Positions 1-61,995 of a stretch of 61,995 bases of DNA are shown here, one piece after another. The translations under genes and the position numbers were made by a program. Numbering within the stretch: the first letter of the stretch is position 1; each line of letters starts with the position of its first letter. The notes beneath the pieces were generated by a model that was not told where the DNA came from, ran no database searches, and saw nothing but the letters and a program-made list of their open reading frames with translations. The stretch is from Actinomycetes bacterium (GTDB lineage Bacteria > Actinomycetota > Acidimicrobiia > Acidimicrobiales > RAAP-2): NCBI GenBank assembly GCA_021827705.1, contig JAKAUQ010000017.1, forward strand, positions 1-61,995. Reading direction: 5' to 3'.

Positions 1-270
1 CTCAATCCGAGGAGCCTTTGGGGTCTCGACCACCGACGTCAGTTTCGAGATGAGCCGTGGGCCTCGGCGCGCTTCCTGTCTCGAGGTGATCTACGGGAGA
101 TTGGCTCGCCGTGGGGAAAGACCACCGTGAGCTCAACGCTGTACTCCTCTCCGGCGCTGGCCAAGCACCGGTCGGTGGCCGAGTCGGTGGAGAAGATGGG
201 CCGGGCGCTGCCCGCGCTGGGGGCGTTTCAGGTGCTGCGGATCCTCACCCCATCACGCTCGAAGCGTTGA
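1..270 (+). CDS. SAM-dependent methyltransferase, C-terminal part (5' end outside window)
   Basis: Frame 1 is open from the first base to the TGA at 268-270 and encodes about 89 residues. The order 'LNPRSLWGL', 'PWASARFLSR', 'LYSSPAL' and finally 'GRALPALGAFQVLRI' is the usual C-terminal third of class I SAM-dependent methyltransferases of the Methyltransf_11 type, where the last beta strand carries a G-A-F pattern. The SAM-binding half lies upstream of the window, so substrate and exact subfamily cannot be judged. It converges with the next minus-strand gene. The assignment rests on remembered family patterns over a short segment. Confidence 0.6.
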   Translation, partial: LNPRSLWGLDHRRQFRDEPWASARFLSRGDLREIGSPWGKTTVSSTLYSSPALAKHRSVAESVEKMGRALPALGAFQVLRILTPSRSKR

Positions 271-377
271 CCGGTCCGAGGCTCGTTCGGCACCCGTAAG
301 CGCGTGGGCGATCCCGCAGTGCGCCAGGCGGTGGCCCGCCCCCGGCAGCCGCGCGCGGTCCTCGCGACGCGCCACCG

Positions 378-402
378 GACACCGCCGCGGTCACCGGGTG
401 TC
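378..402. terminator. Candidate bidirectional hairpin between convergent genes
   Basis: GACACC (378-383) and GGTGTC (397-402) can pair around a 13-nt loop in the gap between the convergent methyltransferase and CMD genes. There is no U tract, so a terminator role is inferred only from position. Confidence 0.25.
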
Positions 403-432
403 GTCACATCCGACGCAGCTGTCTGGGACTCC

Positions 433-813
433 CTATCGCTCGTCGATCAGATCAAAGACCGGCTCCGCGTTACCCAGGACCCTGGTGGCCATCGCGTAAC
501 GCGCGATGTGCAGAGCCTCGAGCAACTTGTCGCTGGAAATCGACTGGACGCGGGCCTTGTTCACCATGGCGGTCGTGCAGGCGTGGTTGGAGGTGGCGAG
601 CGCCACGGCGAGGTAGATCAGCGTTCGTGTCTCGGGATCCAGTGCGCCACCCTCTCCTGGCATGGCGAAGGCGCTGGATCGAACCTGCTCGGCAACCATG
701 CGCGGGTCCGCCGTGGCGGCCTTCACGATCGCGGGCGGAACCTCTCCCATCGAGGCGCGCATGCCAGCAAGTGTCTGGTCGATCTCGCTGGAGGTGGGCA
801 TCATCGTTGGCAT
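433..813 (-). CDS. Carboxymuconolactone decarboxylase (CMD/AhpD-fold) family protein
   Basis: A 126-residue all-helical protein. Residues 60-100 match the CMD core: an acidic/hydrophobic helix 'ETRTLIYLAVALATS', then 'NHACTTAM' with the single cysteine at about 79, then the 'KLLEALHIARY' helix. AhpD-like members have a CxxC redox pair; only one Cys is present here, so a thioredoxin-like peroxidase role is unlikely and the reaction is unknown. The gene starts 9 bp after the stop of the upstream TDT transporter gene, with an AGGGGA ribosome site between them, so the two are probably co-transcribed. The pairing with an anion exporter is unusual and gives no clear function. Confidence 0.75.
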   Translation of the reverse strand: MPTMMPTSSEIDQTLAGMRASMGEVPPAIVKAATADPRMVAEQVRSSAFAMPGEGGALDPETRTLIYLAVALATSNHACTTAMVNKARVQSISSDKLLEALHIARYAMATRVLGNAEPVFDLIDER

Positions 814-822
814 GACCGTCCC

Positions 823-2040
823 CTAGTTGGTTGGCTGTGACAGGACTTGCGGCGCGCGGGTGAAGGCTCCGGCCTTCAGTCCCCACAGGGTCCGCCAGGC
901 GACGACGAGCCAGAAGCAGAACAGGAGCACGAAGAGTCCGGCACCGATCCACTGCAGACTGCGCAGATCCCAGGCGCTGGCGAGTGAGAGCGTCGCCACC
1001 GTGAAGGCTCCGAGTGGGAACGTGAAGCCCCACCAGCCGATGCCGAAGGGCAGCGGGCCCGAGCGCAGGTAGTGCACGAGCAAGAGCGAGGCCGCGATGA
1101 GCCACCAGACCCCGAATCCCCACAGCATCGTGGCGGCGAGCTTCGAGGCCAGCTCCACGCTGGGCGCCAGGGGACCGACCAGGGGCGCGCTCGCCGCGGC
1201 CATCTTCACTAAGGCGAGCGCTCCCACGCCGATGGGACCCAGGCCGATCCACAGCGAAGGAGCGAGCCCGGCGTGGGGCAGAGGGTGCAGCACCAGGCGC
1301 TGGTGGAGCATGGTGAGGATCAGCAGGTAGAGGAGGAATCCCATCCCCCAGAAGCCATAGGACATCAGCAGCAGGGTTCGTGCCGTGGTGGGGGAGGCCG
1401 CAGGGACCAGGGGCAGCAAGACGAGCGGCACGACGATGTTCACCACGGGGGGGATGAACCAGCTCCCATTGACGGTCTCCGGGACGGTCTCGGAGCGCAG
1501 GAACAGCAGGTACGCGAAGACGACGCTGGCGATAAAGGCGAGGGGGATTCCGACCCAGTCAAGGCCCGCCACGACCCCCTGGACGGTGGCGGGTGAGAAC
1601 CACGTCGGGCCCACGGCGGCGAACGTTGCCGCGATGACCAGAATGCCGCCGGGCAGGGTCCCGTAGAGCGCGCCGGTGAACGGATCGCGCAGATCCGCCA
1701 GGGCCGCATCACCGTGGAGGAGGAAGCGAACCAGGTACGGGACGACGAGAACCACCGCGAGGATGATCGCGAGGATCGACATGGTCTGAGCCATCACTCG
1801 TGCCGGACTCGTGAGGGCGTCGACCTGCCCCGGATTCAACGACGCGGCTACGCCGATGATGGCCGTTCCCATGACCGCCCCAAACCATCCGGGATGAAAC
1901 CCCCGAAGTCCCTTGAGGTCGGCGCCCCGGGGGGCCGAGGCGTGATGCGCGCCCCGTGACGAGGTTGGGGGCACCCCTGGCGAAGACAGAGCTGTCTCGT
2001 CGATGGCGCCCTGTTCGATACCGACTGCGTTACTTTCCAT
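823..2040 (-). CDS. TDT-family (TehA/Mae1/SLAC1-like) anion or dicarboxylate transporter
   Basis: A 405-residue integral membrane protein with about ten hydrophobic segments, starting near residue 40 with 'FHPGWFGAVMGTAIIG', the characteristic first helix of the tellurite-resistance/dicarboxylate transporter family. Families of this fold move C4-dicarboxylates, sulfite or other small anions across the cytoplasmic membrane; the substrate cannot be read from sequence. An open frame continues upstream to 2307, but the ATG at 2040 is preceded by a clear AGGAGG (2044-2053 on this strand) and begins the family-like part, so it is chosen. An AT-rich palindrome at 2091-2114 sits just upstream and may control it. 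Confidence 0.8.
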   Translation of the reverse strand: MESNAVGIEQGAIDETALSSPGVPPTSSRGAHHASAPRGADLKGLRGFHPGWFGAVMGTAIIGVAASLNPGQVDALTSPARVMAQTMSILAIILAVVLVVPYLVRFLLHGDAALADLRDPFTGALYGTLPGGILVIAATFAAVGPTWFSPATVQGVVAGLDWVGIPLAFIASVVFAYLLFLRSETVPETVNGSWFIPPVVNIVVPLVLLPLVPAASPTTARTLLLMSYGFWGMGFLLYLLILTMLHQRLVLHPLPHAGLAPSLWIGLGPIGVGALALVKMAAASAPLVGPLAPSVELASKLAATMLWGFGVWWLIAASLLLVHYLRSGPLPFGIGWWGFTFPLGAFTVATLSLASAWDLRSLQWIGAGLFVLLFCFWLVVAWRTLWGLKAGAFTRAPQVLSQPTN

Positions 2041-2090
2041 GACGGGCCTCCTGGTTCGCAGCGAATCGGCACCACGGGAGCGCGGTACCA

Positions 2091-2114
2091 ATACATCGAT
2101 AAATGTAAATGTAT
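2091..2114. promoter_or_regulatory. AT-rich palindrome upstream of the TDT transporter
   Basis: ATACAT (2091-2096) and ATGTAT (2109-2114) are inverted repeats separated by 12 nt, with an additional internal ATGT at 2103-2106. The block is strikingly AT-rich in a high-GC background and lies 51-74 nt before the transporter ATG. It looks like a repressor operator or the promoter itself; the regulator is unknown. Confidence 0.45.
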
Positions 2115-2247
2115 GAATCTCGGAGTCGTAGGGGACAAAGTCACAGCGTGACCGGGCAGAAGAGACGGTCCGGGCACAGCAGAGTCGGCGATCGACGCAC
2201 GCGTCGTCGTGGTGCTCCTCTCGCGGCACGGCTGGGCGGCCTCTCGG

Positions 2248-2327
2248 CAGCTCGACGTCGCTTCGACGCGGCGCCGGGAGGGCTCCCCGCGCATCGGGGA
2301 GGTTCACGCCGAAGCGACGTCGAGCTG
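2248..2327. repeat. 80-nt inverted repeat with 18-bp perfect arms
   Basis: Arm 2248-2265 (CAGCTCGACGTCGCTTCG) is the exact reverse complement of 2310-2327. The 44-nt spacer contains a second perfect hairpin, CTCCCCG (2283-2289) with CGGGGAG (2295-2301), loop 5. No target-site duplication or transposase was seen. It could fold as a long cruciform/RNA hairpin or bind a dimeric regulator. Confidence 0.7.
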
Positions 2328-2507
2328 AGCCGGGACCGCGGCATCGACGTGCGAGATCGCCTCGTCAGGGCCCCCTTACCCCGCGCCGGACTCGCCGGGT
2401 CTCGAGCTCCCCAGGTGCCGCCGGTGACCCACGGCGCGTCGAGCAGGTGGACGCACGGGGAGAGCTGGGTCGCCCGAGCGTGGCGACGGTCGAACGAGTC
2501 CACGTCG

Positions 2508-2513
2508 TAGGAT
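2508..2513 (+). promoter_or_regulatory. -10 element TAGGAT for the 2522/2659 unit
   Basis: TAGGAT ends 8 nt before the ATG at 2522, matching the spacing seen at many other genes in this window. An alternative ATG at 2512 lies inside this hexamer, which argues against that start. Confidence 0.45.
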
Positions 2514-2521
2514 GTCCGCAC

Positions 2522-2662
2522 ATGACAGCTCGTCGGTGGCACCGGACATCGCCCCGTGGGGGCCGCTGCGCGCAGCGGCTGGCGACGGCGCCGACCACTC
2601 CGGGCCTGGTGGGCACCGGGCGAATCGCGTGTGGGGCCGTGACCGGGCACCTGCTGGCGTGA
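2522..2662 (+). CDS. Possible 46-residue leader protein coupled to the PemK-fold gene
   Basis: A short Arg- and Gly-rich frame beginning MTARRWHRTS. Its ATG is 8 nt downstream of a TAGGAT hexamer and its TGA overlaps the GTG of the next gene as GTGA, the arrangement of translationally coupled pairs. No homology is recognised and codon bias does not separate this frame from the overlapping one, so it may be noncoding. If real, its position before a PemK-fold protein would suit a small antitoxin-like partner, but nothing in the sequence shows that. Confidence 0.3.
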   Translation: MTARRWHRTSPRGGRCAQRLATAPTTPGLVGTGRIACGAVTGHLLA

Positions 2663-3660
2663 CATTGCCGGCTGACTCGTTGAGCGGCCCGACGCTGTGG
2701 CGTCGGGGGCTGGCTCGCCTTCCTGGCGAGGCGCTGCTGGAGCGCGTCGATGGGCTGGACCTGCGTCCGGGGGCGCGGATCTCGCCGGCCGTAGCCCTGC
2801 CGCTGCGCTCCCTGCGCGACCGGCGCGACGTGGAGGAGTTCGTCAGCCACGCGCCGGCCCCCGCGGTGCGGGCACTGCTCGAGTCTCTGGTGGCACCCGA
2901 TCTGGAGCGCATCGTGGAGCTTCTCGGCGAGCACGCCGACCACCCCAGCTTTGACCAGCTGGCCGCGGCCGTGAACGCCCTGGCGGCCGAGGGGGTCAGC
3001 GACGACCGGCGGGCCGCTCTGCTGGCCTTCGCCGTCGCCGAACAGTTTGCCGCGGCGCCGCACTGCCGGAGGCTGCTGGCCGAGAGCCCGGATCTGGCAC
3101 TGCCCCCGGTGGACGTCGCGGACGCCCCGCGGGTGCTGGCGCCGCCGCGGGCCGTGGATCCGGAAGTGCGCGAGCGCCGGCGCCAGCGCCGCGCCGCGCG
3201 ACCGCCGTCGTCGGCTCCGCCGCGACCGCCGCGACCGGCGCGGGCTCGACATGCTGACGTCGAGGCCGACGGGGTACCGCCGGACGTGTCCCTGGCGCCG
3301 CCGCAGTGGCGTCGCACACCTCTGACGCCGGCTGAAGCGCGTATCGTGAGCGATCGCCACACCCTGGTGGGCGCCGTGGTCACCGTCGACGTCCCCTTCG
3401 ACGCCGTCGATCCGGCGCGCCCCGACGAGCGCGAGAAGCATCGCCCGGCCCTCGTCGTGGCCGGATCGACATCCCAGCTGCTGGTGCGCGCGCTCTACAC
3501 GAAGTCGCGCCCGGGGCGCATCCCGTTCCGGCCTTGGCGACGCATCGGCCTGGACCACCCGTCCTTCGTCAGTGACGACCGGGTCCTGCTCGACATTGCG
3601 GGTCGCGAGGTCGTCGAGATCGACCGCCTCAGCGCCGCGGAGTGGAACGCTCTCTGGTAG
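2659..3660 (+). CDS. Large protein with C-terminal PemK/MazF-like domain
   Basis: A 333-residue protein. Residues about 235-330 resemble the PemK/MazF barrel: a 'VGAVVTVDVPF' first strand, 'EKHRPALVV' (the K-x-RP-A-L-V-V signature), then 'DDRVLLDI' and 'EIDRLSAAEWNAL' at the end. MazF-type domains are usually sequence-specific RNases of about 110 residues. Here the domain follows roughly 160 residues of Ala/Leu-rich helices and a Pro/Arg-rich linker (about residues 155-200) that I do not recognise. The GTG overlaps the stop of a 46-codon frame; an in-frame ATG at 2512 would add 49 low-complexity residues but lies inside a putative -10 box. Toxin activity is unproven. Confidence 0.55.
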   Translation: MTLPADSLSGPTLWRRGLARLPGEALLERVDGLDLRPGARISPAVALPLRSLRDRRDVEEFVSHAPAPAVRALLESLVAPDLERIVELLGEHADHPSFDQLAAAVNALAAEGVSDDRRAALLAFAVAEQFAAAPHCRRLLAESPDLALPPVDVADAPRVLAPPRAVDPEVRERRRQRRAARPPSSAPPRPPRPARARHADVEADGVPPDVSLAPPQWRRTPLTPAEARIVSDRHTLVGAVVTVDVPFDAVDPARPDEREKHRPALVVAGSTSQLLVRALYTKSRPGRIPFRPWRRIGLDHPSFVSDDRVLLDIAGREVVEIDRLSAAEWNALW

Positions 3661-3668
3661 CCCCGGCG

Positions 3669-3674
3669 TACCAT
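3669..3674 (+). promoter_or_regulatory. -10 element TACCAT, leaderless start of 3681
   Basis: TACCAT is followed by 6 nt and the ATG at 3681, with no ribosome-binding site between. This places transcription start at or next to the start codon. Confidence 0.55.
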
Positions 3675-3680
3675 CGACAT

Positions 3681-5060
3681 ATGTCCTACGAGTTCTCCAC
3701 CATCATCGAGCCGTTCCGGATCCACTCGGTCGAGCCCTTGCACATGACGACCCCGGAGCGCCGCCACGCCGCCATCCGTGAGGCCGGCTACAACCTCTTC
3801 AGTCTCCACGCCGACGACGTCCTGATCGACCTGCTAACCGACTCGGGTACGGGGGCCATGTCGCGCGACCAGTGGGCGGCCATCCAGCACGGTGACGAGA
3901 GCTACGCGGGGTCGCCGTCGTGGTTCCGCTTCGAGGCGGCGGTCAAGGACCTGTTCCCCTTCCGGCACGTGATTCCTACGCACCAGGGCCGCGCCGCCGA
4001 GAAGATCCTCTTCACCGCGGTCGGCGGCCCGGGCCGTGTGGTCCCCTCGAACACGCACTTCGACACCACCCGGGCCAACGTGGAGGCCACGGGGGCCGAG
4101 GCGGTGGACCTGGTCATCGCCGAAGGCCTGGACCCGAGCTCGCTGCACCCCTTCAAGGGGAACATGGACCTCGAGGCTCTGGACCAGCTCCTGGGTGAGC
4201 GAGGGACTGACGTGCCCGTCGTGATGGTTACCATCACCAACAACTCCGGTGGCGGCCAACCGGTGTCGCTGGAGAACCTCCGGGGCGTCAGTACGATCTG
4301 TCGGCGCCACGGCGTGCCCCTCTTCTTGGACGCCTGCCGGTTCGCCGAGAACGCGTGGTTCATCCACGAGCGCGAGGCGGGCCAGGGCGACCGCGACGTG
4401 GCCGACATCGTGCGCGAGATCGCCTCACTGGCCGACGGCATGACCATGTCGGCCAAGAAGGACCCCTTCGGCAACATCGGGGGATGGCTGGCCCTTAACG
4501 ACGACGACCTGGCCGAGCGCTGCCGCAACCTCCTGATCCTGACCGAGGGCTTCCCGACCTACGGCGGACTGGCCGGCCGCGACCTGGAGGCCCTGGCCCA
4601 GGGGCTCAGCGAAGCCGTGAGCCACGACTACCTGCGCTACCGGATCCGCTCGACGACCTACCTCGGCGACGCCCTGGACCGGGCCGGCGTTCCGGTGGTC
4701 AAGCCCACCGGGGGTCACGCCGTCTACCTGGACGCGCGGGCCCTGCTGCCGCACATCGCCCCCCTGGCGTACCCCGGGCAGGCGCTGGCCATCGCCCTCT
4801 ACGAGGCCGGTGGGGTGCGCTCGGTGGAGATCGGCTCGGTGATGTTCGGTCGCCACCCCGACGGAAGCGAGCACCCGGCTCCTCTGGAGCTGGTGCGCCT
4901 GGCCATTCCCCGACGCACTTACACCCAGAGCCACATCGACTACGTGATCGAGGTGGTCACCGCGGTGGCTCGCGATGCCGAGAGCCTCCGGGGGTACCAG
5001 ATGGTCTACGAGCCGCCGGCTCTGCGCCACTTCACGGCGCGCTTCGAGCCACTGGGCTGA
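3681..5060 (+). CDS. Tryptophanase / tyrosine phenol-lyase family beta-eliminating lyase
   Basis: A 459-residue PLP enzyme (E. coli TnaA is about 470). Family marks are 'FRIHSVEPL' at the N-terminus, 'PTHQGRAAEKIL' (99-110), 'DACRFAENAWFI' (217-228, with the PLP-ring Asp) and the PLP-lysine site 'MSAKKD' (Lys pair 259-260). These lyases split tryptophan to indole or tyrosine to phenol, plus pyruvate and ammonia. The 'NIGG' that follows the lysine site is what tyrosine phenol-lyases carry, whereas TnaA has a different sequence there; the aromatic specificity remains open. The ATG is placed by a TACCAT box 6 nt upstream. The 3' end overlaps the convergent Lgt-like gene by 55 bp. No tryptophan permease or leader peptide is nearby. 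Confidence 0.85.
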   Translation: MSYEFSTIIEPFRIHSVEPLHMTTPERRHAAIREAGYNLFSLHADDVLIDLLTDSGTGAMSRDQWAAIQHGDESYAGSPSWFRFEAAVKDLFPFRHVIPTHQGRAAEKILFTAVGGPGRVVPSNTHFDTTRANVEATGAEAVDLVIAEGLDPSSLHPFKGNMDLEALDQLLGERGTDVPVVMVTITNNSGGGQPVSLENLRGVSTICRRHGVPLFLDACRFAENAWFIHEREAGQGDRDVADIVREIASLADGMTMSAKKDPFGNIGGWLALNDDDLAERCRNLLILTEGFPTYGGLAGRDLEALAQGLSEAVSHDYLRYRIRSTTYLGDALDRAGVPVVKPTGGHAVYLDARALLPHIAPLAYPGQALAIALYEAGGVRSVEIGSVMFGRHPDGSEHPAPLELVRLAIPRRTYTQSHIDYVIEVVTAVARDAESLRGYQMVYEPPALRHFTARFEPLG

Positions 5061-5821
5061 CCCGCCCGGCTCGCGCGACGCGCGGCGACGATCCCGCACA
5101 CCACTCCGGCGGCTGCCAGCGCGATTCCTGCCAGCTGCACCCCCACCGAGCCGCTGTGGGAGTGCTGGCCGAGCAGCCACCGCTCGTCGAATGCTCGCAC
5201 CAGGCCCCACACGACCATCGCCACCGACGCCACGAGGCCCAGGACCCGGTCGCGTAGACGGCGCTGGAGGCCCAGCAGGGCCAGCCAGAGCGTGCCGTCC
5301 TCGAGGCCCTGGATGAGGGGGACGGGCACGCGCCGACCCGCCTGACCCGCGTAGCGCATGCCGAACCACTGGTGCGTCAGGTGGCCCCCTCCCTGGTACA
5401 TGAACTGGGGCCCGAGGACGCGACCGACGGCCCATCCGGCCACCAGCGCGGGGACGACGGCGTCCGCGAAGCGCGCGAGCGTCGTGTCGGGCCACCACCG
5501 TCGGCGCAGGAGCAGCCCCACGGGGACGGCGGTCGCCAGGGCGCCAAAGCTCGACAGGCCCCCGTTCCATAGGGCCAGCCACTGGGTGGGGTGCCCGGCG
5601 TAGATCGACCAGTTCGTGGCCACGTGGGCAACTCGAGCGCCGACCAGCGAAGCGACCAGCACGGCCACGGCGAAGCGTCCCCAGCGGGCGTCGTCCAAGC
5701 CGGCGCGCCGCAGGCGACGGCCGGCGTACGAGTAGGCGAGGAGGACTGCCAGAGCCAGGCCGAAGCCGTAGAGGTGGAAGGTCAAGGGACCCAGGTGCAG
5801 GCTGGTGGGAACCGGCTCCAC
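5006..5821 (-). CDS. Lgt-like prolipoprotein diacylglyceryl transferase family protein (divergent)
   Basis: A 271-residue protein with about seven membrane segments, starting 'LGPLTFHLYGFGLALAV', the first helix of Lgt with its conserved Tyr. Lgt transfers diacylglycerol from phosphatidylglycerol to the lipobox Cys of prolipoproteins. Several signature positions are altered: where E. coli Lgt has 'GGMSFHGG' this protein has 'GGLSSFGA', losing the essential His103, and where Lgt has 'GRLGNFINGE' it has 'GRVLGPQFMY', keeping the Arg but losing the Asn. The late Arg ('WGLVRAFDE') is kept. It may be a paralogue with changed chemistry. The GTG start lies 3 bp after the stop of the NlpC/P60 gene, so they form an operon. 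Confidence 0.7.
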   Translation of the reverse strand: MEPVPTSLHLGPLTFHLYGFGLALAVLLAYSYAGRRLRRAGLDDARWGRFAVAVLVASLVGARVAHVATNWSIYAGHPTQWLALWNGGLSSFGALATAVPVGLLLRRRWWPDTTLARFADAVVPALVAGWAVGRVLGPQFMYQGGGHLTHQWFGMRYAGQAGRRVPVPLIQGLEDGTLWLALLGLQRRLRDRVLGLVASVAMVVWGLVRAFDERWLLGQHSHSGSVGVQLAGIALAAAGVVCGIVAARRASRAGQPSGSKRAVKWRRAGGS

Positions 5822-5824
5822 AGG

Positions 5825-6919
5825 CTAGGCCCGGGGCCGGCCGGCTCCCGCGAACCCGTACCCCAGGCGGATCGGGGTGATGTGCACCGTGTAGCCGGCA
5901 CTGGGTGCCTCGATCATCATCCCGTGTCCCAGGTACATGGCGACGTGCTGGTCGCCGTCGTAGCCGTAGAAGAGCAGGTCGCCCGGTTGGAGGTCCCACA
6001 GCGGCACGCGCACGGTGTCGGCGAACTGGGCCCCCGAGTAGTGGGGCAGGTAGATTCCCGCGGCGTCGTAGGCCAGCATCACCAGACCCGAGCAATCCAC
6101 CCCCGCGCGCGAGGCACCGCCCCACACGTAGGGCACGCCGAGATAGGAGAGCGCCGCCCGGATCGCGATGTCGGCCCGCGAATTGGGTGGTGGAGCAGGA
6201 AAGCCGACGGCGGGCTTGGCGTTGGCCAGGGCGCCGGCGGACTGGGCCGCGGCGGCGGCCTCCTGCTGGTGCACGAAGTACGCGATCTGCCCCTTGACCT
6301 GGGAGAGGGCATTCTGGAGGGTGGCTTGGAGGAGCTTGGCCTCGTGGAAGGCGCCGGCCGCAGCCCGTGCGGCGTCCGCCGCCTGCTGGTCTTCGGCGGC
6401 CAGCAGCGAGCGCTCCTGGGTGAGCTTGAGCCGGTAGCTCTTCAAATTGGCCACCGTCGTGGCCACGTTGCCCTGGGCCACCTGGCTGTAGACCTGTACG
6501 GCGCCAAGCTTGGTGGCGGTGGGAGCGAACAGGGGGTTGGAGTCAGCGGCACCGCTGGTGACGTAGGCGTAGATGGCGTCGGTGCGCAGCTGGCTGTTGC
6601 CGCGCTCGACCTGGCGCTCGATCTGGGCCACGATGGTCTTGGTATTGGCGATCACGTGTGTGATGTCGCGCAGCTTGATCAGCGTCATGTCGTACTTCTG
6701 ACCCAGGAATCCGACGCGGCCATCGATGTACTGGATCTGCTTGTACAAGGTGGCGGCCTGGGCGCGCGCACTGGTGAGGCTGGCGGCTCCGGCGCCCGGC
6801 GACACCCACAGAGTCGCCAGCGGGGCGAGGATCGCGGCACTGACCAGAGCCCGGCGAGGGCTCCACCGCCCTCGGGGCCGTGGCGACGAGAGGCGCCGGA
6901 GGCGCTTGACGTCAGGCAC
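5825..6919 (-). CDS. NlpC/P60 family peptidoglycan endopeptidase, secreted
   Basis: A 364-residue protein: basic N-terminus with a signal peptide (hydrophobic about 24-45, Ala-rich cleavage region), an extended coiled coil (about 50-225), then an NlpC/P60 domain (about 248-355). The catalytic Cys is in 'GVDCSGLVMLAY' (C276) and the His in 'QHVAMYLG' (H325). Enzymes of this layout (RipA/CwlO-like) cut D-glutamyl-diaminopimelate-type links in the wall during growth or division, the coiled coil acting as regulator or anchor. A coiled-coil activator of this class is often controlled by FtsEX, and ftsEX lies elsewhere in this window. A GTG start is chosen because TAGCCT stands 7 nt upstream; a longer open frame to 7885 is antisense to the CoA lyase gene. 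Confidence 0.85.
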   Translation of the reverse strand: MPDVKRLRRLSSPRPRGRWSPRRALVSAAILAPLATLWVSPGAGAASLTSARAQAATLYKQIQYIDGRVGFLGQKYDMTLIKLRDITHVIANTKTIVAQIERQVERGNSQLRTDAIYAYVTSGAADSNPLFAPTATKLGAVQVYSQVAQGNVATTVANLKSYRLKLTQERSLLAAEDQQAADAARAAAGAFHEAKLLQATLQNALSQVKGQIAYFVHQQEAAAAAQSAGALANAKPAVGFPAPPPNSRADIAIRAALSYLGVPYVWGGASRAGVDCSGLVMLAYDAAGIYLPHYSGAQFADTVRVPLWDLQPGDLLFYGYDGDQHVAMYLGHGMMIEAPSAGYTVHITPIRLGYGFAGAGRPRA

Positions 6920-6926
6920 GGATGCC

Positions 6927-6932
6927 AGGCTA
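6927..6932 (-). promoter_or_regulatory. -10 element TAGCCT, leaderless start of NlpC/P60 gene
   Basis: TAGCCT (minus strand) ends 7 nt before the GTG at 6919. No ribosome-binding site intervenes. Confidence 0.5.
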
Positions 6933-7048
6933 CTTGCTGGGGGCCCGCGATGAGGCGCCAGACCCGCGCGTGACCGGCATCTTCCCTGGTCAAAGCAGGC
7001 GAGCAACCCGACCCCACGATGGCGCCCGAAGCCCCAGACGGTGTCACG

Positions 7049-7054
7049 TAGGCT
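7049..7054 (+). promoter_or_regulatory. -10 element TAGGCT, leaderless start of CoA lyase gene
   Basis: TAGGCT, then CAGCGC, then ATG 7061. Transcription would begin at the start codon. Confidence 0.55.
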
Positions 7055-7060
7055 CAGCGC

Positions 7061-7999
7061 ATGTCTGAACGCTCCCGAAGCCTCCCGCGCCGCTCCTGCC
7101 TGTCCACGCCCGGCTCCTCGGAGCGGTTCTTGGCCAAGGCTCCCTCGGTGCGCGCCGACATGACCTTCCTCGACCTGGAGGACTCGGTGGCACCCGCCGA
7201 GAAGGTCGCCGCCCGGGCCCGGGTGGCGCAGGCCGTGCGCTCCTTGGCCTGGGACGACCGGGTGCTGTGCGTGCGGGTGAATGCCTGGGACACGCCGTGG
7301 ACCTACGGCGACGTCATTGAGGTGGTCGGGGGAGCCGGTCCGCGCCTCGACGAGGTCATGCTGCCCAAGGTCCAGTCGGCCGCCGAGGTGGTGGCGCTCG
7401 ACCTGCTGCTCACCCAGGTGGAGAAGAACGCGGGCCTCGAGCCGGGCCATATCGGGATTGAGGCGCAGATCGAGACAGCCCGCGGCCTGATCAACGTCGA
7501 TGAGATCTGTGCGGCGTCGCCCCGGCTCGAGACGATCATCTTTGGTCCGGCCGACTTCGCCGCCTCCATCGAGATGCCGGTGCTCACCGGTGGCGTGGCC
7601 ATCGACGAGTACCCGGGGGACCACTTCCACTACGTGTTCTCGCGGATCTTGATGGCCGGTCGCGCCAACGGTCTCCAGGTGATCGACGGGCCGTTCCTCA
7701 AGGTGCGCGAGCTCGACGAGCTGCGCACGTTCGCCCAGCGCACGCGCGTCCTGGGCTACGACGGGAAGTGGGCACTCACCCCCGACCAGGCTGCGGTGCT
7801 CAACGAGGTCTACTCGCCCACCCAGGAGCAGTTCGACCGGGCCTGGGACATCCTGGAGGCCTACCGGGTGGCCACCGAGGAGCACCGCACGGGTGCGGTG
7901 ATGTTCGGTGACGAGATGATCGACGAGGCCAGCCGCAAGATGGCACTGAAGTTCGTCGCCCGCGGCGAGCGCGCCGGGCGGCAGCGCTCGACAACCTGA
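7061..7999 (+). CDS. HpcH/HpaI aldolase / citrate lyase beta-like CoA ester lyase
   Basis: A 312-residue TIM-barrel enzyme. 'RSCLSTPGSSERFLAKA' (11-27) and 'DMTFLDLEDSVAPAEK' (33-48) are the CitE/Mcl opening motifs; 'EAQIETARGLINVDEI' carries the metal-binding Glu and 'FGPADFAAS' the second acidic site. Relatives cleave malyl-CoA, beta-methylmalyl-CoA or citramalyl-CoA to acyl-CoA plus glyoxylate or pyruvate. The length (312) and the C-terminal extension after residue 250 are closer to L-malyl-CoA/beta-methylmalyl-CoA lyases than to the 290-residue CitE subunit, and no citrate lyase alpha or gamma gene is near. The exact substrate is inference. Confidence 0.8.
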   Translation: MSERSRSLPRRSCLSTPGSSERFLAKAPSVRADMTFLDLEDSVAPAEKVAARARVAQAVRSLAWDDRVLCVRVNAWDTPWTYGDVIEVVGGAGPRLDEVMLPKVQSAAEVVALDLLLTQVEKNAGLEPGHIGIEAQIETARGLINVDEICAASPRLETIIFGPADFAASIEMPVLTGGVAIDEYPGDHFHYVFSRILMAGRANGLQVIDGPFLKVRELDELRTFAQRTRVLGYDGKWALTPDQAAVLNEVYSPTQEQFDRAWDILEAYRVATEEHRTGAVMFGDEMIDEASRKMALKFVARGERAGRQRSTT

Positions 8000-8003
8000 G
8001 GAC

Positions 8004-8028
8004 CTTATTAGGAGGGTCTTCTACTAAG
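8004..8028. promoter_or_regulatory. Imperfect palindrome upstream of the Ni/Co permease
   Basis: CTTATTAGGAG runs into CTTCTACTAAG as an inverted repeat (9 of 11 arm positions match), centred near 8016. It sits immediately upstream of the TAGCCT -10 box (8034-8039), over the expected -35 position, which is where a repressor would act. A nickel- or cobalt-responsive regulator is the natural guess. Confidence 0.5.
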
Positions 8029-8033
8029 GGCGC

Positions 8034-8039
8034 TAGCCT
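8034..8039 (+). promoter_or_regulatory. -10 element TAGCCT, leaderless start of NiCoT gene
   Basis: TAGCCT, then GTCGGC, then GTG 8046. Confidence 0.55.
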
Positions 8040-8045
8040 GTCGGC

Positions 8046-9242
8046 GTGACGACCACGGGGACCCTGTCGCGACGGGCTCGGGTTCGCGGGGCGCTGGCGC
8101 CAGCGGAGTGGCGACGGGTCGGGGCCATGAGCGGCGTCGTGGTGCTGCTGCACGCGCTGGGCTGGACTCTGCTGGTGATTGCCGCCTCGCGCCACTACGG
8201 GGCTGGGTCACCTCAGACCCTGGGTCTGGGCACGGGCGTGCTGGCCTACACCCTGGGCCTGCGCCACGCCTTCGACGCCGACCACATCGCGGCCATCGAC
8301 AACACGACGCGGAAGTTCATGAGCGAGGGCCGCCGCCCCATGTCGGTGGGCTTCTTCTTCTCCCTGGGCCACTCCAGCGTGGTCCTGGCTCTCACGGTCC
8401 TGCTGGGCCTGGGTGCGCGAGCGCTGGGTGCCCAGGTGCGCAACACGTCCTCACCCCTGCACCACTACGGCGGGCTGTTCGGCACAATCGTCTCGGGCGC
8501 CTTCTTGTACCTCATCGCCATCTTGAACATCATCGTGCTGGTCGGCATCATCAGGCTCTTCTCGCAGATGCGCCAGGGACGCTTCGACGACTCCGAGCTC
8601 GACAAGCACCTCAATGCACGGGGCTTCATGATGCGGTTCTTCGGGTCGCTGGCCCGCTCGGTGGACCAGCCCTGGAAGATGTACCCCATTGGCGTGCTCT
8701 TCGGCCTGGGCTTCGACACCGCCACCGAGATCGCGTTCCTGGTGCTCGCGGGCACGACGGTGGCGGCGGGGCTCCCGTTCTGGGCGATCCTGAGCCTGCC
8801 GCTGCTGTTCGCGGCGGGGATGAGCCTGCTCGACACGATCGACGGGTCCTTCATGAACTTCGCCTACGGGTGGGCCTTCTCGCGCCCGGTGCGCAAGGTG
8901 TACTACAACATCACGATCACGAGCCTCAGCGTGATGGTCGCGCTTTACGTGGGCACCATCGAGTTGGCCCAGGTTGTGGCCAGTGAGCTGGGGCTCCACG
9001 GCGGGCTGTGGAGCGCGGTTCGCGCGTTCAACATCAACACGGCCGGGTTCGTGATCGTCGGGATGTTCGTGCTGGTGTGGGCCGTGGCGTTGGCCCTGTG
9101 GCGCTGGGGACGGGTCGAGGAGCGCTGGGAGCGCGCGGCCATGCGCGCCCAGCGGGCCCGCGGCGAGCGCATCGACCGGCACTCGGCCGGCCTCACGCTG
9201 GGAGCCGTGCACCGGCCCTTCACCATCGACGACGAGAGCTGA
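8046..9242 (+). CDS. HoxN/NixA (NiCoT) family nickel/cobalt permease
   Basis: A 398-residue membrane protein with about eight membrane helices. The NiCoT signature 'RHAFDADHIAAIDNTTRK' (about 75-92) has the metal-selecting H-x4-D-H motif; 'FSLGHSSVV', 'LFGLGFDTATEIAFL' and 'LLDTIDGSFM' are the other three family motifs. It takes up Ni(II) or Co(II) with high affinity. Cobalt would serve the cobalamin enzymes encoded later in the window (metH, methylmalonyl-CoA mutase, adenosyltransferase); no urease or hydrogenase gene is visible here. A palindrome overlapping the likely -35 region suggests metal-dependent repression. The basic C-terminal tail after about residue 350 is cytoplasmic. Confidence 0.9.
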   Translation: MTTTGTLSRRARVRGALAPAEWRRVGAMSGVVVLLHALGWTLLVIAASRHYGAGSPQTLGLGTGVLAYTLGLRHAFDADHIAAIDNTTRKFMSEGRRPMSVGFFFSLGHSSVVLALTVLLGLGARALGAQVRNTSSPLHHYGGLFGTIVSGAFLYLIAILNIIVLVGIIRLFSQMRQGRFDDSELDKHLNARGFMMRFFGSLARSVDQPWKMYPIGVLFGLGFDTATEIAFLVLAGTTVAAGLPFWAILSLPLLFAAGMSLLDTIDGSFMNFAYGWAFSRPVRKVYYNITITSLSVMVALYVGTIELAQVVASELGLHGGLWSAVRAFNINTAGFVIVGMFVLVWAVALALWRWGRVEERWERAAMRAQRARGERIDRHSAGLTLGAVHRPFTIDDES

Positions 9243-9255
9243 GCGGCCCGCAGCG

Positions 9256-10521
9256 CTAGCCGAAGAGCTGGACGGGGTTCGATCGGGCGGTGCGACCCAG
9301 CAGGGGCGTGGCTAGCACCGTCAGCGCGATCAGCGCGGCCATGGCACCGAAGGCGCCGCCAAGGCGATGGACCTGGGCCCCCATGAGCAGGCTGACCACC
9401 AGGGGGCCGAGGGCCTGGCCACCGGTGGCGCCCACGCCCCACACCAGCGCATTGCCCGTTGCCGAGGACGATCGGGGAACGTAGTCACTGACCAGGGAGA
9501 GCAGCAGGGGGAACCCGCTGAAAGTGAAGAGCCCGAACACGAAGAGGCTGACCGTGGCCACCACGCCGTGCCCGGAGGTGGTGAGGAACCACGCGATGCC
9601 ACCGGCCGAGCCGAGGCTGTCGAGGGCGAGCACCGCCCGCTTGTCGAAGCGGTCGGCCAGCAGGCCGAAGAGCAGCTGTCCGACGATGCCCCCCGCGTAC
9701 ATGATGGTCACGATCACGCCCAGCATCGTCGAGATGCCCGCGTGGCGGCTTGACGTGAGGTAGACGGGGATCCACGAGACGACGCCGATGAAGGCGAGGG
9801 ACCGTACCAGCGATATTGCCATGAGCGACACGACGCTGCGCGTCAGCAGCGAGCGCAGGGGGACGCTCGGGGTCGCGTGCGCCCGCCCGCGCCCCGAGCC
9901 ATCCGCGCCGCCGGTGGCCAGCCCCGCCGCGATGGCCACCGCCGCCAGCAGGGCCACGGAGCCGGCCACCAGCGCGGTGTCGGCCTTGGAGAGCCCGAGG
10001 CCCGCGATGACGAAGAAGAGAGCGGGATACAGCGCGCGGCCCAGGCTGCCGAAGGCGCCGTTGACGCCGAGCGCCTTGCCGCGCGCCCCGTCGGAGAAGG
10101 CGAGCTGGACGATCGACCCGCCCAGCGGGTGGTAGACGGAGCTGCCCACGCCCGCGACCACCGCTGCCGCGATCGCCAATGCGGTGCTGGCGGCGCCCCA
10201 CGCCGTGAGGGCGGCGTCGAAGCCGAAGAGGCTGACGCCGAGGGTGGCGATGCCCAGGGCGATGAGAGGACCGCGCCGCCCGACTCGGTCGGCCAGTAGA
10301 CCGACCAGGACACCGACGCCGGCCGAGCAGAGGTAGAAGACGGTGAGCATCGCCGTGACCGTGGCTGTCGAGTCGTGGTGACCCACGATGAGCAGGTCCG
10401 ACACGACCGGGATGAAGAAGACGATGCCGTCGTTCATGAAGTGCGCGAACGACGTCACTGCGAGCAGGCGACCCGGGCGCACGATCACCGGAGCGTCCGC
10501 GGGCTCGGGCAACGCGCTCAC
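9256..10521 (-). CDS. Major facilitator superfamily (MFS) transporter
   Basis: A 421-residue protein with twelve predicted membrane segments. 'LLVGLLADRVGRRGPLIALG' style loop 2-3 (G-x3-D-R-x-G-R-R) near residue 75 and a second loop 'LLFGLLADRFDKRAVL' near residue 285 mark the two MFS halves. The opening 'SFAHFMNDGIVFFIPVV' resembles the fosmidomycin-resistance (Fsr) subgroup, so efflux of small anionic or phosphonate compounds is possible, but the substrate is unknown. It starts with GTG 31 bp downstream of the acyl-CoA dehydrogenase stop on the same strand and is probably co-transcribed with it. Confidence 0.8.
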   Translation of the reverse strand: MSALPEPADAPVIVRPGRLLAVTSFAHFMNDGIVFFIPVVSDLLIVGHHDSTATVTAMLTVFYLCSAGVGVLVGLLADRVGRRGPLIALGIATLGVSLFGFDAALTAWGAASTALAIAAAVVAGVGSSVYHPLGGSIVQLAFSDGARGKALGVNGAFGSLGRALYPALFFVIAGLGLSKADTALVAGSVALLAAVAIAAGLATGGADGSGRGRAHATPSVPLRSLLTRSVVSLMAISLVRSLAFIGVVSWIPVYLTSSRHAGISTMLGVIVTIMYAGGIVGQLLFGLLADRFDKRAVLALDSLGSAGGIAWFLTTSGHGVVATVSLFVFGLFTFSGFPLLLSLVSDYVPRSSSATGNALVWGVGATGGQALGPLVVSLLMGAQVHRLGGAFGAMAALIALTVLATPLLGRTARSNPVQLFG

Positions 10522-10552
10522 GGGCGCGTCGCCGCGCTGCGCGTCTCCCGGG

Positions 10553-12127
10553 TCACTTGGTCAGCCCCCGGCTGATGACCTTGAGGCACAGCGTCTCGTC
10601 GGCGCCCTCGAAGATGGACAGCACCCGCGCGTCCACGAAGTAGCGGCTGACCGGGAACTCCTCGGCGTAGCCCATGCCGCCGTGGATCTGCATGGCCTCG
10701 CGGGTGACCCACTCGGCGGCCCGGCACACGTAGGCCTTGGCCATCGAGGCCTCCATCGAGCCTTCACCAGTGGTCATGCGTCGCGCGACGGACAGGGCGA
10801 ACTGCCGCGAGCACTGGATGATCGCCGCCATCGTGCCGAGCTTGACGCGCGTCAGCTCGTAGTCGATGATCGGCGTGCCAAAGACCGAGCGCTGGCGCGC
10901 GTAGGCCAGGGCCGCCTCGTAGGCCGCCTGCATCACGCCGAGGGCCCGGGCCGCCGTCTGGATCCGCCCGTTCTCGAAGCCGGCCATCTGGTAGTAGAAG
11001 CCCTGGCCCAGCCCGCCCTCACCGCCCACGACGTGGGAGTCGGGGACGAACCAGTCGGTGATGGCCACCTCGTAGGAATGCATCCCGCGGTACCCCAAGG
11101 TGTCGATCGGGCGACCCTCCAGGCGCCCCCCGGTGCCGGGCTGCTCCAGGACGAAGCCGCGCCCGTCGGCGGGCTCCTTGTCGAGGAGGAAGAGGGTGAG
11201 GCCGCGGTGGGCGCGAGACCGGTCGGGGTCGGTGCGCGCCAGCACCACCAGGACCGTGGCCCGCGCGGCGAAGGTGCACCACGTCTTGACGCCATTCAGC
11301 ACCCACCCGCCGGGTGCCCGGGTGGCCGCGGTGGTGAGGTGCGCGACGTCGCTGCCGTAGTCGGGCTCGGTGACCGCGATGGCCGCCAGGACTTCGGCCG
11401 ACGCGAGTCGCGGGAGCCAGTGGGCCTTTTGCTCCTCGGTCCCCCCGGCGAGCAGGGCGCGGGTCAGGATCTCGGGCCGCGTGATCAGGGAGCCACCGAT
11501 GCCCAAGGACGCGCGCGAGAGCTCCTCGGTGGCCACGACCATGGCCACGTACTCGTGCTCGTCGCCCGTCGCGTCGCCGCCGTAGCGCTCGGGGACGGAG
11601 AGTCCGAAGCCGCCCAGATCGCGCAGCCCGGAGATCACGCTCTCGGGGATGTCGCCGTTGGTGCGGTGGACGTGCTCGGCGTGCGGTCGCACCTGCTCGT
11701 CGGCGAAGCGTCGAAACACGTCTTGGACCAGAGCGAAGTCCTCGTCGAGGTGTCGCAGGTCGGGAGCCTCGGCCAGCGATGCCAGCACCGCCGGGTCGCG
11801 CTGTTCGGCCACGAAGTCCTGGAGGGGCGCGAACCACCCCTCGGCCACGCCCCAGCGGGCCTCTCGTCCCAGCACGCGTTGGTGGAGGTCGGCCAGGGCC
11901 AGGCCGGCGAATGCGCTCACCAGCGCGCGTTCGGTGTCCCCGAGCTCGGCGAAGGCGAGGCTCGCGCGCGCGGTGGCCAGGGCGCTCGCAGCGTGGGCCA
12001 CGTCGTAGGCGAGGCTCTGGTCGGCGTCGGGCCCACCGCTCGCGCGCAGCGCGCCTACGCCACTGGCGACGACGCTGTCGGCGTGGTCGAGCAGGCGGGG
12101 CAGGTCCAGGGGGAGTCCGGGCGTCAT
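10553..12127 (-). CDS. Acyl-CoA dehydrogenase with N-terminal extension
   Basis: A 524-residue flavoprotein; ordinary family members have about 385. Residues about 130-520 form the complete acyl-CoA dehydrogenase fold: 'VTEPDYGSDVA' in the middle beta domain, 'GVKTWCTFAA', 'QRSVFGTPIIDYELTRVKL' FAD-contact helix, 'MQIHGGMGYAEEFPVSRYF' and 'SIFEGADET', whose Glu is at the position of the catalytic base of medium-chain enzymes. Residues 1-130 are Ala/Leu-rich helices I do not recognise and resemble a degenerate second helical domain. The reaction is alpha,beta-dehydrogenation of an acyl-CoA with electrons passed to ETF. TAGTTT lies 6 nt before the ATG. Confidence 0.85.
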   Translation of the reverse strand: MTPGLPLDLPRLLDHADSVVASGVGALRASGGPDADQSLAYDVAHAASALATARASLAFAELGDTERALVSAFAGLALADLHQRVLGREARWGVAEGWFAPLQDFVAEQRDPAVLASLAEAPDLRHLDEDFALVQDVFRRFADEQVRPHAEHVHRTNGDIPESVISGLRDLGGFGLSVPERYGGDATGDEHEYVAMVVATEELSRASLGIGGSLITRPEILTRALLAGGTEEQKAHWLPRLASAEVLAAIAVTEPDYGSDVAHLTTAATRAPGGWVLNGVKTWCTFAARATVLVVLARTDPDRSRAHRGLTLFLLDKEPADGRGFVLEQPGTGGRLEGRPIDTLGYRGMHSYEVAITDWFVPDSHVVGGEGGLGQGFYYQMAGFENGRIQTAARALGVMQAAYEAALAYARQRSVFGTPIIDYELTRVKLGTMAAIIQCSRQFALSVARRMTTGEGSMEASMAKAYVCRAAEWVTREAMQIHGGMGYAEEFPVSRYFVDARVLSIFEGADETLCLKVISRGLTK

Positions 12128-12133
12128 GGTGGA

Positions 12134-12139
12134 AAACTA
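12134..12139 (-). promoter_or_regulatory. -10 element TAGTTT, leaderless start of acyl-CoA dehydrogenase
   Basis: TAGTTT (minus strand), then 6 nt, then ATG 12127. It is back to back with the TAGGCT box of the divergent gene at 12180. Confidence 0.5.
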
Positions 12140-12167
12140 GCCGACGGGGGGACCGCGACCGCCTGGA

Positions 12168-12173
12168 TAGGCT
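12168..12173 (+). promoter_or_regulatory. -10 element TAGGCT, leaderless start of 12180
   Basis: TAGGCT, then GACGGC, then GTG 12180. Confidence 0.55.
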
Positions 12174-12179
12174 GACGGC

Positions 12180-12608
12180 GTGCAGGTGACCATGCTTCTG
12201 GCGGACTCGGCGCAGGTGGCCGACGGCAAGCTCTACATCCTCGGTGGCGGCTGGTCGGTCACCGGTCCCGAGCCAGTGCCCTCGGCGGTGGTCATCAAGG
12301 TCTCGGTCGACGTTCCCGAGTTCCACGTCGCACACCACTGGGAGCTCTTCCTCGAAGACGCGGACGGGCAGCCCGTGCGCTTCGAGACGCCCGAGGGAGT
12401 CCAGCCCATTGAGGTCCGGGGTGACTTCAATGCCGCTGAGCCCATCGGCGTCCCGGTCGGGACGCCCGTCGACGTACCCATCGCGGTCAACTTCGGGCCC
12501 ATTCCGCTCGCGCCAGCGGCCCGCTACTCGTGGCGACTGGTGATCGACGGTGAGTCTCTGCCCGGGGCGATCTCGTCGTTCACGACGCGTCCGCTCCCCG
12601 CGGAGTGA
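12180..12608 (+). CDS. Conserved small protein, DUF6941-like
   Basis: A 142-residue beta-rich protein beginning 'MQVTMLLADSAQVADGKLYILGG'-like (first 20 residues shown in part), which matches the opening of an uncharacterised actinobacterial family, as far as I recall DUF6941, where a 'LLAD-A-V-DGKL-hhG' pattern is conserved. The body alternates beta strands ('ELFLEDADGQPVRFE', 'YSWRLVIDGE') without catalytic residues, compatible with an immunoglobulin-like or other small binding fold. No signal peptide or membrane helix is visible, so it should be cytoplasmic. It is transcribed away from the acyl-CoA dehydrogenase; its function is unknown. Confidence 0.6.
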   Translation: MQVTMLLADSAQVADGKLYILGGGWSVTGPEPVPSAVVIKVSVDVPEFHVAHHWELFLEDADGQPVRFETPEGVQPIEVRGDFNAAEPIGVPVGTPVDVPIAVNFGPIPLAPAARYSWRLVIDGESLPGAISSFTTRPLPAE

Positions 12609-12630
12609 CGCCGTCGGGCACAATGGATCG

Positions 12631-13143
12631 ATGACGATCTACGAGAGGCCCTTCGGGCGCTATTTGGAGGACTTCGTCCCCGGGGACGTGTACCGCCACT
12701 GGCCGGGAAAGACCATCACGGAGGCCGACGACCACCTGTTCTGCATGATCACGATGAACCACCACCCGCTGCATACCAACGCGTGGTTCGCCGAGCACGA
12801 GAGCGTGCAGGGCCGCAACGTCGTGGTGGGCAACCTGGTGTACTCGCTGGTGCTCGGCATGAGCGTGCCTGACGTGTCCGGTGCCGCCATCGCCAACTTG
12901 GAGGTCGAGCAGCTGGTCCACCGGTACCCGACCTTTCACGGCGACACGATCTACGCCGAGACCCGCGTGCTGGAGGCGACCCCCTCGTCCTCCAAGCCGG
13001 ATCGGGGCGTGGTGCGCGTGGAGACCAAGGGGTTCAACCAAGACGGGCGCGAGGTGTGCTACTTCCGGCGGCGCGTGATGGTCTGGCGGCGCGATGCCGC
13101 CCCCGCGCGCCAGCGCCCCTACGGTGACGACGCCTGGACCTGA
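12631..13143 (+). CDS. MaoC-like dehydratase (hotdog fold)
   Basis: A 170-residue single hotdog domain. 'TEADDHLFCMITMNHHPLHTN' spans the active site: the Asp (about 31) and His (about 45) correspond to the D-x4-N-x4-H hydratase motif of MaoC/(R)-hydratases, and 'NLEVEQLVHRYPTFHGDTIYAET' is the second conserved strand pair. Members hydrate enoyl-CoA or mesaconyl-CoA-type substrates; the pattern with N-H-H-P-L-H is the one I associate with mesaconyl-CoA hydratase-like proteins. With the CoA lyase at 7061 and the mutase at 40870 it could belong to methylated C4-C5 acyl-CoA metabolism, which is inference. The ATG follows CACAAT by 6 nt; its 3' end overlaps mutY. Confidence 0.75.
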   Translation: MTIYERPFGRYLEDFVPGDVYRHWPGKTITEADDHLFCMITMNHHPLHTNAWFAEHESVQGRNVVVGNLVYSLVLGMSVPDVSGAAIANLEVEQLVHRYPTFHGDTIYAETRVLEATPSSSKPDRGVVRVETKGFNQDGREVCYFRRRVMVWRRDAAPARQRPYGDDAWT

Positions 13144-13996
13144 GGTCGCCGCGCTGCGCGGCGCGCTGCGCGCGGCGCGGGGCTCCCTGGCTCGCGACTT
13201 GCCCTGGGTCGGGTGTCGGGATCCGTGGTCGGTCCTGGTGGCCGAGGTGATGCTCCAGCAGACCTCGACCGGGCGCGTGGTCCAGCACTGGGAGCCCTTC
13301 TTGCGGCGCTTCGCCACGCCGGCAGCCTGCGCCGCGGCGCCCCAGTCCGAGGTGGTTGCGCAGTGGGTGGGACTGGGATTCAACCGGAGGGCCCAGTCGC
13401 TGCACCGCGCCGCCATGGTCATCGAGCAGCGCCACGGCGGGTGCGTCCCCTCGACGGTCGACGAGCTCGTGGCACTGCCGGGGCTCGGGCCCTACAGCGC
13501 CCGGGCGGTGGCCAGCTTCGCGTTCGGCCGGGCCGTCGGGGTCGTGGACACCAACGCGGGCCGCGTGCTGGCACGAGCGGTGGCCAATGCTCGTCTGGCG
13601 CCCCCGGCGGCCCAGGCGCTGGCTGACCGCCTCGTCGCCGGCGTCGCCAGCGCCCCCGTCAACCAGTCGCTGCTCGATCTCGGGGCGCAGTTCTGCCGTG
13701 CCCGACCGCGCTGCGAAGACTGCCCGGCGCGGTCGGCGTGCCGTTGGCGCCGCGCGGGCGGACCGGACCCCGCCCGCAACAGCGCCGGCGTGACGCAGGC
13801 TCAGGCACCCTTTCGCGGATCGGGTCGCGAGATGCGCGGAGCGCTGGTGCGCGCGCTGCGGGAGGGCCCCCGGAGCCGGCGTGCCCTGCGGGCCCAGGTC
13901 GGGGCACGCGACGGGCGGTTCGAGGCGGCGCTGGCGGCCCTCGCGCGCGAGGGCCTCATCGAGGTCCAGCGCCACCAGATCCGTTTACGGGCCTAG
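13094..13996 (+). CDS. mutY: A/G-specific adenine glycosylase, MutY family
   Basis: A 300-residue HhH-GPD glycosylase that removes adenine mispaired with 8-oxoguanine. The catalytic Glu is in 'AEVMLQQTSTG' (E51), the helix-hairpin-helix in 'LPGLGPYSARAVASF' (128-142), and the catalytic Asp in 'VVDTNAGRVLAR' (D152). The [4Fe-4S] ligands are C201, C207, C210 and C216; the first spacing is five residues, where E. coli MutY has six. The C-terminal NUDIX-like 8-oxoG recognition domain is replaced by about 80 residues that look like a winged helix ('REMRGALVRALREGP... AALAREGLIEV'), so lesion selectivity may differ. It overlaps the MaoC gene by 50 bp; GTG 13124 is an alternative start with a 20-bp overlap. 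Confidence 0.85.
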   Translation: MPPPRASAPTVTTPGPEVAALRGALRAARGSLARDLPWVGCRDPWSVLVAEVMLQQTSTGRVVQHWEPFLRRFATPAACAAAPQSEVVAQWVGLGFNRRAQSLHRAAMVIEQRHGGCVPSTVDELVALPGLGPYSARAVASFAFGRAVGVVDTNAGRVLARAVANARLAPPAAQALADRLVAGVASAPVNQSLLDLGAQFCRARPRCEDCPARSACRWRRAGGPDPARNSAGVTQAQAPFRGSGREMRGALVRALREGPRSRRALRAQVGARDGRFEAALAALAREGLIEVQRHQIRLRA

Positions 13997-14001
13997 GGCG
14001 A

Positions 14002-14007
14002 TAGGGT
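14002..14007 (+). promoter_or_regulatory. -10 element TAGGGT, leaderless start of flavin reductase gene
   Basis: TAGGGT, then 7 nt, then GTG 14015. Confidence 0.5.
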
Positions 14008-14014
14008 CGCGTCC

Positions 14015-14488
14015 GTGTCCGAGGACCTCGCGAGCTACAAGGCCGTGGTCGGCCGCTTCGCGACGGGCGTGGTGGTGGTAAGCGCGATGGCCGACCAGAC
14101 ACCTGTCGGCTTCACCTGTCAGACCTTCGGGTCGCTGTCCCTGGAGCCCCGGCTCGTGTCGTTCTCGGCCGCCGTGGACTCGACCACGTGGCCCCGCATT
14201 CGGGCACGCGGCGTCGTGGGCATCTCGGTGCTGGCCGATGACCAGGAGGATCTGGCACGACGCTTCGCGCAGCGGGGGGTCGACCGGTTCGCCGGGGTGC
14301 GTTGGCACCCGGGGCCGGAGGGGTCGCCCCTGCTGGACGGGGTCATCGCTCACCTCGAGGGCATGGTGGCGAGCGTCCAGCCGCTCGGTGACCACGAGAT
14401 CGCCGTGGTGGCCGTCCACCACGCCTGGGCCGGTGAGGGTCGTCCGCTGGTGTACCTGGGTGGGCGCTACGGAGGCTTCATCGGCTAG
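14015..14488 (+). CDS. Flavin reductase-like (FMN-binding split barrel) protein
   Basis: A 157-residue flavin-reductase domain: 'VVGRFATGVVVVSA' (11-24) is the family's first strand, 'GFTCQTFGSLSLEPRLVSFS' (32-51) the flavin-phosphate region, and 'VYLGGRYGGF' the C-terminal strand. Such proteins use NAD(P)H to reduce free FMN or FAD, often for a two-component monooxygenase, or are flavin-bound reductases themselves. No monooxygenase partner gene adjoins, so the physiological acceptor is unknown. Its GTG start is set by a TAGGGT box. Confidence 0.85.
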   Translation: MSEDLASYKAVVGRFATGVVVVSAMADQTPVGFTCQTFGSLSLEPRLVSFSAAVDSTTWPRIRARGVVGISVLADDQEDLARRFAQRGVDRFAGVRWHPGPEGSPLLDGVIAHLEGMVASVQPLGDHEIAVVAVHHAWAGEGRPLVYLGGRYGGFIG

Positions 14489-14514
14489 CCGGGGCTCGCT
14501 ACGCTCGGAGGCGA

Positions 14515-14955
14515 GTGGAGGACGCGGTGGCCAAGGCGATTGTTGCACTCGTGGTGATCTTCGTGGTGAGCGACGCCTTGTTCATTGTGCGATTCCGATC
14601 ACGTCGCGGGCGGACGCAATGGGATCGGGCCGCGCGCCACGTGCATCCCCCGAGCGACACGGGACCGGTGCGCAGCGTGCACGTCACCAGCGGGGTCCAG
14701 CCCGAGGAGCACACACCGCCCTCGCCGCCCCGGCTGCACGTGGACCCCACCCACGTCTTCGGCGAGCCGGAGCCCGCCCCGTCACCCGCGGCCCCCCATA
14801 CGCGCGACGTCCAGCGGGCACTCAACCTGGCGGGGAGACGCTCACACCGGGCGCGCTGGCCCCGGCACCACCCCCGGCGGCGTCGCCGGATCACCATCGT
14901 GACGGTCGTCGCGGCTCTCGTGGTCATCGCGACCCTCATCATCACCGGCCACTGA
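14515..14955 (+). CDS. Small protein with hydrophobic segments at both ends
   Basis: A 146-residue protein I do not recognise. Residues 5-25 ('AIVALVVIFVVSDALFIV') and 126-145 ('TIVTVVAALVVIATLIITG') are strong membrane helices; the middle is Pro/His/Arg-rich and probably disordered. With both helices inserted, the middle would lie on one side of the membrane. GTG 14515 is preceded by GGAGGCGA, a usable ribosome site, and by TACGCT 9 nt upstream. Its 3' 114 bp overlap the convergent oligopeptidase B gene, whose own last 35 residues are low-complexity, so one of the two C-termini may be dispensable. Confidence 0.5.
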   Translation: MEDAVAKAIVALVVIFVVSDALFIVRFRSRRGRTQWDRAARHVHPPSDTGPVRSVHVTSGVQPEEHTPPSPPRLHVDPTHVFGEPEPAPSPAAPHTRDVQRALNLAGRRSHRARWPRHHPRRRRRITIVTVVAALVVIATLIITGH

Positions 14956-17133
14956 GTCGGCGTCTTTGGCGGCCGCCGGTGCGATGGAGTCGAGGACGAA
15001 GGCCAGGACCAGCGCCTCATCACGCCACGCGTCGTAGCGCCCCGAGGGTCCGCCGTGCCCCGCGCCGAGCTCCGTCTTGAGGTACGCCTCGTTGTCGGGG
15101 TTGGCCGCGCGCAGCGCCTGGACCCATTTGGCGGGCTCCCAGTAGCCCACCCGCGAGTCGTTGAGTCCTGCCGTGGCCAACAGGCGCGGGTAGCGGCGCG
15201 GGGCGCCGTCGACCTCGGTGGCGCGCACGTTGTCGTAGGGCGAGTAAGAGCGAATCGTGCGGTAGGCCAGGGGGTCGTCGTCCGGGTCGCCCCACTCCTC
15301 CCACTCGCCGATGGTCAGGGGGAGGGTGGGATCGAGCATCGTCGTCAGGACGTCGACGAAGGGCACCTCGGCGACCACAGCGCGCCACAGGGTCGGCGCG
15401 AGGTTCATGACGGCGCCCATCAGCAGGCCACCCGCGGAGCCCCCCCGCGCCGCCAGCTGGTCCGGGGAGGTCCACCCGGATGCCACCAGGTGGCGGGCGA
15501 CCGCGACGAAGTCGCTGAAGGTCGTGGGCTTCTGGGCCAGGCGGCCCATCTCATACCAGGTACGGCCCATCTCGCCGCCGCCGCGAACGTGGGCGATGGC
15601 GAAGACGACGCCGCGCTCCAGCAGTGAGAGGCGAATGGAGGAGAACGTCGGGTCGATGGAGATCTCGTAGCTCCCGTAGCCGTAGAGCAGGAGGGGAGCG
15701 GCGGCCCGGGGGACCAGTTGCCCGTCGCGCTCCTCGAGCAGGTCGCGTCGCGCGACCCACGAGACCGGGATGCGCTGGCCATCGCTGGCGGTCACCCACA
15801 GGCGCCCCGTGGTGTAGGCCGACCCGTCATAGCCGCCCCGCACGCGTTGCTGCTTGCGCACCACCATCGTCCCGCTGGCCAGGTCGACGTCGGCCACCAG
15901 GTACGGCGTAACCAGGGAGGTCAGGCCGATGCGCAGCGACGAGGTGGTGTAGTTGGGGTTCGCGCCCACCCCTACGGTGCTGGGCTGCTCGGGTCCCTCG
16001 ACGAGCCACGAGCGGGCCAGCAGATCGCCGCCCCACGGGTCGTCGGCGGGCAGCGGGACGACCCGGACCGCCGAAGAACCCTCCAGGCGCTCGGCCAGTA
16101 CCAGGTAGCCGGCGAAGGCCTCGACGCCGTCCAGTCGCGTTCCGGGGCGGTGCCCAACGATCTCGTGCCAGGGCCCGACCGCGCTGGGCCCCACCAGCAG
16201 GCGGAAGTCGGTGGCGTCCTCGTTGGTGAGCTTCAGCCACCACGGATGGCCAGCCGCATCGAGGGCGTGCTCCAGGCCGTACTCGATGCCACTGCTCCGG
16301 GGCTCGCCGACCTGCAGGTTGCCGGTCGGGTCGTCGGCGGGCAGCCAGTGCGACTCGGACGTCGTCGACGACGCCGACACGATGACGATGACCTCGCGGT
16401 CCCGCGAGCGCCCCACCGAGACCGAGAACTGGGGATCGGGCTCCTCGTAGACCAGGACGTCGCTGCTCGCGGGCGTCCCCAGGGCGTGGCGCCAGATCTG
16501 ATAGGGGCGCATGGCCTCGTCGACGCGCGTGTAGAAGAACACGAGCGAGTCGCCCGACCACGCGGCGCCGTAGTAGACGTCGTCAATGGTCTCGTTGGTG
16601 GGATCTTGGTCGCCCAAGGGGCGGAAGCTCAGCCGATGGCGCTCGTGGCCGTCGATGTCCGAGGCCAGCGCGAGCCACTGGTCGTCGGGGCTGATCTCGA
16701 AGACCCCCACCGAGAAGTAGTCGTGTCCTTGAGCCTCGGCATTCTCATCGAGGATGACGACCTCGCCGTCCAAGGAAGATTCGGCGTCCACGCTCGGAGG
16801 TGGCTCGTCGGGCGCCGCCAGCACGCGGCACGACAGGGGGTAGTCGAGTCCCTCGCGCGTGCGCTCGAAGTACCACCACGAGCCACGACGCACCGGGACC
16901 GAGATGTCGGTCTCGTCGATGCGTCGGCGGATCTCCCCGTAGAGGCGCTCGCGCAGGCCGTCGAGCCCGTCGAGCCCGGCGGCCAGGTAGTCGTTCTCGT
17001 CGCGCAGCAGGCGCAGGACCTCAGCGTCGTCGCGATCGCGCAACCAGTGGTAGGGGTCCAGGCGCACGTCGCCGTGACGTTCGATCTGGTGGGGGCGCTG
17101 CGCGGCGCGGGGGGAGGTGGGCACGGCACCCAC
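14842..17133 (-). CDS. ptrB: Oligopeptidase B (S9A prolyl oligopeptidase family)
   Basis: A 763-residue serine peptidase, cytoplasmic by its lack of a signal peptide. An N-terminal 'RHGDVRLDPYHWLRD' opens the family, a seven-bladed propeller fills about 70-420, and the hydrolase domain follows. The nucleophile is in 'ARGGSAGGLL' (about S565), the Asp in 'GLNDSRVGYWEP' (about 657) and the His in 'GAGHGGPSGRY' (about 692). 'AHVRGGGEMGR' is typical of oligopeptidase B, which cuts short peptides after basic residues. The last 40 residues after 'DSIAPAAAK' are acidic/basic low complexity and overlap the convergent gene. AATACT stands 6 nt upstream of the GTG start. Confidence 0.9.
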   Translation of the reverse strand: MGAVPTSPRAAQRPHQIERHGDVRLDPYHWLRDRDDAEVLRLLRDENDYLAAGLDGLDGLRERLYGEIRRRIDETDISVPVRRGSWWYFERTREGLDYPLSCRVLAAPDEPPPSVDAESSLDGEVVILDENAEAQGHDYFSVGVFEISPDDQWLALASDIDGHERHRLSFRPLGDQDPTNETIDDVYYGAAWSGDSLVFFYTRVDEAMRPYQIWRHALGTPASSDVLVYEEPDPQFSVSVGRSRDREVIVIVSASSTTSESHWLPADDPTGNLQVGEPRSSGIEYGLEHALDAAGHPWWLKLTNEDATDFRLLVGPSAVGPWHEIVGHRPGTRLDGVEAFAGYLVLAERLEGSSAVRVVPLPADDPWGGDLLARSWLVEGPEQPSTVGVGANPNYTTSSLRIGLTSLVTPYLVADVDLASGTMVVRKQQRVRGGYDGSAYTTGRLWVTASDGQRIPVSWVARRDLLEERDGQLVPRAAAPLLLYGYGSYEISIDPTFSSIRLSLLERGVVFAIAHVRGGGEMGRTWYEMGRLAQKPTTFSDFVAVARHLVASGWTSPDQLAARGGSAGGLLMGAVMNLAPTLWRAVVAEVPFVDVLTTMLDPTLPLTIGEWEEWGDPDDDPLAYRTIRSYSPYDNVRATEVDGAPRRYPRLLATAGLNDSRVGYWEPAKWVQALRAANPDNEAYLKTELGAGHGGPSGRYDAWRDEALVLAFVLDSIAPAAAKDADSVAGDDEGRDDHESRDDRHDGDPATPPGVVPGPARPV

Positions 17134-17139
17134 TCTGCC

Positions 17140-17145
17140 AGTATT
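17140..17145 (-). promoter_or_regulatory. -10-like AATACT upstream of oligopeptidase B
   Basis: AATACT (minus strand), then 6 nt, then GTG 17133. It fits the leaderless pattern at positions 2 and 6 only. Confidence 0.35.
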
Positions 17146-17173
17146 TTCGGTACGGGCGTGAGGGGCTTCTTAC

Positions 17174-17187
17174 TACTATGGGCATAG
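17174..17187 (+). promoter_or_regulatory. Promoter and overlapping palindrome upstream of sufB
   Basis: TACTAT (17174-17179) is a plausible -10 box. It is overlapped by the perfect palindrome CTATG-GG-CATAG (17176-17187). A ribosome site GGAGG (17199-17203) follows before the GTG at 17210. A dimeric regulator bound here would block initiation, so this is a candidate Fe-S or iron-stress operator. Confidence 0.45.
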
Positions 17188-17209
17188 GACAAAATCCTGG
17201 AGGCAGGGC

Positions 17210-18610
<1,401 letters not shown>

Positions 18611-18638
18611 GGTCCGAGGCGAGTGGAGGACCCTCAAC

Positions 18639-18983
18639 ATGCCGATGCGCGAGGAGTGCAAGCACTTCCAGAGCCGCACCTACGCCTCGGGTGAGGTGGC
18701 GCGCTTCTGTGTGCTGGGCAATGCTCCCGACCAGCCCTGGTCGTGCCCCGAAGACTGCGTGACCTACGAGCGGCGCCTCGCCGACGTGGGGTGGACCCAC
18801 GGCACCCTGGTGAGCCGTCCCGTCGAGCCCGTGCCCGAGGGCAGCTCCGTCGATGAGCGACGTTCCGTGCTGGCCGAGGCCGATGGGATCATCGAGCAGG
18901 TGGCCCCGCGCCTCGACGAGGAGCGACAGCGCGACCTCGAGCGACAGGCGCGTGGTTGGCGCTTCTGGCGCCGGCGCCCATGA
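18639..18983 (+). CDS. Small four-cysteine protein between sufB and sufD
   Basis: A 114-residue protein I cannot assign to a named family. Cysteines at 7, 24, 36 and 40 ('REECKHF', 'ARFCVLG', 'SCPEDCVTYE') could bind zinc or an Fe-S cluster; the rest is acidic helix ending in a basic 'GWRFWRRRP' tail. It lies 28 bp downstream of sufB with the same orientation and an upstream GGAGG (about 18623), so it is co-expressed with SufB. Its place in the Fe-S island suggests an accessory role such as cluster carrier or sensor, which is inference from context. Confidence 0.65.
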   Translation: MPMREECKHFQSRTYASGEVARFCVLGNAPDQPWSCPEDCVTYERRLADVGWTHGTLVSRPVEPVPEGSSVDERRSVLAEADGIIEQVAPRLDEERQRDLERQARGWRFWRRRP

Positions 18984-18984
18984 C

Positions 18985-19812
18985 CTACTGGCCCGAGTAG
19001 TTCGGCGGCCGCCGCTCCAGGAAGGCCGACAGGGCCTCGCGCAGGTCGTCGCTCTCGAGGAACAGGGTGCTCCAGCGTGCGACGAAGTCGAGGCCCTCGT
19101 CCACGGTGCGCCCGTCGTTGGCCTGGAGGACGGCTTTGGACCCGCGCACCGCGAGAGGCGAATTGCCCGCGATGGTGGCGGCGAGCTCCTGGGCGGCGGT
19201 GACGGCGTCGGCTGCGGTGGCTCCCGTGACCCGATTGACCAGTCCGATCTCGGCGGCGCGCGCCGCATCGATGTCGACTCCCGTGTAGATGAGTTCAGCC
19301 GCGTGCGCCGGGCCCACGATGCGCGGGAGGCGCTGAAGGGTACCCAGATCGGCCACGATCGCCATGCGGGTCTCGCGCACCGAGAACACCGCGTCGGCGG
19401 CGGCCAGGCGGATGTCGCAGGCCGTCACCAGGTCGACGCCCCCGCCGAGGCAGTAGCCGCCGACGCCGGCGATGACCGGGACGGGCAGGTGCGCCAGGGA
19501 CGAGATGGCCCCTTGCATGGCGCGAACCTGAGCGAGCCGGTGGCTCGCGCGTACCGCCGAGGAGCCCGTCGCGCTCGCGCCCAACAGATCGCCGCCCAGC
19601 TCCTTGAGATCGAGGCCGACGGTGAAGTGGTCCCCGCGACACCCCAGGACGACGGCACGAACCTCGTGGTCGCCGGCGATCTGGGCCGTCGCGCGCGGCA
19701 GCTCGAGCCAGAATGCTCGGCCCAGCGCGTTGCGCGCCTCGGGCCGGCTCAGCCAGATCGTGGCCACCGCTCCCTCGTAGGTGACCTCTACCACCTCGGC
19801 GTTCCCGGCCAT
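18985..19812 (-). CDS. Enoyl-CoA hydratase/isomerase family protein
   Basis: A 275-residue crotonase-fold enzyme. Oxyanion-hole segments are 'CRGDHFTVGLDLKEL' (about 58-72) and 'GVGGYCLGGGVDLVTACD' (about 115-132). The 'FTVGLDL' pattern and acidic residues in 'LIYTGVDIDAARAAEIGLVNRV' resemble delta3,5-delta2,4-dienoyl-CoA isomerases (ECH1) more than the plain hydratase. ATG 19812 is chosen because AAGGAGG precedes it; the frame is open 22 codons further. It is inserted on the opposite strand between the Cys-rich gene (2-bp gap) and sufD, interrupting the suf plus-strand arm. Confidence 0.85.
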   Translation of the reverse strand: MAGNAEVVEVTYEGAVATIWLSRPEARNALGRAFWLELPRATAQIAGDHEVRAVVLGCRGDHFTVGLDLKELGGDLLGASATGSSAVRASHRLAQVRAMQGAISSLAHLPVPVIAGVGGYCLGGGVDLVTACDIRLAAADAVFSVRETRMAIVADLGTLQRLPRIVGPAHAAELIYTGVDIDAARAAEIGLVNRVTGATAADAVTAAQELAATIAGNSPLAVRGSKAVLQANDGRTVDEGLDFVARWSTLFLESDDLREALSAFLERRPPNYSGQ

Positions 19813-19893
19813 CGCTGCCTCCTTCCCGATCGAGCCTACGCACCCGTCGGCCTGGTGGCCGGGGGACCGCCAGTACACTGACTAAGCCCCGCT

Positions 19894-21120
19894 ATGGTTC
19901 CGTTCTCCGAGAGTGTCCGCGACTACGTGCGCGCCCAACCCGATGCCGCGGGACGCCTGGCCGCCCTGGAGCGCTTCGGCGCCCTCGGCCTGCCCACGGC
20001 CAGCGAGGAGGTCTGGCGCTACGCCCCCCTCGACGCATTCGACCTGGAGCGCTACGTGCTGGCCACCGCGGCGCCGACCACCCTGGCGACCTCGCTCGCT
20101 GACGCGCTCGCGTCGGTGGCGGCCACCACGATCCGCCTCGGCGACGGCTTCGTGCTCGATGGCGGGCGCCCGGTGCCGGGCGTGGACGTCTCCTGGCTCC
20201 CGGCCCCCGTGGGCCCGGACCTCGACTTCTACGCCAGTGATGCCTTCTCCCTGCTCAACGCGGCGGTGACTCCCGGCGTGACCACGATCACGGTGCGATC
20301 GGGTGTCGAGGTTCTCGGGCCCCTGGTGATCGCCTGCGCCGCGGGCGCGACCGCCTCGTTCCCGCGGGTGCACGTCGTCGTGGAGCCGGGGGCCCGCGCA
20401 GTCGTGATCGAGGCCTACGAGGGCGGACACGAGTCCCTCGTCGACATGGTGGGTGAGTACGACATCGGCGCCGGCGCCGCCTTGACGTTGGTGGCGTACC
20501 AGCGGCTGGACCACTCGGCGTGGCACATCGCGCGCACGACGGCCCGGCTCGATCGCGATGCCCGCCTGAACCACGCCGTGGTGGGTTTGGGCGCACGCTA
20601 CGACCGAAGCCGCAACGATGCCGTGATGCTGGGCTCGGGCGCCGAGAATGTACTGCGCACGACGTTCTTCGGGTCGGGCGACCAGGTCCACGACTTTCGC
20701 ACCCGCCAGTACCACGTCGCCGCGCGAACCCGCTCGACCCTCCTGTCCAAGGGCGCGGTGGCCGATGAGGCCCGATCGGTGTACACCGGCCTGATCGAGA
20801 TCGAGCACGGTGCGCGGCGCACCGACGCCCGCCAGACGAACCACAACCTGCTGCTGTCGCCGCAGGCGCACGCCGACAGTGTTCCCAACCTCGAGATCCG
20901 CGAGAACGACGTGGTGTGCGCCCACGCCTCCAGCGTCGGCCCCCTCGACGAGATCCAGCGCTGGTACCTGGAGTCCCGGGGCGTGCCGCGACGCGAGGCG
21001 CAGAGGCTGATGATTCGTGGCTTCTTCTTGGAGATGCTCGACGCCCTGCCGCCGGCTGTGGCCGAGCTCCTGACGCGGGACGTGGACGCGGCGCTCGGCG
21101 CGCTGGAGGTGGCCGGGTGA
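19894..21120 (+). CDS. sufD: Fe-S cluster assembly protein SufD
   Basis: A 408-residue SufD. 'SEEVWRYAPLDAFDLERY' (about 38-55) is the N-terminal helix region; the beta-helix core contains 'VGEYDIGAGAALTLVAYQ', 'FFGSGDQVHDFRTRQYH' and 'HGARRTDARQTNHNLLLSPQ', with 'PNLEIRENDVVCAHASSVG' holding the conserved Cys-x-His that faces SufB, and 'GFFLEMLDALP' at the C-terminus. It is the partner of SufB in the SufBC2D scaffold. TACACT (19874-19879) lies 14 nt upstream, no ribosome site is evident. Its stop overlaps the Rieske gene start (GTGA). Confidence 0.95.
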   Translation: MVPFSESVRDYVRAQPDAAGRLAALERFGALGLPTASEEVWRYAPLDAFDLERYVLATAAPTTLATSLADALASVAATTIRLGDGFVLDGGRPVPGVDVSWLPAPVGPDLDFYASDAFSLLNAAVTPGVTTITVRSGVEVLGPLVIACAAGATASFPRVHVVVEPGARAVVIEAYEGGHESLVDMVGEYDIGAGAALTLVAYQRLDHSAWHIARTTARLDRDARLNHAVVGLGARYDRSRNDAVMLGSGAENVLRTTFFGSGDQVHDFRTRQYHVAARTRSTLLSKGAVADEARSVYTGLIEIEHGARRTDARQTNHNLLLSPQAHADSVPNLEIRENDVVCAHASSVGPLDEIQRWYLESRGVPRREAQRLMIRGFFLEMLDALPPAVAELLTRDVDAALGALEVAG

Positions 21121-21431
21121 GTGTGGTCGATGCCGGGGCGCTGGACGACTTCACCAGCGGCGGCACCCGCCAAGTGACCCTCGAGGGTCACGTAGTCGTC
21201 GTGGTGCGCATCGGAGACGACGTCTACGTCCTCGACGATCGCTGCAGCCACGAGGACTTCAGCCTGGCGCGCGGCGAGGTGGACGAGGAGTGCGCCACCA
21301 TCGAGTGCGCCCGTCACGGTGCGCAGTTCTCGCTGGCTGACGGGGCCGCACTGACGCTGCCGGCGACCCGTCCCGTGCATCGCTACGAGGCGGTCGTCCG
21401 CGACGGCCGCGTGGAAGTGAGCCTGGCGTGA
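21117..21431 (+). CDS. Rieske-type [2Fe-2S] ferredoxin in the suf operon
   Basis: A 104-residue soluble Rieske domain of the NirD/biphenyl-dioxygenase-ferredoxin type. Ligands are C43-x-H45 in 'DDRCSHEDF' and C64-x2-H67 in 'IECARHGAQF'. There is no membrane anchor or disulfide cysteine pair, unlike cytochrome bc1 Rieske proteins, so it is a cytoplasmic electron carrier. The GTG start overlaps the sufD stop and its own stop overlaps the sufC1 start, so it is translated as part of the sufD-sufC unit. It probably supplies electrons to cluster assembly or is a client; similar placement occurs in some actinobacterial suf operons. Confidence 0.85.
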   Translation: MSVVDAGALDDFTSGGTRQVTLEGHVVVVVRIGDDVYVLDDRCSHEDFSLARGEVDEECATIECARHGAQFSLADGAALTLPATRPVHRYEAVVRDGRVEVSLA

Positions 21432-22159
21432 GCGTGTTGACGATCCAGGGCTTGCGGGTGGCCGTGGGGGGTCGCGAGGTCGTGCGCGGTCTCGACCTGA
21501 CCATGCGCTCGGGTGAGGTCCACGTCATCATGGGGCCGAACGGCTCGGGCAAGTCCACGCTGGCCCACGCGCTAGCGGGCCATCCCGGCTACCACGTCAC
21601 GGGGGGCACTGCGGAGATCGACGGCGTCTCGCTGCTGGACCTGTCGCCGACGGACCGGGTCCGCCGTGGACTGTTCCTGGCCCTCCAGCAGCCCATCGAG
21701 GTGCCGGGCGTGCGGCTGGCCGACGTCCTGCGTGCCGCCGGCGTCGAGCCTCGCGGGCTCGACGCCAGGATCCGGGCTGAGGCCGAGCGCATCGGACTGC
21801 GGCCGGACCTGCTCGGCCGGTTCATGAACGTGGACCTCTCGGGAGGCGAGCGCAAGCGGGCCGAGGTCGTCCAGTTCGCCCTGCTGCGTCCGGCCTTCGC
21901 TCTGTTCGACGAGGTGGACTCGGGCCTTGACGTCGACGCGCTGGGTGCTGTGGCCCGACGCCTGGCCGCGTCCTCGCAGGAGTGGGGTTGCGGGGTGCTG
22001 GTGATCACCCACTTTGCGCGCCTGCTCCACGACCTCACGCCGACGGCGATCCACGTGGTGCGCGGCGGCCAGGTCGTGACCACGGGTGGCCCCGAACTGG
22101 CGGCAGTGCTCGAGCGCGAGGGCTACGAACCCTTCGGCGTGCCGGCATCTGACGCCTAG
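21428..22159 (+). CDS. sufC: Fe-S assembly ATPase SufC, first copy
   Basis: A 243-residue ABC ATPase without membrane partner. Walker A 'MGPNGSGKST' (about 35-44), signature 'LSGGERKRAEV' and Walker B 'FALFDEVDSGLDVDAL' are all SufC-like, including the R-K-R after the signature and the 'DSGLD' D-loop; the switch His is in 'VITHFARLL'. SufC powers conformational change of the SufBD scaffold. It overlaps the Rieske gene by 4 bp. A second complete sufC is at 25292-26050 on the other strand; the two differ throughout, so this is old paralogy and not a recent duplication. Confidence 0.93.
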   Translation: MSVLTIQGLRVAVGGREVVRGLDLTMRSGEVHVIMGPNGSGKSTLAHALAGHPGYHVTGGTAEIDGVSLLDLSPTDRVRRGLFLALQQPIEVPGVRLADVLRAAGVEPRGLDARIRAEAERIGLRPDLLGRFMNVDLSGGERKRAEVVQFALLRPAFALFDEVDSGLDVDALGAVARRLAASSQEWGCGVLVITHFARLLHDLTPTAIHVVRGGQVVTTGGPELAAVLEREGYEPFGVPASDA

Positions 22160-22168
22160 AGGCACGGG

Positions 22169-22174
22169 TAGGAT
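22169..22174 (+). promoter_or_regulatory. -10 element TAGGAT, leaderless start of LCP gene
   Basis: TAGGAT, then TGCACG, then ATG 22181. Confidence 0.55.
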
Positions 22175-22180
22175 TGCACG

Positions 22181-23533
22181 ATGCCTGACGGACGTCACAG
22201 CGCGGCGCGCGGACGCGACGGCCGGGCTGGTCGGCACCATCGACCCCTGGCCAACGGGGACCGGCTCGAGGAGCTGGGCACGCAGATCGAGCACAGCGCC
22301 CATCCCGAGCGCGTCGTGCGGACCCGACGGCCGCGCGCGCGGCGCACCCGGCGCCGCGCCGTCCGCGTGACGCTGATCGTCGGCATCACCCTGGTCGGGC
22401 TGGTGGTGGCGCTGGTCGGGGGGGGCTACCTCTACGCCCGCTACCGCTTCGGGCAGATCCCCAAGATCAACGTCGCGGGTGAGTTGCCCCAGATCTCGGG
22501 CAAGCCCTTCAATATCCTCGAGGTCGGCTCGGACTCCCGGGTGGGCCTGACCGGGCAGGTGGCCCGCCAGACCGGGGCGTCGGCGGGGCTGGTCAGCGGC
22601 CAGCGCAGCGACGTGGTCAAGATCATGCACATCGACCCCGCGGCCGGGACCATCGCGATCGTGTCGATCCCGCGCGACACCATGGTCACGCTGCTGGCGA
22701 ACCAGCGCCTCTACGGTCAGTTCAACCGGATCAACGTCAACTACGCCGACGGCCCCTCCCTGCTGGCCCAGACGATCACGGCCAACTTCGGCATCCCGAT
22801 CAACCACGTCATCCAGGTGAGCTTCGCGGGACTGATCAACGCGGCCGACGCCATCGGCGGCGTGTACCTGGACTTCCCGTATCCCGCCAAGGACGCCTAC
22901 TCCGGCCTCAAGATTCCTCACGCCGGCTGCCAACTGGTGACCGGGTTCCAGGCACTGGCCGTCGCGCGGAGCCGCCACTACCAGTGGCTCCAGGGCGGGG
23001 TGTGGCACTACGACCCCACCAGCGACTTCGGGCGGATCGATCGCCAGAACGTGTTCATCCGGGCGCTGATCAGTCGGGCCAAGCACCTGTACAACCCGTT
23101 GACGATCAACTCGTTCCTGTCCAAGATCCCCCAGGGCATCACCCTGGACAGCAGATTCACCCTGAACGAGCTGATCGGCCTGGCCGTCAAGTTCCACGGC
23201 TACAACCCGGCCAACATGCTGACCTACACACTGCCCACCGTGCCGGCAACGGTCCCGGGCCTGGGTGACGTGCTCTTCGCTCAGGAGCCCCAAGCCCAGC
23301 AGCTGCTGGTGCAGGTCTTCGGATCGTCCCTGCTGACGCCCACCAACCCGCCGCCGAACCAGCAACTGCAGACGCCGCTGCCGCCCAAGATCGCGCCCAC
23401 CACGACCACCACGACCCTTGCCCCCACCTCGACCACCGCCGCCAGGACGACGACCTCGACGGTCCGGCCCACGACAGCGGTCAACCCCACCACGGCGGTG
23501 CCGTACTTCGACCCGGTGCCCTGCAGCCCCTGA
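22181..23533 (+). CDS. LytR-CpsA-Psr (LCP) family glycopolymer transferase
   Basis: A 450-residue membrane-anchored protein: basic cytoplasmic tail (1-60), one membrane helix (about 62-84), an LCP domain (about 100-330) and a Thr/Pro-rich tail (about 390-440). 'LEVGSDSRVGL' carries the first conserved Asp/Arg, 'QRSDVVKIMHIDP' the R-S-D motif, 'VSIPRDTMV' the pyrophosphate-binding Arg-Asp and 'NRINVNYADG' and 'RSRHYQW' later conserved blocks. LCP enzymes attach teichoic acid, arabinogalactan or capsule to peptidoglycan from polyprenyl-pyrophosphate. It sits between the two suf arms without functional link. Confidence 0.9.
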   Translation: MPDGRHSAARGRDGRAGRHHRPLANGDRLEELGTQIEHSAHPERVVRTRRPRARRTRRRAVRVTLIVGITLVGLVVALVGGGYLYARYRFGQIPKINVAGELPQISGKPFNILEVGSDSRVGLTGQVARQTGASAGLVSGQRSDVVKIMHIDPAAGTIAIVSIPRDTMVTLLANQRLYGQFNRINVNYADGPSLLAQTITANFGIPINHVIQVSFAGLINAADAIGGVYLDFPYPAKDAYSGLKIPHAGCQLVTGFQALAVARSRHYQWLQGGVWHYDPTSDFGRIDRQNVFIRALISRAKHLYNPLTINSFLSKIPQGITLDSRFTLNELIGLAVKFHGYNPANMLTYTLPTVPATVPGLGDVLFAQEPQAQQLLVQVFGSSLLTPTNPPPNQQLQTPLPPKIAPTTTTTTLAPTSTTAARTTTSTVRPTTAVNPTTAVPYFDPVPCSP

Positions 23534-23592
23534 GGCCGGCTTCGGCGTGGGGAGCACGAGGGACCGACCCGCACCTCGCCGGGGCGCGCTCG

Positions 23593-24057
23593 CTAGGGCG
23601 TAGCCTCGTCGAGGGCCTGGGCCAGGGTGTTCCAGGCCAAGGTGGCGCACTTGATGCGCACGGGGAACTTCACGACGCCGGCCAGGGCCGCCAGTTCGCC
23701 GTCGGAGCGCAGGTCGGGCGCCGGCGCCGGAGCCGGAGCGCCTTCGGCACCGTCCTCGTGGAGTGTCATCATCGCCTTGAACCGCTCGATGACGTGGCGC
23801 ACGTCCTCGATGCGCTTGCCCTTGACCGCCGCGCTCATCATCGACGAGGAGGCCTGGGAGATCGAGCAACCGTGTCCGGTCAGCTTGATGTCCTCGAGCA
23901 CGCCGTCGCGCACCACCAGGTAGACCACCAGCTCGTCGCCGCACAGGGGGTTGAACCCCTCGGTGCGCGACGTGGCCCCGTCGAGCTCCCCGCGGTTGCG
24001 CGGCGAGCGGTAGTGGTCGAGGATGATCTCCCGGTAGAGGTCGTCCAGATTGGCCAT
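23593..24057 (-). CDS. sufU: SufU-type Fe-S assembly sulfur acceptor
   Basis: A 154-residue IscU-fold protein. Three cysteines at 39 ('NPLCGDE'), 64 ('GHGCSISQASSS') and 137 ('RIKCATLAW') plus Asp41 are the SufU zinc/cluster ligands. The residue spacing between the second and third Cys is enlarged by an insertion that includes the Ala/Pro repeat 'EGAPAPAPAPDL' (about 105-115); an insertion at this place distinguishes SufU from IscU. SufU takes persulfide sulfur from SufS through zinc-ligand exchange. It begins 3 bp after the sufS stop, as last gene of sufC2-sufS-sufU. Confidence 0.93.
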   Translation of the reverse strand: MANLDDLYREIILDHYRSPRNRGELDGATSRTEGFNPLCGDELVVYLVVRDGVLEDIKLTGHGCSISQASSSMMSAAVKGKRIEDVRHVIERFKAMMTLHEDGAEGAPAPAPAPDLRSDGELAALAGVVKFPVRIKCATLAWNTLAQALDEATP

Positions 24058-24059
24058 GG

Positions 24060-25295
24060 CTACCCGAACAGCTTGATCGCGGCAACCAGGGCCTCGACCA
24101 GGACATCGAGGTCACTGCGCACGGAGTAGGGGCCGAGGGAGGCGCGGGCCGTCGCCGCGAGCCCGAAACGACGCATCAGCGGCTTGGCGCAGTGGTGGCC
24201 CGGCCGCACGCACACGCCGAACTGGTCCAGGACCTGCGCCACGTCGTGGGGGTGGACACCCTCGACGTCCAGGCTGAACACGCCGCCCCGGTCGACGACG
24301 TCGGCGGGGCCGATCACCCGGACGCGGTCGCCCACCGTGGACGCCAGCAGCTCCAGGGTCTGCTCGGTCAACTCGTGCTCGTAGCGGCTGACCTCGCCGA
24401 GCCCCAGGCTGGCCAGGTACCGGACGGCCGCGCGCAGGCCGGCGGCCTCCGCGATGGGTGGCGTGCCCGCCTCGAAGCGTGTGGGTCCGTGCGCCGGGAC
24501 GAAACCGTCGGTGCGCACGTCGGCGATCATGCCCCCACCGCCGAGGAAGGGCGGCATCGCCTCGAGCAGGTCGGCCCGTGCCCAGAAGATCCCCAGTCCC
24601 GTGGGGCCGAGCATCTTGTGAGCCGAGAAGCACACGAAGTCGGCGTCCCACGCACCAACGTCGGTGGGCTGGTGCCCCACCGACTGGGCGGCGTCGACCG
24701 CGGCCCGAGCACCGTGCGCGTGGGCCGCCGCGACCAGCTCAGCGACGGGATTGCGCGTGCCCAGCACGTTGGACATGGCGGTGAACGAGAACAGCTTGAC
24801 GCCCGCGAGCAGCTGGTCCAGGTCACGGAGATCCAGGCGGTAGTCGTCGCGCACCGGGACGAAGCGCACCTCGATGCCGTGGGTGGCCTGGAGCTGGAAC
24901 CACGGGACGATGTTGGCGTGGTGCTCCATCTCGGTGACCAGGACGACGTCGCCGGGACGGAGGGTGGCGGCGCCCCACGAGCGGGCCAGCAGGTTAAAGG
25001 ACTCGGTGGTGTTCTTGGTGAAGACGATCTCGTGGTGCGGGTCGGGGGCTCCGATGAAGTGACCCACGTCGAGGCGGGCCCCCTCGTAGATGTCAGTCGC
25101 CTCGTTGGCCGTCTGATACACGCCGCGGTGCACGTTGGCGTGGTGGCCGCTGTAGTAGTGATCCATGGCCTCGATCACGGGGCGCGGTGGCAGGGTGGAG
25201 GAGGCCGAGTCCAGATAGACGATCGGACGGTCATTGATCACGCGAGAGAAGATGGGCGTGTCGGCGCGCACGCGCCGCGGGTCGAAGGAGCTCAT
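24060..25295 (-). CDS. sufS: Cysteine desulfurase SufS (group II)
   Basis: A 411-residue PLP enzyme. 'YLDSASSTLPP' (27-37), 'FTKNTTESFNLLA', 'EMEHHANIVPW', the PLP lysine in 'CFSAHKMLGPTG' (K227) and the persulfide cysteine in 'RPGHHCAKPLM' (C369) are all present; the short loop around C369 marks group II SufS enzymes that need SufU. It converts cysteine to alanine and hands sulfur to SufU. Its ATG overlaps the sufC2 stop (ATGA), which also shows that the open frame upstream to 25313 is not used. Confidence 0.96.
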   Translation of the reverse strand: MSSFDPRRVRADTPIFSRVINDRPIVYLDSASSTLPPRPVIEAMDHYYSGHHANVHRGVYQTANEATDIYEGARLDVGHFIGAPDPHHEIVFTKNTTESFNLLARSWGAATLRPGDVVLVTEMEHHANIVPWFQLQATHGIEVRFVPVRDDYRLDLRDLDQLLAGVKLFSFTAMSNVLGTRNPVAELVAAAHAHGARAAVDAAQSVGHQPTDVGAWDADFVCFSAHKMLGPTGLGIFWARADLLEAMPPFLGGGGMIADVRTDGFVPAHGPTRFEAGTPPIAEAAGLRAAVRYLASLGLGEVSRYEHELTEQTLELLASTVGDRVRVIGPADVVDRGGVFSLDVEGVHPHDVAQVLDQFGVCVRPGHHCAKPLMRRFGLAATARASLGPYSVRSDLDVLVEALVAAIKLFG

Positions 25296-26050
25296 CGAAC
25301 CGCCACCCGCCACGCGTCGTAGCCGTCGCGCTCAATGACCGCCGCCAGCTCGGGCCCGCCGGACTCCACGATGCGACCGTCGATCAAGATGTGCACGCGG
25401 TCGGGCTCGATCTCCTCGAGGAGCTTGACGTAGTGGGTGACGATCACGACCCCCATGGACGGACGTCGCTCGCGCACGGTGCGCACGCCGCGGGCCACGA
25501 CGCGCAAGGCGTCGATGTCGAGTCCCGAGTCGGTCTCGTCCAAGAGCGCGACCACGGGGTCGAGCAGCGCCATCTGGAGGACCTCGTTGCGCTTGCGCTC
25601 CCCACCGCTGAAGCCCTCGTTGAGGTGCCGCTCGGCGAAGGCGGGGTCCATGCTGAGGCGCTCCATCCACTCCATCAGCTCGAGGCGCACCTCGAGAACG
25701 GAGAGCTGCTCCACGCCGCGGCGTGCCAGCATTGCCTGGCGCAGGAACTGGATGACCGAGACGCCGCTGATGGACTCGGGATACTGGAAGGCGAGGAACA
25801 GCCCCGCGCGCGCCCGCGCGTCGGGCGGCCACGAGGAGATGTCCTGATCGGCCAGGAGGATCTGACCGGCGTTCAGGTGGTAGCCCGGATGGCCCATGAC
25901 GGCGTTGGCCAGGGTGGACTTGCCCGCGCCGTTCGGTCCCATCAGGGCGTGGATTTCTCCGGCGTCCACGCTCAAGTCGACGCCGCGCAGAATCGGCGTT
26001 CCTTCGGCATCGACGTGCACATCGCGTATCTCAAGAAGCCTCTCGGGCAC
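25292..26050 (-). CDS. sufC: Fe-S assembly ATPase SufC, second copy
   Basis: A 252-residue SufC. Walker A 'MGPNGAGKST' (about 37-46), Q-loop 'FLAFQYPESISGVSV', signature 'FSGGERKRNEVLQM' and Walker B 'VALLDETDSGLDIDAL' match SufC closely; the Q-loop 'FQYP' form is the canonical one, whereas the first copy has 'LQQP'. It heads the minus-strand unit sufC2-sufS-sufU with ATGA overlap into sufS. TAGGCT lies 6 nt before the GTG start. This copy is the better match to canonical SufC. Confidence 0.95.
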   Translation of the reverse strand: MPERLLEIRDVHVDAEGTPILRGVDLSVDAGEIHALMGPNGAGKSTLANAVMGHPGYHLNAGQILLADQDISSWPPDARARAGLFLAFQYPESISGVSVIQFLRQAMLARRGVEQLSVLEVRLELMEWMERLSMDPAFAERHLNEGFSGGERKRNEVLQMALLDPVVALLDETDSGLDIDALRVVARGVRTVRERRPSMGVVIVTHYVKLLEEIEPDRVHILIDGRIVESGGPELAAVIERDGYDAWRVAVR

Positions 26051-26056
26051 GACCGC

Positions 26057-26062
26057 AGCCTA
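26057..26062 (-). promoter_or_regulatory. -10 element TAGGCT, leaderless start of sufC2
   Basis: TAGGCT (minus strand), then GCGGTC, then GTG 26050. Confidence 0.55.
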
Positions 26063-26136
26063 CCGGGCACCCTGCAACGGTCCTACGCCCGCCGCGGACC
26101 GGGCCCCGACGCGACCAGATTTGACTATTGTCGCAG

Positions 26137-26155
26137 GTACTCCGCCGTACTCCGC
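26137..26155. repeat. Tandem direct repeat in the sufC2 / acyl-CoA dehydrogenase promoter gap
   Basis: GTACTCCGC occurs at 26137-26145 and again at 26147-26155, followed by GGTAAG. TTGACT (26121-26126) just upstream resembles a -35 box for the plus-strand gene. Direct repeats of this length can be activator or response-regulator sites. Confidence 0.4.
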
Positions 26156-26176
26156 GGTAAGAACTGAGGGCGAGTC

Positions 26177-27292
26177 ATGAACTTCGGATTCACAGACGAG
26201 CAAAACGAGTTGCGACGCATGGTGCGCCGCTTCTTGGAAGAGAAGTCTCCCGAGTCCGAGGTGCGCCGCCTCATGGCCACGGCTGAGGGCTACGACCCAG
26301 CGGTCTGGCGCCAAATGGCCGAGGAGCTCGCCCTGCAGGGCTTGGCGATCCCCGAGCAGTTCGGCGGCCAGGGATTCGGCCCCGTCGAGCAGTACGTCGT
26401 CTTCGAGGAGATGGGCGCGGCTCTGCTGTGCAGCCCCTTCTTCGCGACGGTGGCGCTGGCCGCACCGGCGATCCTCGAGGTCGGCACCGACGAGGACAAG
26501 AGTCGGTACTTGCCCGGGATCGCTGATGGCACCACCATCGCCACGGTGGCCCTGACCGATGACGACGGGTCCTGGGACCTGAGCGCCACGTCCACGGTCG
26601 CCTCGGCGGGCCCCGACGGATGGACGGTCTCGGGCACGCGCAGCTACGTGATCGACGGGATGATCGCCACCCTGGTGCTGGTGCCCGCGGTGACCGAGCA
26701 CGGCCTCTCGCTCTTTGCGGTCTCCCCGGATGCTGCGGGCGTCACCCGCGAGGCCCTGGCCACGATGGATCAGACGCGCAAGCAGGCGCGCCTGACGTTC
26801 GCGCAGACCCCGGCCGCCCTGGTGGGCCAGGAGGGTGCGGCCGCCGAGGGTCTCGCCACCGCCGTCCAGGTGGCCCTGGCCGCGCTGGCCGCCGAGCAGG
26901 TTGGGGGAGCCCAACGGGTGCTCGACAACGCCGTGGCCTACGCCAAGGAGCGCATCCAGTTCGGCCGGCCCATCGGATCGTTCCAGGCGATCAAGCACAA
27001 GTGCGCCGACATGCTGCTCGAGGTGGAGTCAGCCAAGTCGGCTGCGTACTACGCGGCCTGGGCCGCCCAGGAGCGCAACTCCGAGCTGCCCATCGCAGCC
27101 AGCCTCGCCAAGTCCTTCTGCTCCGAGGCGTACTTCCACTGCGCCGCCGAGAACATTCAGATCCACGGCGGGATCGGGTTCACGTGGGAGCACCACGCGC
27201 ACCTGTACTTCAAGCGAGCCAAGAGCTCTGAGCTCCTCTTCGGCGACCCGGCCTACCACCGCAGCCTGCTGGCTCAGCACCTGGGCATCTGA
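26177..27292 (+). CDS. Acyl-CoA dehydrogenase
   Basis: A 371-residue member of the acyl-CoA dehydrogenase family, normal in length. 'FTDEQNELRRMVRRFLEE' opens the N-terminal helical domain, 'VALTDDDGSW' stands in the place of the usual T-E-x2-G-S flavin motif, 'YAKERIQFGRPIGSFQAIKHKCADM' (helix pair; key residues R-x-Q-F-G-x-P-I) contacts FAD and 'IQIHGGIGFTWEHHAHLYFKRA' is the C-terminal block. The degenerate mid-domain and 'W-E-H-x-x-H-x-Y-x-K-R' ending are typical of FadE-type subunits that act as heteromers in actinobacterial steroid or acyl degradation; a partner is not adjacent. GAGGG precedes the ATG by 6 nt. Confidence 0.88.
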   Translation: MNFGFTDEQNELRRMVRRFLEEKSPESEVRRLMATAEGYDPAVWRQMAEELALQGLAIPEQFGGQGFGPVEQYVVFEEMGAALLCSPFFATVALAAPAILEVGTDEDKSRYLPGIADGTTIATVALTDDDGSWDLSATSTVASAGPDGWTVSGTRSYVIDGMIATLVLVPAVTEHGLSLFAVSPDAAGVTREALATMDQTRKQARLTFAQTPAALVGQEGAAAEGLATAVQVALAALAAEQVGGAQRVLDNAVAYAKERIQFGRPIGSFQAIKHKCADMLLEVESAKSAAYYAAWAAQERNSELPIAASLAKSFCSEAYFHCAAENIQIHGGIGFTWEHHAHLYFKRAKSSELLFGDPAYHRSLLAQHLGI

Positions 27293-27296
27293 CCGA

Positions 27297-28040
27297 GTGC
27301 TGACCCACGAGCGCCTGGAGGTCGCGGGGACCTACCTCGACCTCAAGGTCGCCGCCGGCGGCCGCTCGGCCGCCGGACGCACCCTGATCCTGGTTCACGG
27401 ACTGCCGCGGGCGGCCGGCATGGGTCGACACGCGGCGGGCCTCCTGCCCGAGCTCGCCGAGCACCTGGCCGCCGAGTCCGGCTGGCGCGTGGCGACCGGG
27501 ACGCTCTCGGGCGTCGGCGGCAGCACGGGCACCTTCTCGGCCACCCGGTGGCGACGGGACCTGGGCCGCGTCATCGACTGGGCCGACGACGGCGACGCAC
27601 GCATCTCGCTGGCCGGATTCGGCTTCGGTGGTGCGCTGGCGCTCGCGGTGGCGGCGGGCGACGAGCGGGTTCGCGGCGCGGCCACCTTCGCGGCGCCCGC
27701 ACACCTGGAGGCCTGGTGCGGCTCGGCCGAGAGCCTCCACCGGCGCACGATCGACGCTGGGGTGGTCTCGACCACCGAGGACCTGCCGGCCGCCGACGAG
27801 CTCCTCGCCGACGTGCTGGCTGTGGCACCGCTCGAGGCGGTCACTCGCATCCCACCGCGGCGGCTCCTGATCGGCCACGGGACCGACGACGTCGAGGTCC
27901 CCGTCCAAGACGCCCGGGACCTCGTGGATGCGGCCGACGGTCGCGCCGAGCTGCGCCTCATCCAGGGGGCGGGCCATCAGCTGCGCGCCGACCCCCGGAT
28001 GGTGGCGACGCTGCTCGGCTGGCTGGATCGACATCGCTGA
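27297..28040 (+). CDS. Alpha/beta-hydrolase-fold protein lacking the nucleophile
   Basis: A 247-residue alpha/beta fold: 'LILVHGLPRAAG' (about 27-38) is the oxyanion strand-loop, 'ISLAGFGFGGALAL' (about 100-113) the nucleophile elbow, 'LLIGHGTDDVEVPV' the acid loop and 'IQGAGHQLRADP' the His loop. Where hydrolases have G-x-S-x-G, this protein has G-F-G-F-G, so the nucleophile Ser is a Gly while Asp and His remain. It is therefore either a non-hydrolytic binding protein or uses another mechanism. The GTG start lies 4 bp after the acyl-CoA dehydrogenase stop, indicating one operon. Confidence 0.75.
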   Translation: MLTHERLEVAGTYLDLKVAAGGRSAAGRTLILVHGLPRAAGMGRHAAGLLPELAEHLAAESGWRVATGTLSGVGGSTGTFSATRWRRDLGRVIDWADDGDARISLAGFGFGGALALAVAAGDERVRGAATFAAPAHLEAWCGSAESLHRRTIDAGVVSTTEDLPAADELLADVLAVAPLEAVTRIPPRRLLIGHGTDDVEVPVQDARDLVDAADGRAELRLIQGAGHQLRADPRMVATLLGWLDRHR

Positions 28041-28094
28041 ACACGTCCTCACGGGGCGGCGTCCACCCCCCGCACCCCCACGGGCCACGGGTCC

Positions 28095-28106
28095 CCGGCG
28101 CGCCGG
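28095..28106. terminator. GC-rich perfect palindrome before the Rrf2 gene
   Basis: CCGGCGCGCCGG is self-complementary and lies in the 114-nt gap after the hydrolase-fold gene. It may act as a terminator hairpin stem or a regulator site; the sequence does not decide. Confidence 0.25.
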
Positions 28107-28154
28107 CGCCGCGTGTCGGCCCGGTACGACGAGTCGCTGGGGCAGAATGGGAGC

Positions 28155-28613
28155 GTGCAGATTCCCGCGAAGGCCGAGTACGCCATCCGCGCGCTGCTGA
28201 CGCTCGCGGGCAGCGCGACGTCGGTGAGCGCCGAGCACCTGGCGGCCGAGCAGGAGCTGCCTGCGAAATTCTTGGGCGCCATCCTCTCGGACCTGCGCCG
28301 CGGCGGCCTGGTGACGAGCCAGCGCGGTCCCGAAGGGGGGTTCCGCCTGGCCCGCGACCCCGACGAGATCTGCATCGCCGACGTCCTGCGGGTGGTCACC
28401 GGTCCCATGGCCGGGGTGCGGGGCATGCGGCCCGAGACGCTCAGCTACGGCGGTGAGGCCACGTACTTGCGCGACGTCTGGGTGGCCGTGCGCGCAGCCC
28501 TGCGCGAGGTCCTCGAGCACGTCAGCGTTGGTCAGATCCTGCGCGGAGAGCTCCCCGAGTCCGTGACGCGCTTCACCCGCGACCCCGACGCGTGGGTCAC
28601 CCGCCACCGATGA
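28155..28613 (+). CDS. Rrf2-family transcriptional regulator without Fe-S cysteines
   Basis: A 152-residue Rrf2 protein: winged helix at 1-75 ('KAEYAIRALLTLAG', 'LPAKFLGAILSDLRRGGLV', wing 'GPEGGFRLARDP'), then the dimerisation helix ('YLRDVWVAVRAALREVL'). IscR and NsrR hold a cluster through three Cys between the wing and this helix; here that segment ('MAGVRGMRPETLSYGGEATY') has none, and the sole Cys is in 'DEICIADVL'. It is thus more like CymR or a sensor of another signal. GTG 28155 follows CAGAAT by 6 nt. It is co-transcribed with rnhA (ATGA overlap). Target genes are unknown; the suf promoters 2-11 kb upstream are candidates. Confidence 0.85.
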   Translation: MQIPAKAEYAIRALLTLAGSATSVSAEHLAAEQELPAKFLGAILSDLRRGGLVTSQRGPEGGFRLARDPDEICIADVLRVVTGPMAGVRGMRPETLSYGGEATYLRDVWVAVRAALREVLEHVSVGQILRGELPESVTRFTRDPDAWVTRHR

Positions 28614-29065
28614 CCACGGCCTATACCGACGGTGCCTGCCGGGGAAACCCCGGGCCCGGGGGCTGGGCCTGGGCGGTCTCGGCGGACCTCTACGCCAGCG
28701 GCGCCGAGGTCCACACCACCAACCAGCGCATGGAGCTGCGTGCCGTGCTGGAGGCGCTGGGCGCGCTCGGCACCCGGGACGTGGAGATCGTCAGCGACTC
28801 GTCCTACGTGGTGAAGTGTTTTCACGATCGCTGGTACGTGGGGTGGCAGCGCCGGGGCTGGCGCAATTCCCAGGGACGGCCCGTGGCCAACCGTGATCTG
28901 TGGGAGCCCCTGGTCGACCAGGTGGTCGGCGCACGCGGGACCATCCGGTTCCGCTGGGTGAAGGGTCACGCTGGCGATCCCATGAATGAACTGGTCGACG
29001 CCCTCGCCACGACCGCGGCCGACCGCCAGGTCGGGGCGATGCGCCCGCCGATCTTTCCGGGCTAA
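28610..29065 (+). CDS. rnhA: Ribonuclease HI
   Basis: A 151-residue RNase HI. The four catalytic carboxylates are D7 ('TDGACRGNPGPGGW'), E42 ('NQRMELRAVLEAL'), D63 ('SDSSYVV') and D130 ('NELVDALA'), with the conserved His in 'WVKGHAG' (H120). It degrades RNA in RNA-DNA hybrids. The basic handle 'FHDRWYVGWQRRGWRNSQG' is present, as in E. coli. The ATG overlaps the Rrf2 stop, so the pair is translationally coupled. Confidence 0.95.
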   Translation: MTTAYTDGACRGNPGPGGWAWAVSADLYASGAEVHTTNQRMELRAVLEALGALGTRDVEIVSDSSYVVKCFHDRWYVGWQRRGWRNSQGRPVANRDLWEPLVDQVVGARGTIRFRWVKGHAGDPMNELVDALATTAADRQVGAMRPPIFPG

Positions 29066-29069
29066 ACAT

Positions 29070-29075
29070 TAGGAT
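29070..29075 (+). promoter_or_regulatory. -10 element TAGGAT for lpd-E2-lipBA
   Basis: TAGGAT lies 38 nt before the lpd GTG. Unlike the leaderless genes, a leader of about 30 nt with AAGGGGA precedes the start codon. Confidence 0.4.
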
Positions 29076-29112
29076 TCTTCTTCGACAGTGGTGCGAGCGA
29101 AGGGGACACATC

Positions 29113-30534
29113 GTGGCCGACGAGGTCCAAGAGTTTGACGTCGTGATCATCGGCGGCGGGCCGGGTGGCTACGCCGCCGCCCTCTACGGAGCCGCCGCGG
29201 GGCTCCACATCGCGATGATCGAGCGGGACAAGGTCGGCGGGACGTGCCTGCACCGTGGGTGCGTCCCGGCCAAGGAGTTCCTCGAGACCGCCCACGTGCG
29301 CCGGACCCTCGAGCACGCGGGGGCCTTCGGCTTCGCCGTGGAGGGCCTCAGCACCGACTTCGCGGTCAGCCAAAAGCGCAAGGGCGAGGTGGTCGACAAG
29401 TTGCACAAGGGCTTGAGCGGGCTGCTCAAGGGCCGCAAGGTGACGATCTTCGAGGGGACGGGACGCCTCGAGGCTGACCGCGTGGTGCGCATCGTCGACG
29501 GGACCGATGCCGGCGTGGTGTGCCGGGGGCGCGACGTGATCCTGGCGGCGGGCTCGGTTCCCCGCACGCTGCCCGGGTTCGACCTGGATGGCACCTTCGT
29601 CTTGACCTCGGACGAGTTCTTGGACCTGTCGAGCCTTCCGGCGTCGGCGGTGGTGATCGGCGGCGGCGCCATCGGTTGCGAGTTCGCCTCGATGCTGGCC
29701 GACATGGGCACGACGGTGACCATCCTGGAGGGCCTGCCCACGATCCTCGCGGGCTGTGACAGCGAGGTCGTCAGCGTCGTCCAGCGCGTCTTCAAGAAGC
29801 GCGGCATCGAGGTGCGCACCGCCGTGAACGTGACCGGGCACACGCCGGTTGCGGGCGCCACCACCACCCGTGTCCACGTCGAGGGTGGCGATGACGTCGA
29901 GGTGGAGGCCGTGATCCTGGCGGTCGGCCGTCGCCCGCGCAGCGAGGGGCTGCTCGGCGAGGGGACGGGGGTTGAGGTCAACGATCGGGGCTTCGTGGTG
30001 GCGGACCCGGTCATGCGCACCGCCAATCCCCACGTGTACGCGATCGGCGACATCGTGGCCAACACGCCCCAGCTGGCGCACGTGGGCTTCGCTGAGGCGA
30101 TCGTGGCCATCAAGTCGATCCTGGGCGAGGCGGCCACGCCCGTCGACTACGACCGTGTGCCCTGGGCGATCTACTCCAATCCAGAGGTGGCGTTCTGCGG
30201 GCTGACCGAGGCCGCAGCCAAGGAGCGCGGCTACGAGGTCGTCGTCAAGAAGGATCCCTTCGGCGGCAACAGCCGGGCCCAGATCATCGGCGAGACCGAT
30301 GGCGTGGTCAAGATCATTGCCGAGAAGCGTCCCGACGGCTCGGCTGGCCAGATCCTCGGCGTGCACATGGCCGGCCCGTGGGTGACCGAGCAGCTCGGCG
30401 CCGGCTACTACGCCGTCAACTGGGAGGCCACCGCCGAGGAGGCCGCCAGCCTCATCCAGCCGCACCCGTCCCTGTCGGAAACCTTTGGCGAGACCCTGCT
30501 GGCACTGTCGGGGAGGGGGCTCCACCTTGGCTGA
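29113..30534 (+). CDS. lpdA: Dihydrolipoyl dehydrogenase (E3)
   Basis: A 473-residue flavoprotein disulfide reductase. 'VIIGGGPGGYAAAL' (11-24) binds FAD, 'GGTCLHRGCVPAK' (43-55) has the redox pair C45/C50, 'VVIGGGAIGCEFASM' binds NAD, 'YAIGDIVANTPQLAHVG' is the second FAD motif and 'IQPHPSLSETFGE' at the end carries the catalytic His-Glu of the partner subunit. It reoxidises dihydrolipoyl groups of 2-oxoacid dehydrogenases or the glycine cleavage system. It overlaps the E2 gene by 8 bp, implying that it serves that complex; no E1 is in the window. Confidence 0.96.
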   Translation: MADEVQEFDVVIIGGGPGGYAAALYGAAAGLHIAMIERDKVGGTCLHRGCVPAKEFLETAHVRRTLEHAGAFGFAVEGLSTDFAVSQKRKGEVVDKLHKGLSGLLKGRKVTIFEGTGRLEADRVVRIVDGTDAGVVCRGRDVILAAGSVPRTLPGFDLDGTFVLTSDEFLDLSSLPASAVVIGGGAIGCEFASMLADMGTTVTILEGLPTILAGCDSEVVSVVQRVFKKRGIEVRTAVNVTGHTPVAGATTTRVHVEGGDDVEVEAVILAVGRRPRSEGLLGEGTGVEVNDRGFVVADPVMRTANPHVYAIGDIVANTPQLAHVGFAEAIVAIKSILGEAATPVDYDRVPWAIYSNPEVAFCGLTEAAAKERGYEVVVKKDPFGGNSRAQIIGETDGVVKIIAEKRPDGSAGQILGVHMAGPWVTEQLGAGYYAVNWEATAEEAASLIQPHPSLSETFGETLLALSGRGLHLG

Positions 30535-31771
30535 CGTGACGCTGCCGTCCCTCGGCGAGTCGGTGACCGAGGGGATCATCACCCGGTGGTTCAAGAGCGT
30601 GGGCGACCAGGTCGCGCGCGACGAGCCGCTGTTCGAGATCTCCACCGACAAGGTGGACTCCGAGATGCCCTCGCCGGCCGCGGGCGTCCTGACCGAGATC
30701 CTGGCCCAGGAGGGCGACACCGTTGAGACGGGGTCTCGTGTCGCTGTGATCGACGAAGGCGCCACGGCGGCGCCCACGGCGAGCGTGGCCGCCCCGGTCG
30801 TGCCCACCACCCCGGCCCCGCCGACTCCTCCACCCGTGGCCGCCCCCACCACGCCGACGGAAGCCCCCGCACCCGACGGGCCGGCCTCCCGCGCGCCCGC
30901 GCCGGTGCCCCCCGCACCGGTGGTCTCCGAGCGACCGGGGCTGGTGACGTCGCCCGTCGTGCGCCGCATCCTCACCGATGGCGGGGTGGACCCCGCGACC
31001 GTTCGCGGGTCGGGCCCCGGCGGCGCGATCACCCGCCGTGACGCCGAGCGCGCCGTGGCCAACGGCCCGACCGACGACCTCGTGGTGCCGCTGTCGAACG
31101 GGCTGCGCCGGATGGGCCAGCACATGGCACTCTCCGCCCAGACCACGCCGCACGGCTTCGTGGCCATTGAGGTGGACGGCACCGTGTTTGCCGACCTCGA
31201 CCGTCGAGGTCGCGTCACGCGTGACGGGGTGCCCATCACCGACGAGATGGTCGTGGGCCTGGCGGCCGTGCGGGCGCTTGGCGAGTTCGAGTTCCTCAAC
31301 GCGACCTTTGCGGGTGACGAGCTCGTGGTGCATCGCACCGTCAACCTGGGGTACATGCGCGAGGTGCACCGTGACGGGATGCTCGTCCCCGTTGTGCACG
31401 CCGCGGCGGGCCTGACGCTGCGCGCCCTGGCCCGGCGTCTCCATGAGCTAGGCGAGCGCGTCGAGTCACGGCAGCTGACGAGTGACGACCTGCTGGGCGG
31501 AACCTTCACGTTCGTGGGTCCCACCGGGTCGCGAGCCCTCTGGAGCGCACCGATCATCATCCAACCCCAGGTGGCCGTTGTCTCGATGGGTGCCGTGCGC
31601 CAGGTGCCCGTGGTGCGCGAGGTGGACGGCGTGCCCCGCGTCGAGGTCGGGTCGCAGGTCATCCTGGGACTCTCCTTCGATCATCGCGTCTGCGAGCCCT
31701 TCACCGCGACGGCGTACCTCGAGCGCGTGGGTGAGCTCCTGGCGGGTCTGGATCTCGAGAGCGAGCGCTAG
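30527..31771 (+). CDS. 2-oxoacid dehydrogenase E2 (dihydrolipoyl acyltransferase)
   Basis: A 414-residue E2 with a lipoyl domain (1-78, lipoyl-Lys in 'EISTDKVDSEMPSP', K42), an Ala/Pro linker (about 80-135), a peripheral subunit-binding domain ('TSPVVRRILTDGGVD', about 140-178) and a catalytic domain (about 185-410). The start is the TTG at 30527, 7 nt after GGGAGGGGG and inside the lpd 3' end. The active-site motif usually reads D-H-R-V-x-D-G, with His and Asp; here it is 'FDHRVCEP', so the Asp is Glu and the Gly is Pro. Whether the enzyme transfers succinyl, acetyl or branched acyl groups cannot be read. lipBA starts directly at its stop codon. Confidence 0.9.
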   Translation: MADVTLPSLGESVTEGIITRWFKSVGDQVARDEPLFEISTDKVDSEMPSPAAGVLTEILAQEGDTVETGSRVAVIDEGATAAPTASVAAPVVPTTPAPPTPPPVAAPTTPTEAPAPDGPASRAPAPVPPAPVVSERPGLVTSPVVRRILTDGGVDPATVRGSGPGGAITRRDAERAVANGPTDDLVVPLSNGLRRMGQHMALSAQTTPHGFVAIEVDGTVFADLDRRGRVTRDGVPITDEMVVGLAAVRALGEFEFLNATFAGDELVVHRTVNLGYMREVHRDGMLVPVVHAAAGLTLRALARRLHELGERVESRQLTSDDLLGGTFTFVGPTGSRALWSAPIIIQPQVAVVSMGAVRQVPVVREVDGVPRVEVGSQVILGLSFDHRVCEPFTATAYLERVGELLAGLDLESER

Positions 31772-33403
31772 GTGCTGCGGCGGCGTCACCTGGGTCGCGT
31801 CAGCTTTCGGGAGGTCAACGACCTGCAGCGGGCGCTGCTGGAGTCGGCGGACGACTACGTCCTGGTGATGCAGCACCCTCCCACGTACACGCTCGGCGTT
31901 CGCGCCGTGCCCGAGCACTTCTTGGTCCCGGTCGACTCCCTCGCGGCCGACGTCGTCGAGGCCGATCGTGGAGGCGATGTCACCTACCACGGCCCCGGCC
32001 AGATCGTCGCGTGGGCCATCGTGACCGTGGGCGACGATCCCGGCTCGGGACGCGCTCACGTGTACCGGCTCGAGGATGCGGTGATCGAGACGGTTCGGCA
32101 CTTCGATCCCGAGGGGCGCCTGGGGGCCGTCGAGCGTCTCGAGGGCTATCCCGGCGTGTGGGCGCACGTGGAGAGCCGTCCGGCCAAGGTGGCGGCGGTG
32201 GGAGTGCGCACCGAGCGCAACCGCGCCGGCCAGCGCCGGACCCTGCACGGCGTCGCGCTGAACGTGGACGTGGACCTGGCCGCCTTTGGCGCCATCGTGC
32301 CCTGCGGCATCCCTGACAAGCCCGTGGCGTCGATGCGCTCGCTCGGCCTCGACGCCGAACTGGCCGACGTCGAGGCGTACCTCGGTGCAGCCCTGGCGGC
32401 GCGCCTGGGCGGCGGTGAGGTGCACGTGGCGTCCGTGGATCGGGCGCTGGCGGTACCGACGGCCGAGCCAGCGTCTCTGCGACGGCTGCGCCGGGCGGGA
32501 GTGGACCCCGATGACGGTGTCGACCTGCACGCGCGCAAGCCCGCCTGGATGCGGGTCGAGGCGGACATGGGAGCGGGCTTTCGCTCGATGCGGCGGCTCA
32601 ACGAGGATCTACGCCTGGTCACGGTGTGCGAGGAGGCGGGCTGCCCCAACATCTTCGAGTGCTGGGAGGCCGGGACCGCGACGTTCATGGTCAACGGCGA
32701 GCGCTGCACGCGCGCGTGCACGTTCTGCCTCGTCGACACCAGCAAGCCGCTGCCCCTCGACCCGACCGAGCCGGCCCGCGTGGCCGAGGCGGTGGTCCGC
32801 CTGGGCCTGCGCCACGCGGTCGTCACCTGTGTGGCGCGCGATGACCTGGCCGACGGCGGTGCGGGCGCGATCGCCGCGACGATCCGGGCGATCCGTGACC
32901 GCGCGCCTGAGACCAGCGTCGAGGTCCTGATCAGCGACCTCCGCGGGGACGTCGGATCCCTGCAGTTGATCCTCGATGCCCGACCCGACGTCGTGAATCA
33001 CAACATCGAAACGGTGGCCCGGCTGCAGCGGGCGGTCCGACCCAGTGCTGGCTACGCCCGCTCCCTGACCGTGCTGGCCCGCGCCGGCGCGGCGGGCCTG
33101 ACAACCAAGTCGGGGCTCATGGTGGGTCTCGGCGAATCGGTCGACGAGGTCGAAGAGACTCTGGCCGACCTGGCCGCGGTGGGCGTGTCGATCGCCACGA
33201 TCGGGCAGTACGTTCGGCCCACGCGGGCTCACTCGCCCGTGATGCGCTGGTGGGAGCCCGAGGAGTTCGCCGACCTCGCCGCGCGCGGTCAGCGCCTGGG
33301 TCTGGCCCACGTACAGGCCTCGCCCCTCACGCGTTCGAGCTACCACGCGGGTGAGGCGCTGGCCGAGGCTCGCCCCGTGGTGATCCGCGCCGGCGCTCGC
33401 TGA
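31772..33403 (+). CDS. lipBA: LipB-LipA fusion: octanoyltransferase and lipoyl synthase in one chain
   Basis: One uninterrupted 543-codon frame. Residues 1-215 are octanoyl-ACP:protein transferase: 'GDVTYHGPGQIVAW' (69-82), Lys139 in 'PAKVAAVGVR' and the thioester Cys178 in 'VPCGIPDKPV'. After a linker (about 215-258), residues 258-540 are the radical-SAM lipoyl synthase: auxiliary-cluster cysteines C286, C291 and C297 ('VCEEAGCPNIFECW'), radical-SAM CX3CX2C at C312, C316 and C319 ('CTRACTFC'), and the C-terminal Ser in 'TRSSYHAGE' that ligates the auxiliary cluster. The chain would octanoylate a lipoyl domain and then insert the sulfurs. It abuts the E2 gene, its likely substrate. The usual arrangement is two genes. 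Confidence 0.93.
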   Translation: MLRRRHLGRVSFREVNDLQRALLESADDYVLVMQHPPTYTLGVRAVPEHFLVPVDSLAADVVEADRGGDVTYHGPGQIVAWAIVTVGDDPGSGRAHVYRLEDAVIETVRHFDPEGRLGAVERLEGYPGVWAHVESRPAKVAAVGVRTERNRAGQRRTLHGVALNVDVDLAAFGAIVPCGIPDKPVASMRSLGLDAELADVEAYLGAALAARLGGGEVHVASVDRALAVPTAEPASLRRLRRAGVDPDDGVDLHARKPAWMRVEADMGAGFRSMRRLNEDLRLVTVCEEAGCPNIFECWEAGTATFMVNGERCTRACTFCLVDTSKPLPLDPTEPARVAEAVVRLGLRHAVVTCVARDDLADGGAGAIAATIRAIRDRAPETSVEVLISDLRGDVGSLQLILDARPDVVNHNIETVARLQRAVRPSAGYARSLTVLARAGAAGLTTKSGLMVGLGESVDEVEETLADLAAVGVSIATIGQYVRPTRAHSPVMRWWEPEEFADLAARGQRLGLAHVQASPLTRSSYHAGEALAEARPVVIRAGAR

Positions 33404-33428
33404 TCGCGGCACCCCCGGCGGGTGCGAC

Positions 33429-36400
33429 TCAGGCGACGAAGTACTTGGCCAGGGGGTGGTGGCACACGATGGCGTCGGTGGTCTGCTCGGGGTGCAACTG
33501 AAATCCCTCGGACACCGTGACACCGATGCGCCCGGCGTCGAGCAGGGCGACCACCTTGGCGTTGTCGGACAAGTCGGGACAGGCTGGATAGCCCCACGAG
33601 TAGCGCCCTCCGCGGTACTGCTGGCGGAACAGCCCCGTTAGCGTCGGGCCGTCCTGACTGGCGAACCCGAGTTCCTCACGGATCCGTCGGTGCCACATCT
33701 CGGCCAGGGCCTCAGCCATCTCGACCCCGAGCCCGTGCACGAGGAGGTACTCCCTGTAGCGATTGGCCTCGAACAGCTCGCGGGTGCGCTGGGACACCCG
33801 TGGTCCCATGGTCACCAGCATGAAGCTGGCGTAGTCATGGTCGGGGCTGGTGGTGGGCCGGAAGAAGTCGGCGATGCACAGGTGCGGGTCGGCGCTCTGA
33901 CGCGGGAAGGTGAAGCGCACCTGCTCGGCGGAGCGCTGCTCGTCACGGTAGATCACCAGGTCGTTGCCCTCCGAGGCGGCTGGGAAGTGTCCCCAAACCA
34001 CCTGGGGCACCAGCAGGTCGTCCTGCTTGGCCAGGGCCAGCTGCTCGCGCAGCACGGCGCGGATGCGGTCCTTGAAGGCGCCGTCATCCTCACCGTCCTT
34101 GGGGCGGAAGCCCCACTGATTGCGGAAGAGCGCGGTCAGGTTGAGGTAGTCGCTGATCTCGTCCAGGCTCATGCCCTTGGCGACACGCGAGCCGACGAAA
34201 GGCGGAGGGAACAGTGGCGTGTTCGCGGGAACCGAGGAACTGCGCACCGGGGGAGTCTCAGCGGTTCGAGTCGAGCGCCGGTGCACGGCGCGGGTGGAGA
34301 TCTCGCGACCGAAGGTGTCGTCGTCTTCGCCGCTGCGGCGCAGCTCACCCAGGCGGTCCAGCACGCGCAGGCCCTCGAAGGCGTCCTTGCCGTAGAAGAC
34401 ACGTCCCTCGTAGACCTGGCGCAGGTCACGCTCCACGTACGTCCGCGTCAGGGCGGCTCCGCCGAGCAGGACGGGGACGCCGGCCAGCCCCCGCTGGTTC
34501 ATCTCCTCCAGGTTCTCGCGCATGATCAGGGTGGACTTCACCAGCAGGCCACTCATGCCCAGGGCGTCGGCGTGGTGCTCGGCCACGGCTGCCAGCATCT
34601 CGTTCACGCCGACCTTGATGCCCAGGTTGATGACCTCGTAGCCGTTGTTGGTCAAGATGATGTCGACCAGGTTCTTGCCGATGTCGTGGACGTCACCTTT
34701 GACCGTGGCCAGGACGATGCGTCCACGGCCGGCCTGATCGCCGCGCTCGAGGTGGGGCTCGAGGTGGGCCACGGCCGCCTTCATCGTCTCGGCGCTCTGC
34801 AAGACGAAGGGCAGCTGCATCTCGCCCGACGCGAACAGGTCGCCCACCTCGCGCATCCCGTCGAGCAGGATGTCGTTGATGATGGTGAGGGCGCTCGTCC
34901 CGGCCGCCAGCATCTCGTCGAGGTCGTCCGTCAGTCCCGTACGAGCCCCGTCGATGATGCGGCGTCGCAAGCGCTGGTCCCGGGAGAGCCCCGCGTACTC
35001 GTCGACCGCGCTGGTCACGGTGGTCGTGTTCGCGAAGCGGGCGAGGAGCTCGGTGAGGGGGTCGTAGTCGGCTCGGCGGCGGTCGTAGATGAGGTCGAGG
35101 CAGATCTGGCGGACCTCGTCGTCGATCTTGGCCAGCGGCAGGATCTTGGAGGCGTGCACGATGGCCGCATCGAGCCCCGCCGCCTGGCACTCGTGCAAGA
35201 AGACGCTGTTGAGGGCCTGACGGGCCGCCGGCGCCAGGCCGAAGGAGATGTTGGACAGCCCCAGGATCGTGCGCACGCCGGGCAGCTGTTCGCGGATCAG
35301 GCTGATCGCCTCGATGGTCTCGCGCCCGTCGCGTCGGGAGTCCTCCATGCCCGTTGACAGGGGCAGGGCCAGGGGGTCGATGAAGATGTCGCCACGATCC
35401 AGCCCGTAGCGCTCCTCGGCCAGGGTCACGATGGCGCGGGCGGCGCGCACCTTCCACTCGGCGGTGCGCGCCTGGCCGTCTTGGTCAATGCAGGTCGCCA
35501 CCACGGCCGCGCCGAACTCGCGGGCCAGTGACAGGAACTGGTCGAGGCGGGTTCCGGGACCGTCGCCCTCCTCGAGGTTGACCGAGTTGAGCAGGGCCTT
35601 GCCTCCCAGCCACGTCAGGGCCGCCCGGGCGACCGGTGCCTCGGTGGTGTCCACCATGATGGGCACCGATGACTGGGTGGCCAGCCGACTCATGACCTCG
35701 GTCATGTCGGCCACGCCGTCGGCTCCCGTGTAGTCCACGCAGACGTCCAGGATGTGCGCGCCCTCGCGTATCTGATCGCGGCCGATGGCCACGCAGGTCT
35801 CCCAGTCGCCCGCCAGCATCGCCTCGCGGAACCGCTTCGAGCCATTGGCGTTGGTGCGCTCACCGACCAAGAGGACCGAGCTGTCCTGGTGGTACGGGGT
35901 CGTCGCGTACATGGACGAGACGCCCGGCTCGGGGTCGGGTTGGCGGGCCGCCCGGGGCCGGTCGCGCAGGGCGGCGACCACGTGTGCGAGGTGCTCGGGC
36001 GTCGTTCCGCAGCACCCGCCCACGACCCCGACGCCCAGATCGCCCACGAAGTGGGCGTGGTGCTCGGCCAGCTGTTCGGGGGTCAGGTCGTAGTGCATGC
36101 GTCCATCGACGACCGAGGGCAGACCCGCGTTGGGCAGGCACGACACCGGCCGGGTCGCGGTGGCGGTCAGGTAGCGCAGCGGCTCGTACATCTCGATGGG
36201 TCCCGTCGCGCAGTTGATGCCGACGACGTCGACTCCCATCGCCTCCAGCGAGGTCAAGGCGGCACCGATCTCGGTGCCCGGCAGCATCCGCCCGGTCAGC
36301 TCGATGGTGACCTGGGCCTGGATGGGCACGCGCCGACCGTGGCGGACCATGGCCCGCCGGCACGCGGCGATGGCCGCCTTGCCCGACAGGAGGTCGAACA

Positions 36401-36920
36401 TGGTCTCGACGAGCAGCAGGTCGACTCCCCCTTCGAGCAGGCCGTAGGCGAGCTCCTCATAGGCAGCGCTCAACTCGTCGAAGCCGATCTGCCCGAGGGT
36501 CGGGAACTTGGTTCCCGGACCCATGGACCCGGCGACGAATCGCGGCGCGCCAGGCGCCGCGTACTCGTCGGCGACGCGCCGCGCCAGCTGGGCCGAGGCC
36601 CGCGCCAGCTCGCCGGCACGCTCGGCGATCCCGTACTCGCGCAGCACCGGTGCGAAGGCGCCAAATGAGTTGGTCTCGATCGCCTCGACGCCCACGTCCA
36701 AGAAGGAGCGGTGCAGCGTCTCGATCACGTCGGGACGGGTGAGGGTGAGCACTTCGTTGCACCCCTCGAGTGCTTCCCCGCCGAAGTCGGAGGCGCTCAG
36801 CCCGAGGAGCTGGAGATTGGTTCCCGCGGCCCCATCGAAGACCACGACGTGGTCCGCGATGGCCGCGAGATAGGGGTCCGCGTCCACGGCGCGGAAGGAG
36901 CGGGGCGGCGGCTCAGACAT
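33429..36920 (-). CDS. metH: Cobalamin-dependent methionine synthase MetH
   Basis: A 1163-residue, complete four-module enzyme. The homocysteine domain (about 20-320) begins 'FDGAAGTNLQLLG' and has the zinc cysteines in 'GINCATGP' and 'GGCCGTTP'. The pterin domain (about 345-620) includes 'LVGERTNANGSKRF' and 'DVCVDYTGADG'. The cap (about 650-735) precedes the B12 domain with 'KGDVHDIGKNLVDII' (His about 745). The activation domain (about 930-1160) includes 'YRGGRYSWGYPACPDL' and 'SEGFQLHPEQTTDAIV', which bind AdoMet. It methylates homocysteine using methyl-tetrahydrofolate. The ATG stands 8 nt from TAGCCT. It converges with lipBA. Confidence 0.97.
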   Translation of the reverse strand: MSEPPPRSFRAVDADPYLAAIADHVVVFDGAAGTNLQLLGLSASDFGGEALEGCNEVLTLTRPDVIETLHRSFLDVGVEAIETNSFGAFAPVLREYGIAERAGELARASAQLARRVADEYAAPGAPRFVAGSMGPGTKFPTLGQIGFDELSAAYEELAYGLLEGGVDLLLVETMFDLLSGKAAIAACRRAMVRHGRRVPIQAQVTIELTGRMLPGTEIGAALTSLEAMGVDVVGINCATGPIEMYEPLRYLTATATRPVSCLPNAGLPSVVDGRMHYDLTPEQLAEHHAHFVGDLGVGVVGGCCGTTPEHLAHVVAALRDRPRAARQPDPEPGVSSMYATTPYHQDSSVLLVGERTNANGSKRFREAMLAGDWETCVAIGRDQIREGAHILDVCVDYTGADGVADMTEVMSRLATQSSVPIMVDTTEAPVARAALTWLGGKALLNSVNLEEGDGPGTRLDQFLSLAREFGAAVVATCIDQDGQARTAEWKVRAARAIVTLAEERYGLDRGDIFIDPLALPLSTGMEDSRRDGRETIEAISLIREQLPGVRTILGLSNISFGLAPAARQALNSVFLHECQAAGLDAAIVHASKILPLAKIDDEVRQICLDLIYDRRRADYDPLTELLARFANTTTVTSAVDEYAGLSRDQRLRRRIIDGARTGLTDDLDEMLAAGTSALTIINDILLDGMREVGDLFASGEMQLPFVLQSAETMKAAVAHLEPHLERGDQAGRGRIVLATVKGDVHDIGKNLVDIILTNNGYEVINLGIKVGVNEMLAAVAEHHADALGMSGLLVKSTLIMRENLEEMNQRGLAGVPVLLGGAALTRTYVERDLRQVYEGRVFYGKDAFEGLRVLDRLGELRRSGEDDDTFGREISTRAVHRRSTRTAETPPVRSSSVPANTPLFPPPFVGSRVAKGMSLDEISDYLNLTALFRNQWGFRPKDGEDDGAFKDRIRAVLREQLALAKQDDLLVPQVVWGHFPAASEGNDLVIYRDEQRSAEQVRFTFPRQSADPHLCIADFFRPTTSPDHDYASFMLVTMGPRVSQRTRELFEANRYREYLLVHGLGVEMAEALAEMWHRRIREELGFASQDGPTLTGLFRQQYRGGRYSWGYPACPDLSDNAKVVALLDAGRIGVTVSEGFQLHPEQTTDAIVCHHPLAKYFVA

Positions 36921-36928
36921 CTGCGGTC

Positions 36929-36934
36929 AGGCTA
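36929..36934 (-). promoter_or_regulatory. -10 element TAGCCT upstream of metH
   Basis: TAGCCT (minus strand), then 8 nt, then ATG 36920. The 46-nt gap to the divergent gene leaves no room for a cobalamin riboswitch. Confidence 0.45.
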
Positions 36935-36953
36935 CTGGTCGGGTACGAGTCAC

Positions 36954-36959
36954 TACGCT
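36954..36959 (+). promoter_or_regulatory. -10 element TACGCT upstream of the adenosyltransferase
   Basis: TACGCT, then 7 nt, then GTG 36967. Confidence 0.45.
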
Positions 36960-36966
36960 TTCCGGG

Positions 36967-37509
36967 GTGAGGATCTACACCCGACGCGGCGACACGGGCA
37001 CGACGGGTCTGTACCTGGGCGGGCGCGTGGGCAAGGATGCGGACCCCATCGAGGTCAACGGGGCCGTCGACGAGGCTCAGGCCCTGCTGGGCTGGGCACG
37101 CTCGTGGTGCGAGCGCGGGAGTCGCCTCGACGTCCTGCTGGTGTCGGTCGAGCGGGACCTGTGGGTTCTGATGGCCGAGGTGGGGACGAGCGCCGCCCAT
37201 CGACCCAAGCTGGAGGCGGGGCGCACGATGGTCACCGCGGAGATGGTTCGCCGACTCGAGCAGGAGATCGACGCGTTGACCAGCGAGTTCCCGATGCCCA
37301 GTGAGTTCGTTGTCCCGGGCGACGATCGGCTGGCCGCGGCGCTGGACGTGGCGCGCACCGTGGTGCGGCGCGCCGAGCGAGTCGCAGTTGGCCGGGTGGA
37401 TCCGAGCACGCAGGTGCTGGCGTACCTCAACCGGCTCAGCGATCTCGTGTGGACGATGGCCCGCTGGGCCGAGGGCCCCGAGCACCGCACGGCACGAGAG
37501 GAGCGGTGA
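36967..37509 (+). CDS. PduO-type cob(I)alamin adenosyltransferase
   Basis: A 180-residue helical-bundle protein. 'RIYTRRGDTGTTGLYLGGRV' (2-21) is the ATP-binding N-terminal strand of the PduO/MMAB family, 'VNGAVDEAQALLGWA' the second motif, and 'VVRRAERVAVG' with the Arg-Glu pair plus 'YLNRLSDLVWTMARW' close the active site. It converts cob(I)alamin and ATP to adenosylcobalamin, the cofactor of the methylmalonyl-CoA mutase encoded 4 kb downstream, and is divergent from metH, which uses the methyl form. pepA begins one base after its stop. Confidence 0.92.
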   Translation: MRIYTRRGDTGTTGLYLGGRVGKDADPIEVNGAVDEAQALLGWARSWCERGSRLDVLLVSVERDLWVLMAEVGTSAAHRPKLEAGRTMVTAEMVRRLEQEIDALTSEFPMPSEFVVPGDDRLAAALDVARTVVRRAERVAVGRVDPSTQVLAYLNRLSDLVWTMARWAEGPEHRTAREER

Positions 37510-37510
37510 G

Positions 37511-39010
37511 ATGCTGCGCAGTCGGGTGATCGGGCGCCAGGAGGCGCGAGGCTGGTCGACGGTGGCGGTGCCCGTCGAGGTGCGAGGTGGCGCCGTTGCA
37601 CTGCCGGCGGGACTCGCCGACGAGTTCGTGGGCTGGCCGGTCCCCCCAGAGCTCCCGAGTGGATTCGCCGAGCGTCACGGCCTGACGGGGGCGGGCAGCG
37701 CTCTGGTCTGGCCCGCCGTGGTGGGTCCGACCGTCGTCCTGGTGGCCGTGAACGAGGCGGGTGGGGACGCCGAGGGCTATCGCCTGGCCGGTGCGGCGGC
37801 GGCGCGGGCCAGCGGTGAGGGCGACCTGGTGCTGCTGGTTCCCACGGGTCAGCCCGAGAGCCTCGAGCAGCGCGCCCGCGCACTGATCGAGGGCGCGGCG
37901 CTGGCGTCCTTTCGCGCCGATGGTGATCGCATCCGCGCGCTGGGCGTACTGCCGTGGGGCACGCCCCTGCCCACGGTGCCCGAGCACGACGCGATCACGC
38001 GCGCGGTAGCGCTGGCCGACGCGGTGGCCGAGGGTGTCGACTGGGCGCGGCATCTGATCCAGAGCCCGGCCAACGCGCTAGGTCCGCGCGAACTGGCCGA
38101 CGCGGCGGTCGAGCGCCTGGACCACGATCCCCACGTGAGCATCGAGGTCTGGACCGAGTCACGGATCCGGGCCGAGCGCCTCGGTGCGCTGCTGGCCGTG
38201 GGCGCTGGTTCGGCGCAGCCCACGAGGTTGGTGCGCGCGACCTACGACCCGGCACCCGGTGAGTCTCTGACCCACCTCGTGGTGGTCGGCAAAGGGGTCA
38301 CCTTCGACTCGGGTGGACTGGCGCTCAAGCCCCTCGAGGCGATGTCCACGCAGAAGACGGACATGACGGGGGCGGCGGTCGTCCTGGGCACGACCTCGGT
38401 GGCCAGCCGACTCGGCCTGCGCCTGCGCATCACCGCCCTGGCGCCTCTGGCCGAGAATGCCGTCGGTGGGTCCTCGATGCGCCCCGGTGACGTCGTGGTG
38501 GCGCGCGACGGCTCCCGCATCGAGGTGCTCAACACCGACGCCGAGGGACGGCTGCTCCTGGCCGACGCGCTGAGCCTGGCCGCCGAGATGGCGCCCGACA
38601 TGATCGTCGACGTGGCCACGCTGACGGGTGCGCAGAAGGTGGCGCTGGGTGACGACGTCGGCGCACTGTTCGCCAATCGCGACGCAGTGGCCCAGCTGCT
38701 CGAGCGGGCGAGCCAGAGCAGCGGCGAGGCACTGTGGCGCCTGCCACTGGTTGATGCCTATCGGGGGCGGCTGCACTCGGACGTGGCCGACGTCGCCAAC
38801 GTGGAGGCGGGAACCGGGCGATCGGCCGGCGCCGTGGTGGCTGCCTTGTTCCTCGAGCGCTTCGTCCACGGTCAGCCCTGGGCTCACCTGGACATCGCCG
38901 GGCCGGCGCGGTCGACGACCGCGCGTCACTACCTCCCGCGCGGGGGGACCGCCTTTGGCATGCGCACGCTCATCGAGCTGGCGCGTCTGGCGGCGTCGCC
39001 ACGCGACTGA
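37511..39010 (+). CDS. pepA: Leucyl aminopeptidase (M17)
   Basis: A 499-residue cytosol aminopeptidase. An N-terminal macro-like domain (1-170) precedes the catalytic domain. 'VGKGVTFDSGGLALKP' holds the first Lys and Asp metal ligands, 'MTGAAVVLG' the next, and 'NTDAEGRLLLADAL' is the M17 signature with Asp and Glu ligands and catalytic Arg. The hexameric enzyme releases N-terminal residues in the cytoplasm. ATG 37511 directly follows the adenosyltransferase stop and GAGCGGTGAG; the open frame upstream to 37301 overlaps that gene and is not used. Its 3' end overlaps the nitroreductase gene by 41 bp. Confidence 0.93.
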   Translation: MLRSRVIGRQEARGWSTVAVPVEVRGGAVALPAGLADEFVGWPVPPELPSGFAERHGLTGAGSALVWPAVVGPTVVLVAVNEAGGDAEGYRLAGAAAARASGEGDLVLLVPTGQPESLEQRARALIEGAALASFRADGDRIRALGVLPWGTPLPTVPEHDAITRAVALADAVAEGVDWARHLIQSPANALGPRELADAAVERLDHDPHVSIEVWTESRIRAERLGALLAVGAGSAQPTRLVRATYDPAPGESLTHLVVVGKGVTFDSGGLALKPLEAMSTQKTDMTGAAVVLGTTSVASRLGLRLRITALAPLAENAVGGSSMRPGDVVVARDGSRIEVLNTDAEGRLLLADALSLAAEMAPDMIVDVATLTGAQKVALGDDVGALFANRDAVAQLLERASQSSGEALWRLPLVDAYRGRLHSDVADVANVEAGTGRSAGAVVAALFLERFVHGQPWAHLDIAGPARSTTARHYLPRGGTAFGMRTLIELARLAASPRD

Positions 39011-39587
39011 CGCGAGAGCGGCGCGGGGCCACGGCACGGTCGAGGCTGGCCGAGCGGCGGTCGTGGTGGTCGTCGCGACCCACGAGCACCGAGGCGAAGA
39101 GGGACTCGTCGTCCGCTCCGAGCCACGTGAGCAGACCGCTGGCGCGGCCGAAGTCTCCCCACAGCGCGGCCGACCAGCCGGACTCCTCGAGCAAGAGCAG
39201 GAGCGCCATCGTGGCCATGGCCGCGTCACCGTGCCAGTACGGTACGGGCCACGCGTCCAGGGCCCCGAGGCCCGAGGCCCGCTTGTCGTCTTCGCCGTAG
39301 CGGGTGGCGTAGTCCTGGGGCCGCGAGGTCACCACGACGATCGCGCCGGCCCGGGACAAGCCCTCGTAGCGGGAGGAGCGCTCCCGCCACGACGCGTCGG
39401 TGGCGATGGCGAAGAAGGCGGGCCGGGCGTCGCCGTAGAGCGTGTGCATGCGCACGCCGGCACAGTTCCCGGCCGTGGGAGCCCACAGGGCCGTCGCACA
39501 GAGCCCGTCCAGCCAGTCCGGATCGACGAGGGTCCCGTCAAAGGAGCGAACCATGCGGCGGCGTGCCAGTGCGCGGGCCACATCCAT
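38970..39587 (-). CDS. Nitroreductase family flavoprotein
   Basis: A 205-residue FMN-dependent reductase fold. 'RRRMVRSFDGTLVD' (8-21) is the N-terminal FMN-phosphate loop (R-R-S-x-R-x-F), 'ATALWAPTAGNCAGVRM' (about 32-48) the second FMN contact, and 'MATMALLLLLEESGWSAALWGDF' the central helix region (key residues G-D-A-x-M-A just before). Such enzymes reduce nitro compounds, quinones or enones, or take part in cofactor maturation. ATG 39587 is chosen because 'MDVARALARRRM' starts the domain and AGAAGGGGG precedes it; the frame is open further upstream. The C-terminal 35 residues are basic and overlap pepA. Confidence 0.8.
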   Translation of the reverse strand: MDVARALARRRMVRSFDGTLVDPDWLDGLCATALWAPTAGNCAGVRMHTLYGDARPAFFAIATDASWRERSSRYEGLSRAGAIVVVTSRPQDYATRYGEDDKRASGLGALDAWPVPYWHGDAAMATMALLLLLEESGWSAALWGDFGRASGLLTWLGADDESLFASVLVGRDDHHDRRSASLDRAVAPRRSRVSRVATPPDAPAR

Positions 39588-39628
39588 GCCCCCTTCTACC
39601 ACGCGGGCCCCATTTTCGACCCCTCGAC

Positions 39629-39634
39629 TAGCAT
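39629..39634 (+). promoter_or_regulatory. -10 element TAGCAT upstream of the rhodanese-MoeB gene
   Basis: TAGCAT, then an 18-nt stretch containing GGAGGA, then ATG 39653. This is one of the genes with a short leader and ribosome site. Confidence 0.4.
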
Positions 39635-39652
39635 TCTCCAGATGGAGGAGCG

Positions 39653-40828
39653 ATGAGCACGCCCCGGGACCTGCTGAATGCGGCCAGAGAGGGCGTGCGC
39701 GAGATGGCACCGCACGAGGTGGCCGCGCGGCTCGACTCGTGGATCCTGCTCGACGTGCGCGAGCCCGACGAGTACGAGCAGGGCTCGGTGCCCGGAGCCG
39801 TGCACATCCCCCGGGGCATGCTGGAGTTCTCGGTGGAAGGTCGGCTGAGTGACAAGGGCGCTCCCGTTGCGGTCCTGTGCGCCGGCGGGGTGCGCTCGGT
39901 CTTCGCGGCCCAGACCCTCCAGGCGCTCGGCTACCGAGACGTGGTCTCCGTCATCGGGGGATTCAATCGGTGGAAGGACGAAGGGCTGCCGTGGCGCCAG
40001 CCGCGCACCTTGACGCCGGGCCAGCGCCACCGCTACAGCCGACACCTGCTCCTGCCCGAGGTGGGCGAGGAGGGCCAGCTGCGGCTGCTGGACTCGCGCG
40101 TGCTGCTGCTGGGCGCGGGCGGGCTGGGCTCGCCGGCGGCCCTGTACCTGGCGGCCGCCGGCGTGGGCACGATCGGCGTGATCGACATGGACGTGGTCGA
40201 CGAGTCCAACCTGCAGCGTCAGATCCTGCACAACGTGGACCGTGTCGGGCAGCGCAAGGTCGACAGCGCGCGCGAGACGATCACCGCCTTGAACCCCGAC
40301 GTCGAGGTCCGCACCTACGACACGCGGCTGGGTGCCGACAACGTCCTTAGCATCCTGAGCGGGTACGACGTGATCGTCGACGGGACCGACAACTTCCCCA
40401 CGCGGTACCTCGTCAACGACGCCTCGCTGCTCTTGCGCATCCCGGTCGTCCACGGCTCGATCTACCGCTTCGACGGCCAGGTGACGATCTTCAGCCCCTA
40501 CGTCGGGCCCTGCTACCGGTGCATGATCCCCGAGCCGCCCCCGCCGGAGATGGCGCCCAGCTGCGCGGAGGCTGGCGTCTTGGGCGTTCTGCCGGGCATC
40601 GTGGGATCCCTCCAGGCGGTCGAAGCGATCAAGCTGCTGCTCGGGCTGGGAGAGCCGCTGGTTGGCCGACTGCTGGCGTACGACTCGCTCGACCAGAGCT
40701 TCCGCACCTACAAGGTTCGGCGGGATCCGTCGTGCCCGGCCTGCGGCGACGAGGCGGGCCCGATCCAGATCGCCGAGTACGACGACCTGTGCATGCCGCA
40801 CGTCGCCGTGGCGGCGGCGGGATCCTGA
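39653..40828 (+). CDS. Rhodanese-MoeB/ThiF fusion sulfur-carrier adenylyltransferase
   Basis: A 391-residue bifunctional protein. Residues about 15-115 are a rhodanese with active Cys76 in 'VLCAGGVRS'. Residues about 125-385 are an E1-like MoeB/ThiF domain: ATP loop '[13 protein letters not shown]' (152-164), '[13 protein letters not shown]', Cys in '[15 protein letters not shown]' and zinc cysteines in 'CYRCM' and 'CPACG'. It activates the C-terminus of a MoaD/ThiS-like carrier and makes its thiocarboxylate. In MoeZ and MOCS3 the rhodanese is C-terminal; here the order is reversed. moaC later in the window shows that molybdopterin is made. Confidence 0.9.
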
Positions 40829-40856
40829 CTCCCTCCGGGCACCCGGCACTTTCCCG

Positions 40857-40862
40857 TAATCT
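40857..40862 (+). promoter_or_regulatory. -10 element TAATCT, leaderless start of mutase gene
   Basis: TAATCT, then 7 nt, then GTG 40870. Confidence 0.5.
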
Positions 40863-40869
40863 ACGGACC

Positions 40870-42450
<1,581 letters not shown>

Positions 42451-42452
42451 CT

Positions 42453-42746
42453 TCAGCGCGCGAGGGGGGCCAGGAAGTGGGTGACTTCCGGGGGCGTCGC
42501 GTAGAAGGGGTGCGTCGCTGCCCGCCAGCGCTCGTAGAGCTCGGACGCGCGGAAGGCCTGGTGGGCCTGGACCGAGTCCCACTGCACGATGAGCAGATAG
42601 ATCGACGGGTCCTCGTGCTGCACGCGCACCTCGGCACCGTGACAGCCTGGAGCGGACTCGATGATGGGGAAGGCGGCGCGCACCGCTGCCGCGAACTCGT
42701 CGCCCCGGTCCGCCAGGACCCGCAGCAGCGCATGCTCAATGATCAT
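42453..42746 (-). CDS. ABM-domain (dimeric ferredoxin-like) monooxygenase-type protein
   Basis: A 97-residue protein with the antibiotic-biosynthesis-monooxygenase fold: 'MIIEHALLRVLADRGDEF' first strand and helix, 'GCHGAEVRVQHEDPSIYLLI', 'WDSVQAHQAFRASELYERWR' and 'HFLAPL' are the usual strand-helix order. Such proteins are cofactor-free oxygenases, heme-degrading enzymes or unknown binders; no heme-ligand signature stands out. Its ATG overlaps the stop of the M20 gene (ATGA), making it the last gene of the carboxylase-M20-ABM operon. The link with a carboxylase subunit is unexplained. Confidence 0.75.
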   Translation of the reverse strand: MIIEHALLRVLADRGDEFAAAVRAAFPIIESAPGCHGAEVRVQHEDPSIYLLIVQWDSVQAHQAFRASELYERWRAATHPFYATPPEVTHFLAPLAR

Positions 42747-43900
42747 CGGGCCTCCTCCAGTCTCTGGCGCAGCGGAGCGTCGGCGGCCACCGCAATCGCC
42801 GTCGCCGCCAGGGCGATCGCCCCGTCGAGGACCGCCCGCTCGGCGTCGGGGCCGAGGCACGCCGCCGTGAAGGCGGGCTGATGGTTGACCGCCCCGTGCG
42901 TCTCCAGGCCGATGAGCGGGTGGATGGTGGGCACCGCGAGGGAGACGTTGGCCATGTCGGTGGACAGGGTGGGTCGCGGGGCACCGGAATCGTCGAGGGC
43001 GAAGCTGCGTCCCTGGGATTCGGCGGCGCGACGGTAGTGGGCCAGGATCTCGGGGTCGCTGGCCATGTGGGAGAAGCGGTGGCCCAGGGTGCGCACGTCG
43101 AGCGTCGCCCCCGTGGCCAGAGCTCCGGCCCGCAGGCAGGCGTCGACCCGGCCGCGCAGCGCATCGAGTCCCTCGGCACTGACCGAGCGGCACATGAACT
43201 GGGCGACGGCGCGCGCCGGGATGATGTTGGCCGCGTCGCCGCCCGCGAGGACGTAGCCGTGCACCTGGTCTCCGGGCGGCAGTTGCTGGCGCAGGAGGCC
43301 GAGCGCCACTTGCGCAATGGTCAGCGCGTCGAGGGCGTTGATGCCCTCCCAGGGCGCAGCGGACGCGTGGGCCTCGCGCCCCCCGTACGTCACCTCGAGG
43401 TGGTCGACGGCCAGGCACGCCGCGTCGAGCCGGTCCTCGGGCCAGGGGTGCACCATCATCGCCAGGTGCACGCCATCAAAGTAGCCCGCGGCGAGAAGGT
43501 CGATCTTGCCGCCGCCGCCCTCCTCCGATGGCGTTCCCAGCAGGTCGATTGTCAGGTCTAGGTCGTCGGCGACGCGGGCCAAGCCAATGGCCGCCCCGAG
43601 CGAGGCGGCCGCGATGATGTTGTGGCCGCAGGCGTGGCCGACCCCGGGCAGGGCGTCGTACTCCGCGCACAGCGCCACGTGGAGGCGGCCCGTGCCCGCA
43701 CGCGCCCGAAAGGCCGTGGGCAGTCCCGCCGCCCCGCGCTCGACCGCGAAGCCGAAGCGCTCGGCCAGGGACGCCACGGCCTCGGCGCTTTCGTACTCCT
43801 GGTAGCCCAGCTCGGGGTGCGCGTGGACGAAGCGACTCAGATCGAGCAACGGGGCCCGGGCGTCGCGGATCGCGGCGGCGGCGTCCTCGCGGGCGCTCAT
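42743..43900 (-). CDS. M20-family amidohydrolase / peptidase
   Basis: A 385-residue zinc amidohydrolase of the M20D type. 'FVHAHPELGYQEYES' (24-38), 'LCAEYDALPGVGHACGHNI' (76-94, metal ligands D and H), 'PSEEGGGGKIDLL' (catalytic Glu) and 'MMVHPWP' are the family blocks; 'GGREAHASAAPWEG' begins the lid domain. The 'EYDALPGVGHACGHN' form is that of ACY1L2/p-aminobenzoyl-glutamate hydrolase-like members, which cut amide bonds of N-acylated amino acids or peptides. Start and stop overlap its neighbours by 4 bp (ATGA), so it is tightly coupled with the biotin carboxylase gene. Confidence 0.88.
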   Translation of the reverse strand: MSAREDAAAAIRDARAPLLDLSRFVHAHPELGYQEYESAEAVASLAERFGFAVERGAAGLPTAFRARAGTGRLHVALCAEYDALPGVGHACGHNIIAAASLGAAIGLARVADDLDLTIDLLGTPSEEGGGGKIDLLAAGYFDGVHLAMMVHPWPEDRLDAACLAVDHLEVTYGGREAHASAAPWEGINALDALTIAQVALGLLRQQLPPGDQVHGYVLAGGDAANIIPARAVAQFMCRSVSAEGLDALRGRVDACLRAGALATGATLDVRTLGHRFSHMASDPEILAHYRRAAESQGRSFALDDSGAPRPTLSTDMANVSLAVPTIHPLIGLETHGAVNHQPAFTAACLGPDAERAVLDGAIALAATAIAVAADAPLRQRLEEAR

Positions 43901-45642
43901 TCCACCTGCGCGACCACGTCGCCGGCGCTCACCGCGTCCCCGGGCTGGACCGAGATCGACGTGACGATGCCGTCACGCTCGGAGATGACCGCGTTCTCCA
44001 TCTTCATGGCCTCGAGGACCACGACCACGTCGCCGGCGCGGACCTCCTGATCGACCTGGACGGCCACCTTGACGATCGTGCCCTGCATCGGCACCCGGAC
44101 CGTCCCCGACCCGCTGCCCACGACGTTGGACGGGTGCCCGCGCCGCGGGCGGGCGGGGGTGGTGGCGGCTGGTGCGCTGGCCATCGTGCCGTCCAGCCAC
44201 AGCGCCACGCTCACGCGGCGCCCGTCGACCTCGGCGACCAGGTCGTGGCGGACCCGGGGATCGTCAGGCGCCGGATCGCTCGTCGCCGACGCGATGCCCG
44301 AGAAGTCCAGGCTCTCCTCGACCCACTTGGTCGAGTGCGTCCCGGCCACGAAGGCCGGGTCGGACAAGATGACCACGTCGGCGGGCAGGGTCGTCGCCAC
44401 TCCCCGGATGTCGGTCTCCTCGATCGCTCGCAAGAGCCGCAAACGGGCGCGCTCCCGGTCCGGTGCCCAGACCACCAACTTGGCGATCAGGTTGTCGTAG
44501 TACGGAGAGACCTCGTCGCCCGAGCCGTAGCCGGCGTCCAGGCGGACCCCGGGTCCGGCGGGCGCGGTGAACGTCGTGATCGTCCCGGGCGAGGGGATGA
44601 ACCGCCCGCCCGCGGGGTCCTCGGCGTTGATCCGCACCTCGATGGCGTGGCCCGAGCGGTGAATGCTGTCTTGGGTGAAGGGCAGGGACTCGCCACTGGC
44701 GATGCGCAGCTGCCACTCGACGAGGTCGAGGCCGGTCACCAGCTCGGTCACCGGGTGCTCGACCTGGAGACGGGTGTTCATCTCCAAGAAGTAGAACTCA
44801 CCGTCTTGGTACAAGAACTCGACGGTGCCCGCATTGACGTAGCCGCAGGCCTCCGAAACGCGTACTGCCGCCTCGCCCATGGCCTGGCGCACGTCGTCGG
44901 GGAAGTTGGCGGCCGGGGACTCCTCGATGAGCTTCTGGTGGCGCCTCTGTGAGGAGCAGTCGCGCTCCCCGAGCCAGAGCGTGTGGCCGTGGCCGTCGGC
45001 AAGCACCTGCATCTCGATGTGCCGAGGCCAGGTCAGGTAGCGCTCGACGTAGCACTCGGGACGCCCGAAGTAGCTCTGGGCCTCGCGCTGCGCGCTCTCC
45101 AGCGCCTCGGCCGCCTGGTCCCGCCCCGCGACGACGCGCATGCCGCGCCCGCCGCCGCCGTAGGCCGCCTTGATCGCCACCGGCCACCCGTGCGTCTCGC
45201 CGAACTCCACGACCTCGTCGGGTGACGCCAGCACCTGACTGCGGCCCGGCACGCCGGCCACGCCGGCACGCTCGGCCGCCACGCGCGACGAGATCTTGTC
45301 GCCCATGATCTCGATCGCCTCGGGGGGTGGCCCGATGAAGGTCACGCCCCGCTGCGTGATGGCACGGGCGAAGTCGGTGTTCTCCGAGAAGAACCCGTAG
45401 CCCGGGTGCACACCATCGGCGCCGCTGCGCTCGATGATTGCGAGGATGGCTTCGGTGTTGAGGTAGCTCTCGGCGGCCGTAGCGCCCCCCAGTGCGTACG
45501 CCTCGTCGGCCCAGCGCACGTGCATCGCGTCGCGGTCCAGGTCGGAGTACACGGCCACGGTGGCGATCCCCAACTCGCGACAGGTCCGGGCCACGCGGAC
45601 GGCGATCTCGCCCCGGTTGGCGATGACGACCTTGTTCAGCAC
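43897..45642 (-). CDS. Biotin carboxylase-BCCP fusion (acyl-CoA carboxylase alpha subunit)
   Basis: A 581-residue protein. The biotin carboxylase part (1-450) has 'KVVIANRGEIAVRVARTC', 'GVHPGYGFFSENTDFA', the ATP loop 'AAYGGGGRGMRVV', 'EMNTRLQVEHPVTELVTG' and catalytic Arg/Glu residues of the ATP-grasp fold. A C-terminal biotinyl domain (about 505-581) has 'VLEAMKMENAV' with the biotin lysine. It carboxylates biotin for a beta subunit that transfers CO2 to acetyl-, propionyl- or another acyl-CoA; no beta subunit is in the window. GTG 45642 has GGAGG 5 nt upstream; the frame open to 45714 overlaps birA's promoter. birA is divergent at 62 bp. Confidence 0.94.
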   Translation of the reverse strand: MLNKVVIANRGEIAVRVARTCRELGIATVAVYSDLDRDAMHVRWADEAYALGGATAAESYLNTEAILAIIERSGADGVHPGYGFFSENTDFARAITQRGVTFIGPPPEAIEIMGDKISSRVAAERAGVAGVPGRSQVLASPDEVVEFGETHGWPVAIKAAYGGGGRGMRVVAGRDQAAEALESAQREAQSYFGRPECYVERYLTWPRHIEMQVLADGHGHTLWLGERDCSSQRRHQKLIEESPAANFPDDVRQAMGEAAVRVSEACGYVNAGTVEFLYQDGEFYFLEMNTRLQVEHPVTELVTGLDLVEWQLRIASGESLPFTQDSIHRSGHAIEVRINAEDPAGGRFIPSPGTITTFTAPAGPGVRLDAGYGSGDEVSPYYDNLIAKLVVWAPDRERARLRLLRAIEETDIRGVATTLPADVVILSDPAFVAGTHSTKWVEESLDFSGIASATSDPAPDDPRVRHDLVAEVDGRRVSVALWLDGTMASAPAATTPARPRRGHPSNVVGSGSGTVRVPMQGTIVKVAVQVDQEVRAGDVVVVLEAMKMENAVISERDGIVTSISVQPGDAVSAGDVVAQVE

Positions 45643-45692
45643 TCGACCCTCCGTCCCAGCATCGTTTAGTTCTACCACTGGCCCTCGGATCG

Positions 45693-45698
45693 TAGAGT
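45693..45698 (+). promoter_or_regulatory. -10 element TAGAGT, leaderless start of birA
   Basis: TAGAGT, then CGGACC, then ATG 45705. Confidence 0.55.
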
Positions 45699-45704
45699 CG
45701 GACC

Positions 45705-46442
45705 ATGGCATCAATCACCTGGCGCCTGGAGATCGTCGAGTCCCTGGGATCGACCAACGCGTGGCTCGCCGCGGAGGCCCGCCAGGGCGCCCCGGAGGGG
45801 CGCGCCGTCCTGACCTACCACCAAACCGAGGGCCGGGGTCGCCTGGGACGCTCCTGGGAGGAGCAACCCGGCAGTGCCCTCCTGGTCTCCCTGCTGCTGC
45901 GCCCGGCCAGCCTGGCGGGCGTGGCGTGGTCCACGGCCATCGTGTCCCTGGCCGCGCGCGACGCCCTGGCACGACTGGCTGGGGTGCGCCCGTCCCTCAA
46001 GTGGCCCAATGACCTCCTGGTGGGAGACGAGAAGGTGGGCGGCGTGCTGGCACAGCTCGCCGAGACCGACCCGGTCGGCGTCGTGGTCGGCCTGGGGGTG
46101 AACCTGACGGCCCATCCGGCGGGGGTGGGTGCGACGGACGTGCGCCACTGCGCGGGTGTGACCCTGGAGCCGGTCGCGGTGTGCGACCTCCTCTTCGAGG
46201 GTGTCGAGCAGCGTCGGGCGGCTCTGGATGACGAGGAGGGCCGTGACCTCCTGCGCAGCCAGTACGAGCGCGCCCTGGCCACGATCGGGCGCGACGTCCG
46301 CGTGGTCCTGGGTGACCAGGACCTCGTCGGTCGCGCGGTCGGCGTCGACGAGGAGGGGCGCCTGCGCGTCGACACCGGCCACGGGGTCCGGGTGCTGGCC
46401 GCCGGTGACGTGACCCACGTGCGGTGGGCGGACGTCTCGTGA
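45705..46442 (+). CDS. birA: Biotin-protein ligase
   Basis: A 245-residue ligase of the monofunctional type; it lacks the N-terminal helix-turn-helix of E. coli BirA and so should not be a repressor. 'ESLGSTNAWLA' opens the domain, 'TEGRGRLGRSWEE' is the G-R-G-R-x2-R-x-W biotin-AMP loop, 'LKWPNDLLVGDEKVGGVL' contains the catalytic Lys and biotin contacts, and 'VGLGVNLTAHP' follows. A small SH3-like C-terminal domain ends the protein. It biotinylates the BCCP domain encoded by the divergent neighbour. Its TGA overlaps the rmlD start. Confidence 0.95.
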   Translation: MASITWRLEIVESLGSTNAWLAAEARQGAPEGRAVLTYHQTEGRGRLGRSWEEQPGSALLVSLLLRPASLAGVAWSTAIVSLAARDALARLAGVRPSLKWPNDLLVGDEKVGGVLAQLAETDPVGVVVGLGVNLTAHPAGVGATDVRHCAGVTLEPVAVCDLLFEGVEQRRAALDDEEGRDLLRSQYERALATIGRDVRVVLGDQDLVGRAVGVDEEGRLRVDTGHGVRVLAAGDVTHVRWADVS

Positions 46443-47356
46443 GGCCCACGCGCGTCGTGGTGACCGGGGCGGGCGGCCAAGTGGGGCGTGATCTGGTGGA
46501 CCTGCTCGCCGGCGCCCCGGTCCCCGGCGAGGACGTGCACTTCCAACCGGACGCTCGGCCGGTGGGGCGCGACGAGTTCACCGTGGTGGCCCTCACCCAC
46601 CAGGACCTCGACGTCCGCGACCGCGACCAGGTCGTCGCGGCGATCGCGTCCAGCACTCCCGACGTCGTCGTCCACCTCGGTGCGTATACGGCAGTGGACC
46701 GGGCCGAGCGCGACGTAGCCACCTGCCTGGCCGTTAACGCGGACGGCACCGGATATCTCAGCGACGCCTGCGCCGCCACCGGTGCCCATCTGATTGCCGT
46801 CTCCACCGACTACGTGTTCGATGGCCAGTCGTCGCGGGCCTACGTGGAGACCGATGCCCCCCATCCCCGGAGTGTCTACGGCATCTCCAAGTGGCTGGGC
46901 GAGCGGCGCTGCCGCCCCAGTGACACCGTGGTGCGCACGTCGTGGGTGATGGGGGTGCGTGGACACAGCGTGGTCCACGTCATCGCCCAGCGGGCCCGCG
47001 CCGGCCAGCCAGTGCGCTTCGTTGACGACCAGTGCGGGACTGTCACGGTGGCCGCGGATCTCGCGCGCGCTCTGGTGACGCTGGTCCGGGAGCGGCCCGG
47101 CGGGCTCTGGCACGTCGCCAACGCCGGGTCGCTGACGTGGTTCGAGTTGGCGCGCTTCGTGGGAGGGTGGTTCGGGCGCGACGACGGCTTCGCTACCGCC
47201 ATCACGACCGGAGAGCTCGAGCCGCCCCCGCTGGCGCCGCGCCCGACGCGAAGCGATCTCGACACCGGCAAGTGGCGGGCTCGCTGGGCCGGCCTGCCGC
47301 CGTGGACCGAGGGCGTGGGCCGGCTCCTCAGCGCCTGGGCGGCGGTCACGCCGTGA
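46439..47356 (+). CDS. rmlD: dTDP-4-dehydrorhamnose reductase
   Basis: A 305-residue short-chain dehydrogenase. 'VVVTGAGGQVGRDLVD' binds NAD(P), 'VVVHLGAYTAVDRAERD' (about 76-92) is the RmlD-specific block, 'STDYVFDG' carries the catalytic Thr/Asp and 'YGISKWLGE' the Tyr-x3-Lys. The enzyme gives dTDP-L-rhamnose, used for wall glycopolymers or glycolipids. The N-terminal 20-residue insertion after strand beta1 ('GAPVPGEDVHFQPDARPVG') is longer than usual. The GTG overlaps the birA stop; a glycosyltransferase gene overlaps its own stop, so rmlD and that enzyme are likely to act on the same glycan. Confidence 0.9.
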   Translation: MRPTRVVVTGAGGQVGRDLVDLLAGAPVPGEDVHFQPDARPVGRDEFTVVALTHQDLDVRDRDQVVAAIASSTPDVVVHLGAYTAVDRAERDVATCLAVNADGTGYLSDACAATGAHLIAVSTDYVFDGQSSRAYVETDAPHPRSVYGISKWLGERRCRPSDTVVRTSWVMGVRGHSVVHVIAQRARAGQPVRFVDDQCGTVTVAADLARALVTLVRERPGGLWHVANAGSLTWFELARFVGGWFGRDDGFATAITTGELEPPPLAPRPTRSDLDTGKWRARWAGLPPWTEGVGRLLSAWAAVTP

Positions 47357-48195
47357 ACCCCGTCACCGCGGTCATCGTCGACTACCGGTCCGGCGACGCC
47401 CTCCGGTCCTGCCTGGCGTCGCTGCGGGCCGAGGGCCTCGAGCGTGTCGTCGTCGTCGACAATGCCGCCGCGGGGACGTCGCGGCCCTACGTCGACGCCG
47501 CGACGACGGTCGTCGAGCCAGGATTCAACCTGGGCTACGGTGCGGGCGCCAACCGCGGCGTGGCCGCCCTCGGCCAGGGCGACGCTCCCGTCTTGATCCT
47601 CAATCCCGACGTCGAGATTCACTCCGGTACCCTGGCCGCGCTGCGGAGGCACCTGGACGCCGACGAACGCGTCGGGATCGTCGGCCCCACGATCCAGCGA
47701 CCCGATGGCAGCACCTACCCCGCGCACCGGGTGTTTCCCAGCCCCCTGCTGGCCGCGGCGCACGCGGCACTCGGGTCGTGGTGGCCCACCAACCCCTTCA
47801 CGCGCCGCTACCGCTCGCCGCGCGACGACGGAAGCGTCGACTGGGTGTCGGGGGCCTGCCTGCTGGTTCGTCGCGCCGCCTTCGAGGCCGTAGGCGGCTT
47901 CGACGAGCGATTCTTCATGTTCGCCGAAGACATGGACCTGTGCTGGCGCGTGCGACAGGCCGGCTGGGCGGTGGTGGCCGCGCCCGACGCGGTGGTGACC
48001 CACGTGGAGGGGGTGTCGCGCCGCCACGCGGCTACTGCCATGGTCGTCGCCCACCACGCCAGCGCCCTGCGCTTCGAAGCGCACGCGGCGCGGGGTTGGC
48101 GCCGTGCGGCGGTTCCCCTGGCTGCGGCTGTTCTCGGGCTGCGTCTGGTGGCCGTCTTGGTCGTGGACCGGCTGCAACTGCGCCATCGGGCCTAG
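47353..48195 (+). CDS. Family 2 glycosyltransferase (rhamnosyltransferase-like)
   Basis: A 280-residue GT2 enzyme. 'AVIVDYRSGDALRSCLASL' (strand 1), 'NLGYGAGANRGVAAL' (about 58-72), 'LILNPDVEIH' (metal-binding N-P-D) and 'GFDERFFMFAEDMDLCWRV' (about 185-203, catalytic E-D) are typical of the WbbL/RfbN group that transfers rhamnose or galactose to lipid-linked glycans. A C-terminal amphipathic/hydrophobic stretch 'AAVPLAAAVLGLRLVAVLVV' may touch the membrane. It follows rmlD with a GTGA overlap, which supports dTDP-rhamnose as donor. It is the last gene before the secA leader. Confidence 0.85.
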   Translation: MNPVTAVIVDYRSGDALRSCLASLRAEGLERVVVVDNAAAGTSRPYVDAATTVVEPGFNLGYGAGANRGVAALGQGDAPVLILNPDVEIHSGTLAALRRHLDADERVGIVGPTIQRPDGSTYPAHRVFPSPLLAAAHAALGSWWPTNPFTRRYRSPRDDGSVDWVSGACLLVRRAAFEAVGGFDERFFMFAEDMDLCWRVRQAGWAVVAAPDAVVTHVEGVSRRHAATAMVVAHHASALRFEAHAARGWRRAAVPLAAAVLGLRLVAVLVVDRLQLRHRA

Positions 48196-48494
48196 ACTGC
48201 AGCGGGGCTGCGGACGGTTCTGTGGTTGCAAGTCGAGGCCAGCCGCGGGCGAAACGACCCACGTAAGGCGTCTCTGGGACGCTGAGCATGGCGCGGTTTA
48301 GAAGTAAGTCCTGCCCCACCGGCGTCACGAGGACACCGGTGGGAGCCGGCCGAGTGCGGGCTGGGATCGCCGGAGAGCTGAGGCTGCCGGCGGGGCCCGC
48401 GGACGTCGCTGCAGGCAGGTGTGGGGTCAAAGACCAGGTCAGACGGCCGCAGCCCCTCGAGACCGTCCGCTCGACCGGTAGGGTGATGCACGAC
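48193..48494 (+). promoter_or_regulatory. secA upstream region: two -10 candidates and structured leader
   Basis: TAGACT (48193-48198) could start a leader of about 290 nt; TAGGGT (48479-48484) lies 10 nt before the secA ATG and would give a short one. Three hairpins occur between: GCAGC-GGG-GCTGC (48199-48211), GCGTC-TCTGG-GACGC (48268-48282) and CCCACCGG/CCGGTGGG (48315-48322 with 48336-48343). A frame open from 48288 into secA shows no family resemblance before residue 67. No known riboswitch or SRP RNA motif was recognised. Confidence 0.4.
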
Positions 48495-51173
48495 ATGAGT
48501 GTGTTTGGCAAGATTCTCCGAGCGGGCGAGGGCAAGCGTGTGCGCCAGCTGGCCGAGCTCGTGGCCCCCATCAACGAGTTGGCCGACTCCGTCGCGGTCC
48601 TGACCGACGATCAGTTGCGCGCCAAGACCGAGGAGTTCCGCGCGCGCCTGGCGAGCGGGGAGACTCTCGACGACCTGCTCATGGAGGCCTTCGCCGTCGT
48701 GCGCGAGGCGGCCAGCCGCGTTCTGGGGCAGCGCCACTACGACGTGCAGCTCATGGGTGGCATGGCGCTGCACTTTGGCTGGATCGCCGAGATGAAGACG
48801 GGCGAGGGCAAGACTCTGGTGTCGACCCTGCCCGTTTACCTGAACGCCCTGACCGGCCAGGGCGTTCACGTGGTCACCGTCAACGACTACCTGGCCACCC
48901 GCGACGCCGCCTGGATGGGTCAGCTCCATCGCTTCTTGGGCCTGACCGTGGGGCGGGTGGGACCGGACCTGCCGGACTTCGACGACAAGCGCGAGGCCTA
49001 CAACTGCGACATCACCTACGGGACCAACACCGAGTTCGGCTTCGACTACCTGCGTGACAACATGGCGCGCCGACGCGAGCACATGGTCCAGCGGGGCCAC
49101 CACTACGCCATCGTCGACGAGGTCGACTCCATCCTGATCGACGAGGCCCGGACGCCCCTCATCATCTCGGGACCCGCCTCGGACGTGACCAAGCTCTACT
49201 ACCAGTTCGCCTCCATCGCGCGGTCGCTGGTGCGCGATGACGACTACGAGGTCGACGAGGAGAAGAAGACCGTCGTGCCTACCGAGGCGGGCATCGAGAA
49301 GGTCGAGCGCCAGCTGGGCATCGGCAACCTCTATGACGCGGTGGCCACCAACTACGTTCACCAACTTGGCCAGGCCCTGCGCGCCAAGGAGCTGTTCCAC
49401 CGCGACAAGGACTACATCGTCGACAGCGGCGAGGTGAAGATCGTCGACGAGTTCACCGGCCGCACGCTCGAGGGGCGCCGCTGGTCTGACGGCCTCCACC
49501 AGGCCGTCGAGGCCAAGGAGCGGGTCCGCATCCAAGAGGAGAACCACACGTGGGCGACCGTCACGCTGCAGAACTACTTCCGCCTCTACGAGAAGCTCGC
49601 CGGCATGACGGGGACCGCCGAGACCGAGGCCAGTGAGTTCGCCAGCACCTACCACCTGACCGTCGTCCCGATCCCGACCAACAAGCCCTCCCAGCGCGTC
49701 GACCGGGCGGACCTCATCTTCAAGACCGAGGAGAGCAAGTTCGACGCCATCGTCGAGGACGTCCGCGAGCGACACGACGCGGGCCAGCCGGTCCTGCTGG
49801 GCACGGCCTCGGTCGAGAAGTCCGAGCTGCTCTCGCGCGCGCTGTCCAAGGCCGGGATCTCCCACGAGGTCCTCAACGCCAAGCAGCACTTCCGCGAGGC
49901 CGAGATCGTCGCCCAGGCGGGTCGGCGCGGAGCGGTCACGGTGGCGACCAACATGGCCGGACGCGGCGTGGACATCATCTTGGGCGGAAACCCCGAGGGC
50001 CTGGCGCGCCGCGACGTGGCCGGCCAGGGTCTGGCCCCGGATGCCGAGGGCTACGACGAGGCCTACCAGAAGGCGCTGGCGCGTATCGGGTCGATCTGTG
50101 AGGCCGAGGGCGACGAGGTGCGGGCCTGTGGCGGCCTGTACGTGCTGGGCACCGAGCGCCACGAGTCGCGTCGCATCGACAACCAGCTGCGCGGCCGCTC
50201 GGGGCGCCAGGGCGATCCGGGCGAGAGCCGCTTCTACCTGTCGCTGGAGGATGAGCTGCTGCGCCTGTTCGCGACGGGTGCGGTGTCGTGGGTCATGGAC
50301 CGGGCTCTCCCCGAGGGCGAGGCGATCGAGGCCAAGATGGTCACGCGAGCCATCGAGCGCGCCCAGAACACCGTCGAGGGGCGCAACGCCGAGATCCGCA
50401 AGGACGTGCTCAAGTACGACGAGGTGATGAACGAGCAGCGCAAGGTGATCTACGCGCGCCGCCAGCAGGTCATCGACGGCGAGGACATCCACGACGCAAC
50501 GCTCGAGCTCATCGAGTCCACCCTGAGTGCGGTCGTCGAGGAGCACTTGGAGAGCGACTTTCCCGAGGCCTGGGATCTCGAGCGGCTGGTGACCGAGTTG
50601 GTGACCTTCTACCCCACGACGCTGACGGCCCAGTCGCTGGCCGAGCATCAGGATCGCGACGAAGTGCTCGAGACCGTCATCGAAGAGGCGCTGCGCCTGT
50701 ACGCCGAGAAGTGCGACAACTATCCGGGCGGCCTGGACACGGCCAAGGAGATCGAGCGCGACGTGATGCTCCAGATCCTGGACCAGCGCTGGCGCGACCA
50801 CCTCGCCGAGATGGACTACCTCCGAGACGGCATCCACCTGCGCCAGGTGGCCCAGCAGGACCCCTTGACGGCGTGGCAGAAGGAGGGGTATCTCATGTTC
50901 GAGAGCCTCCTAGCCGCGGTGGACTCGGACTACGTGCGCTACATCACCCACGTCGAGGCGTCGCCCGCCGAGGAGGTGACCGCCGAAGAGCAGGTGGACC
51001 TCGGGCTCGTCGGCGCGGCCACCAACGTGAGCGAGGTGGCCCCGGGTGCCGTCGAGCTCCCCGCGCACGTGGTCAGTGGCTCGCCGCCCGCGGCGGGCGA
51101 GAAGATCGGGCGCAACCAGCCCTGCTGGTGCGGATCGGGGCGCAAGTTCAAGAACTGCCATGGCCGACCCTAA
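48495..51173 (+). CDS. secA: Preprotein translocase ATPase SecA
   Basis: An 892-residue SecA. 'GKILRAGEGKRVRQL' opens it; 'EMKTGEGKTLVSTLPVYLNA' (Walker A and key residues G-E-G-K-T), 'IVDEVDSILIDEARTPLIIS' (Walker B, DEVD), 'NMAGRGVDIILGGNPEG' and 'QLRGRSGRQGDPG' (motor 2) are conserved. The C-terminus '[15 protein letters not shown]' has the zinc motif C-x-C-x8-C-H that binds SecB or ribosomes. It drives Sec-dependent protein export. ATG 48495 is chosen over ATG 48486 and the longer frame by family alignment. prfB starts within its last 14 bases. Confidence 0.96.
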   Translation: MSVFGKILRAGEGKRVRQLAELVAPINELADSVAVLTDDQLRAKTEEFRARLASGETLDDLLMEAFAVVREAASRVLGQRHYDVQLMGGMALHFGWIAEMKTGEGKTLVSTLPVYLNALTGQGVHVVTVNDYLATRDAAWMGQLHRFLGLTVGRVGPDLPDFDDKREAYNCDITYGTNTEFGFDYLRDNMARRREHMVQRGHHYAIVDEVDSILIDEARTPLIISGPASDVTKLYYQFASIARSLVRDDDYEVDEEKKTVVPTEAGIEKVERQLGIGNLYDAVATNYVHQLGQALRAKELFHRDKDYIVDSGEVKIVDEFTGRTLEGRRWSDGLHQAVEAKERVRIQEENHTWATVTLQNYFRLYEKLAGMTGTAETEASEFASTYHLTVVPIPTNKPSQRVDRADLIFKTEESKFDAIVEDVRERHDAGQPVLLGTASVEKSELLSRALSKAGISHEVLNAKQHFREAEIVAQAGRRGAVTVATNMAGRGVDIILGGNPEGLARRDVAGQGLAPDAEGYDEAYQKALARIGSICEAEGDEVRACGGLYVLGTERHESRRIDNQLRGRSGRQGDPGESRFYLSLEDELLRLFATGAVSWVMDRALPEGEAIEAKMVTRAIERAQNTVEGRNAEIRKDVLKYDEVMNEQRKVIYARRQQVIDGEDIHDATLELIESTLSAVVEEHLESDFPEAWDLERLVTELVTFYPTTLTAQSLAEHQDRDEVLETVIEEALRLYAEKCDNYPGGLDTAKEIERDVMLQILDQRWRDHLAEMDYLRDGIHLRQVAQQDPLTAWQKEGYLMFESLLAAVDSDYVRYITHVEASPAEEVTAEEQVDLGLVGAATNVSEVAPGAVELPAHVVSGSPPAAGEKIGRNQPCWCGSGRKFKNCHGRP

Positions 51174-52305
51174 GGCCGAGGCGGCGCAGCGGGAGGCTCT
51201 GGCAACGCTCGACGAGCTCGAGCGTCGCTGGGAGGCGGCCGCGAACTATCTGCACATCGCCGAGCACCGCGAGCGCGCGAACCAGCTGAGCCAGGAGGCG
51301 GCGTCACCGGACCTGTGGGGCGACGTCGACCACGCCCGCGAGGTGACCAAGGAGCTCGGGCGTCTGAGCAGCCAGCTCGAGTCCTTCGACGGCTTGCGCC
51401 GCGCCCTCGACGACTGCGCCGTCCTGGCCGAGTTCTCGGGCCAGGCCCTGGCCGACGGTGGGGCCGACTGGTCTCTGCTCGACGAACTGCGCGAGGCGAT
51501 TGGCCGTCTCGAGGCGGACCTCACCGCCTTGGAGACCCAGAGCCTGCTCAGCGGCCCCTACGACGAGAACGATGCCATTGCTGAGCTCCACGCCGGGGCG
51601 GGCGGGACCGACGCCCAGGACTGGACCGAGATGCTGCTGCGCATGTACGCGCGCTGGGCCGAGCGTCGCGGGTTCGGCGTCGAGATCGATGAGGTGACCG
51701 AGGGCCAGGAGGCCGGGCTGCTCTCGGCGACCATCATCGTCAAGGGGCCCTTCGCCTACGGCTGGCTCTCGGCCGAGCGCGGCGTGCACCGACTGGTGCG
51801 CATCAGCCCCTTCGACTCCCAGGCCCGACGCCAGACGAGCTTCGCCAGTCTCGAGGTCACGCCGTTGCTGCCCGATGACTCCCACGAGGTGGAGATCGAC
51901 GAGCGCGACCTGCGCATTGACACGTACCGCTCCTCGGGCGCCGGGGGCCAGCACGTGAACAAGACGGACTCGGCGATTCGCATCACGCACCTGCCCACGG
52001 GGCTGGTGGTCAGCTGCCAGAACGAGCGCAGCCAGCACCAGAACCGGGCCCGGGCGATGCAGATCCTGGCCGCCAAGCTGGCCGAGCGCGCTCGGGCCGA
52101 GCGCCAGGCTGCGATGGACACCCTGACCGGCGAGCGGGCCGACAACGCGTGGGGGTCCCAGATCCGCTCCTACGTCCAAGCGCCGTACCAGCTGGTCAAG
52201 GACCACCGCACCGAGGTCGAGACCGGCAACGTGGACGCCGTCTTGGATGGTGACATCGACGCGTTCATGGAGGCCGAGCTACGCCGACAGCGGACCCACC
52301 GGTGA
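51160..52305 (+). CDS. prfB: Peptide chain release factor 2
   Basis: A 381-residue class I release factor. The codon-recognition tripeptide is SPF ('[15 protein letters not shown]'), specific for UGA/UAA, and the peptidyl-hydrolysis motif is '[17 protein letters not shown]' with GGQ. The length is slightly above E. coli RF2 (365). No in-frame UGA or shifty CUUUGA site occurs near codon 25, so the autoregulatory frameshift known from other bacteria is absent. Its ATG lies inside the secA 3' end, so translation is coupled. Confidence 0.95.
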
Positions 52306-52335
52306 GCTGGGGCGCCGCCCGGACGCACTGTCCAG

Positions 52336-52341
52336 TAGGCT
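52336..52341 (+). promoter_or_regulatory. -10 element TAGGCT upstream of ftsE
   Basis: TAGGCT lies 55 nt before the GTG of ftsE; the leader contains GAGGGGG 8 nt before the start. It marks ftsEX as a unit separate from prfB. Confidence 0.45.
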
Positions 52342-52396
52342 GGTCCCCGTTCCGTCGCCAGACGGGCCGTCGAGGTCGACCCGAGGGGGTGCAGTC

Positions 52397-53098
52397 GTGA
52401 TCCGCTTCGAGCACGTCTCGAAGACCTACAAGAACGGGACCGTGGCCCTGCGCGACGTGTCGCTGAACATCGACAAGGGGGAGTTCGTCTTCCTCGTCGG
52501 GGCCTCGGGATCGGGCAAGACCACCTTCTTGCGCCTGCTGCTGCGTGAGGAGCTGCCCGATCGCGGGCGGATCCTCGAGGCGGGCCGTGACGTCTCCAAG
52601 GTGTCGTCGTGGCGCGTTCCCTACCTGCGTCGCAACATCGGCTGCATCTTCCAGGACTTTCGCCTGCTGCCCAACAAAACCGTCTTCGAGAATGTGGCCT
52701 TCGCCCTGGAGGTCATTGGGCGACCCCGCACCACAATCGACTCGCAGGTGCCCCAGATCCTCGACCTGGTCGGCCTGACCGAGAAGGCGGGCAACCGACC
52801 CAGCGAGCTCTCGGGGGGCGAGCAACAGCGCGTCGCCATTGCCCGGGCCTTCGTCAACCGCCCTCTGATCCTGCTGGCCGACGAGCCCACGGGCAACCTG
52901 GACCCGTCCAACTCCGAAACCATCATGGCGCTGCTGGAGCGGATCAACCGCACCGGGACCACGGTGGTGATGGCCACCCACGACAAGGCGCTGGTGGACC
53001 GCATGCGGCGCCGGGTCATCGAGCTCGATCACGGCGAGATCGTGCGCGACCAGGTGCGGGGCGTCTACGGGATCGACGAGCCCATCGGAGGCCGATGA
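52397..53098 (+). CDS. ftsE: Cell division ABC ATPase FtsE
   Basis: A 233-residue ABC ATPase: '[17 protein letters not shown]' start, Walker A '[11 protein letters not shown]', '[20 protein letters not shown]' Q-loop (the 'FQDF-LL' form is characteristic of FtsE), signature '[14 protein letters not shown]', Walker B '[12 protein letters not shown]' and switch His in 'MATHDKALV'. With FtsX it transmits cell-cycle signals to periplasmic or extracellular wall hydrolases; the coiled-coil NlpC/P60 enzyme encoded at 5825-6919 is of the class such complexes control. It overlaps ftsX by 4 bp. Confidence 0.95.
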
Positions 53099-53952
53099 TG
53101 CGGGTCTACCTTCGCTACGCCATCCGTGAGACGCTGAGCAACCTGTGGCGCAACCGCCTCATGACGATCGCGGCGGTGCTCACCGTCGCGGTCTCCCTGT
53201 CCTTGGTGGGAGCGGCGCTGCTGCTCAAGCAGAGTGCCGCCCAGGCGTCGGCCCAGTGGCAGCAGGGCACGCGGGTCACGGTGTGGATGGAGCCCGCGGC
53301 GACCGGCAGCGAGTTGGGCAACGTGCGCTCGCAGCTCGAGAGCCTGCCCATCGTCAAGGACTGCGTCTACTACTCCCAGACCCGGGACTACCAGGAGGCC
53401 AAGAAGATCCTCCCCGTCGTCCAGTGGTCGGTCCTCAAGGTCAGTGACGTCCCGTCGTCGTTCCGCTGCATCCCCACCGTGCCGTCGGACGCCTTCGTGG
53501 TCGAGTCGACCTTCGCCAACCAGCCCGGTGTCTACATGGTGACCGCTCCCGAGCAGCAGATCCGCGAGATGAATCGGGCGATCCGCATCCTTCAGATCGT
53601 GTTCCTAGTGCTGGCCGCGGTGCTGCTGCTCTCGGCCACGGTCCTGATCTTGAACACCATCCGCATGGCGATCTTCGCCCGGCGGCGGGAGGTGTCGGTG
53701 ATGAAGCTCGTCGGGGCGACGAACTGGTTCATCCGGATCCCCTACATGACCGAGGGGTTCATCCAGGGGCTACTCGGCTCGGTCGTCGCCATCGGCGCGG
53801 TCACGGCCCTGCACACGTGGTATCCGCTGCATAACGAGTTCGCCTTGTCCACCGGCGCCCTGATGGGCACCAACGCGGTCGTGCTGATCGTCGGGGTCCT
53901 GATCGGAACGGTCGGCTCCGGCCTGGCGATCCGCCGATTCCTGGACGTCTAG
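53095..53952 (+). CDS. ftsX: Cell division permease-like protein FtsX
   Basis: A 285-residue membrane protein: cytoplasmic start '[20 protein letters not shown]' , one helix (about 22-45), an extracellular domain (about 46-165) with 'VTVWMEP', '[20 protein letters not shown]' (a Cys here pairs potentially with that in 'SFRCIPTVP'), then three helices (about 172-195, 220-240, 255-278) with '[20 protein letters not shown]' between. This is the FtsX layout of actinobacteria. Start overlaps the ftsE stop as ATGA. The stop shares CTAG with the convergent msrB stop. Confidence 0.93.
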
Positions 53953-54353
53953 CTGGCGGGGCTCTCGGGCTCGAAGTTCAGGGCCAGAGAGTTGACGCAG
54001 TAGCGCAGGCCGGTGTCCGTGGGCCCGTCGTCGAACACGTGGCCCAGATGGCCGCCGCAGGATGCGCAGAGGATCTCGGTGCGCACGCGCCCGAGGGAGG
54101 TGTCGCGGCGCTCCACGATGGACCCGTCCTCGCAGCGGTCAAAGCTCGGCCACCCGCAGCCGGCGTCGAACTTGCGCTCGGAGGCAAACAGCCGCTGACC
54201 GCAGCCCGCGCACCGGTAGACGCCATCGTCGTCCAGGGTCAAGAGGCTGCCCGAGAACGGAGCCTCAGTGGCCGCCTGACGCAGGACGGCGAATCGTTCG
54301 GGATCCAGGACCTGGCGCCACTCCTCGAGACTGCGTTGCACGGGGAAGTCCAT
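53949..54353 (-). CDS. msrB: Peptide methionine-(R)-S-oxide reductase MsrB
   Basis: A 134-residue MsrB. Zinc cysteines are in 'YRCAGCGQRLF' and 'LCASCGGHLGHVF', the catalytic Cys in 'RYCVNSLALNF', and the substrate pocket in 'GCGWPSFDRC', where an extra Cys occupies the position before G-W-P-S-F and could act as resolving residue. It repairs R-methionine sulfoxide in proteins. The start is taken as ATG 54353 because TACGGT ends 6 nt before it; a GTG one codon earlier is possible. Confidence 0.94.
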   Translation of the reverse strand: MDFPVQRSLEEWRQVLDPERFAVLRQAATEAPFSGSLLTLDDDGVYRCAGCGQRLFASERKFDAGCGWPSFDRCEDGSIVERRDTSLGRVRTEILCASCGGHLGHVFDDGPTDTGLRYCVNSLALNFEPESPAS

Positions 54354-54359
54354 CACGCC

Positions 54360-54365
54360 ACCGTA
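54360..54365 (-). promoter_or_regulatory. -10 element TACGGT, leaderless start of msrB
   Basis: TACGGT (minus strand), then GGCGTG, then ATG 54353. It selects ATG over the preceding GTG. Confidence 0.5.
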
Positions 54366-54374
54366 GCGTCGAGG

Positions 54375-56300
54375 CTAGGACTCGTAGCCGGTCCGGGGGG
54401 ACTCGGGGAGTCGGCGGGCGAACTCGGGCTCGTCGCGCAGCATGCGGGTGAACGCCTCGGCCAGCCCGGCGGGATCGAGTCCGAGGTCCGCGAGCAGCCT
54501 GTCGGGTCGGTCGTGGCGCAAGTAGGCGCGCGGGACACCCAGGATCCGCGTGAGCGGGAAGGGCAGTTCGCGCTCCTGGGCACGCTCGCGAACAGCCGAG
54601 ACCATGAAGGTGCCAGCGCCGCCGTGGCGCGTGCCATCCTCGACGGTGATGACGCGGTGGTGATCGAGCGCGTCGTCGATCATGCCCGGATCCGGGGGTA
54701 GCACGCGCACGTCGTAGAGGGTCACTCCCGAGGCGTCGGTCATGCGGTCGAGGGCCGCGTAGGCCGCTGGAGCCATCTTGCCCACCGCGAGCACGCACAG
54801 CTCGCCGGATCCGCGCGCGACCAGGCGGGCCTGGCGACCCTCGCCGACGCGTCCGTCGAAGGGCGCGGGAAGGGTCTTGGGAAAGCGCAGTGCCGTAGGC
54901 GAGGCCAGCGAGAGGGCGGTGGCGAGCATTCCGGGAATCTCCTCGGCGCTCGAGGGGGCGAACACCGTGATGTTGGGGATCGACAGGCACAGGGCCATGT
55001 CCAAGATGCCGTGGTGGCTGGGCCCGTCGTCGCCGGTGATGCCGGCGCGGTCGAAGACGAACACCACCGGCAGGTTCAGCAGCCCGACGTCGAGATGCGC
55101 CTGGTCGAAGGCGCGGCTGAAGAAGGTCGCGTAGACCGCGACGACGGGCTTCAGGCCCCCCATGGCCATGCCGGCGGCAGCGGTCACCGCATGCTGCTCG
55201 GCGATGCCCACGTCGAAGAACCGATGGGGGAAGCGCTGCTGGAACTGCAGAAGGCCCGTGGGACCGGCCATGGCCGCGGTGAGCGCGACGATGCGGTCGT
55301 CGATGTCGGCCATAGTCACCAGCGCGTCGGAGAAGGCCTGCGTGAAGGACTGGGGGACGACGTCCTCCTCGTTGAGGCGGGGGGGCAGCTTGAAGTCGTG
55401 CATGCGCAGCGAGTCGGTGACCGCCGGCTCGTAGCCCCGGCCCTTCTGGGTGAGCACGTGGACCAAGATGGGGCCATCCCAATCCGCCGCGCTGCGCAGG
55501 ATCGGCTCCAGGGCCGCGATGTTGTGACCGTCGATGGGCCCGACGTAGCGGACGCCCAGGGTCTCGAAGAATGTGCGGGGAGTGACCATCTCGCGCATCA
55601 CCGATGTGAAGCTGTCGATGCTGCGGTCGGCCGCACTGCCCAGGCCCGGCACGCCGCGCACCAGTCGCCGCAGGCGATCGCGCCAGGTCAGGTACGTCTT
55701 GTTGAGTCTCAGCGCCGTCAGCGACGCCGACAGGCGCGAGACGGTCGGCGCGTAGCTGCGACCGTTGTCATTGAGGACGATCACCACGCGTTGGTTGGCG
55801 TGACCCAGGTTGTTGAGCGCCTCGAAGGCCATGCCGCCGGTGAGAGAACCGTCGCCCACGACGGCGACGACGTGGCGGTCGCCGCCGCGCCCGGCCAGTT
55901 GGCGGCGACGCTCGAGGGCGACCGACAGGCCGTGGGCGTAGGAGAGGGCCGTCGAGGCGTGGGACGACTCGATCCAGTCGTGGGAGCTCTCGGAGCGGCT
56001 CGGGTAGCCTGACAGCCCCCCGCGCTGGCGCAGGCGGGAGAAGTCGTGCTGGCGACCCGTGAGGATCTTGTGGACGTAGGCCTGGTGGCCGGTGTCGAAG
56101 AGGATCACGTCGTCGGGGGAGTGGAAGACGCGATGCAGGGCGATGGTCAGCTCGACCACACCGAGGTTGGAGCCCAGATGCCCCCCGGTCGACGTCACCG
56201 TGTCGATGATGAGTGTCCGGATCTCGGCACTGAGCTGGTTCAGTTCGGCGTAGGAGAGTCCGCGCAGGTCATCGGGGGATGCGATCGACGGCAGAATCAC
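54375..56300 (-). CDS. dxs: 1-deoxy-D-xylulose-5-phosphate synthase
   Basis: A 641-residue thiamine-diphosphate enzyme. 'ILPSIASPDDLRGLSYAEL' is the DXS N-terminus, 'TGGHLGSNLGVVELTIALH' and 'DTGHQAYVHKILTGR' contact substrate and ThDP, 'VVGDGSLTGGMAFEALNN' is the G-D-G metal-ThDP motif, 'RFFDVGIAEQHAVTAAAGMA' has the catalytic Glu, and 'RAGITGDDGPSHHGILDMAL' the phosphate-binding region. It condenses pyruvate and glyceraldehyde-3-phosphate for the MEP isoprenoid pathway. GTG 56300 is chosen because TAATGT ends 7 nt upstream; GTG 56309 lies next to that box and the longer frame to 56414 is unlikely. Confidence 0.95.
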   Translation of the reverse strand: MILPSIASPDDLRGLSYAELNQLSAEIRTLIIDTVTSTGGHLGSNLGVVELTIALHRVFHSPDDVILFDTGHQAYVHKILTGRQHDFSRLRQRGGLSGYPSRSESSHDWIESSHASTALSYAHGLSVALERRRQLAGRGGDRHVVAVVGDGSLTGGMAFEALNNLGHANQRVVIVLNDNGRSYAPTVSRLSASLTALRLNKTYLTWRDRLRRLVRGVPGLGSAADRSIDSFTSVMREMVTPRTFFETLGVRYVGPIDGHNIAALEPILRSAADWDGPILVHVLTQKGRGYEPAVTDSLRMHDFKLPPRLNEEDVVPQSFTQAFSDALVTMADIDDRIVALTAAMAGPTGLLQFQQRFPHRFFDVGIAEQHAVTAAAGMAMGGLKPVVAVYATFFSRAFDQAHLDVGLLNLPVVFVFDRAGITGDDGPSHHGILDMALCLSIPNITVFAPSSAEEIPGMLATALSLASPTALRFPKTLPAPFDGRVGEGRQARLVARGSGELCVLAVGKMAPAAYAALDRMTDASGVTLYDVRVLPPDPGMIDDALDHHRVITVEDGTRHGGAGTFMVSAVRERAQERELPFPLTRILGVPRAYLRHDRPDRLLADLGLDPAGLAEAFTRMLRDEPEFARRLPESPRTGYES

Positions 56301-56307
56301 CAGATCC

Positions 56308-56313
56308 ACATTA
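56308..56313 (-). promoter_or_regulatory. -10 element TAATGT, leaderless start of dxs
   Basis: TAATGT (minus strand), then GGATCTG, then GTG 56300. Confidence 0.5.
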
Positions 56314-56343
56314 CCGGTGGGTTTCGGGGGGTGGGTGCCTCGG

Positions 56344-56547
56344 TCAGTCGGCCGATGAGGTGGACTTCGCGGTACGGCTGTCAGTCTTGTAGAAGCCGCT
56401 TCCCTTGAAGACAATGCCCACCGAGGAGATCACCTTGCGCACGGGGCTGCCACAGCGCGGGCACGTGGTCAGTTCCGGATCCGAGAAGTGTCGCACCATC
56501 TCGAATCGGTCGCGGCACTTCTCACACTCATACTCGTACGTCGGCAT
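56344..56547 (-). CDS. FmdB-like zinc-ribbon regulator
   Basis: A 67-residue protein. 'MPTYEYECEKCRDRFEM' is the FmdB/Rv0991-type opening; C8, C11, C29 and C32 form the zinc ribbon ('CEKC', 'CPRC'), followed by 'RKVISSVGIVFKGSGFYKTD', a conserved tail. Rv0991-like relatives have been linked to chaperone function under oxidative conditions and FmdB to amidase regulation; the role here is unknown. GGGAG lies 12 nt before the ATG and TACACT (56583-56588, minus strand) is a possible -10 box. Confidence 0.88.
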   Translation of the reverse strand: MPTYEYECEKCRDRFEMVRHFSDPELTTCPRCGSPVRKVISSVGIVFKGSGFYKTDSRTAKSTSSAD

Positions 56548-56619
56548 CGATGCGAACTCCCAGATTCCAAGACGTTTTAGCCAGTGTACCGGGCCCCGGG
56601 AGCGCTCGGACGGCCCCGG

Positions 56620-56625
56620 TAGCAT
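56620..56625 (+). promoter_or_regulatory. -10 element TAGCAT, leaderless start of moaC
   Basis: TAGCAT, then GGCGCC, then GTG 56632. Confidence 0.55.
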
Positions 56626-56631
56626 GGCGCC

Positions 56632-57126
56632 GTGGACGAATTCTCGCCGCCGCGCCGGATCGCCCGGGAGGGCTCGCTGCCCCGCGATCTGAGCCCCGGC
56701 GACGCGACCGTCCGGCGGGCGCTGGCTCGCGGGCGCGTGAGCATGCAGTCGACGACCACCGCTGCTGTGGCGACCAACGCGGTGGGCAAGGGCGACGTCT
56801 TGGCCACCGCGCGCGTGGCGGGAATCCAGGCCGCCAAGCGCGCGGCGGACCTGCTGCCGATGGCGCACCCGGTGCTGGTGGGCAACGTCTACGTGAACTT
56901 CACCGTCGGCGACACCGACATCGTGGTGGAGGCCAGCGTCGACGCGGTGGACCGGACGGGCGTGGAGATGGAGGCGCTGGTCGCCGTCTCGGTGGCGGCG
57001 CTCACGATCTACGACATGTGCAAGTCGATCGACCGCACCATGGCGATTCACGACATCGCGCTGTGGGAGAAGTCGGGGGGACGCTCGGGACTCTGGCGCC
57101 GCGACGGCGGCGCCGACGCGACGTGA
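56632..57126 (+). CDS. moaC: Cyclic pyranopterin monophosphate synthase MoaC
   Basis: A 164-residue MoaC. 'AVGKGDVLATARVAGIQAAK' (49-68, catalytic Lys), 'LLPMAHPVLV' (substrate His-Pro), 'DRTGVEMEALVAVSVAALTI' (103-122), 'YDMCKSID' and 'EKSGGRSG' (second Lys) are all conserved. It completes formation of cPMP from the MoaA product in molybdopterin synthesis. The N-terminal 25 residues are less conserved; the GTG start is fixed by a TAGCAT box. The other mo genes are not here apart from the rhodanese-MoeB fusion at 39653. Confidence 0.95.
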   Translation: MDEFSPPRRIAREGSLPRDLSPGDATVRRALARGRVSMQSTTTAAVATNAVGKGDVLATARVAGIQAAKRAADLLPMAHPVLVGNVYVNFTVGDTDIVVEASVDAVDRTGVEMEALVAVSVAALTIYDMCKSIDRTMAIHDIALWEKSGGRSGLWRRDGGADAT

Positions 57127-57190
57127 CGGTCACGGCGCCGTCCTCGAGCCGGGCCGGGCGGCCCGGTCGCGGCGAGGAGGGGTCCGGGCG

Positions 57191-59125
57191 ATGAGCGTTC
57201 GCAGCAGCGTCGAGGAGAGCCGCGAGCGCCTGGTGGCTCTGACCCTGCTCTTGCAGAGTGCGTCGCGGGAGCGCCCCCTCTCCCAGGAGACCATCGTCAC
57301 CGAGTTACTCATCGACGAGTATCCCCAGCGTGGTCGCTCACCGCGCAAGGTGCGCGCCTACGAGGGATCGCCGGTGGCCGTGCGCCAGAAGTTCGAGCGT
57401 GACAAGGTGCGGATCCGCGAGCTGGGATGGCAGATCGAGACGATCGCGCTGCCCGAGGGCGGTGTTGGCTACTGGATCGACGCCGACAGCGTGATGGCGC
57501 CGGTGCTGCACTGGGACGAGGAGGAGCGCCGCGTCATCCAGCTGGCGCTTCGTCTCTACGGGTTCGGTGCCTCGGGGGCGTTCAGCCTCTTCAACGAGGG
57601 TCCCGGGGCCGACAGCGGGCTCGAGGACACCACGTACCTCACACCCATCCTGCGCGCCGTGCGGCTCCGCCGCGTTGTGAGCTTTGACTACCACTCCTCG
57701 GCCAACCGGACCCGCGTCGTCGAGCCGCTGGTCATCGGGCTCTTCCACGGCGCGGTGTACGTGGTCGCGCGGGTGCACGGATCCAGCGAGGTCAAGGGCT
57801 ACCGCCTCACACGCATGACGTCGATGCCGCACGTCAGCGACGAGACCTTCGAGGTCGACGAGGACCTGGCGGCGGCGGCCCGGGCTTGGCGCCCCGAGTT
57901 CGGGGCGACGCCCTCGCCGGTGCGCGCGCAGTTCACGACGAGCGAGAACTATGCGCGGCTGATCGCCCGCCAGTTCGATGGTGCCCACCTGCACGCGCGT
58001 CCGACGGGCGAGGTGGACGTGGCCCTGACCTTCGAAAGCCTGCGCGCAGCCCTGCGCTTCGCTTTGCGGGCCGGCGATCGTGTTCGGGTGCGGGCACCCA
58101 AGGTTCTGCGGCGCACGCTGCGTGACTGGCTGGAGCGAGTCAATGCGGGCCCCGTTCCCGAGGTGGGCGAGATCGTCTTCGAGGCGCCGACTTCTGACAG
58201 CACGCTCGGCCAGGCGTTGCGACTCTTGCACATGGTGCACCACGCACCCGAGGGTGTCCGGCTCAGCTCGCTCGCCCAGCGCTCGGGGATGGCGCCAGAG
58301 GTCGTGCGCCACATCATGGACCGCCTGGTGACCTTCGAGCCCCTCCACGGGGACTACGGCTTCCCCGCCCACGTGATCAAGGAGTGTGACGACTGGGAGC
58401 ACGAGGACACCGAGGACGCCCTCTACCTTCCCGAGGAGGTCGTCACCGGGACGCCACCGCTGCCGGCACTTACGTGGCGGGACCTCTTCGAGATCAACAT
58501 CGCATTGCGCGAGGCTCTGGCCATCCACGACGATCCGGCCGTGCGGGCGGTGATCGACAAGATCGAGGGACTCGCCCAGCACTGGGTGCAGATGGAGGAG
58601 ATCGTCGCCGACGAGGTTGAGGTCCAGGTGCAGGAGGCGACCCAAAGACACCAGAGGCTGAAGATCCGCTACGTCTCGGGCACCACCGGCGAGACCACGG
58701 ATCGCACTATCGAGCCTCGGGAGGTGCGCTTCCTTAACGGTCACGCCTACACCCGCGCCTACTGCCTCACCAGCGTCGCGTGGCGCACGTTCCGCATCGA
58801 TCGCATCGTCGCGGTCCTGGCCAGCTCGACGGCCGACGAGGTCCGGCCACCAGATAGCGTGTCCAACTGGCTCACCCAGGTGGGCGACGTGGGCGAGGAC
58901 GTCGTCGTCCTGGTGCAGGCCTCGTCACGCTGGCTGTTCGAGGCGCTGCCGCGCGTGCAGTGGCGCGCCCTGGGAGATGGTCGGCATCTCGTTCGCCTGC
59001 GAGTGGCCAACGAGTCCTTCCTAGACCAGCTCATGGTCGAGGCCGGAGCTGGAGCGGTCGTGGTCACCCCGCGATTCCGTCAAGCGGGCCACGCCGTGGC
59101 CGCACGCATGCTCGCTGCGCTCTGA
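57191..59125 (+). CDS. pafBC: PafB-PafC fused WYL-domain transcriptional regulator
   Basis: A 644-residue protein made of two similar halves. Each has a helix-turn-helix/winged region (about 10-95 and 325-400) and a WYL domain (about 150-215: 'RVVSFDYHSSANRTRVVEPL'; and about 475-540: 'RLKIRYVSGTTGETTDRTIE'), followed by a C-terminal extension. This equals PafB plus PafC of mycobacteria, which form a heterodimeric activator of the LexA-independent DNA damage response; natural single-chain fusions are known from other actinobacteria. GAGGAGGGG precedes the ATG. Usually pafBC lies near proteasome genes and tatA; here the next gene is a relaxase, 30 bp away. Confidence 0.88.
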   Translation: MSVRSSVEESRERLVALTLLLQSASRERPLSQETIVTELLIDEYPQRGRSPRKVRAYEGSPVAVRQKFERDKVRIRELGWQIETIALPEGGVGYWIDADSVMAPVLHWDEEERRVIQLALRLYGFGASGAFSLFNEGPGADSGLEDTTYLTPILRAVRLRRVVSFDYHSSANRTRVVEPLVIGLFHGAVYVVARVHGSSEVKGYRLTRMTSMPHVSDETFEVDEDLAAAARAWRPEFGATPSPVRAQFTTSENYARLIARQFDGAHLHARPTGEVDVALTFESLRAALRFALRAGDRVRVRAPKVLRRTLRDWLERVNAGPVPEVGEIVFEAPTSDSTLGQALRLLHMVHHAPEGVRLSSLAQRSGMAPEVVRHIMDRLVTFEPLHGDYGFPAHVIKECDDWEHEDTEDALYLPEEVVTGTPPLPALTWRDLFEINIALREALAIHDDPAVRAVIDKIEGLAQHWVQMEEIVADEVEVQVQEATQRHQRLKIRYVSGTTGETTDRTIEPREVRFLNGHAYTRAYCLTSVAWRTFRIDRIVAVLASSTADEVRPPDSVSNWLTQVGDVGEDVVVLVQASSRWLFEALPRVQWRALGDGRHLVRLRVANESFLDQLMVEAGAGAVVVTPRFRQAGHAVAARMLAAL

Positions 59126-59155
59126 GCCAGCGACCGTTGGGTCGCGGAGGGATCC

Positions 59156-60193
59156 GTGATCCGACTGCTGGTGCGCAAGAGCCAGGACGTCTCGTACCTG
59201 GTACGCGATCGGGCCCAGGAGCTCGACGGGTGCCGGGACGCGGCCGGGTGGTGGTGGCGGGGCAGCGGCGATGCCGCGTCCGAGCGCGACGTGGCGGCGG
59301 TGCTGCGCACGTCGCCACGGTCCTCAGTCACGGGCTATGACCTGGTGTTCGCGGCGCCGCGCGCGGTCTCGATCCTGCTCGCCGTGGACCCCGAGTCATC
59401 GGGCGCGCTGGTGGAGGCGCAGCGGCGTGCCGTGGGCGGTGCGCTCGACTACCTCGAGCGCCGGGCCCTGGTGGTTCCGGTCACCCGGGACGGCGAGCGC
59501 TTCGGGGCCTCGGCAGCCTGGGAACGGGTCGTGGGCTTCACCCACGGGATCAACCGAGCGGGCGAGCCGCACCTGCACGACCACGTGCTCGTCGGGGCTC
59601 GCCCGGCGCAGCACCGCGGAGTGCTGGACAGTCGCGCGCTGCGCGTCCATCTCCCGGCGGCCGACGCTCTGTATCGCGCGGCCCTGCGCTTCGAGATCAA
59701 TGCCACGTCCTCGTGGCGCGTGTGGTCGCGTGGAGGAAGAGAACATGTCGCGGGAGTCGATGAGGGCTATCGAGCGCTGTGGCCGGGCCACGACGACCGG
59801 CGCGCCCCCAAGCAGCACTGGTCGCGTGAGGCGGCCGTGGCACGGTGGCGCAGCGAGAGGGAGAACCTGTGGCCGATCGGCACTCTCGAGCCGCCGCCCG
59901 CGACGGACTGGGACGCGCACGCCTACGCGGCCGCTTTCGAGGGGGCCCTGACGATCCACCGCGCGGACCTGGTCCGCGCGTGGGCCGACGCGTCCCCCTA
60001 CGGTGCCGCACCAGGAGCGGTCGACCGCGCGATTGACCTGCAGCACCCGGGGCGACGCTTCGAGCGTGGCCTCAGCCGCTACCAGTTCACACTGGACCAG
60101 GCGCGCTCGCCCGCGCTGACGGGACGGGCGCGCCCGGCGCTCCCTCAGCGCTCGCGCGACATCGGGCGCGAAGAGTGGTCACGGGTGCGGTAG
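59156..60193 (+). CDS. MobF/TrwC-type relaxase domain protein without helicase
   Basis: A 345-residue protein that corresponds to the relaxase domain only; conjugative TrwC/TraI proteins have about 970-1750 residues with a helicase. 'GYDLVFAAPRAVSILLAV' (60-77) is the family core strand and 'FTHGINRAGEPHLHDHVLVG' (128-147) holds the metal-binding three-His site (H130, H141, H143). A single N-terminal Tyr14 in 'DVSYLVRD' is the likely nicking residue; the second tyrosine pair of TrwC is missing. GTG follows GGAGGGATCC. It is 30 bp downstream of pafBC and overlaps the coupling-ATPase gene by 49 bp. It may nick DNA for transfer or act in repair. Confidence 0.85.
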   Translation: MIRLLVRKSQDVSYLVRDRAQELDGCRDAAGWWWRGSGDAASERDVAAVLRTSPRSSVTGYDLVFAAPRAVSILLAVDPESSGALVEAQRRAVGGALDYLERRALVVPVTRDGERFGASAAWERVVGFTHGINRAGEPHLHDHVLVGARPAQHRGVLDSRALRVHLPAADALYRAALRFEINATSSWRVWSRGGREHVAGVDEGYRALWPGHDDRRAPKQHWSREAAVARWRSERENLWPIGTLEPPPATDWDAHAYAAAFEGALTIHRADLVRAWADASPYGAAPGAVDRAIDLQHPGRRFERGLSRYQFTLDQARSPALTGRARPALPQRSRDIGREEWSRVR

Positions 60194-61503
60194 AGGGACT
60201 CGCGGGCGGTCGCGGTCGTGCGCCAGCGTGCATCCGTGTGGGCTGGCGTCAGGCGGATCCAGCCGAGCGACTTGTCGGCGCGCAGCCCGAGGGCGAAACC
60301 CGGTCGGCCCGTCGCTACCTCGGCCACGCCCAAGCGCTCACGCTCCACCCACGTAGTCGAGACCGTCGAGGCGCGCCCGCGCCCCGAGTGGCGCGACTGG
60401 TTCGGCACATGCACGCGCCCCGACAGGCGACTGATCAGCTCGAGGGTGTCGCGATCGGCGATGCCCGGCAGCACCACCGTCGTGGGGAAGAGAGACAGGA
60501 ATCCCGCGGCGGCCGAACCCCAGCGCGTGCGCGCCTGGCTCAGATCCTGGAGGCACGCCACGGTAACGACCCCCTGGCCTCCCCCTTCCGAGACGATGCT
60601 GGCGAGCCGGGGCAGGGGAGCGACGTTGGCCAGCTCGTCGAGGGCGAGCAGCAGTCGGGCCCCGTGGTCGTGTCGCTGGTACGTGGCGTGGATGATCTCG
60701 TCGAGCGCGCCCACGACCAGCGGCGTGGAGACAGACTGCACCCGGCTCGGCGAGACGATGTGCAACTGATTGGGTCCCCGGAGGAACTCGTCCAGGTCGA
60801 GTGCCGGATCCCGCGAGGCTGCTCGTGCCGCCTCGGTGCGCAGGCCCGCGAACAGGCCCGATGCTGTCGACCAGATGCCCGAGAGCTCACGCGCATCGGT
60901 CTGGAGGACGCCACCGAGCAGCGCGGTCGACGGATGCTCGGCCCCGTAGCGCTCGTTGAGGATGGCCACGGCGCGCTGGGGATCGCGACGATCGAGTTGA
61001 GCCGCCGCCTGGCCGAGGGAGGCTCCCTCGAGGGAGGCCGCGTGGAGCAGGGGCGCGACCAGTGCGCCCGCCCGCTCGGTCCAGTGATCGTCGGCACTCT
61101 CGCTGCGGGCACGTCGAGCGACATCGGTCAGCGTGCGTGTGGCCAGTACCGCGCCATCCCACGACTCCGCTTGGCGCAGCGGTGAGTAGCCCACGCGCTG
61201 CACTCCGCGCGGCAGCGTCACCATTCCCGATGGATCGAACACCAGCGTGGCGCCATCGGTGCGACGCTCGGCGACAGTTCGCAGCACGTCGTCCTTGGTC
61301 GACGTGGTTACCACCGAGCGCATCGTGAGCAGAAGGTTCGGGACGATGATCGACGACGTCTTGCCGCTGCGCGATGGACCGAGCACCAGTGTTGATCGCT
61401 CGGCACCACTCGTTGCGTCACCGGTGACCGTGCGCCCGAGATACACACCATCGTCGTCGTGCACGTATCGCAACGGTCGACAATGCGAAATGCTTGACAT
61501 CAC
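60145..61503 (-). CDS. VirD4/TraG-like coupling ATPase without membrane segment
   Basis: A 452-residue P-loop ATPase of the type IV coupling protein family. '[10 protein letters not shown]' precedes Walker A '[18 protein letters not shown]' (41-58), Walker B is '[14 protein letters not shown]' (284-297), and '[14 protein letters not shown]' and 'STTWVERER' match later TraG/VirD4 blocks. The N-terminal transmembrane helices that anchor TraG/VirD4 are absent, so it should be soluble. It faces the relaxase gene tail to tail with a 49-bp overlap. No VirB-like channel genes are in view. The start is GTG 61503 or ATG 61500. Confidence 0.82.
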
Positions 61504-61519
61504 TCATCATGTCGAGTGA
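61500..61519. promoter_or_regulatory. Inverted repeat at the start of the coupling-ATPase gene
   Basis: TCACTC (61500-61505) and GAGTGA (61514-61519) pair perfectly around 8 nt, straddling the start codon of the minus-strand gene. A protein bound here would block translation start or a leaderless transcript. Confidence 0.35.
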
Positions 61520-61735
61520 ACTTTTGGTGTCCTTCCAAAGAGGAAGAAGACGGGGTTCACATCGTCGTCGATGACGAGGTCGGAGTTCGTCCCTCGGAGA
61601 GGGATCAGGCACTGCGCCCGACGGCACGACTGGATGGTCGAGCGAGTCGGACGAGTGTGTGGGTATCGGTGCGGAGCCGATCGGGGCAGTCTCGAGGTTC
61701 CGGATTGATTGAGTGATATGTCCCAAGGAGGGAAA
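61504..61735. other. 232-nt divergent intergenic region of lower GC
   Basis: Between the divergent coupling-ATPase and Lys-rich genes. It is visibly less GC-rich than the rest. It contains hairpins CTTCC-AAAGA-GGAAG (61532-61546) and TCCCTC-GGA-GAGGGA (61590-61604). No coding frame is convincing. Confidence 0.45.
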
Positions 61736-61995
61736 GTGGCAACAGCCGCGAAGAAGGCTCCGGCGGCCAAGGCTCCGGCCAAGAAGGCCGTAGCCAAGAA
61801 GGCCGTGGCCAAGAAGGCTCCGGCCAAGAAGGCGGTCGCCAAGAAGGCTCCGGCCAAGAAGGCTCCGGCCAAGAAGGCGGTCGCCAAGAAGGCTCCGGCC
61901 AAGAAGGCTCCGGCCAAGAAGACCGTCGCCAAGAAGGCTCCGGCCAAGAAGACCGTCGCCAAGAAGGCTCCGGCCAAGAAGGCGGTTGCCAAGAA
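61736..61995 (+). CDS. Lys/Ala/Pro pentapeptide-repeat protein, 5' part
   Basis: A GTG preceded by AAGGAGGG (61725-61732) opens a frame that runs off the window after 86 codons. After '[12 protein letters not shown]' it consists of fifteen pentads of the form (A/T)-(P/V)-A-K-K. Such highly basic tails bind DNA in bacterial histone H1-like proteins and in the C-terminal extension of actinobacterial HU (HupB). Here the repeats are at the N-terminus, so this may be an H1-like nucleoid protein or the basic arm of a larger enzyme; the domain beyond the edge would decide. An in-frame ATG at 61718 is possible but lacks a ribosome site. Confidence 0.7.
61772..61995 (+). repeat. 15-bp tandem repeat array (about 15 units)
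   Basis: Units such as GCTCCGGCCAAGAAG and GCGGTCGCCAAGAAG repeat with 15-bp period to the window edge, each coding one pentapeptide. Near-identical units make copy number prone to change by slippage and hard to assemble. Confidence 0.85.

Follow-up and report, generated by a model that had tools for sequence, protein, structure and literature searches.

A single-chain LipB–LipA fusion is the rule in a class of Actinomycetota

The window, by which we mean the whole stretch of 61,995 nucleotides analysed here, contains a gene that raises two questions: whether one polypeptide carries out both steps of lipoate assembly, octanoyl transfer by LipB and sulfur insertion by LipA, and what the joining of these enzymes does for the lipoyl domain that passes between them. 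To our knowledge, the route of the octanoylated lipoyl domain from LipB to the cluster-consuming LipA is not settled. The gene, lipBA, was delimited from the open reading frame list and profile matches at 31772..33403 on the plus strand, with a GTG start and 543 codons plus stop, and the resulting frame of 543 amino acids, for an intact chain estimated from its length at about 59 kDa, has no internal stop. An earlier note had read a full octanoyltransferase and a full lipoyl synthase in this single frame, and both curated profiles and invariant catalytic residues bear that reading out.

The LipB (octanoyltransferase) domain occupies residues 1-215 (31772..32416, plus strand). It matches Pfam LplA-B_cat (PF21948) at residues 18-207 with 93.7 bits (cut-off 27) and TIGR00214 (lipB) with 116.1 bits (cut-off 83.55), and falls below the cut-off of the LipB equivalog NF010925 (140 vs 155), which two other fusions, L056 and L081, pass. 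The LipA (lipoyl synthase) domain occupies residues 232-543 (32465..33400, plus strand), with a Radical_SAM match at residues 310-466 (67.4 bits, cut-off 29.5), a TIGR00510 (lipA) match that reaches the equivalog score (326.8 bits, cut-off 310.25) and a LIAS_N match below cut-off (21.9 vs 27). Among solved structures, Mycobacterium tuberculosis LipB matches at about residues 5-214 and M. tuberculosis LipA at about 253-534. In superpositions on the predicted model, M. tuberculosis LipB (1w66) covers residues 1-215 (Z 29.2, rmsd 1.8, 199 aligned), and chain residues 11-305 of M. tuberculosis LipA (5exk) cover residues 232-536 (Z 42.8, rmsd 1.9, 295 aligned), residues 232-252 corresponding to the N-terminal extension of the stand-alone enzyme. 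The segment that belongs to neither domain is therefore about residues 216-231 (32417..32464, plus strand), a junction whose length is highly variable in the class.

The active-site residues of both families are in place, all encoded on the plus strand. In the LipB half, Lys139 (AAG, 32186..32188) is presumably the catalytic lysine and Cys178 (TGC, 32303..32305) the acyl-thioester cysteine, as is usual in the LipB family. The LipA half contains C286-X4-C291-X5-C297 (32627..32662) as ligands of the auxiliary [4Fe-4S] cluster, C312-X3-C316-X2-C319 (32705..32728) for the radical-SAM [4Fe-4S] cluster and the C-terminal motif R521-S522-S523-Y524 (33332..33343). Passages of a preprint (PMC13232139) define the LipA motifs as CX3CX2C, CX4CX5C and R(S/T)S(Y/F), all three of which the window protein contains; the same preprint gives the CX4CX5C triad its auxiliary-cluster role, with S523 as the expected serine ligand. 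No variation occurs at K139, C178, the six cysteines, S522 or S523 in any of 151 aligned full-length fused sequences (169 sequences minus 19 repeats or window copies, giving 150, plus the window), one row of which, L175, comes from outside the class. The residues that the earlier note had picked out from the window alone, Lys139 and Cys178 among them, are right.

Judged from sequence, the gene product is probably a genuine bifunctional lipoate-assembly enzyme serving both steps, a reading to which we assign a probability of roughly 0.87. By family analogy, the LipB half would, with no need for ATP, load octanoyl from octanoyl-ACP onto Cys178 and, aided by Lys139, transfer it to the lipoyl-domain lysine of E2 proteins and GcvH; the LipA half would use two radical-SAM steps and a sacrificial auxiliary Fe–S cluster to add one sulfur each at C6 and C8. 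Because the octanoylated lipoyl domain is a protein in its own right, it would have to travel between the two active sites.

The window genome (1.78 Mb, 38 contigs, 97% complete) contains no match to the fusion other than itself in a self search, and the fusion is its sole LplA/LipB-type protein above cut-off, the next place scoring 19.2 vs 27 bits. These self-match and LplA/LipB-type profile searches revealed no lipoate-attachment route in the organism besides the fusion. At least four proteins with a lipoyl-type domain are encoded: the E2-type protein of the window, an E2 on contig C2 beside E1-type genes (one recognised by Pfam, one by reading), an E2 on C19 and GcvH on C18. Since the fusion is the only transferase and synthase found, it would have to serve them all. 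The proposal that the adjacent E2 is the substrate of the fusion is overstated: this E2 is the nearest candidate, and the other lipoyl-domain proteins are likely substrates too. Contig C9 encodes an E1-type protein whose open frame runs to 1202 residues.

The E2-type gene (30527..31771, plus strand; start TTG 30527 or GTG 30536, stop codon 31769-31771) encodes one lipoyl domain, an E3-binding domain and an acyltransferase-fold domain (Pfam Biotin_lipoyl, E3_binding, 2-oxoacid_dh). It is preceded by E3, dihydrolipoyl dehydrogenase (29113..30534, plus strand; TIGR01350 451.2 bits, cut-off 408.8), and the GTG of the fusion stands immediately 3' of the E2 stop codon, as the earlier note had described. 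Further upstream on the same strand are an Rrf2-family regulator (28113..28613, PF02082) and, between it and E3, an RNase H (28592..29065, PF00075), present in 19/36 and 21/36, respectively, of the loci whose upstream flank extends to 4.9 kb or more. All five genes are co-directional from 28113 to 33403, and spacing and conserved order mark E3-E2-lipBA as a putative operon. The window E2 has DHRVCEP in place of the usual DHRxxDG acyltransferase motif and may mainly supply a lipoyl domain; near-relative E2s (read among L031-L053 and L058) show DHRVCEP, DHRVCDP, DHRVADP, DHRITEP and similar, and DHRxxDG is retained in the more distant E2s that were read.

Among fused-group loci whose upstream flank reaches 3.3 kb or more, E2 and E3 are both present in 36/39 and E3 only in three, whereas 17 of the 18 split loci with such a flank have neither and one has E2; these counts leave out 14 fused-group and six split loci with less than 3.3 kb and include the frame-broken locus L058 as fused. 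In the class members L075, L076 and L078, E3 directly precedes the fusion and E2 was undetected upstream. Over the whole flank, an E2-like match lies upstream of eight of the 24 split loci, three of which also have an E3-like match, so the link with E2 probably predates the fusion. As far as these flanks indicate, the E2 neighbourhood is not special to the fusion.

Two other features of the surroundings were observed. SUF-type iron–sulfur genes lie at 17210-26050 on both strands, no more than about 15 kb from the fusion (SufBD-core at 17210 and 19894, a NifU_N scaffold at 23593, a class-V aminotransferase at 24060 and an ABC ATPase at 25292, one of two in the region), and bear on the fusion in that LipA uses up its auxiliary cluster. 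A cobalamin-dependent methionine synthase (33429-36920) lies just downstream on the opposite strand, as it does in 17/36 loci with at least 4.9 kb upstream.

Members of the class normally carry the gene in fused form, and at least one departs from this. Searches with the fusion gave a match in 59/61 genomes (the window genome and 60 relatives) and in 363/395 genomes of a class sample. Both halves were spanned in 150/150 class rows among the matches listed (window included); a re-search of 61 class genomes with two matches found both halves in the same open frame of a single contig in 56, and 76 of 80 further class genomes have both halves in one frame, with about 48 of the 363 matching genomes outside these itemised counts. 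Separate genes in all close relatives would have refuted the earlier note; the relatives carry the fused gene. Sequences fetched for the 18 both-halves rows reporting one stop have no stop from the LipB start to the LipA end (18/18), and 20/20 fetched loci (11 one-stop rows and nine further relatives) have both domains in one frame with no intervening stop. Of six loci also fetched from the 56 two-match genomes, five run uninterrupted, whereas G400 contains an in-frame stop. The one-megabase genomes of family code f47 have one frame in 10/10 loci. In another 32 class genomes re-searched, 21 match, one of them at 19.5 bits only; 12 of the 32 had no earlier match, and of these 11 again gave none and G422 gave the 19.5-bit match, so that these assemblies appear to lack the gene, in a re-search that left out 22 of the 32 no-match genomes of the 395-genome sample.

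A contig scan covered both fused and separate genes. Its best 80 loci, from which L084, L103 and L106 (one half each, at contig ends) were dropped, include 77 with both halves: 52 fused, 24 split and the frame-broken L058 (coverage 1.25 by its record title). Fused loci carry record names such as Acidimicrobiaceae, Acidimicrobiales, Acidimicrobiia, Actinomycetes and Actinobacteria, with one Acidobacteria and one Candidatus Microthrix; we infer their class to be Acidimicrobiia. In the split loci, which include Mycobacterium, Nocardia, Cellulomonas, Sanguibacter and Streptomyces, the two genes are neighbours and at least one stop separates the halves.

Among the class genomes itemised, one real exception is G149 (L258, 2018-2770, minus strand), with a stand-alone lipB of 250 codons beside an unrelated next gene; a LipA match is absent from this assembly, which is 85% complete. 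In G400 (L247), the in-frame stop falls inside the LipB part at about residue 125 of the matched stretch and reflects either error or inactivation. Because of the lone lipB of G149 and the stop of G400, the fusion arrangement is not absolute. The two-match set further contains one genome with the halves in different frames (G265) and four with the halves on different contigs (G242, G282, G333 and G385), and the 80-genome set contains G159 and G250, where LipA meets a contig end, and G270, whose contig ends about 400 bases away from LipB. Other partial or contig-broken cases are G003, G022, G057, G203, G235, G258 and G324.

Outside the class, lipB and lipA are adjacent but separate, in the same order, in 24/24 split actinobacterial loci. 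A phylum search with the fusion gave matches in 320/396 genomes. Among the matches listed, G743, G589 and G692 gave one match over both halves and were rejected as further fusions by stops between the halves. G763, from another class of the phylum, has a LipB–LipA fusion (L175, 5381-6952). Compared with its close relative G742, it lacks about 134 bases comprising the lipB end and the stretch before LipA, a loss that speaks against a one-base error in this one genome; at 19 other loci from the same family (L224-L242), the halves are in different frames or have a stop between them. Given this loss, the G763 fusion is probably recent and independent of that of the class, as read from one genome. 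In a plasmid-collection search all matches were below 60% identity, and the named both-half matches (H2, H5) are two genes.

A quick IQ-TREE inference from 105 concatenated LipB+LipA rows (59 fused, L175 included, and 46 split; SH-aLRT support only, unrooted) was thinned by dropping exact repeats and most same-genus loci and by keeping every second fused row. On this tree two changes account for the fused label: a supported branch sets the 58 class rows apart from the others, and G763 stands by itself. We infer that the fusion arose once at the base of the class from the adjacent lipB–lipA pair of other Actinomycetota, with fusion preferred over fission on the unrooted tree because separate genes are the rule elsewhere.

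AlphaFold2 gave a confident model of the window protein (99-row alignment; pLDDT 94.4, pTM 0.93) and of the class member L056 (pTM 0.89), whose roughly 50 extra linker residues (228-279) have pLDDT under 50. Independently placed domains would be expected to give a clearly lower pTM. In both models, superposed LplA-type chains cover LipB and extend into the same helix of LipA, ending mostly at 434-443 in the window model and 484-493 in the L056 model, with 2p5i (472 and 522) and 3r07 (442 and 522) as exceptions. Since the 50-residue offset equals the linker difference, we read the predicted domain arrangement as the same in the two models. As a reading of pTM and superposition ranges this is indirect, and the models are not independent because their alignments share rows. 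The LipB and LipA halves are predicted to pack in one fixed arrangement despite the disordered linker, and such packing would keep a lipoyl domain docked at one site close to the next. This predicted arrangement is compatible with a hand-over of the domain and is no demonstration of channelling.

It is about an even bet that the enzyme is bifunctional without channelling, the fusion fixing 1:1 synthesis and co-location, the domain diffusing between the sites and the merger persisting because it is harmless. The adjacency of lipB and lipA in the examined relatives outside the class means that one deletion would be enough for fusion, as in G763; the widely variable linker length fits a loose tether, and G149 shows that a free LipB is possible in the class. 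However, the two models give the same confident arrangement with a linker disordered in one of them, and the itemised class genomes hold no other stand-alone gene besides that of G149. True channelling of the octanoylated domain is a possibility that we regard with some doubt. We are a shade more sceptical of the idea that LipB–LipA of the class forms a single docking machine, in which a fixed interface would position both active sites for octanoylation and then sulfuration of one bound lipoyl domain without release and which may have a transient counterpart elsewhere; this seems rather unlikely.

The linker also bears on whether the working enzymes are separate after all, with a free LipA made from an internal start in the linker or by cleavage of the fusion. 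VPCG and KPxW lie 64-162 residues apart in those 125 of the 169 sequences where both patterns could be located. A hidden stop within 32400-32560 had been named as a point to check; the frame is kept across this stretch in 55 close relatives, with third positions most divergent. Mismatch frequencies at codon positions 1, 2 and 3 among these relatives are 0.320, 0.347 and 0.626 for residues 206-254, compared with 0.155, 0.123 and 0.494 for the LipA part, and the contrast is smaller in the narrowest part of the linker, residues 216-233 (0.372, 0.435 and 0.574). By this codon pattern, the linker is translated, weakly constrained sequence. An internal start finds a candidate in V244 of the window, a GTG near the usual start of stand-alone LipA; however, the V244 column has GTG in 32/151 rows and GTC in 74, although GTG is the most frequent valine codon of the LipA part (1587/3614), and at no examined linker column do start codons reach half of the sequences. 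A Shine-Dalgarno-like 4-mer accompanies 7/31 start-type codons at the V244 column, a weak test given that the assumed start of the fusion itself has the 4-mer in only 35/150. With no conserved start in the V244-column codons or the linker columns, an internal LipA start is not supported, and separate working enzymes by either route are improbable.

Domain repurposing is a known phenomenon in general, and one half could be catalytically dead and kept as a docking module only; the invariance of the recognised catalytic residues of both halves in every aligned row, in a genome with no other above-cut-off LipB/LplA-type protein and no second LipA, makes this very improbable. The chance that a sequencing or assembly error hides a stop/start pair is negligible. 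Frame-broken cases do occur in this material (L058 and G265), but recurrence of one open frame over both halves in 282 itemised class rows (150 + 56 + 76, window included, and G400 with its stop inside LipB among them) rules out an artefact.

Three known systems stand closest to the fusion. The separate LipB and LipA of Actinomycetota, exemplified by M. tuberculosis (1w66; 5exi/5exj/5exk), are alike to the respective domains in sequence, fold and catalytic residues, but form a system of two genes and two proteins, whereas in the window a single chain links the two domains through about 16 residues. The family NF053790 (LplA_LipA_fuse, bifunctional lipoate--protein ligase/lipoyl synthase) likewise places an acyl-attaching enzyme of the same superfamily N-terminal to LipA, but this enzyme is the ligase LplA and not the transferase LipB. 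On the window protein, its profile aligns to the LipA half only (profile positions 329-605) and scores 339.1 bits against a cut-off of 800, with 334.5, 367.6 and 356 bits for the fusions L056, L081 and L175. Fused or circularly permuted ligases, Lpl(AB) and Lpl(BA), are also gene fusions in lipoate attachment; they join the catalytic and accessory parts of a ligase, whereas the window fusion joins two pathway steps. The LipB and LipA domains, their chemistry and the gene neighbourhood are ordinary; the fused arrangement is what differs.

Automatic annotation may already label such chains multifunctional. Hassan and Cronan reportedly found in 2011 that LipB and LipA of Escherichia coli copurify with 2-oxoacid dehydrogenases. 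We found no description of a LipB–LipA fusion in the open-licence literature. The main text of a paper on metabolic gene fusions (PMC4921024) contains none of the five lipoate terms looked for. Passages of PMC10332631 survey LipB and LipA through GTDB, discuss ligase fusions and report that Lpl(BA) of one subgroup comes nearly exclusively from Actinomycetota; a LipB–LipA fusion is unmentioned in those passages.

Lipoate attachment in these organisms would hang on a single gene. In this class of mostly uncultured actinobacteria, the apparently old fusion makes a physical partnership of LipB and LipA directly testable, and a natural covalent pair, apparently reached twice, is a ready construct for structures and for a kinetic test of channelling. 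If the docking-machine reading is true, the interface may exist as a transient LipB–LipA complex in bacteria where the two proteins are separate.
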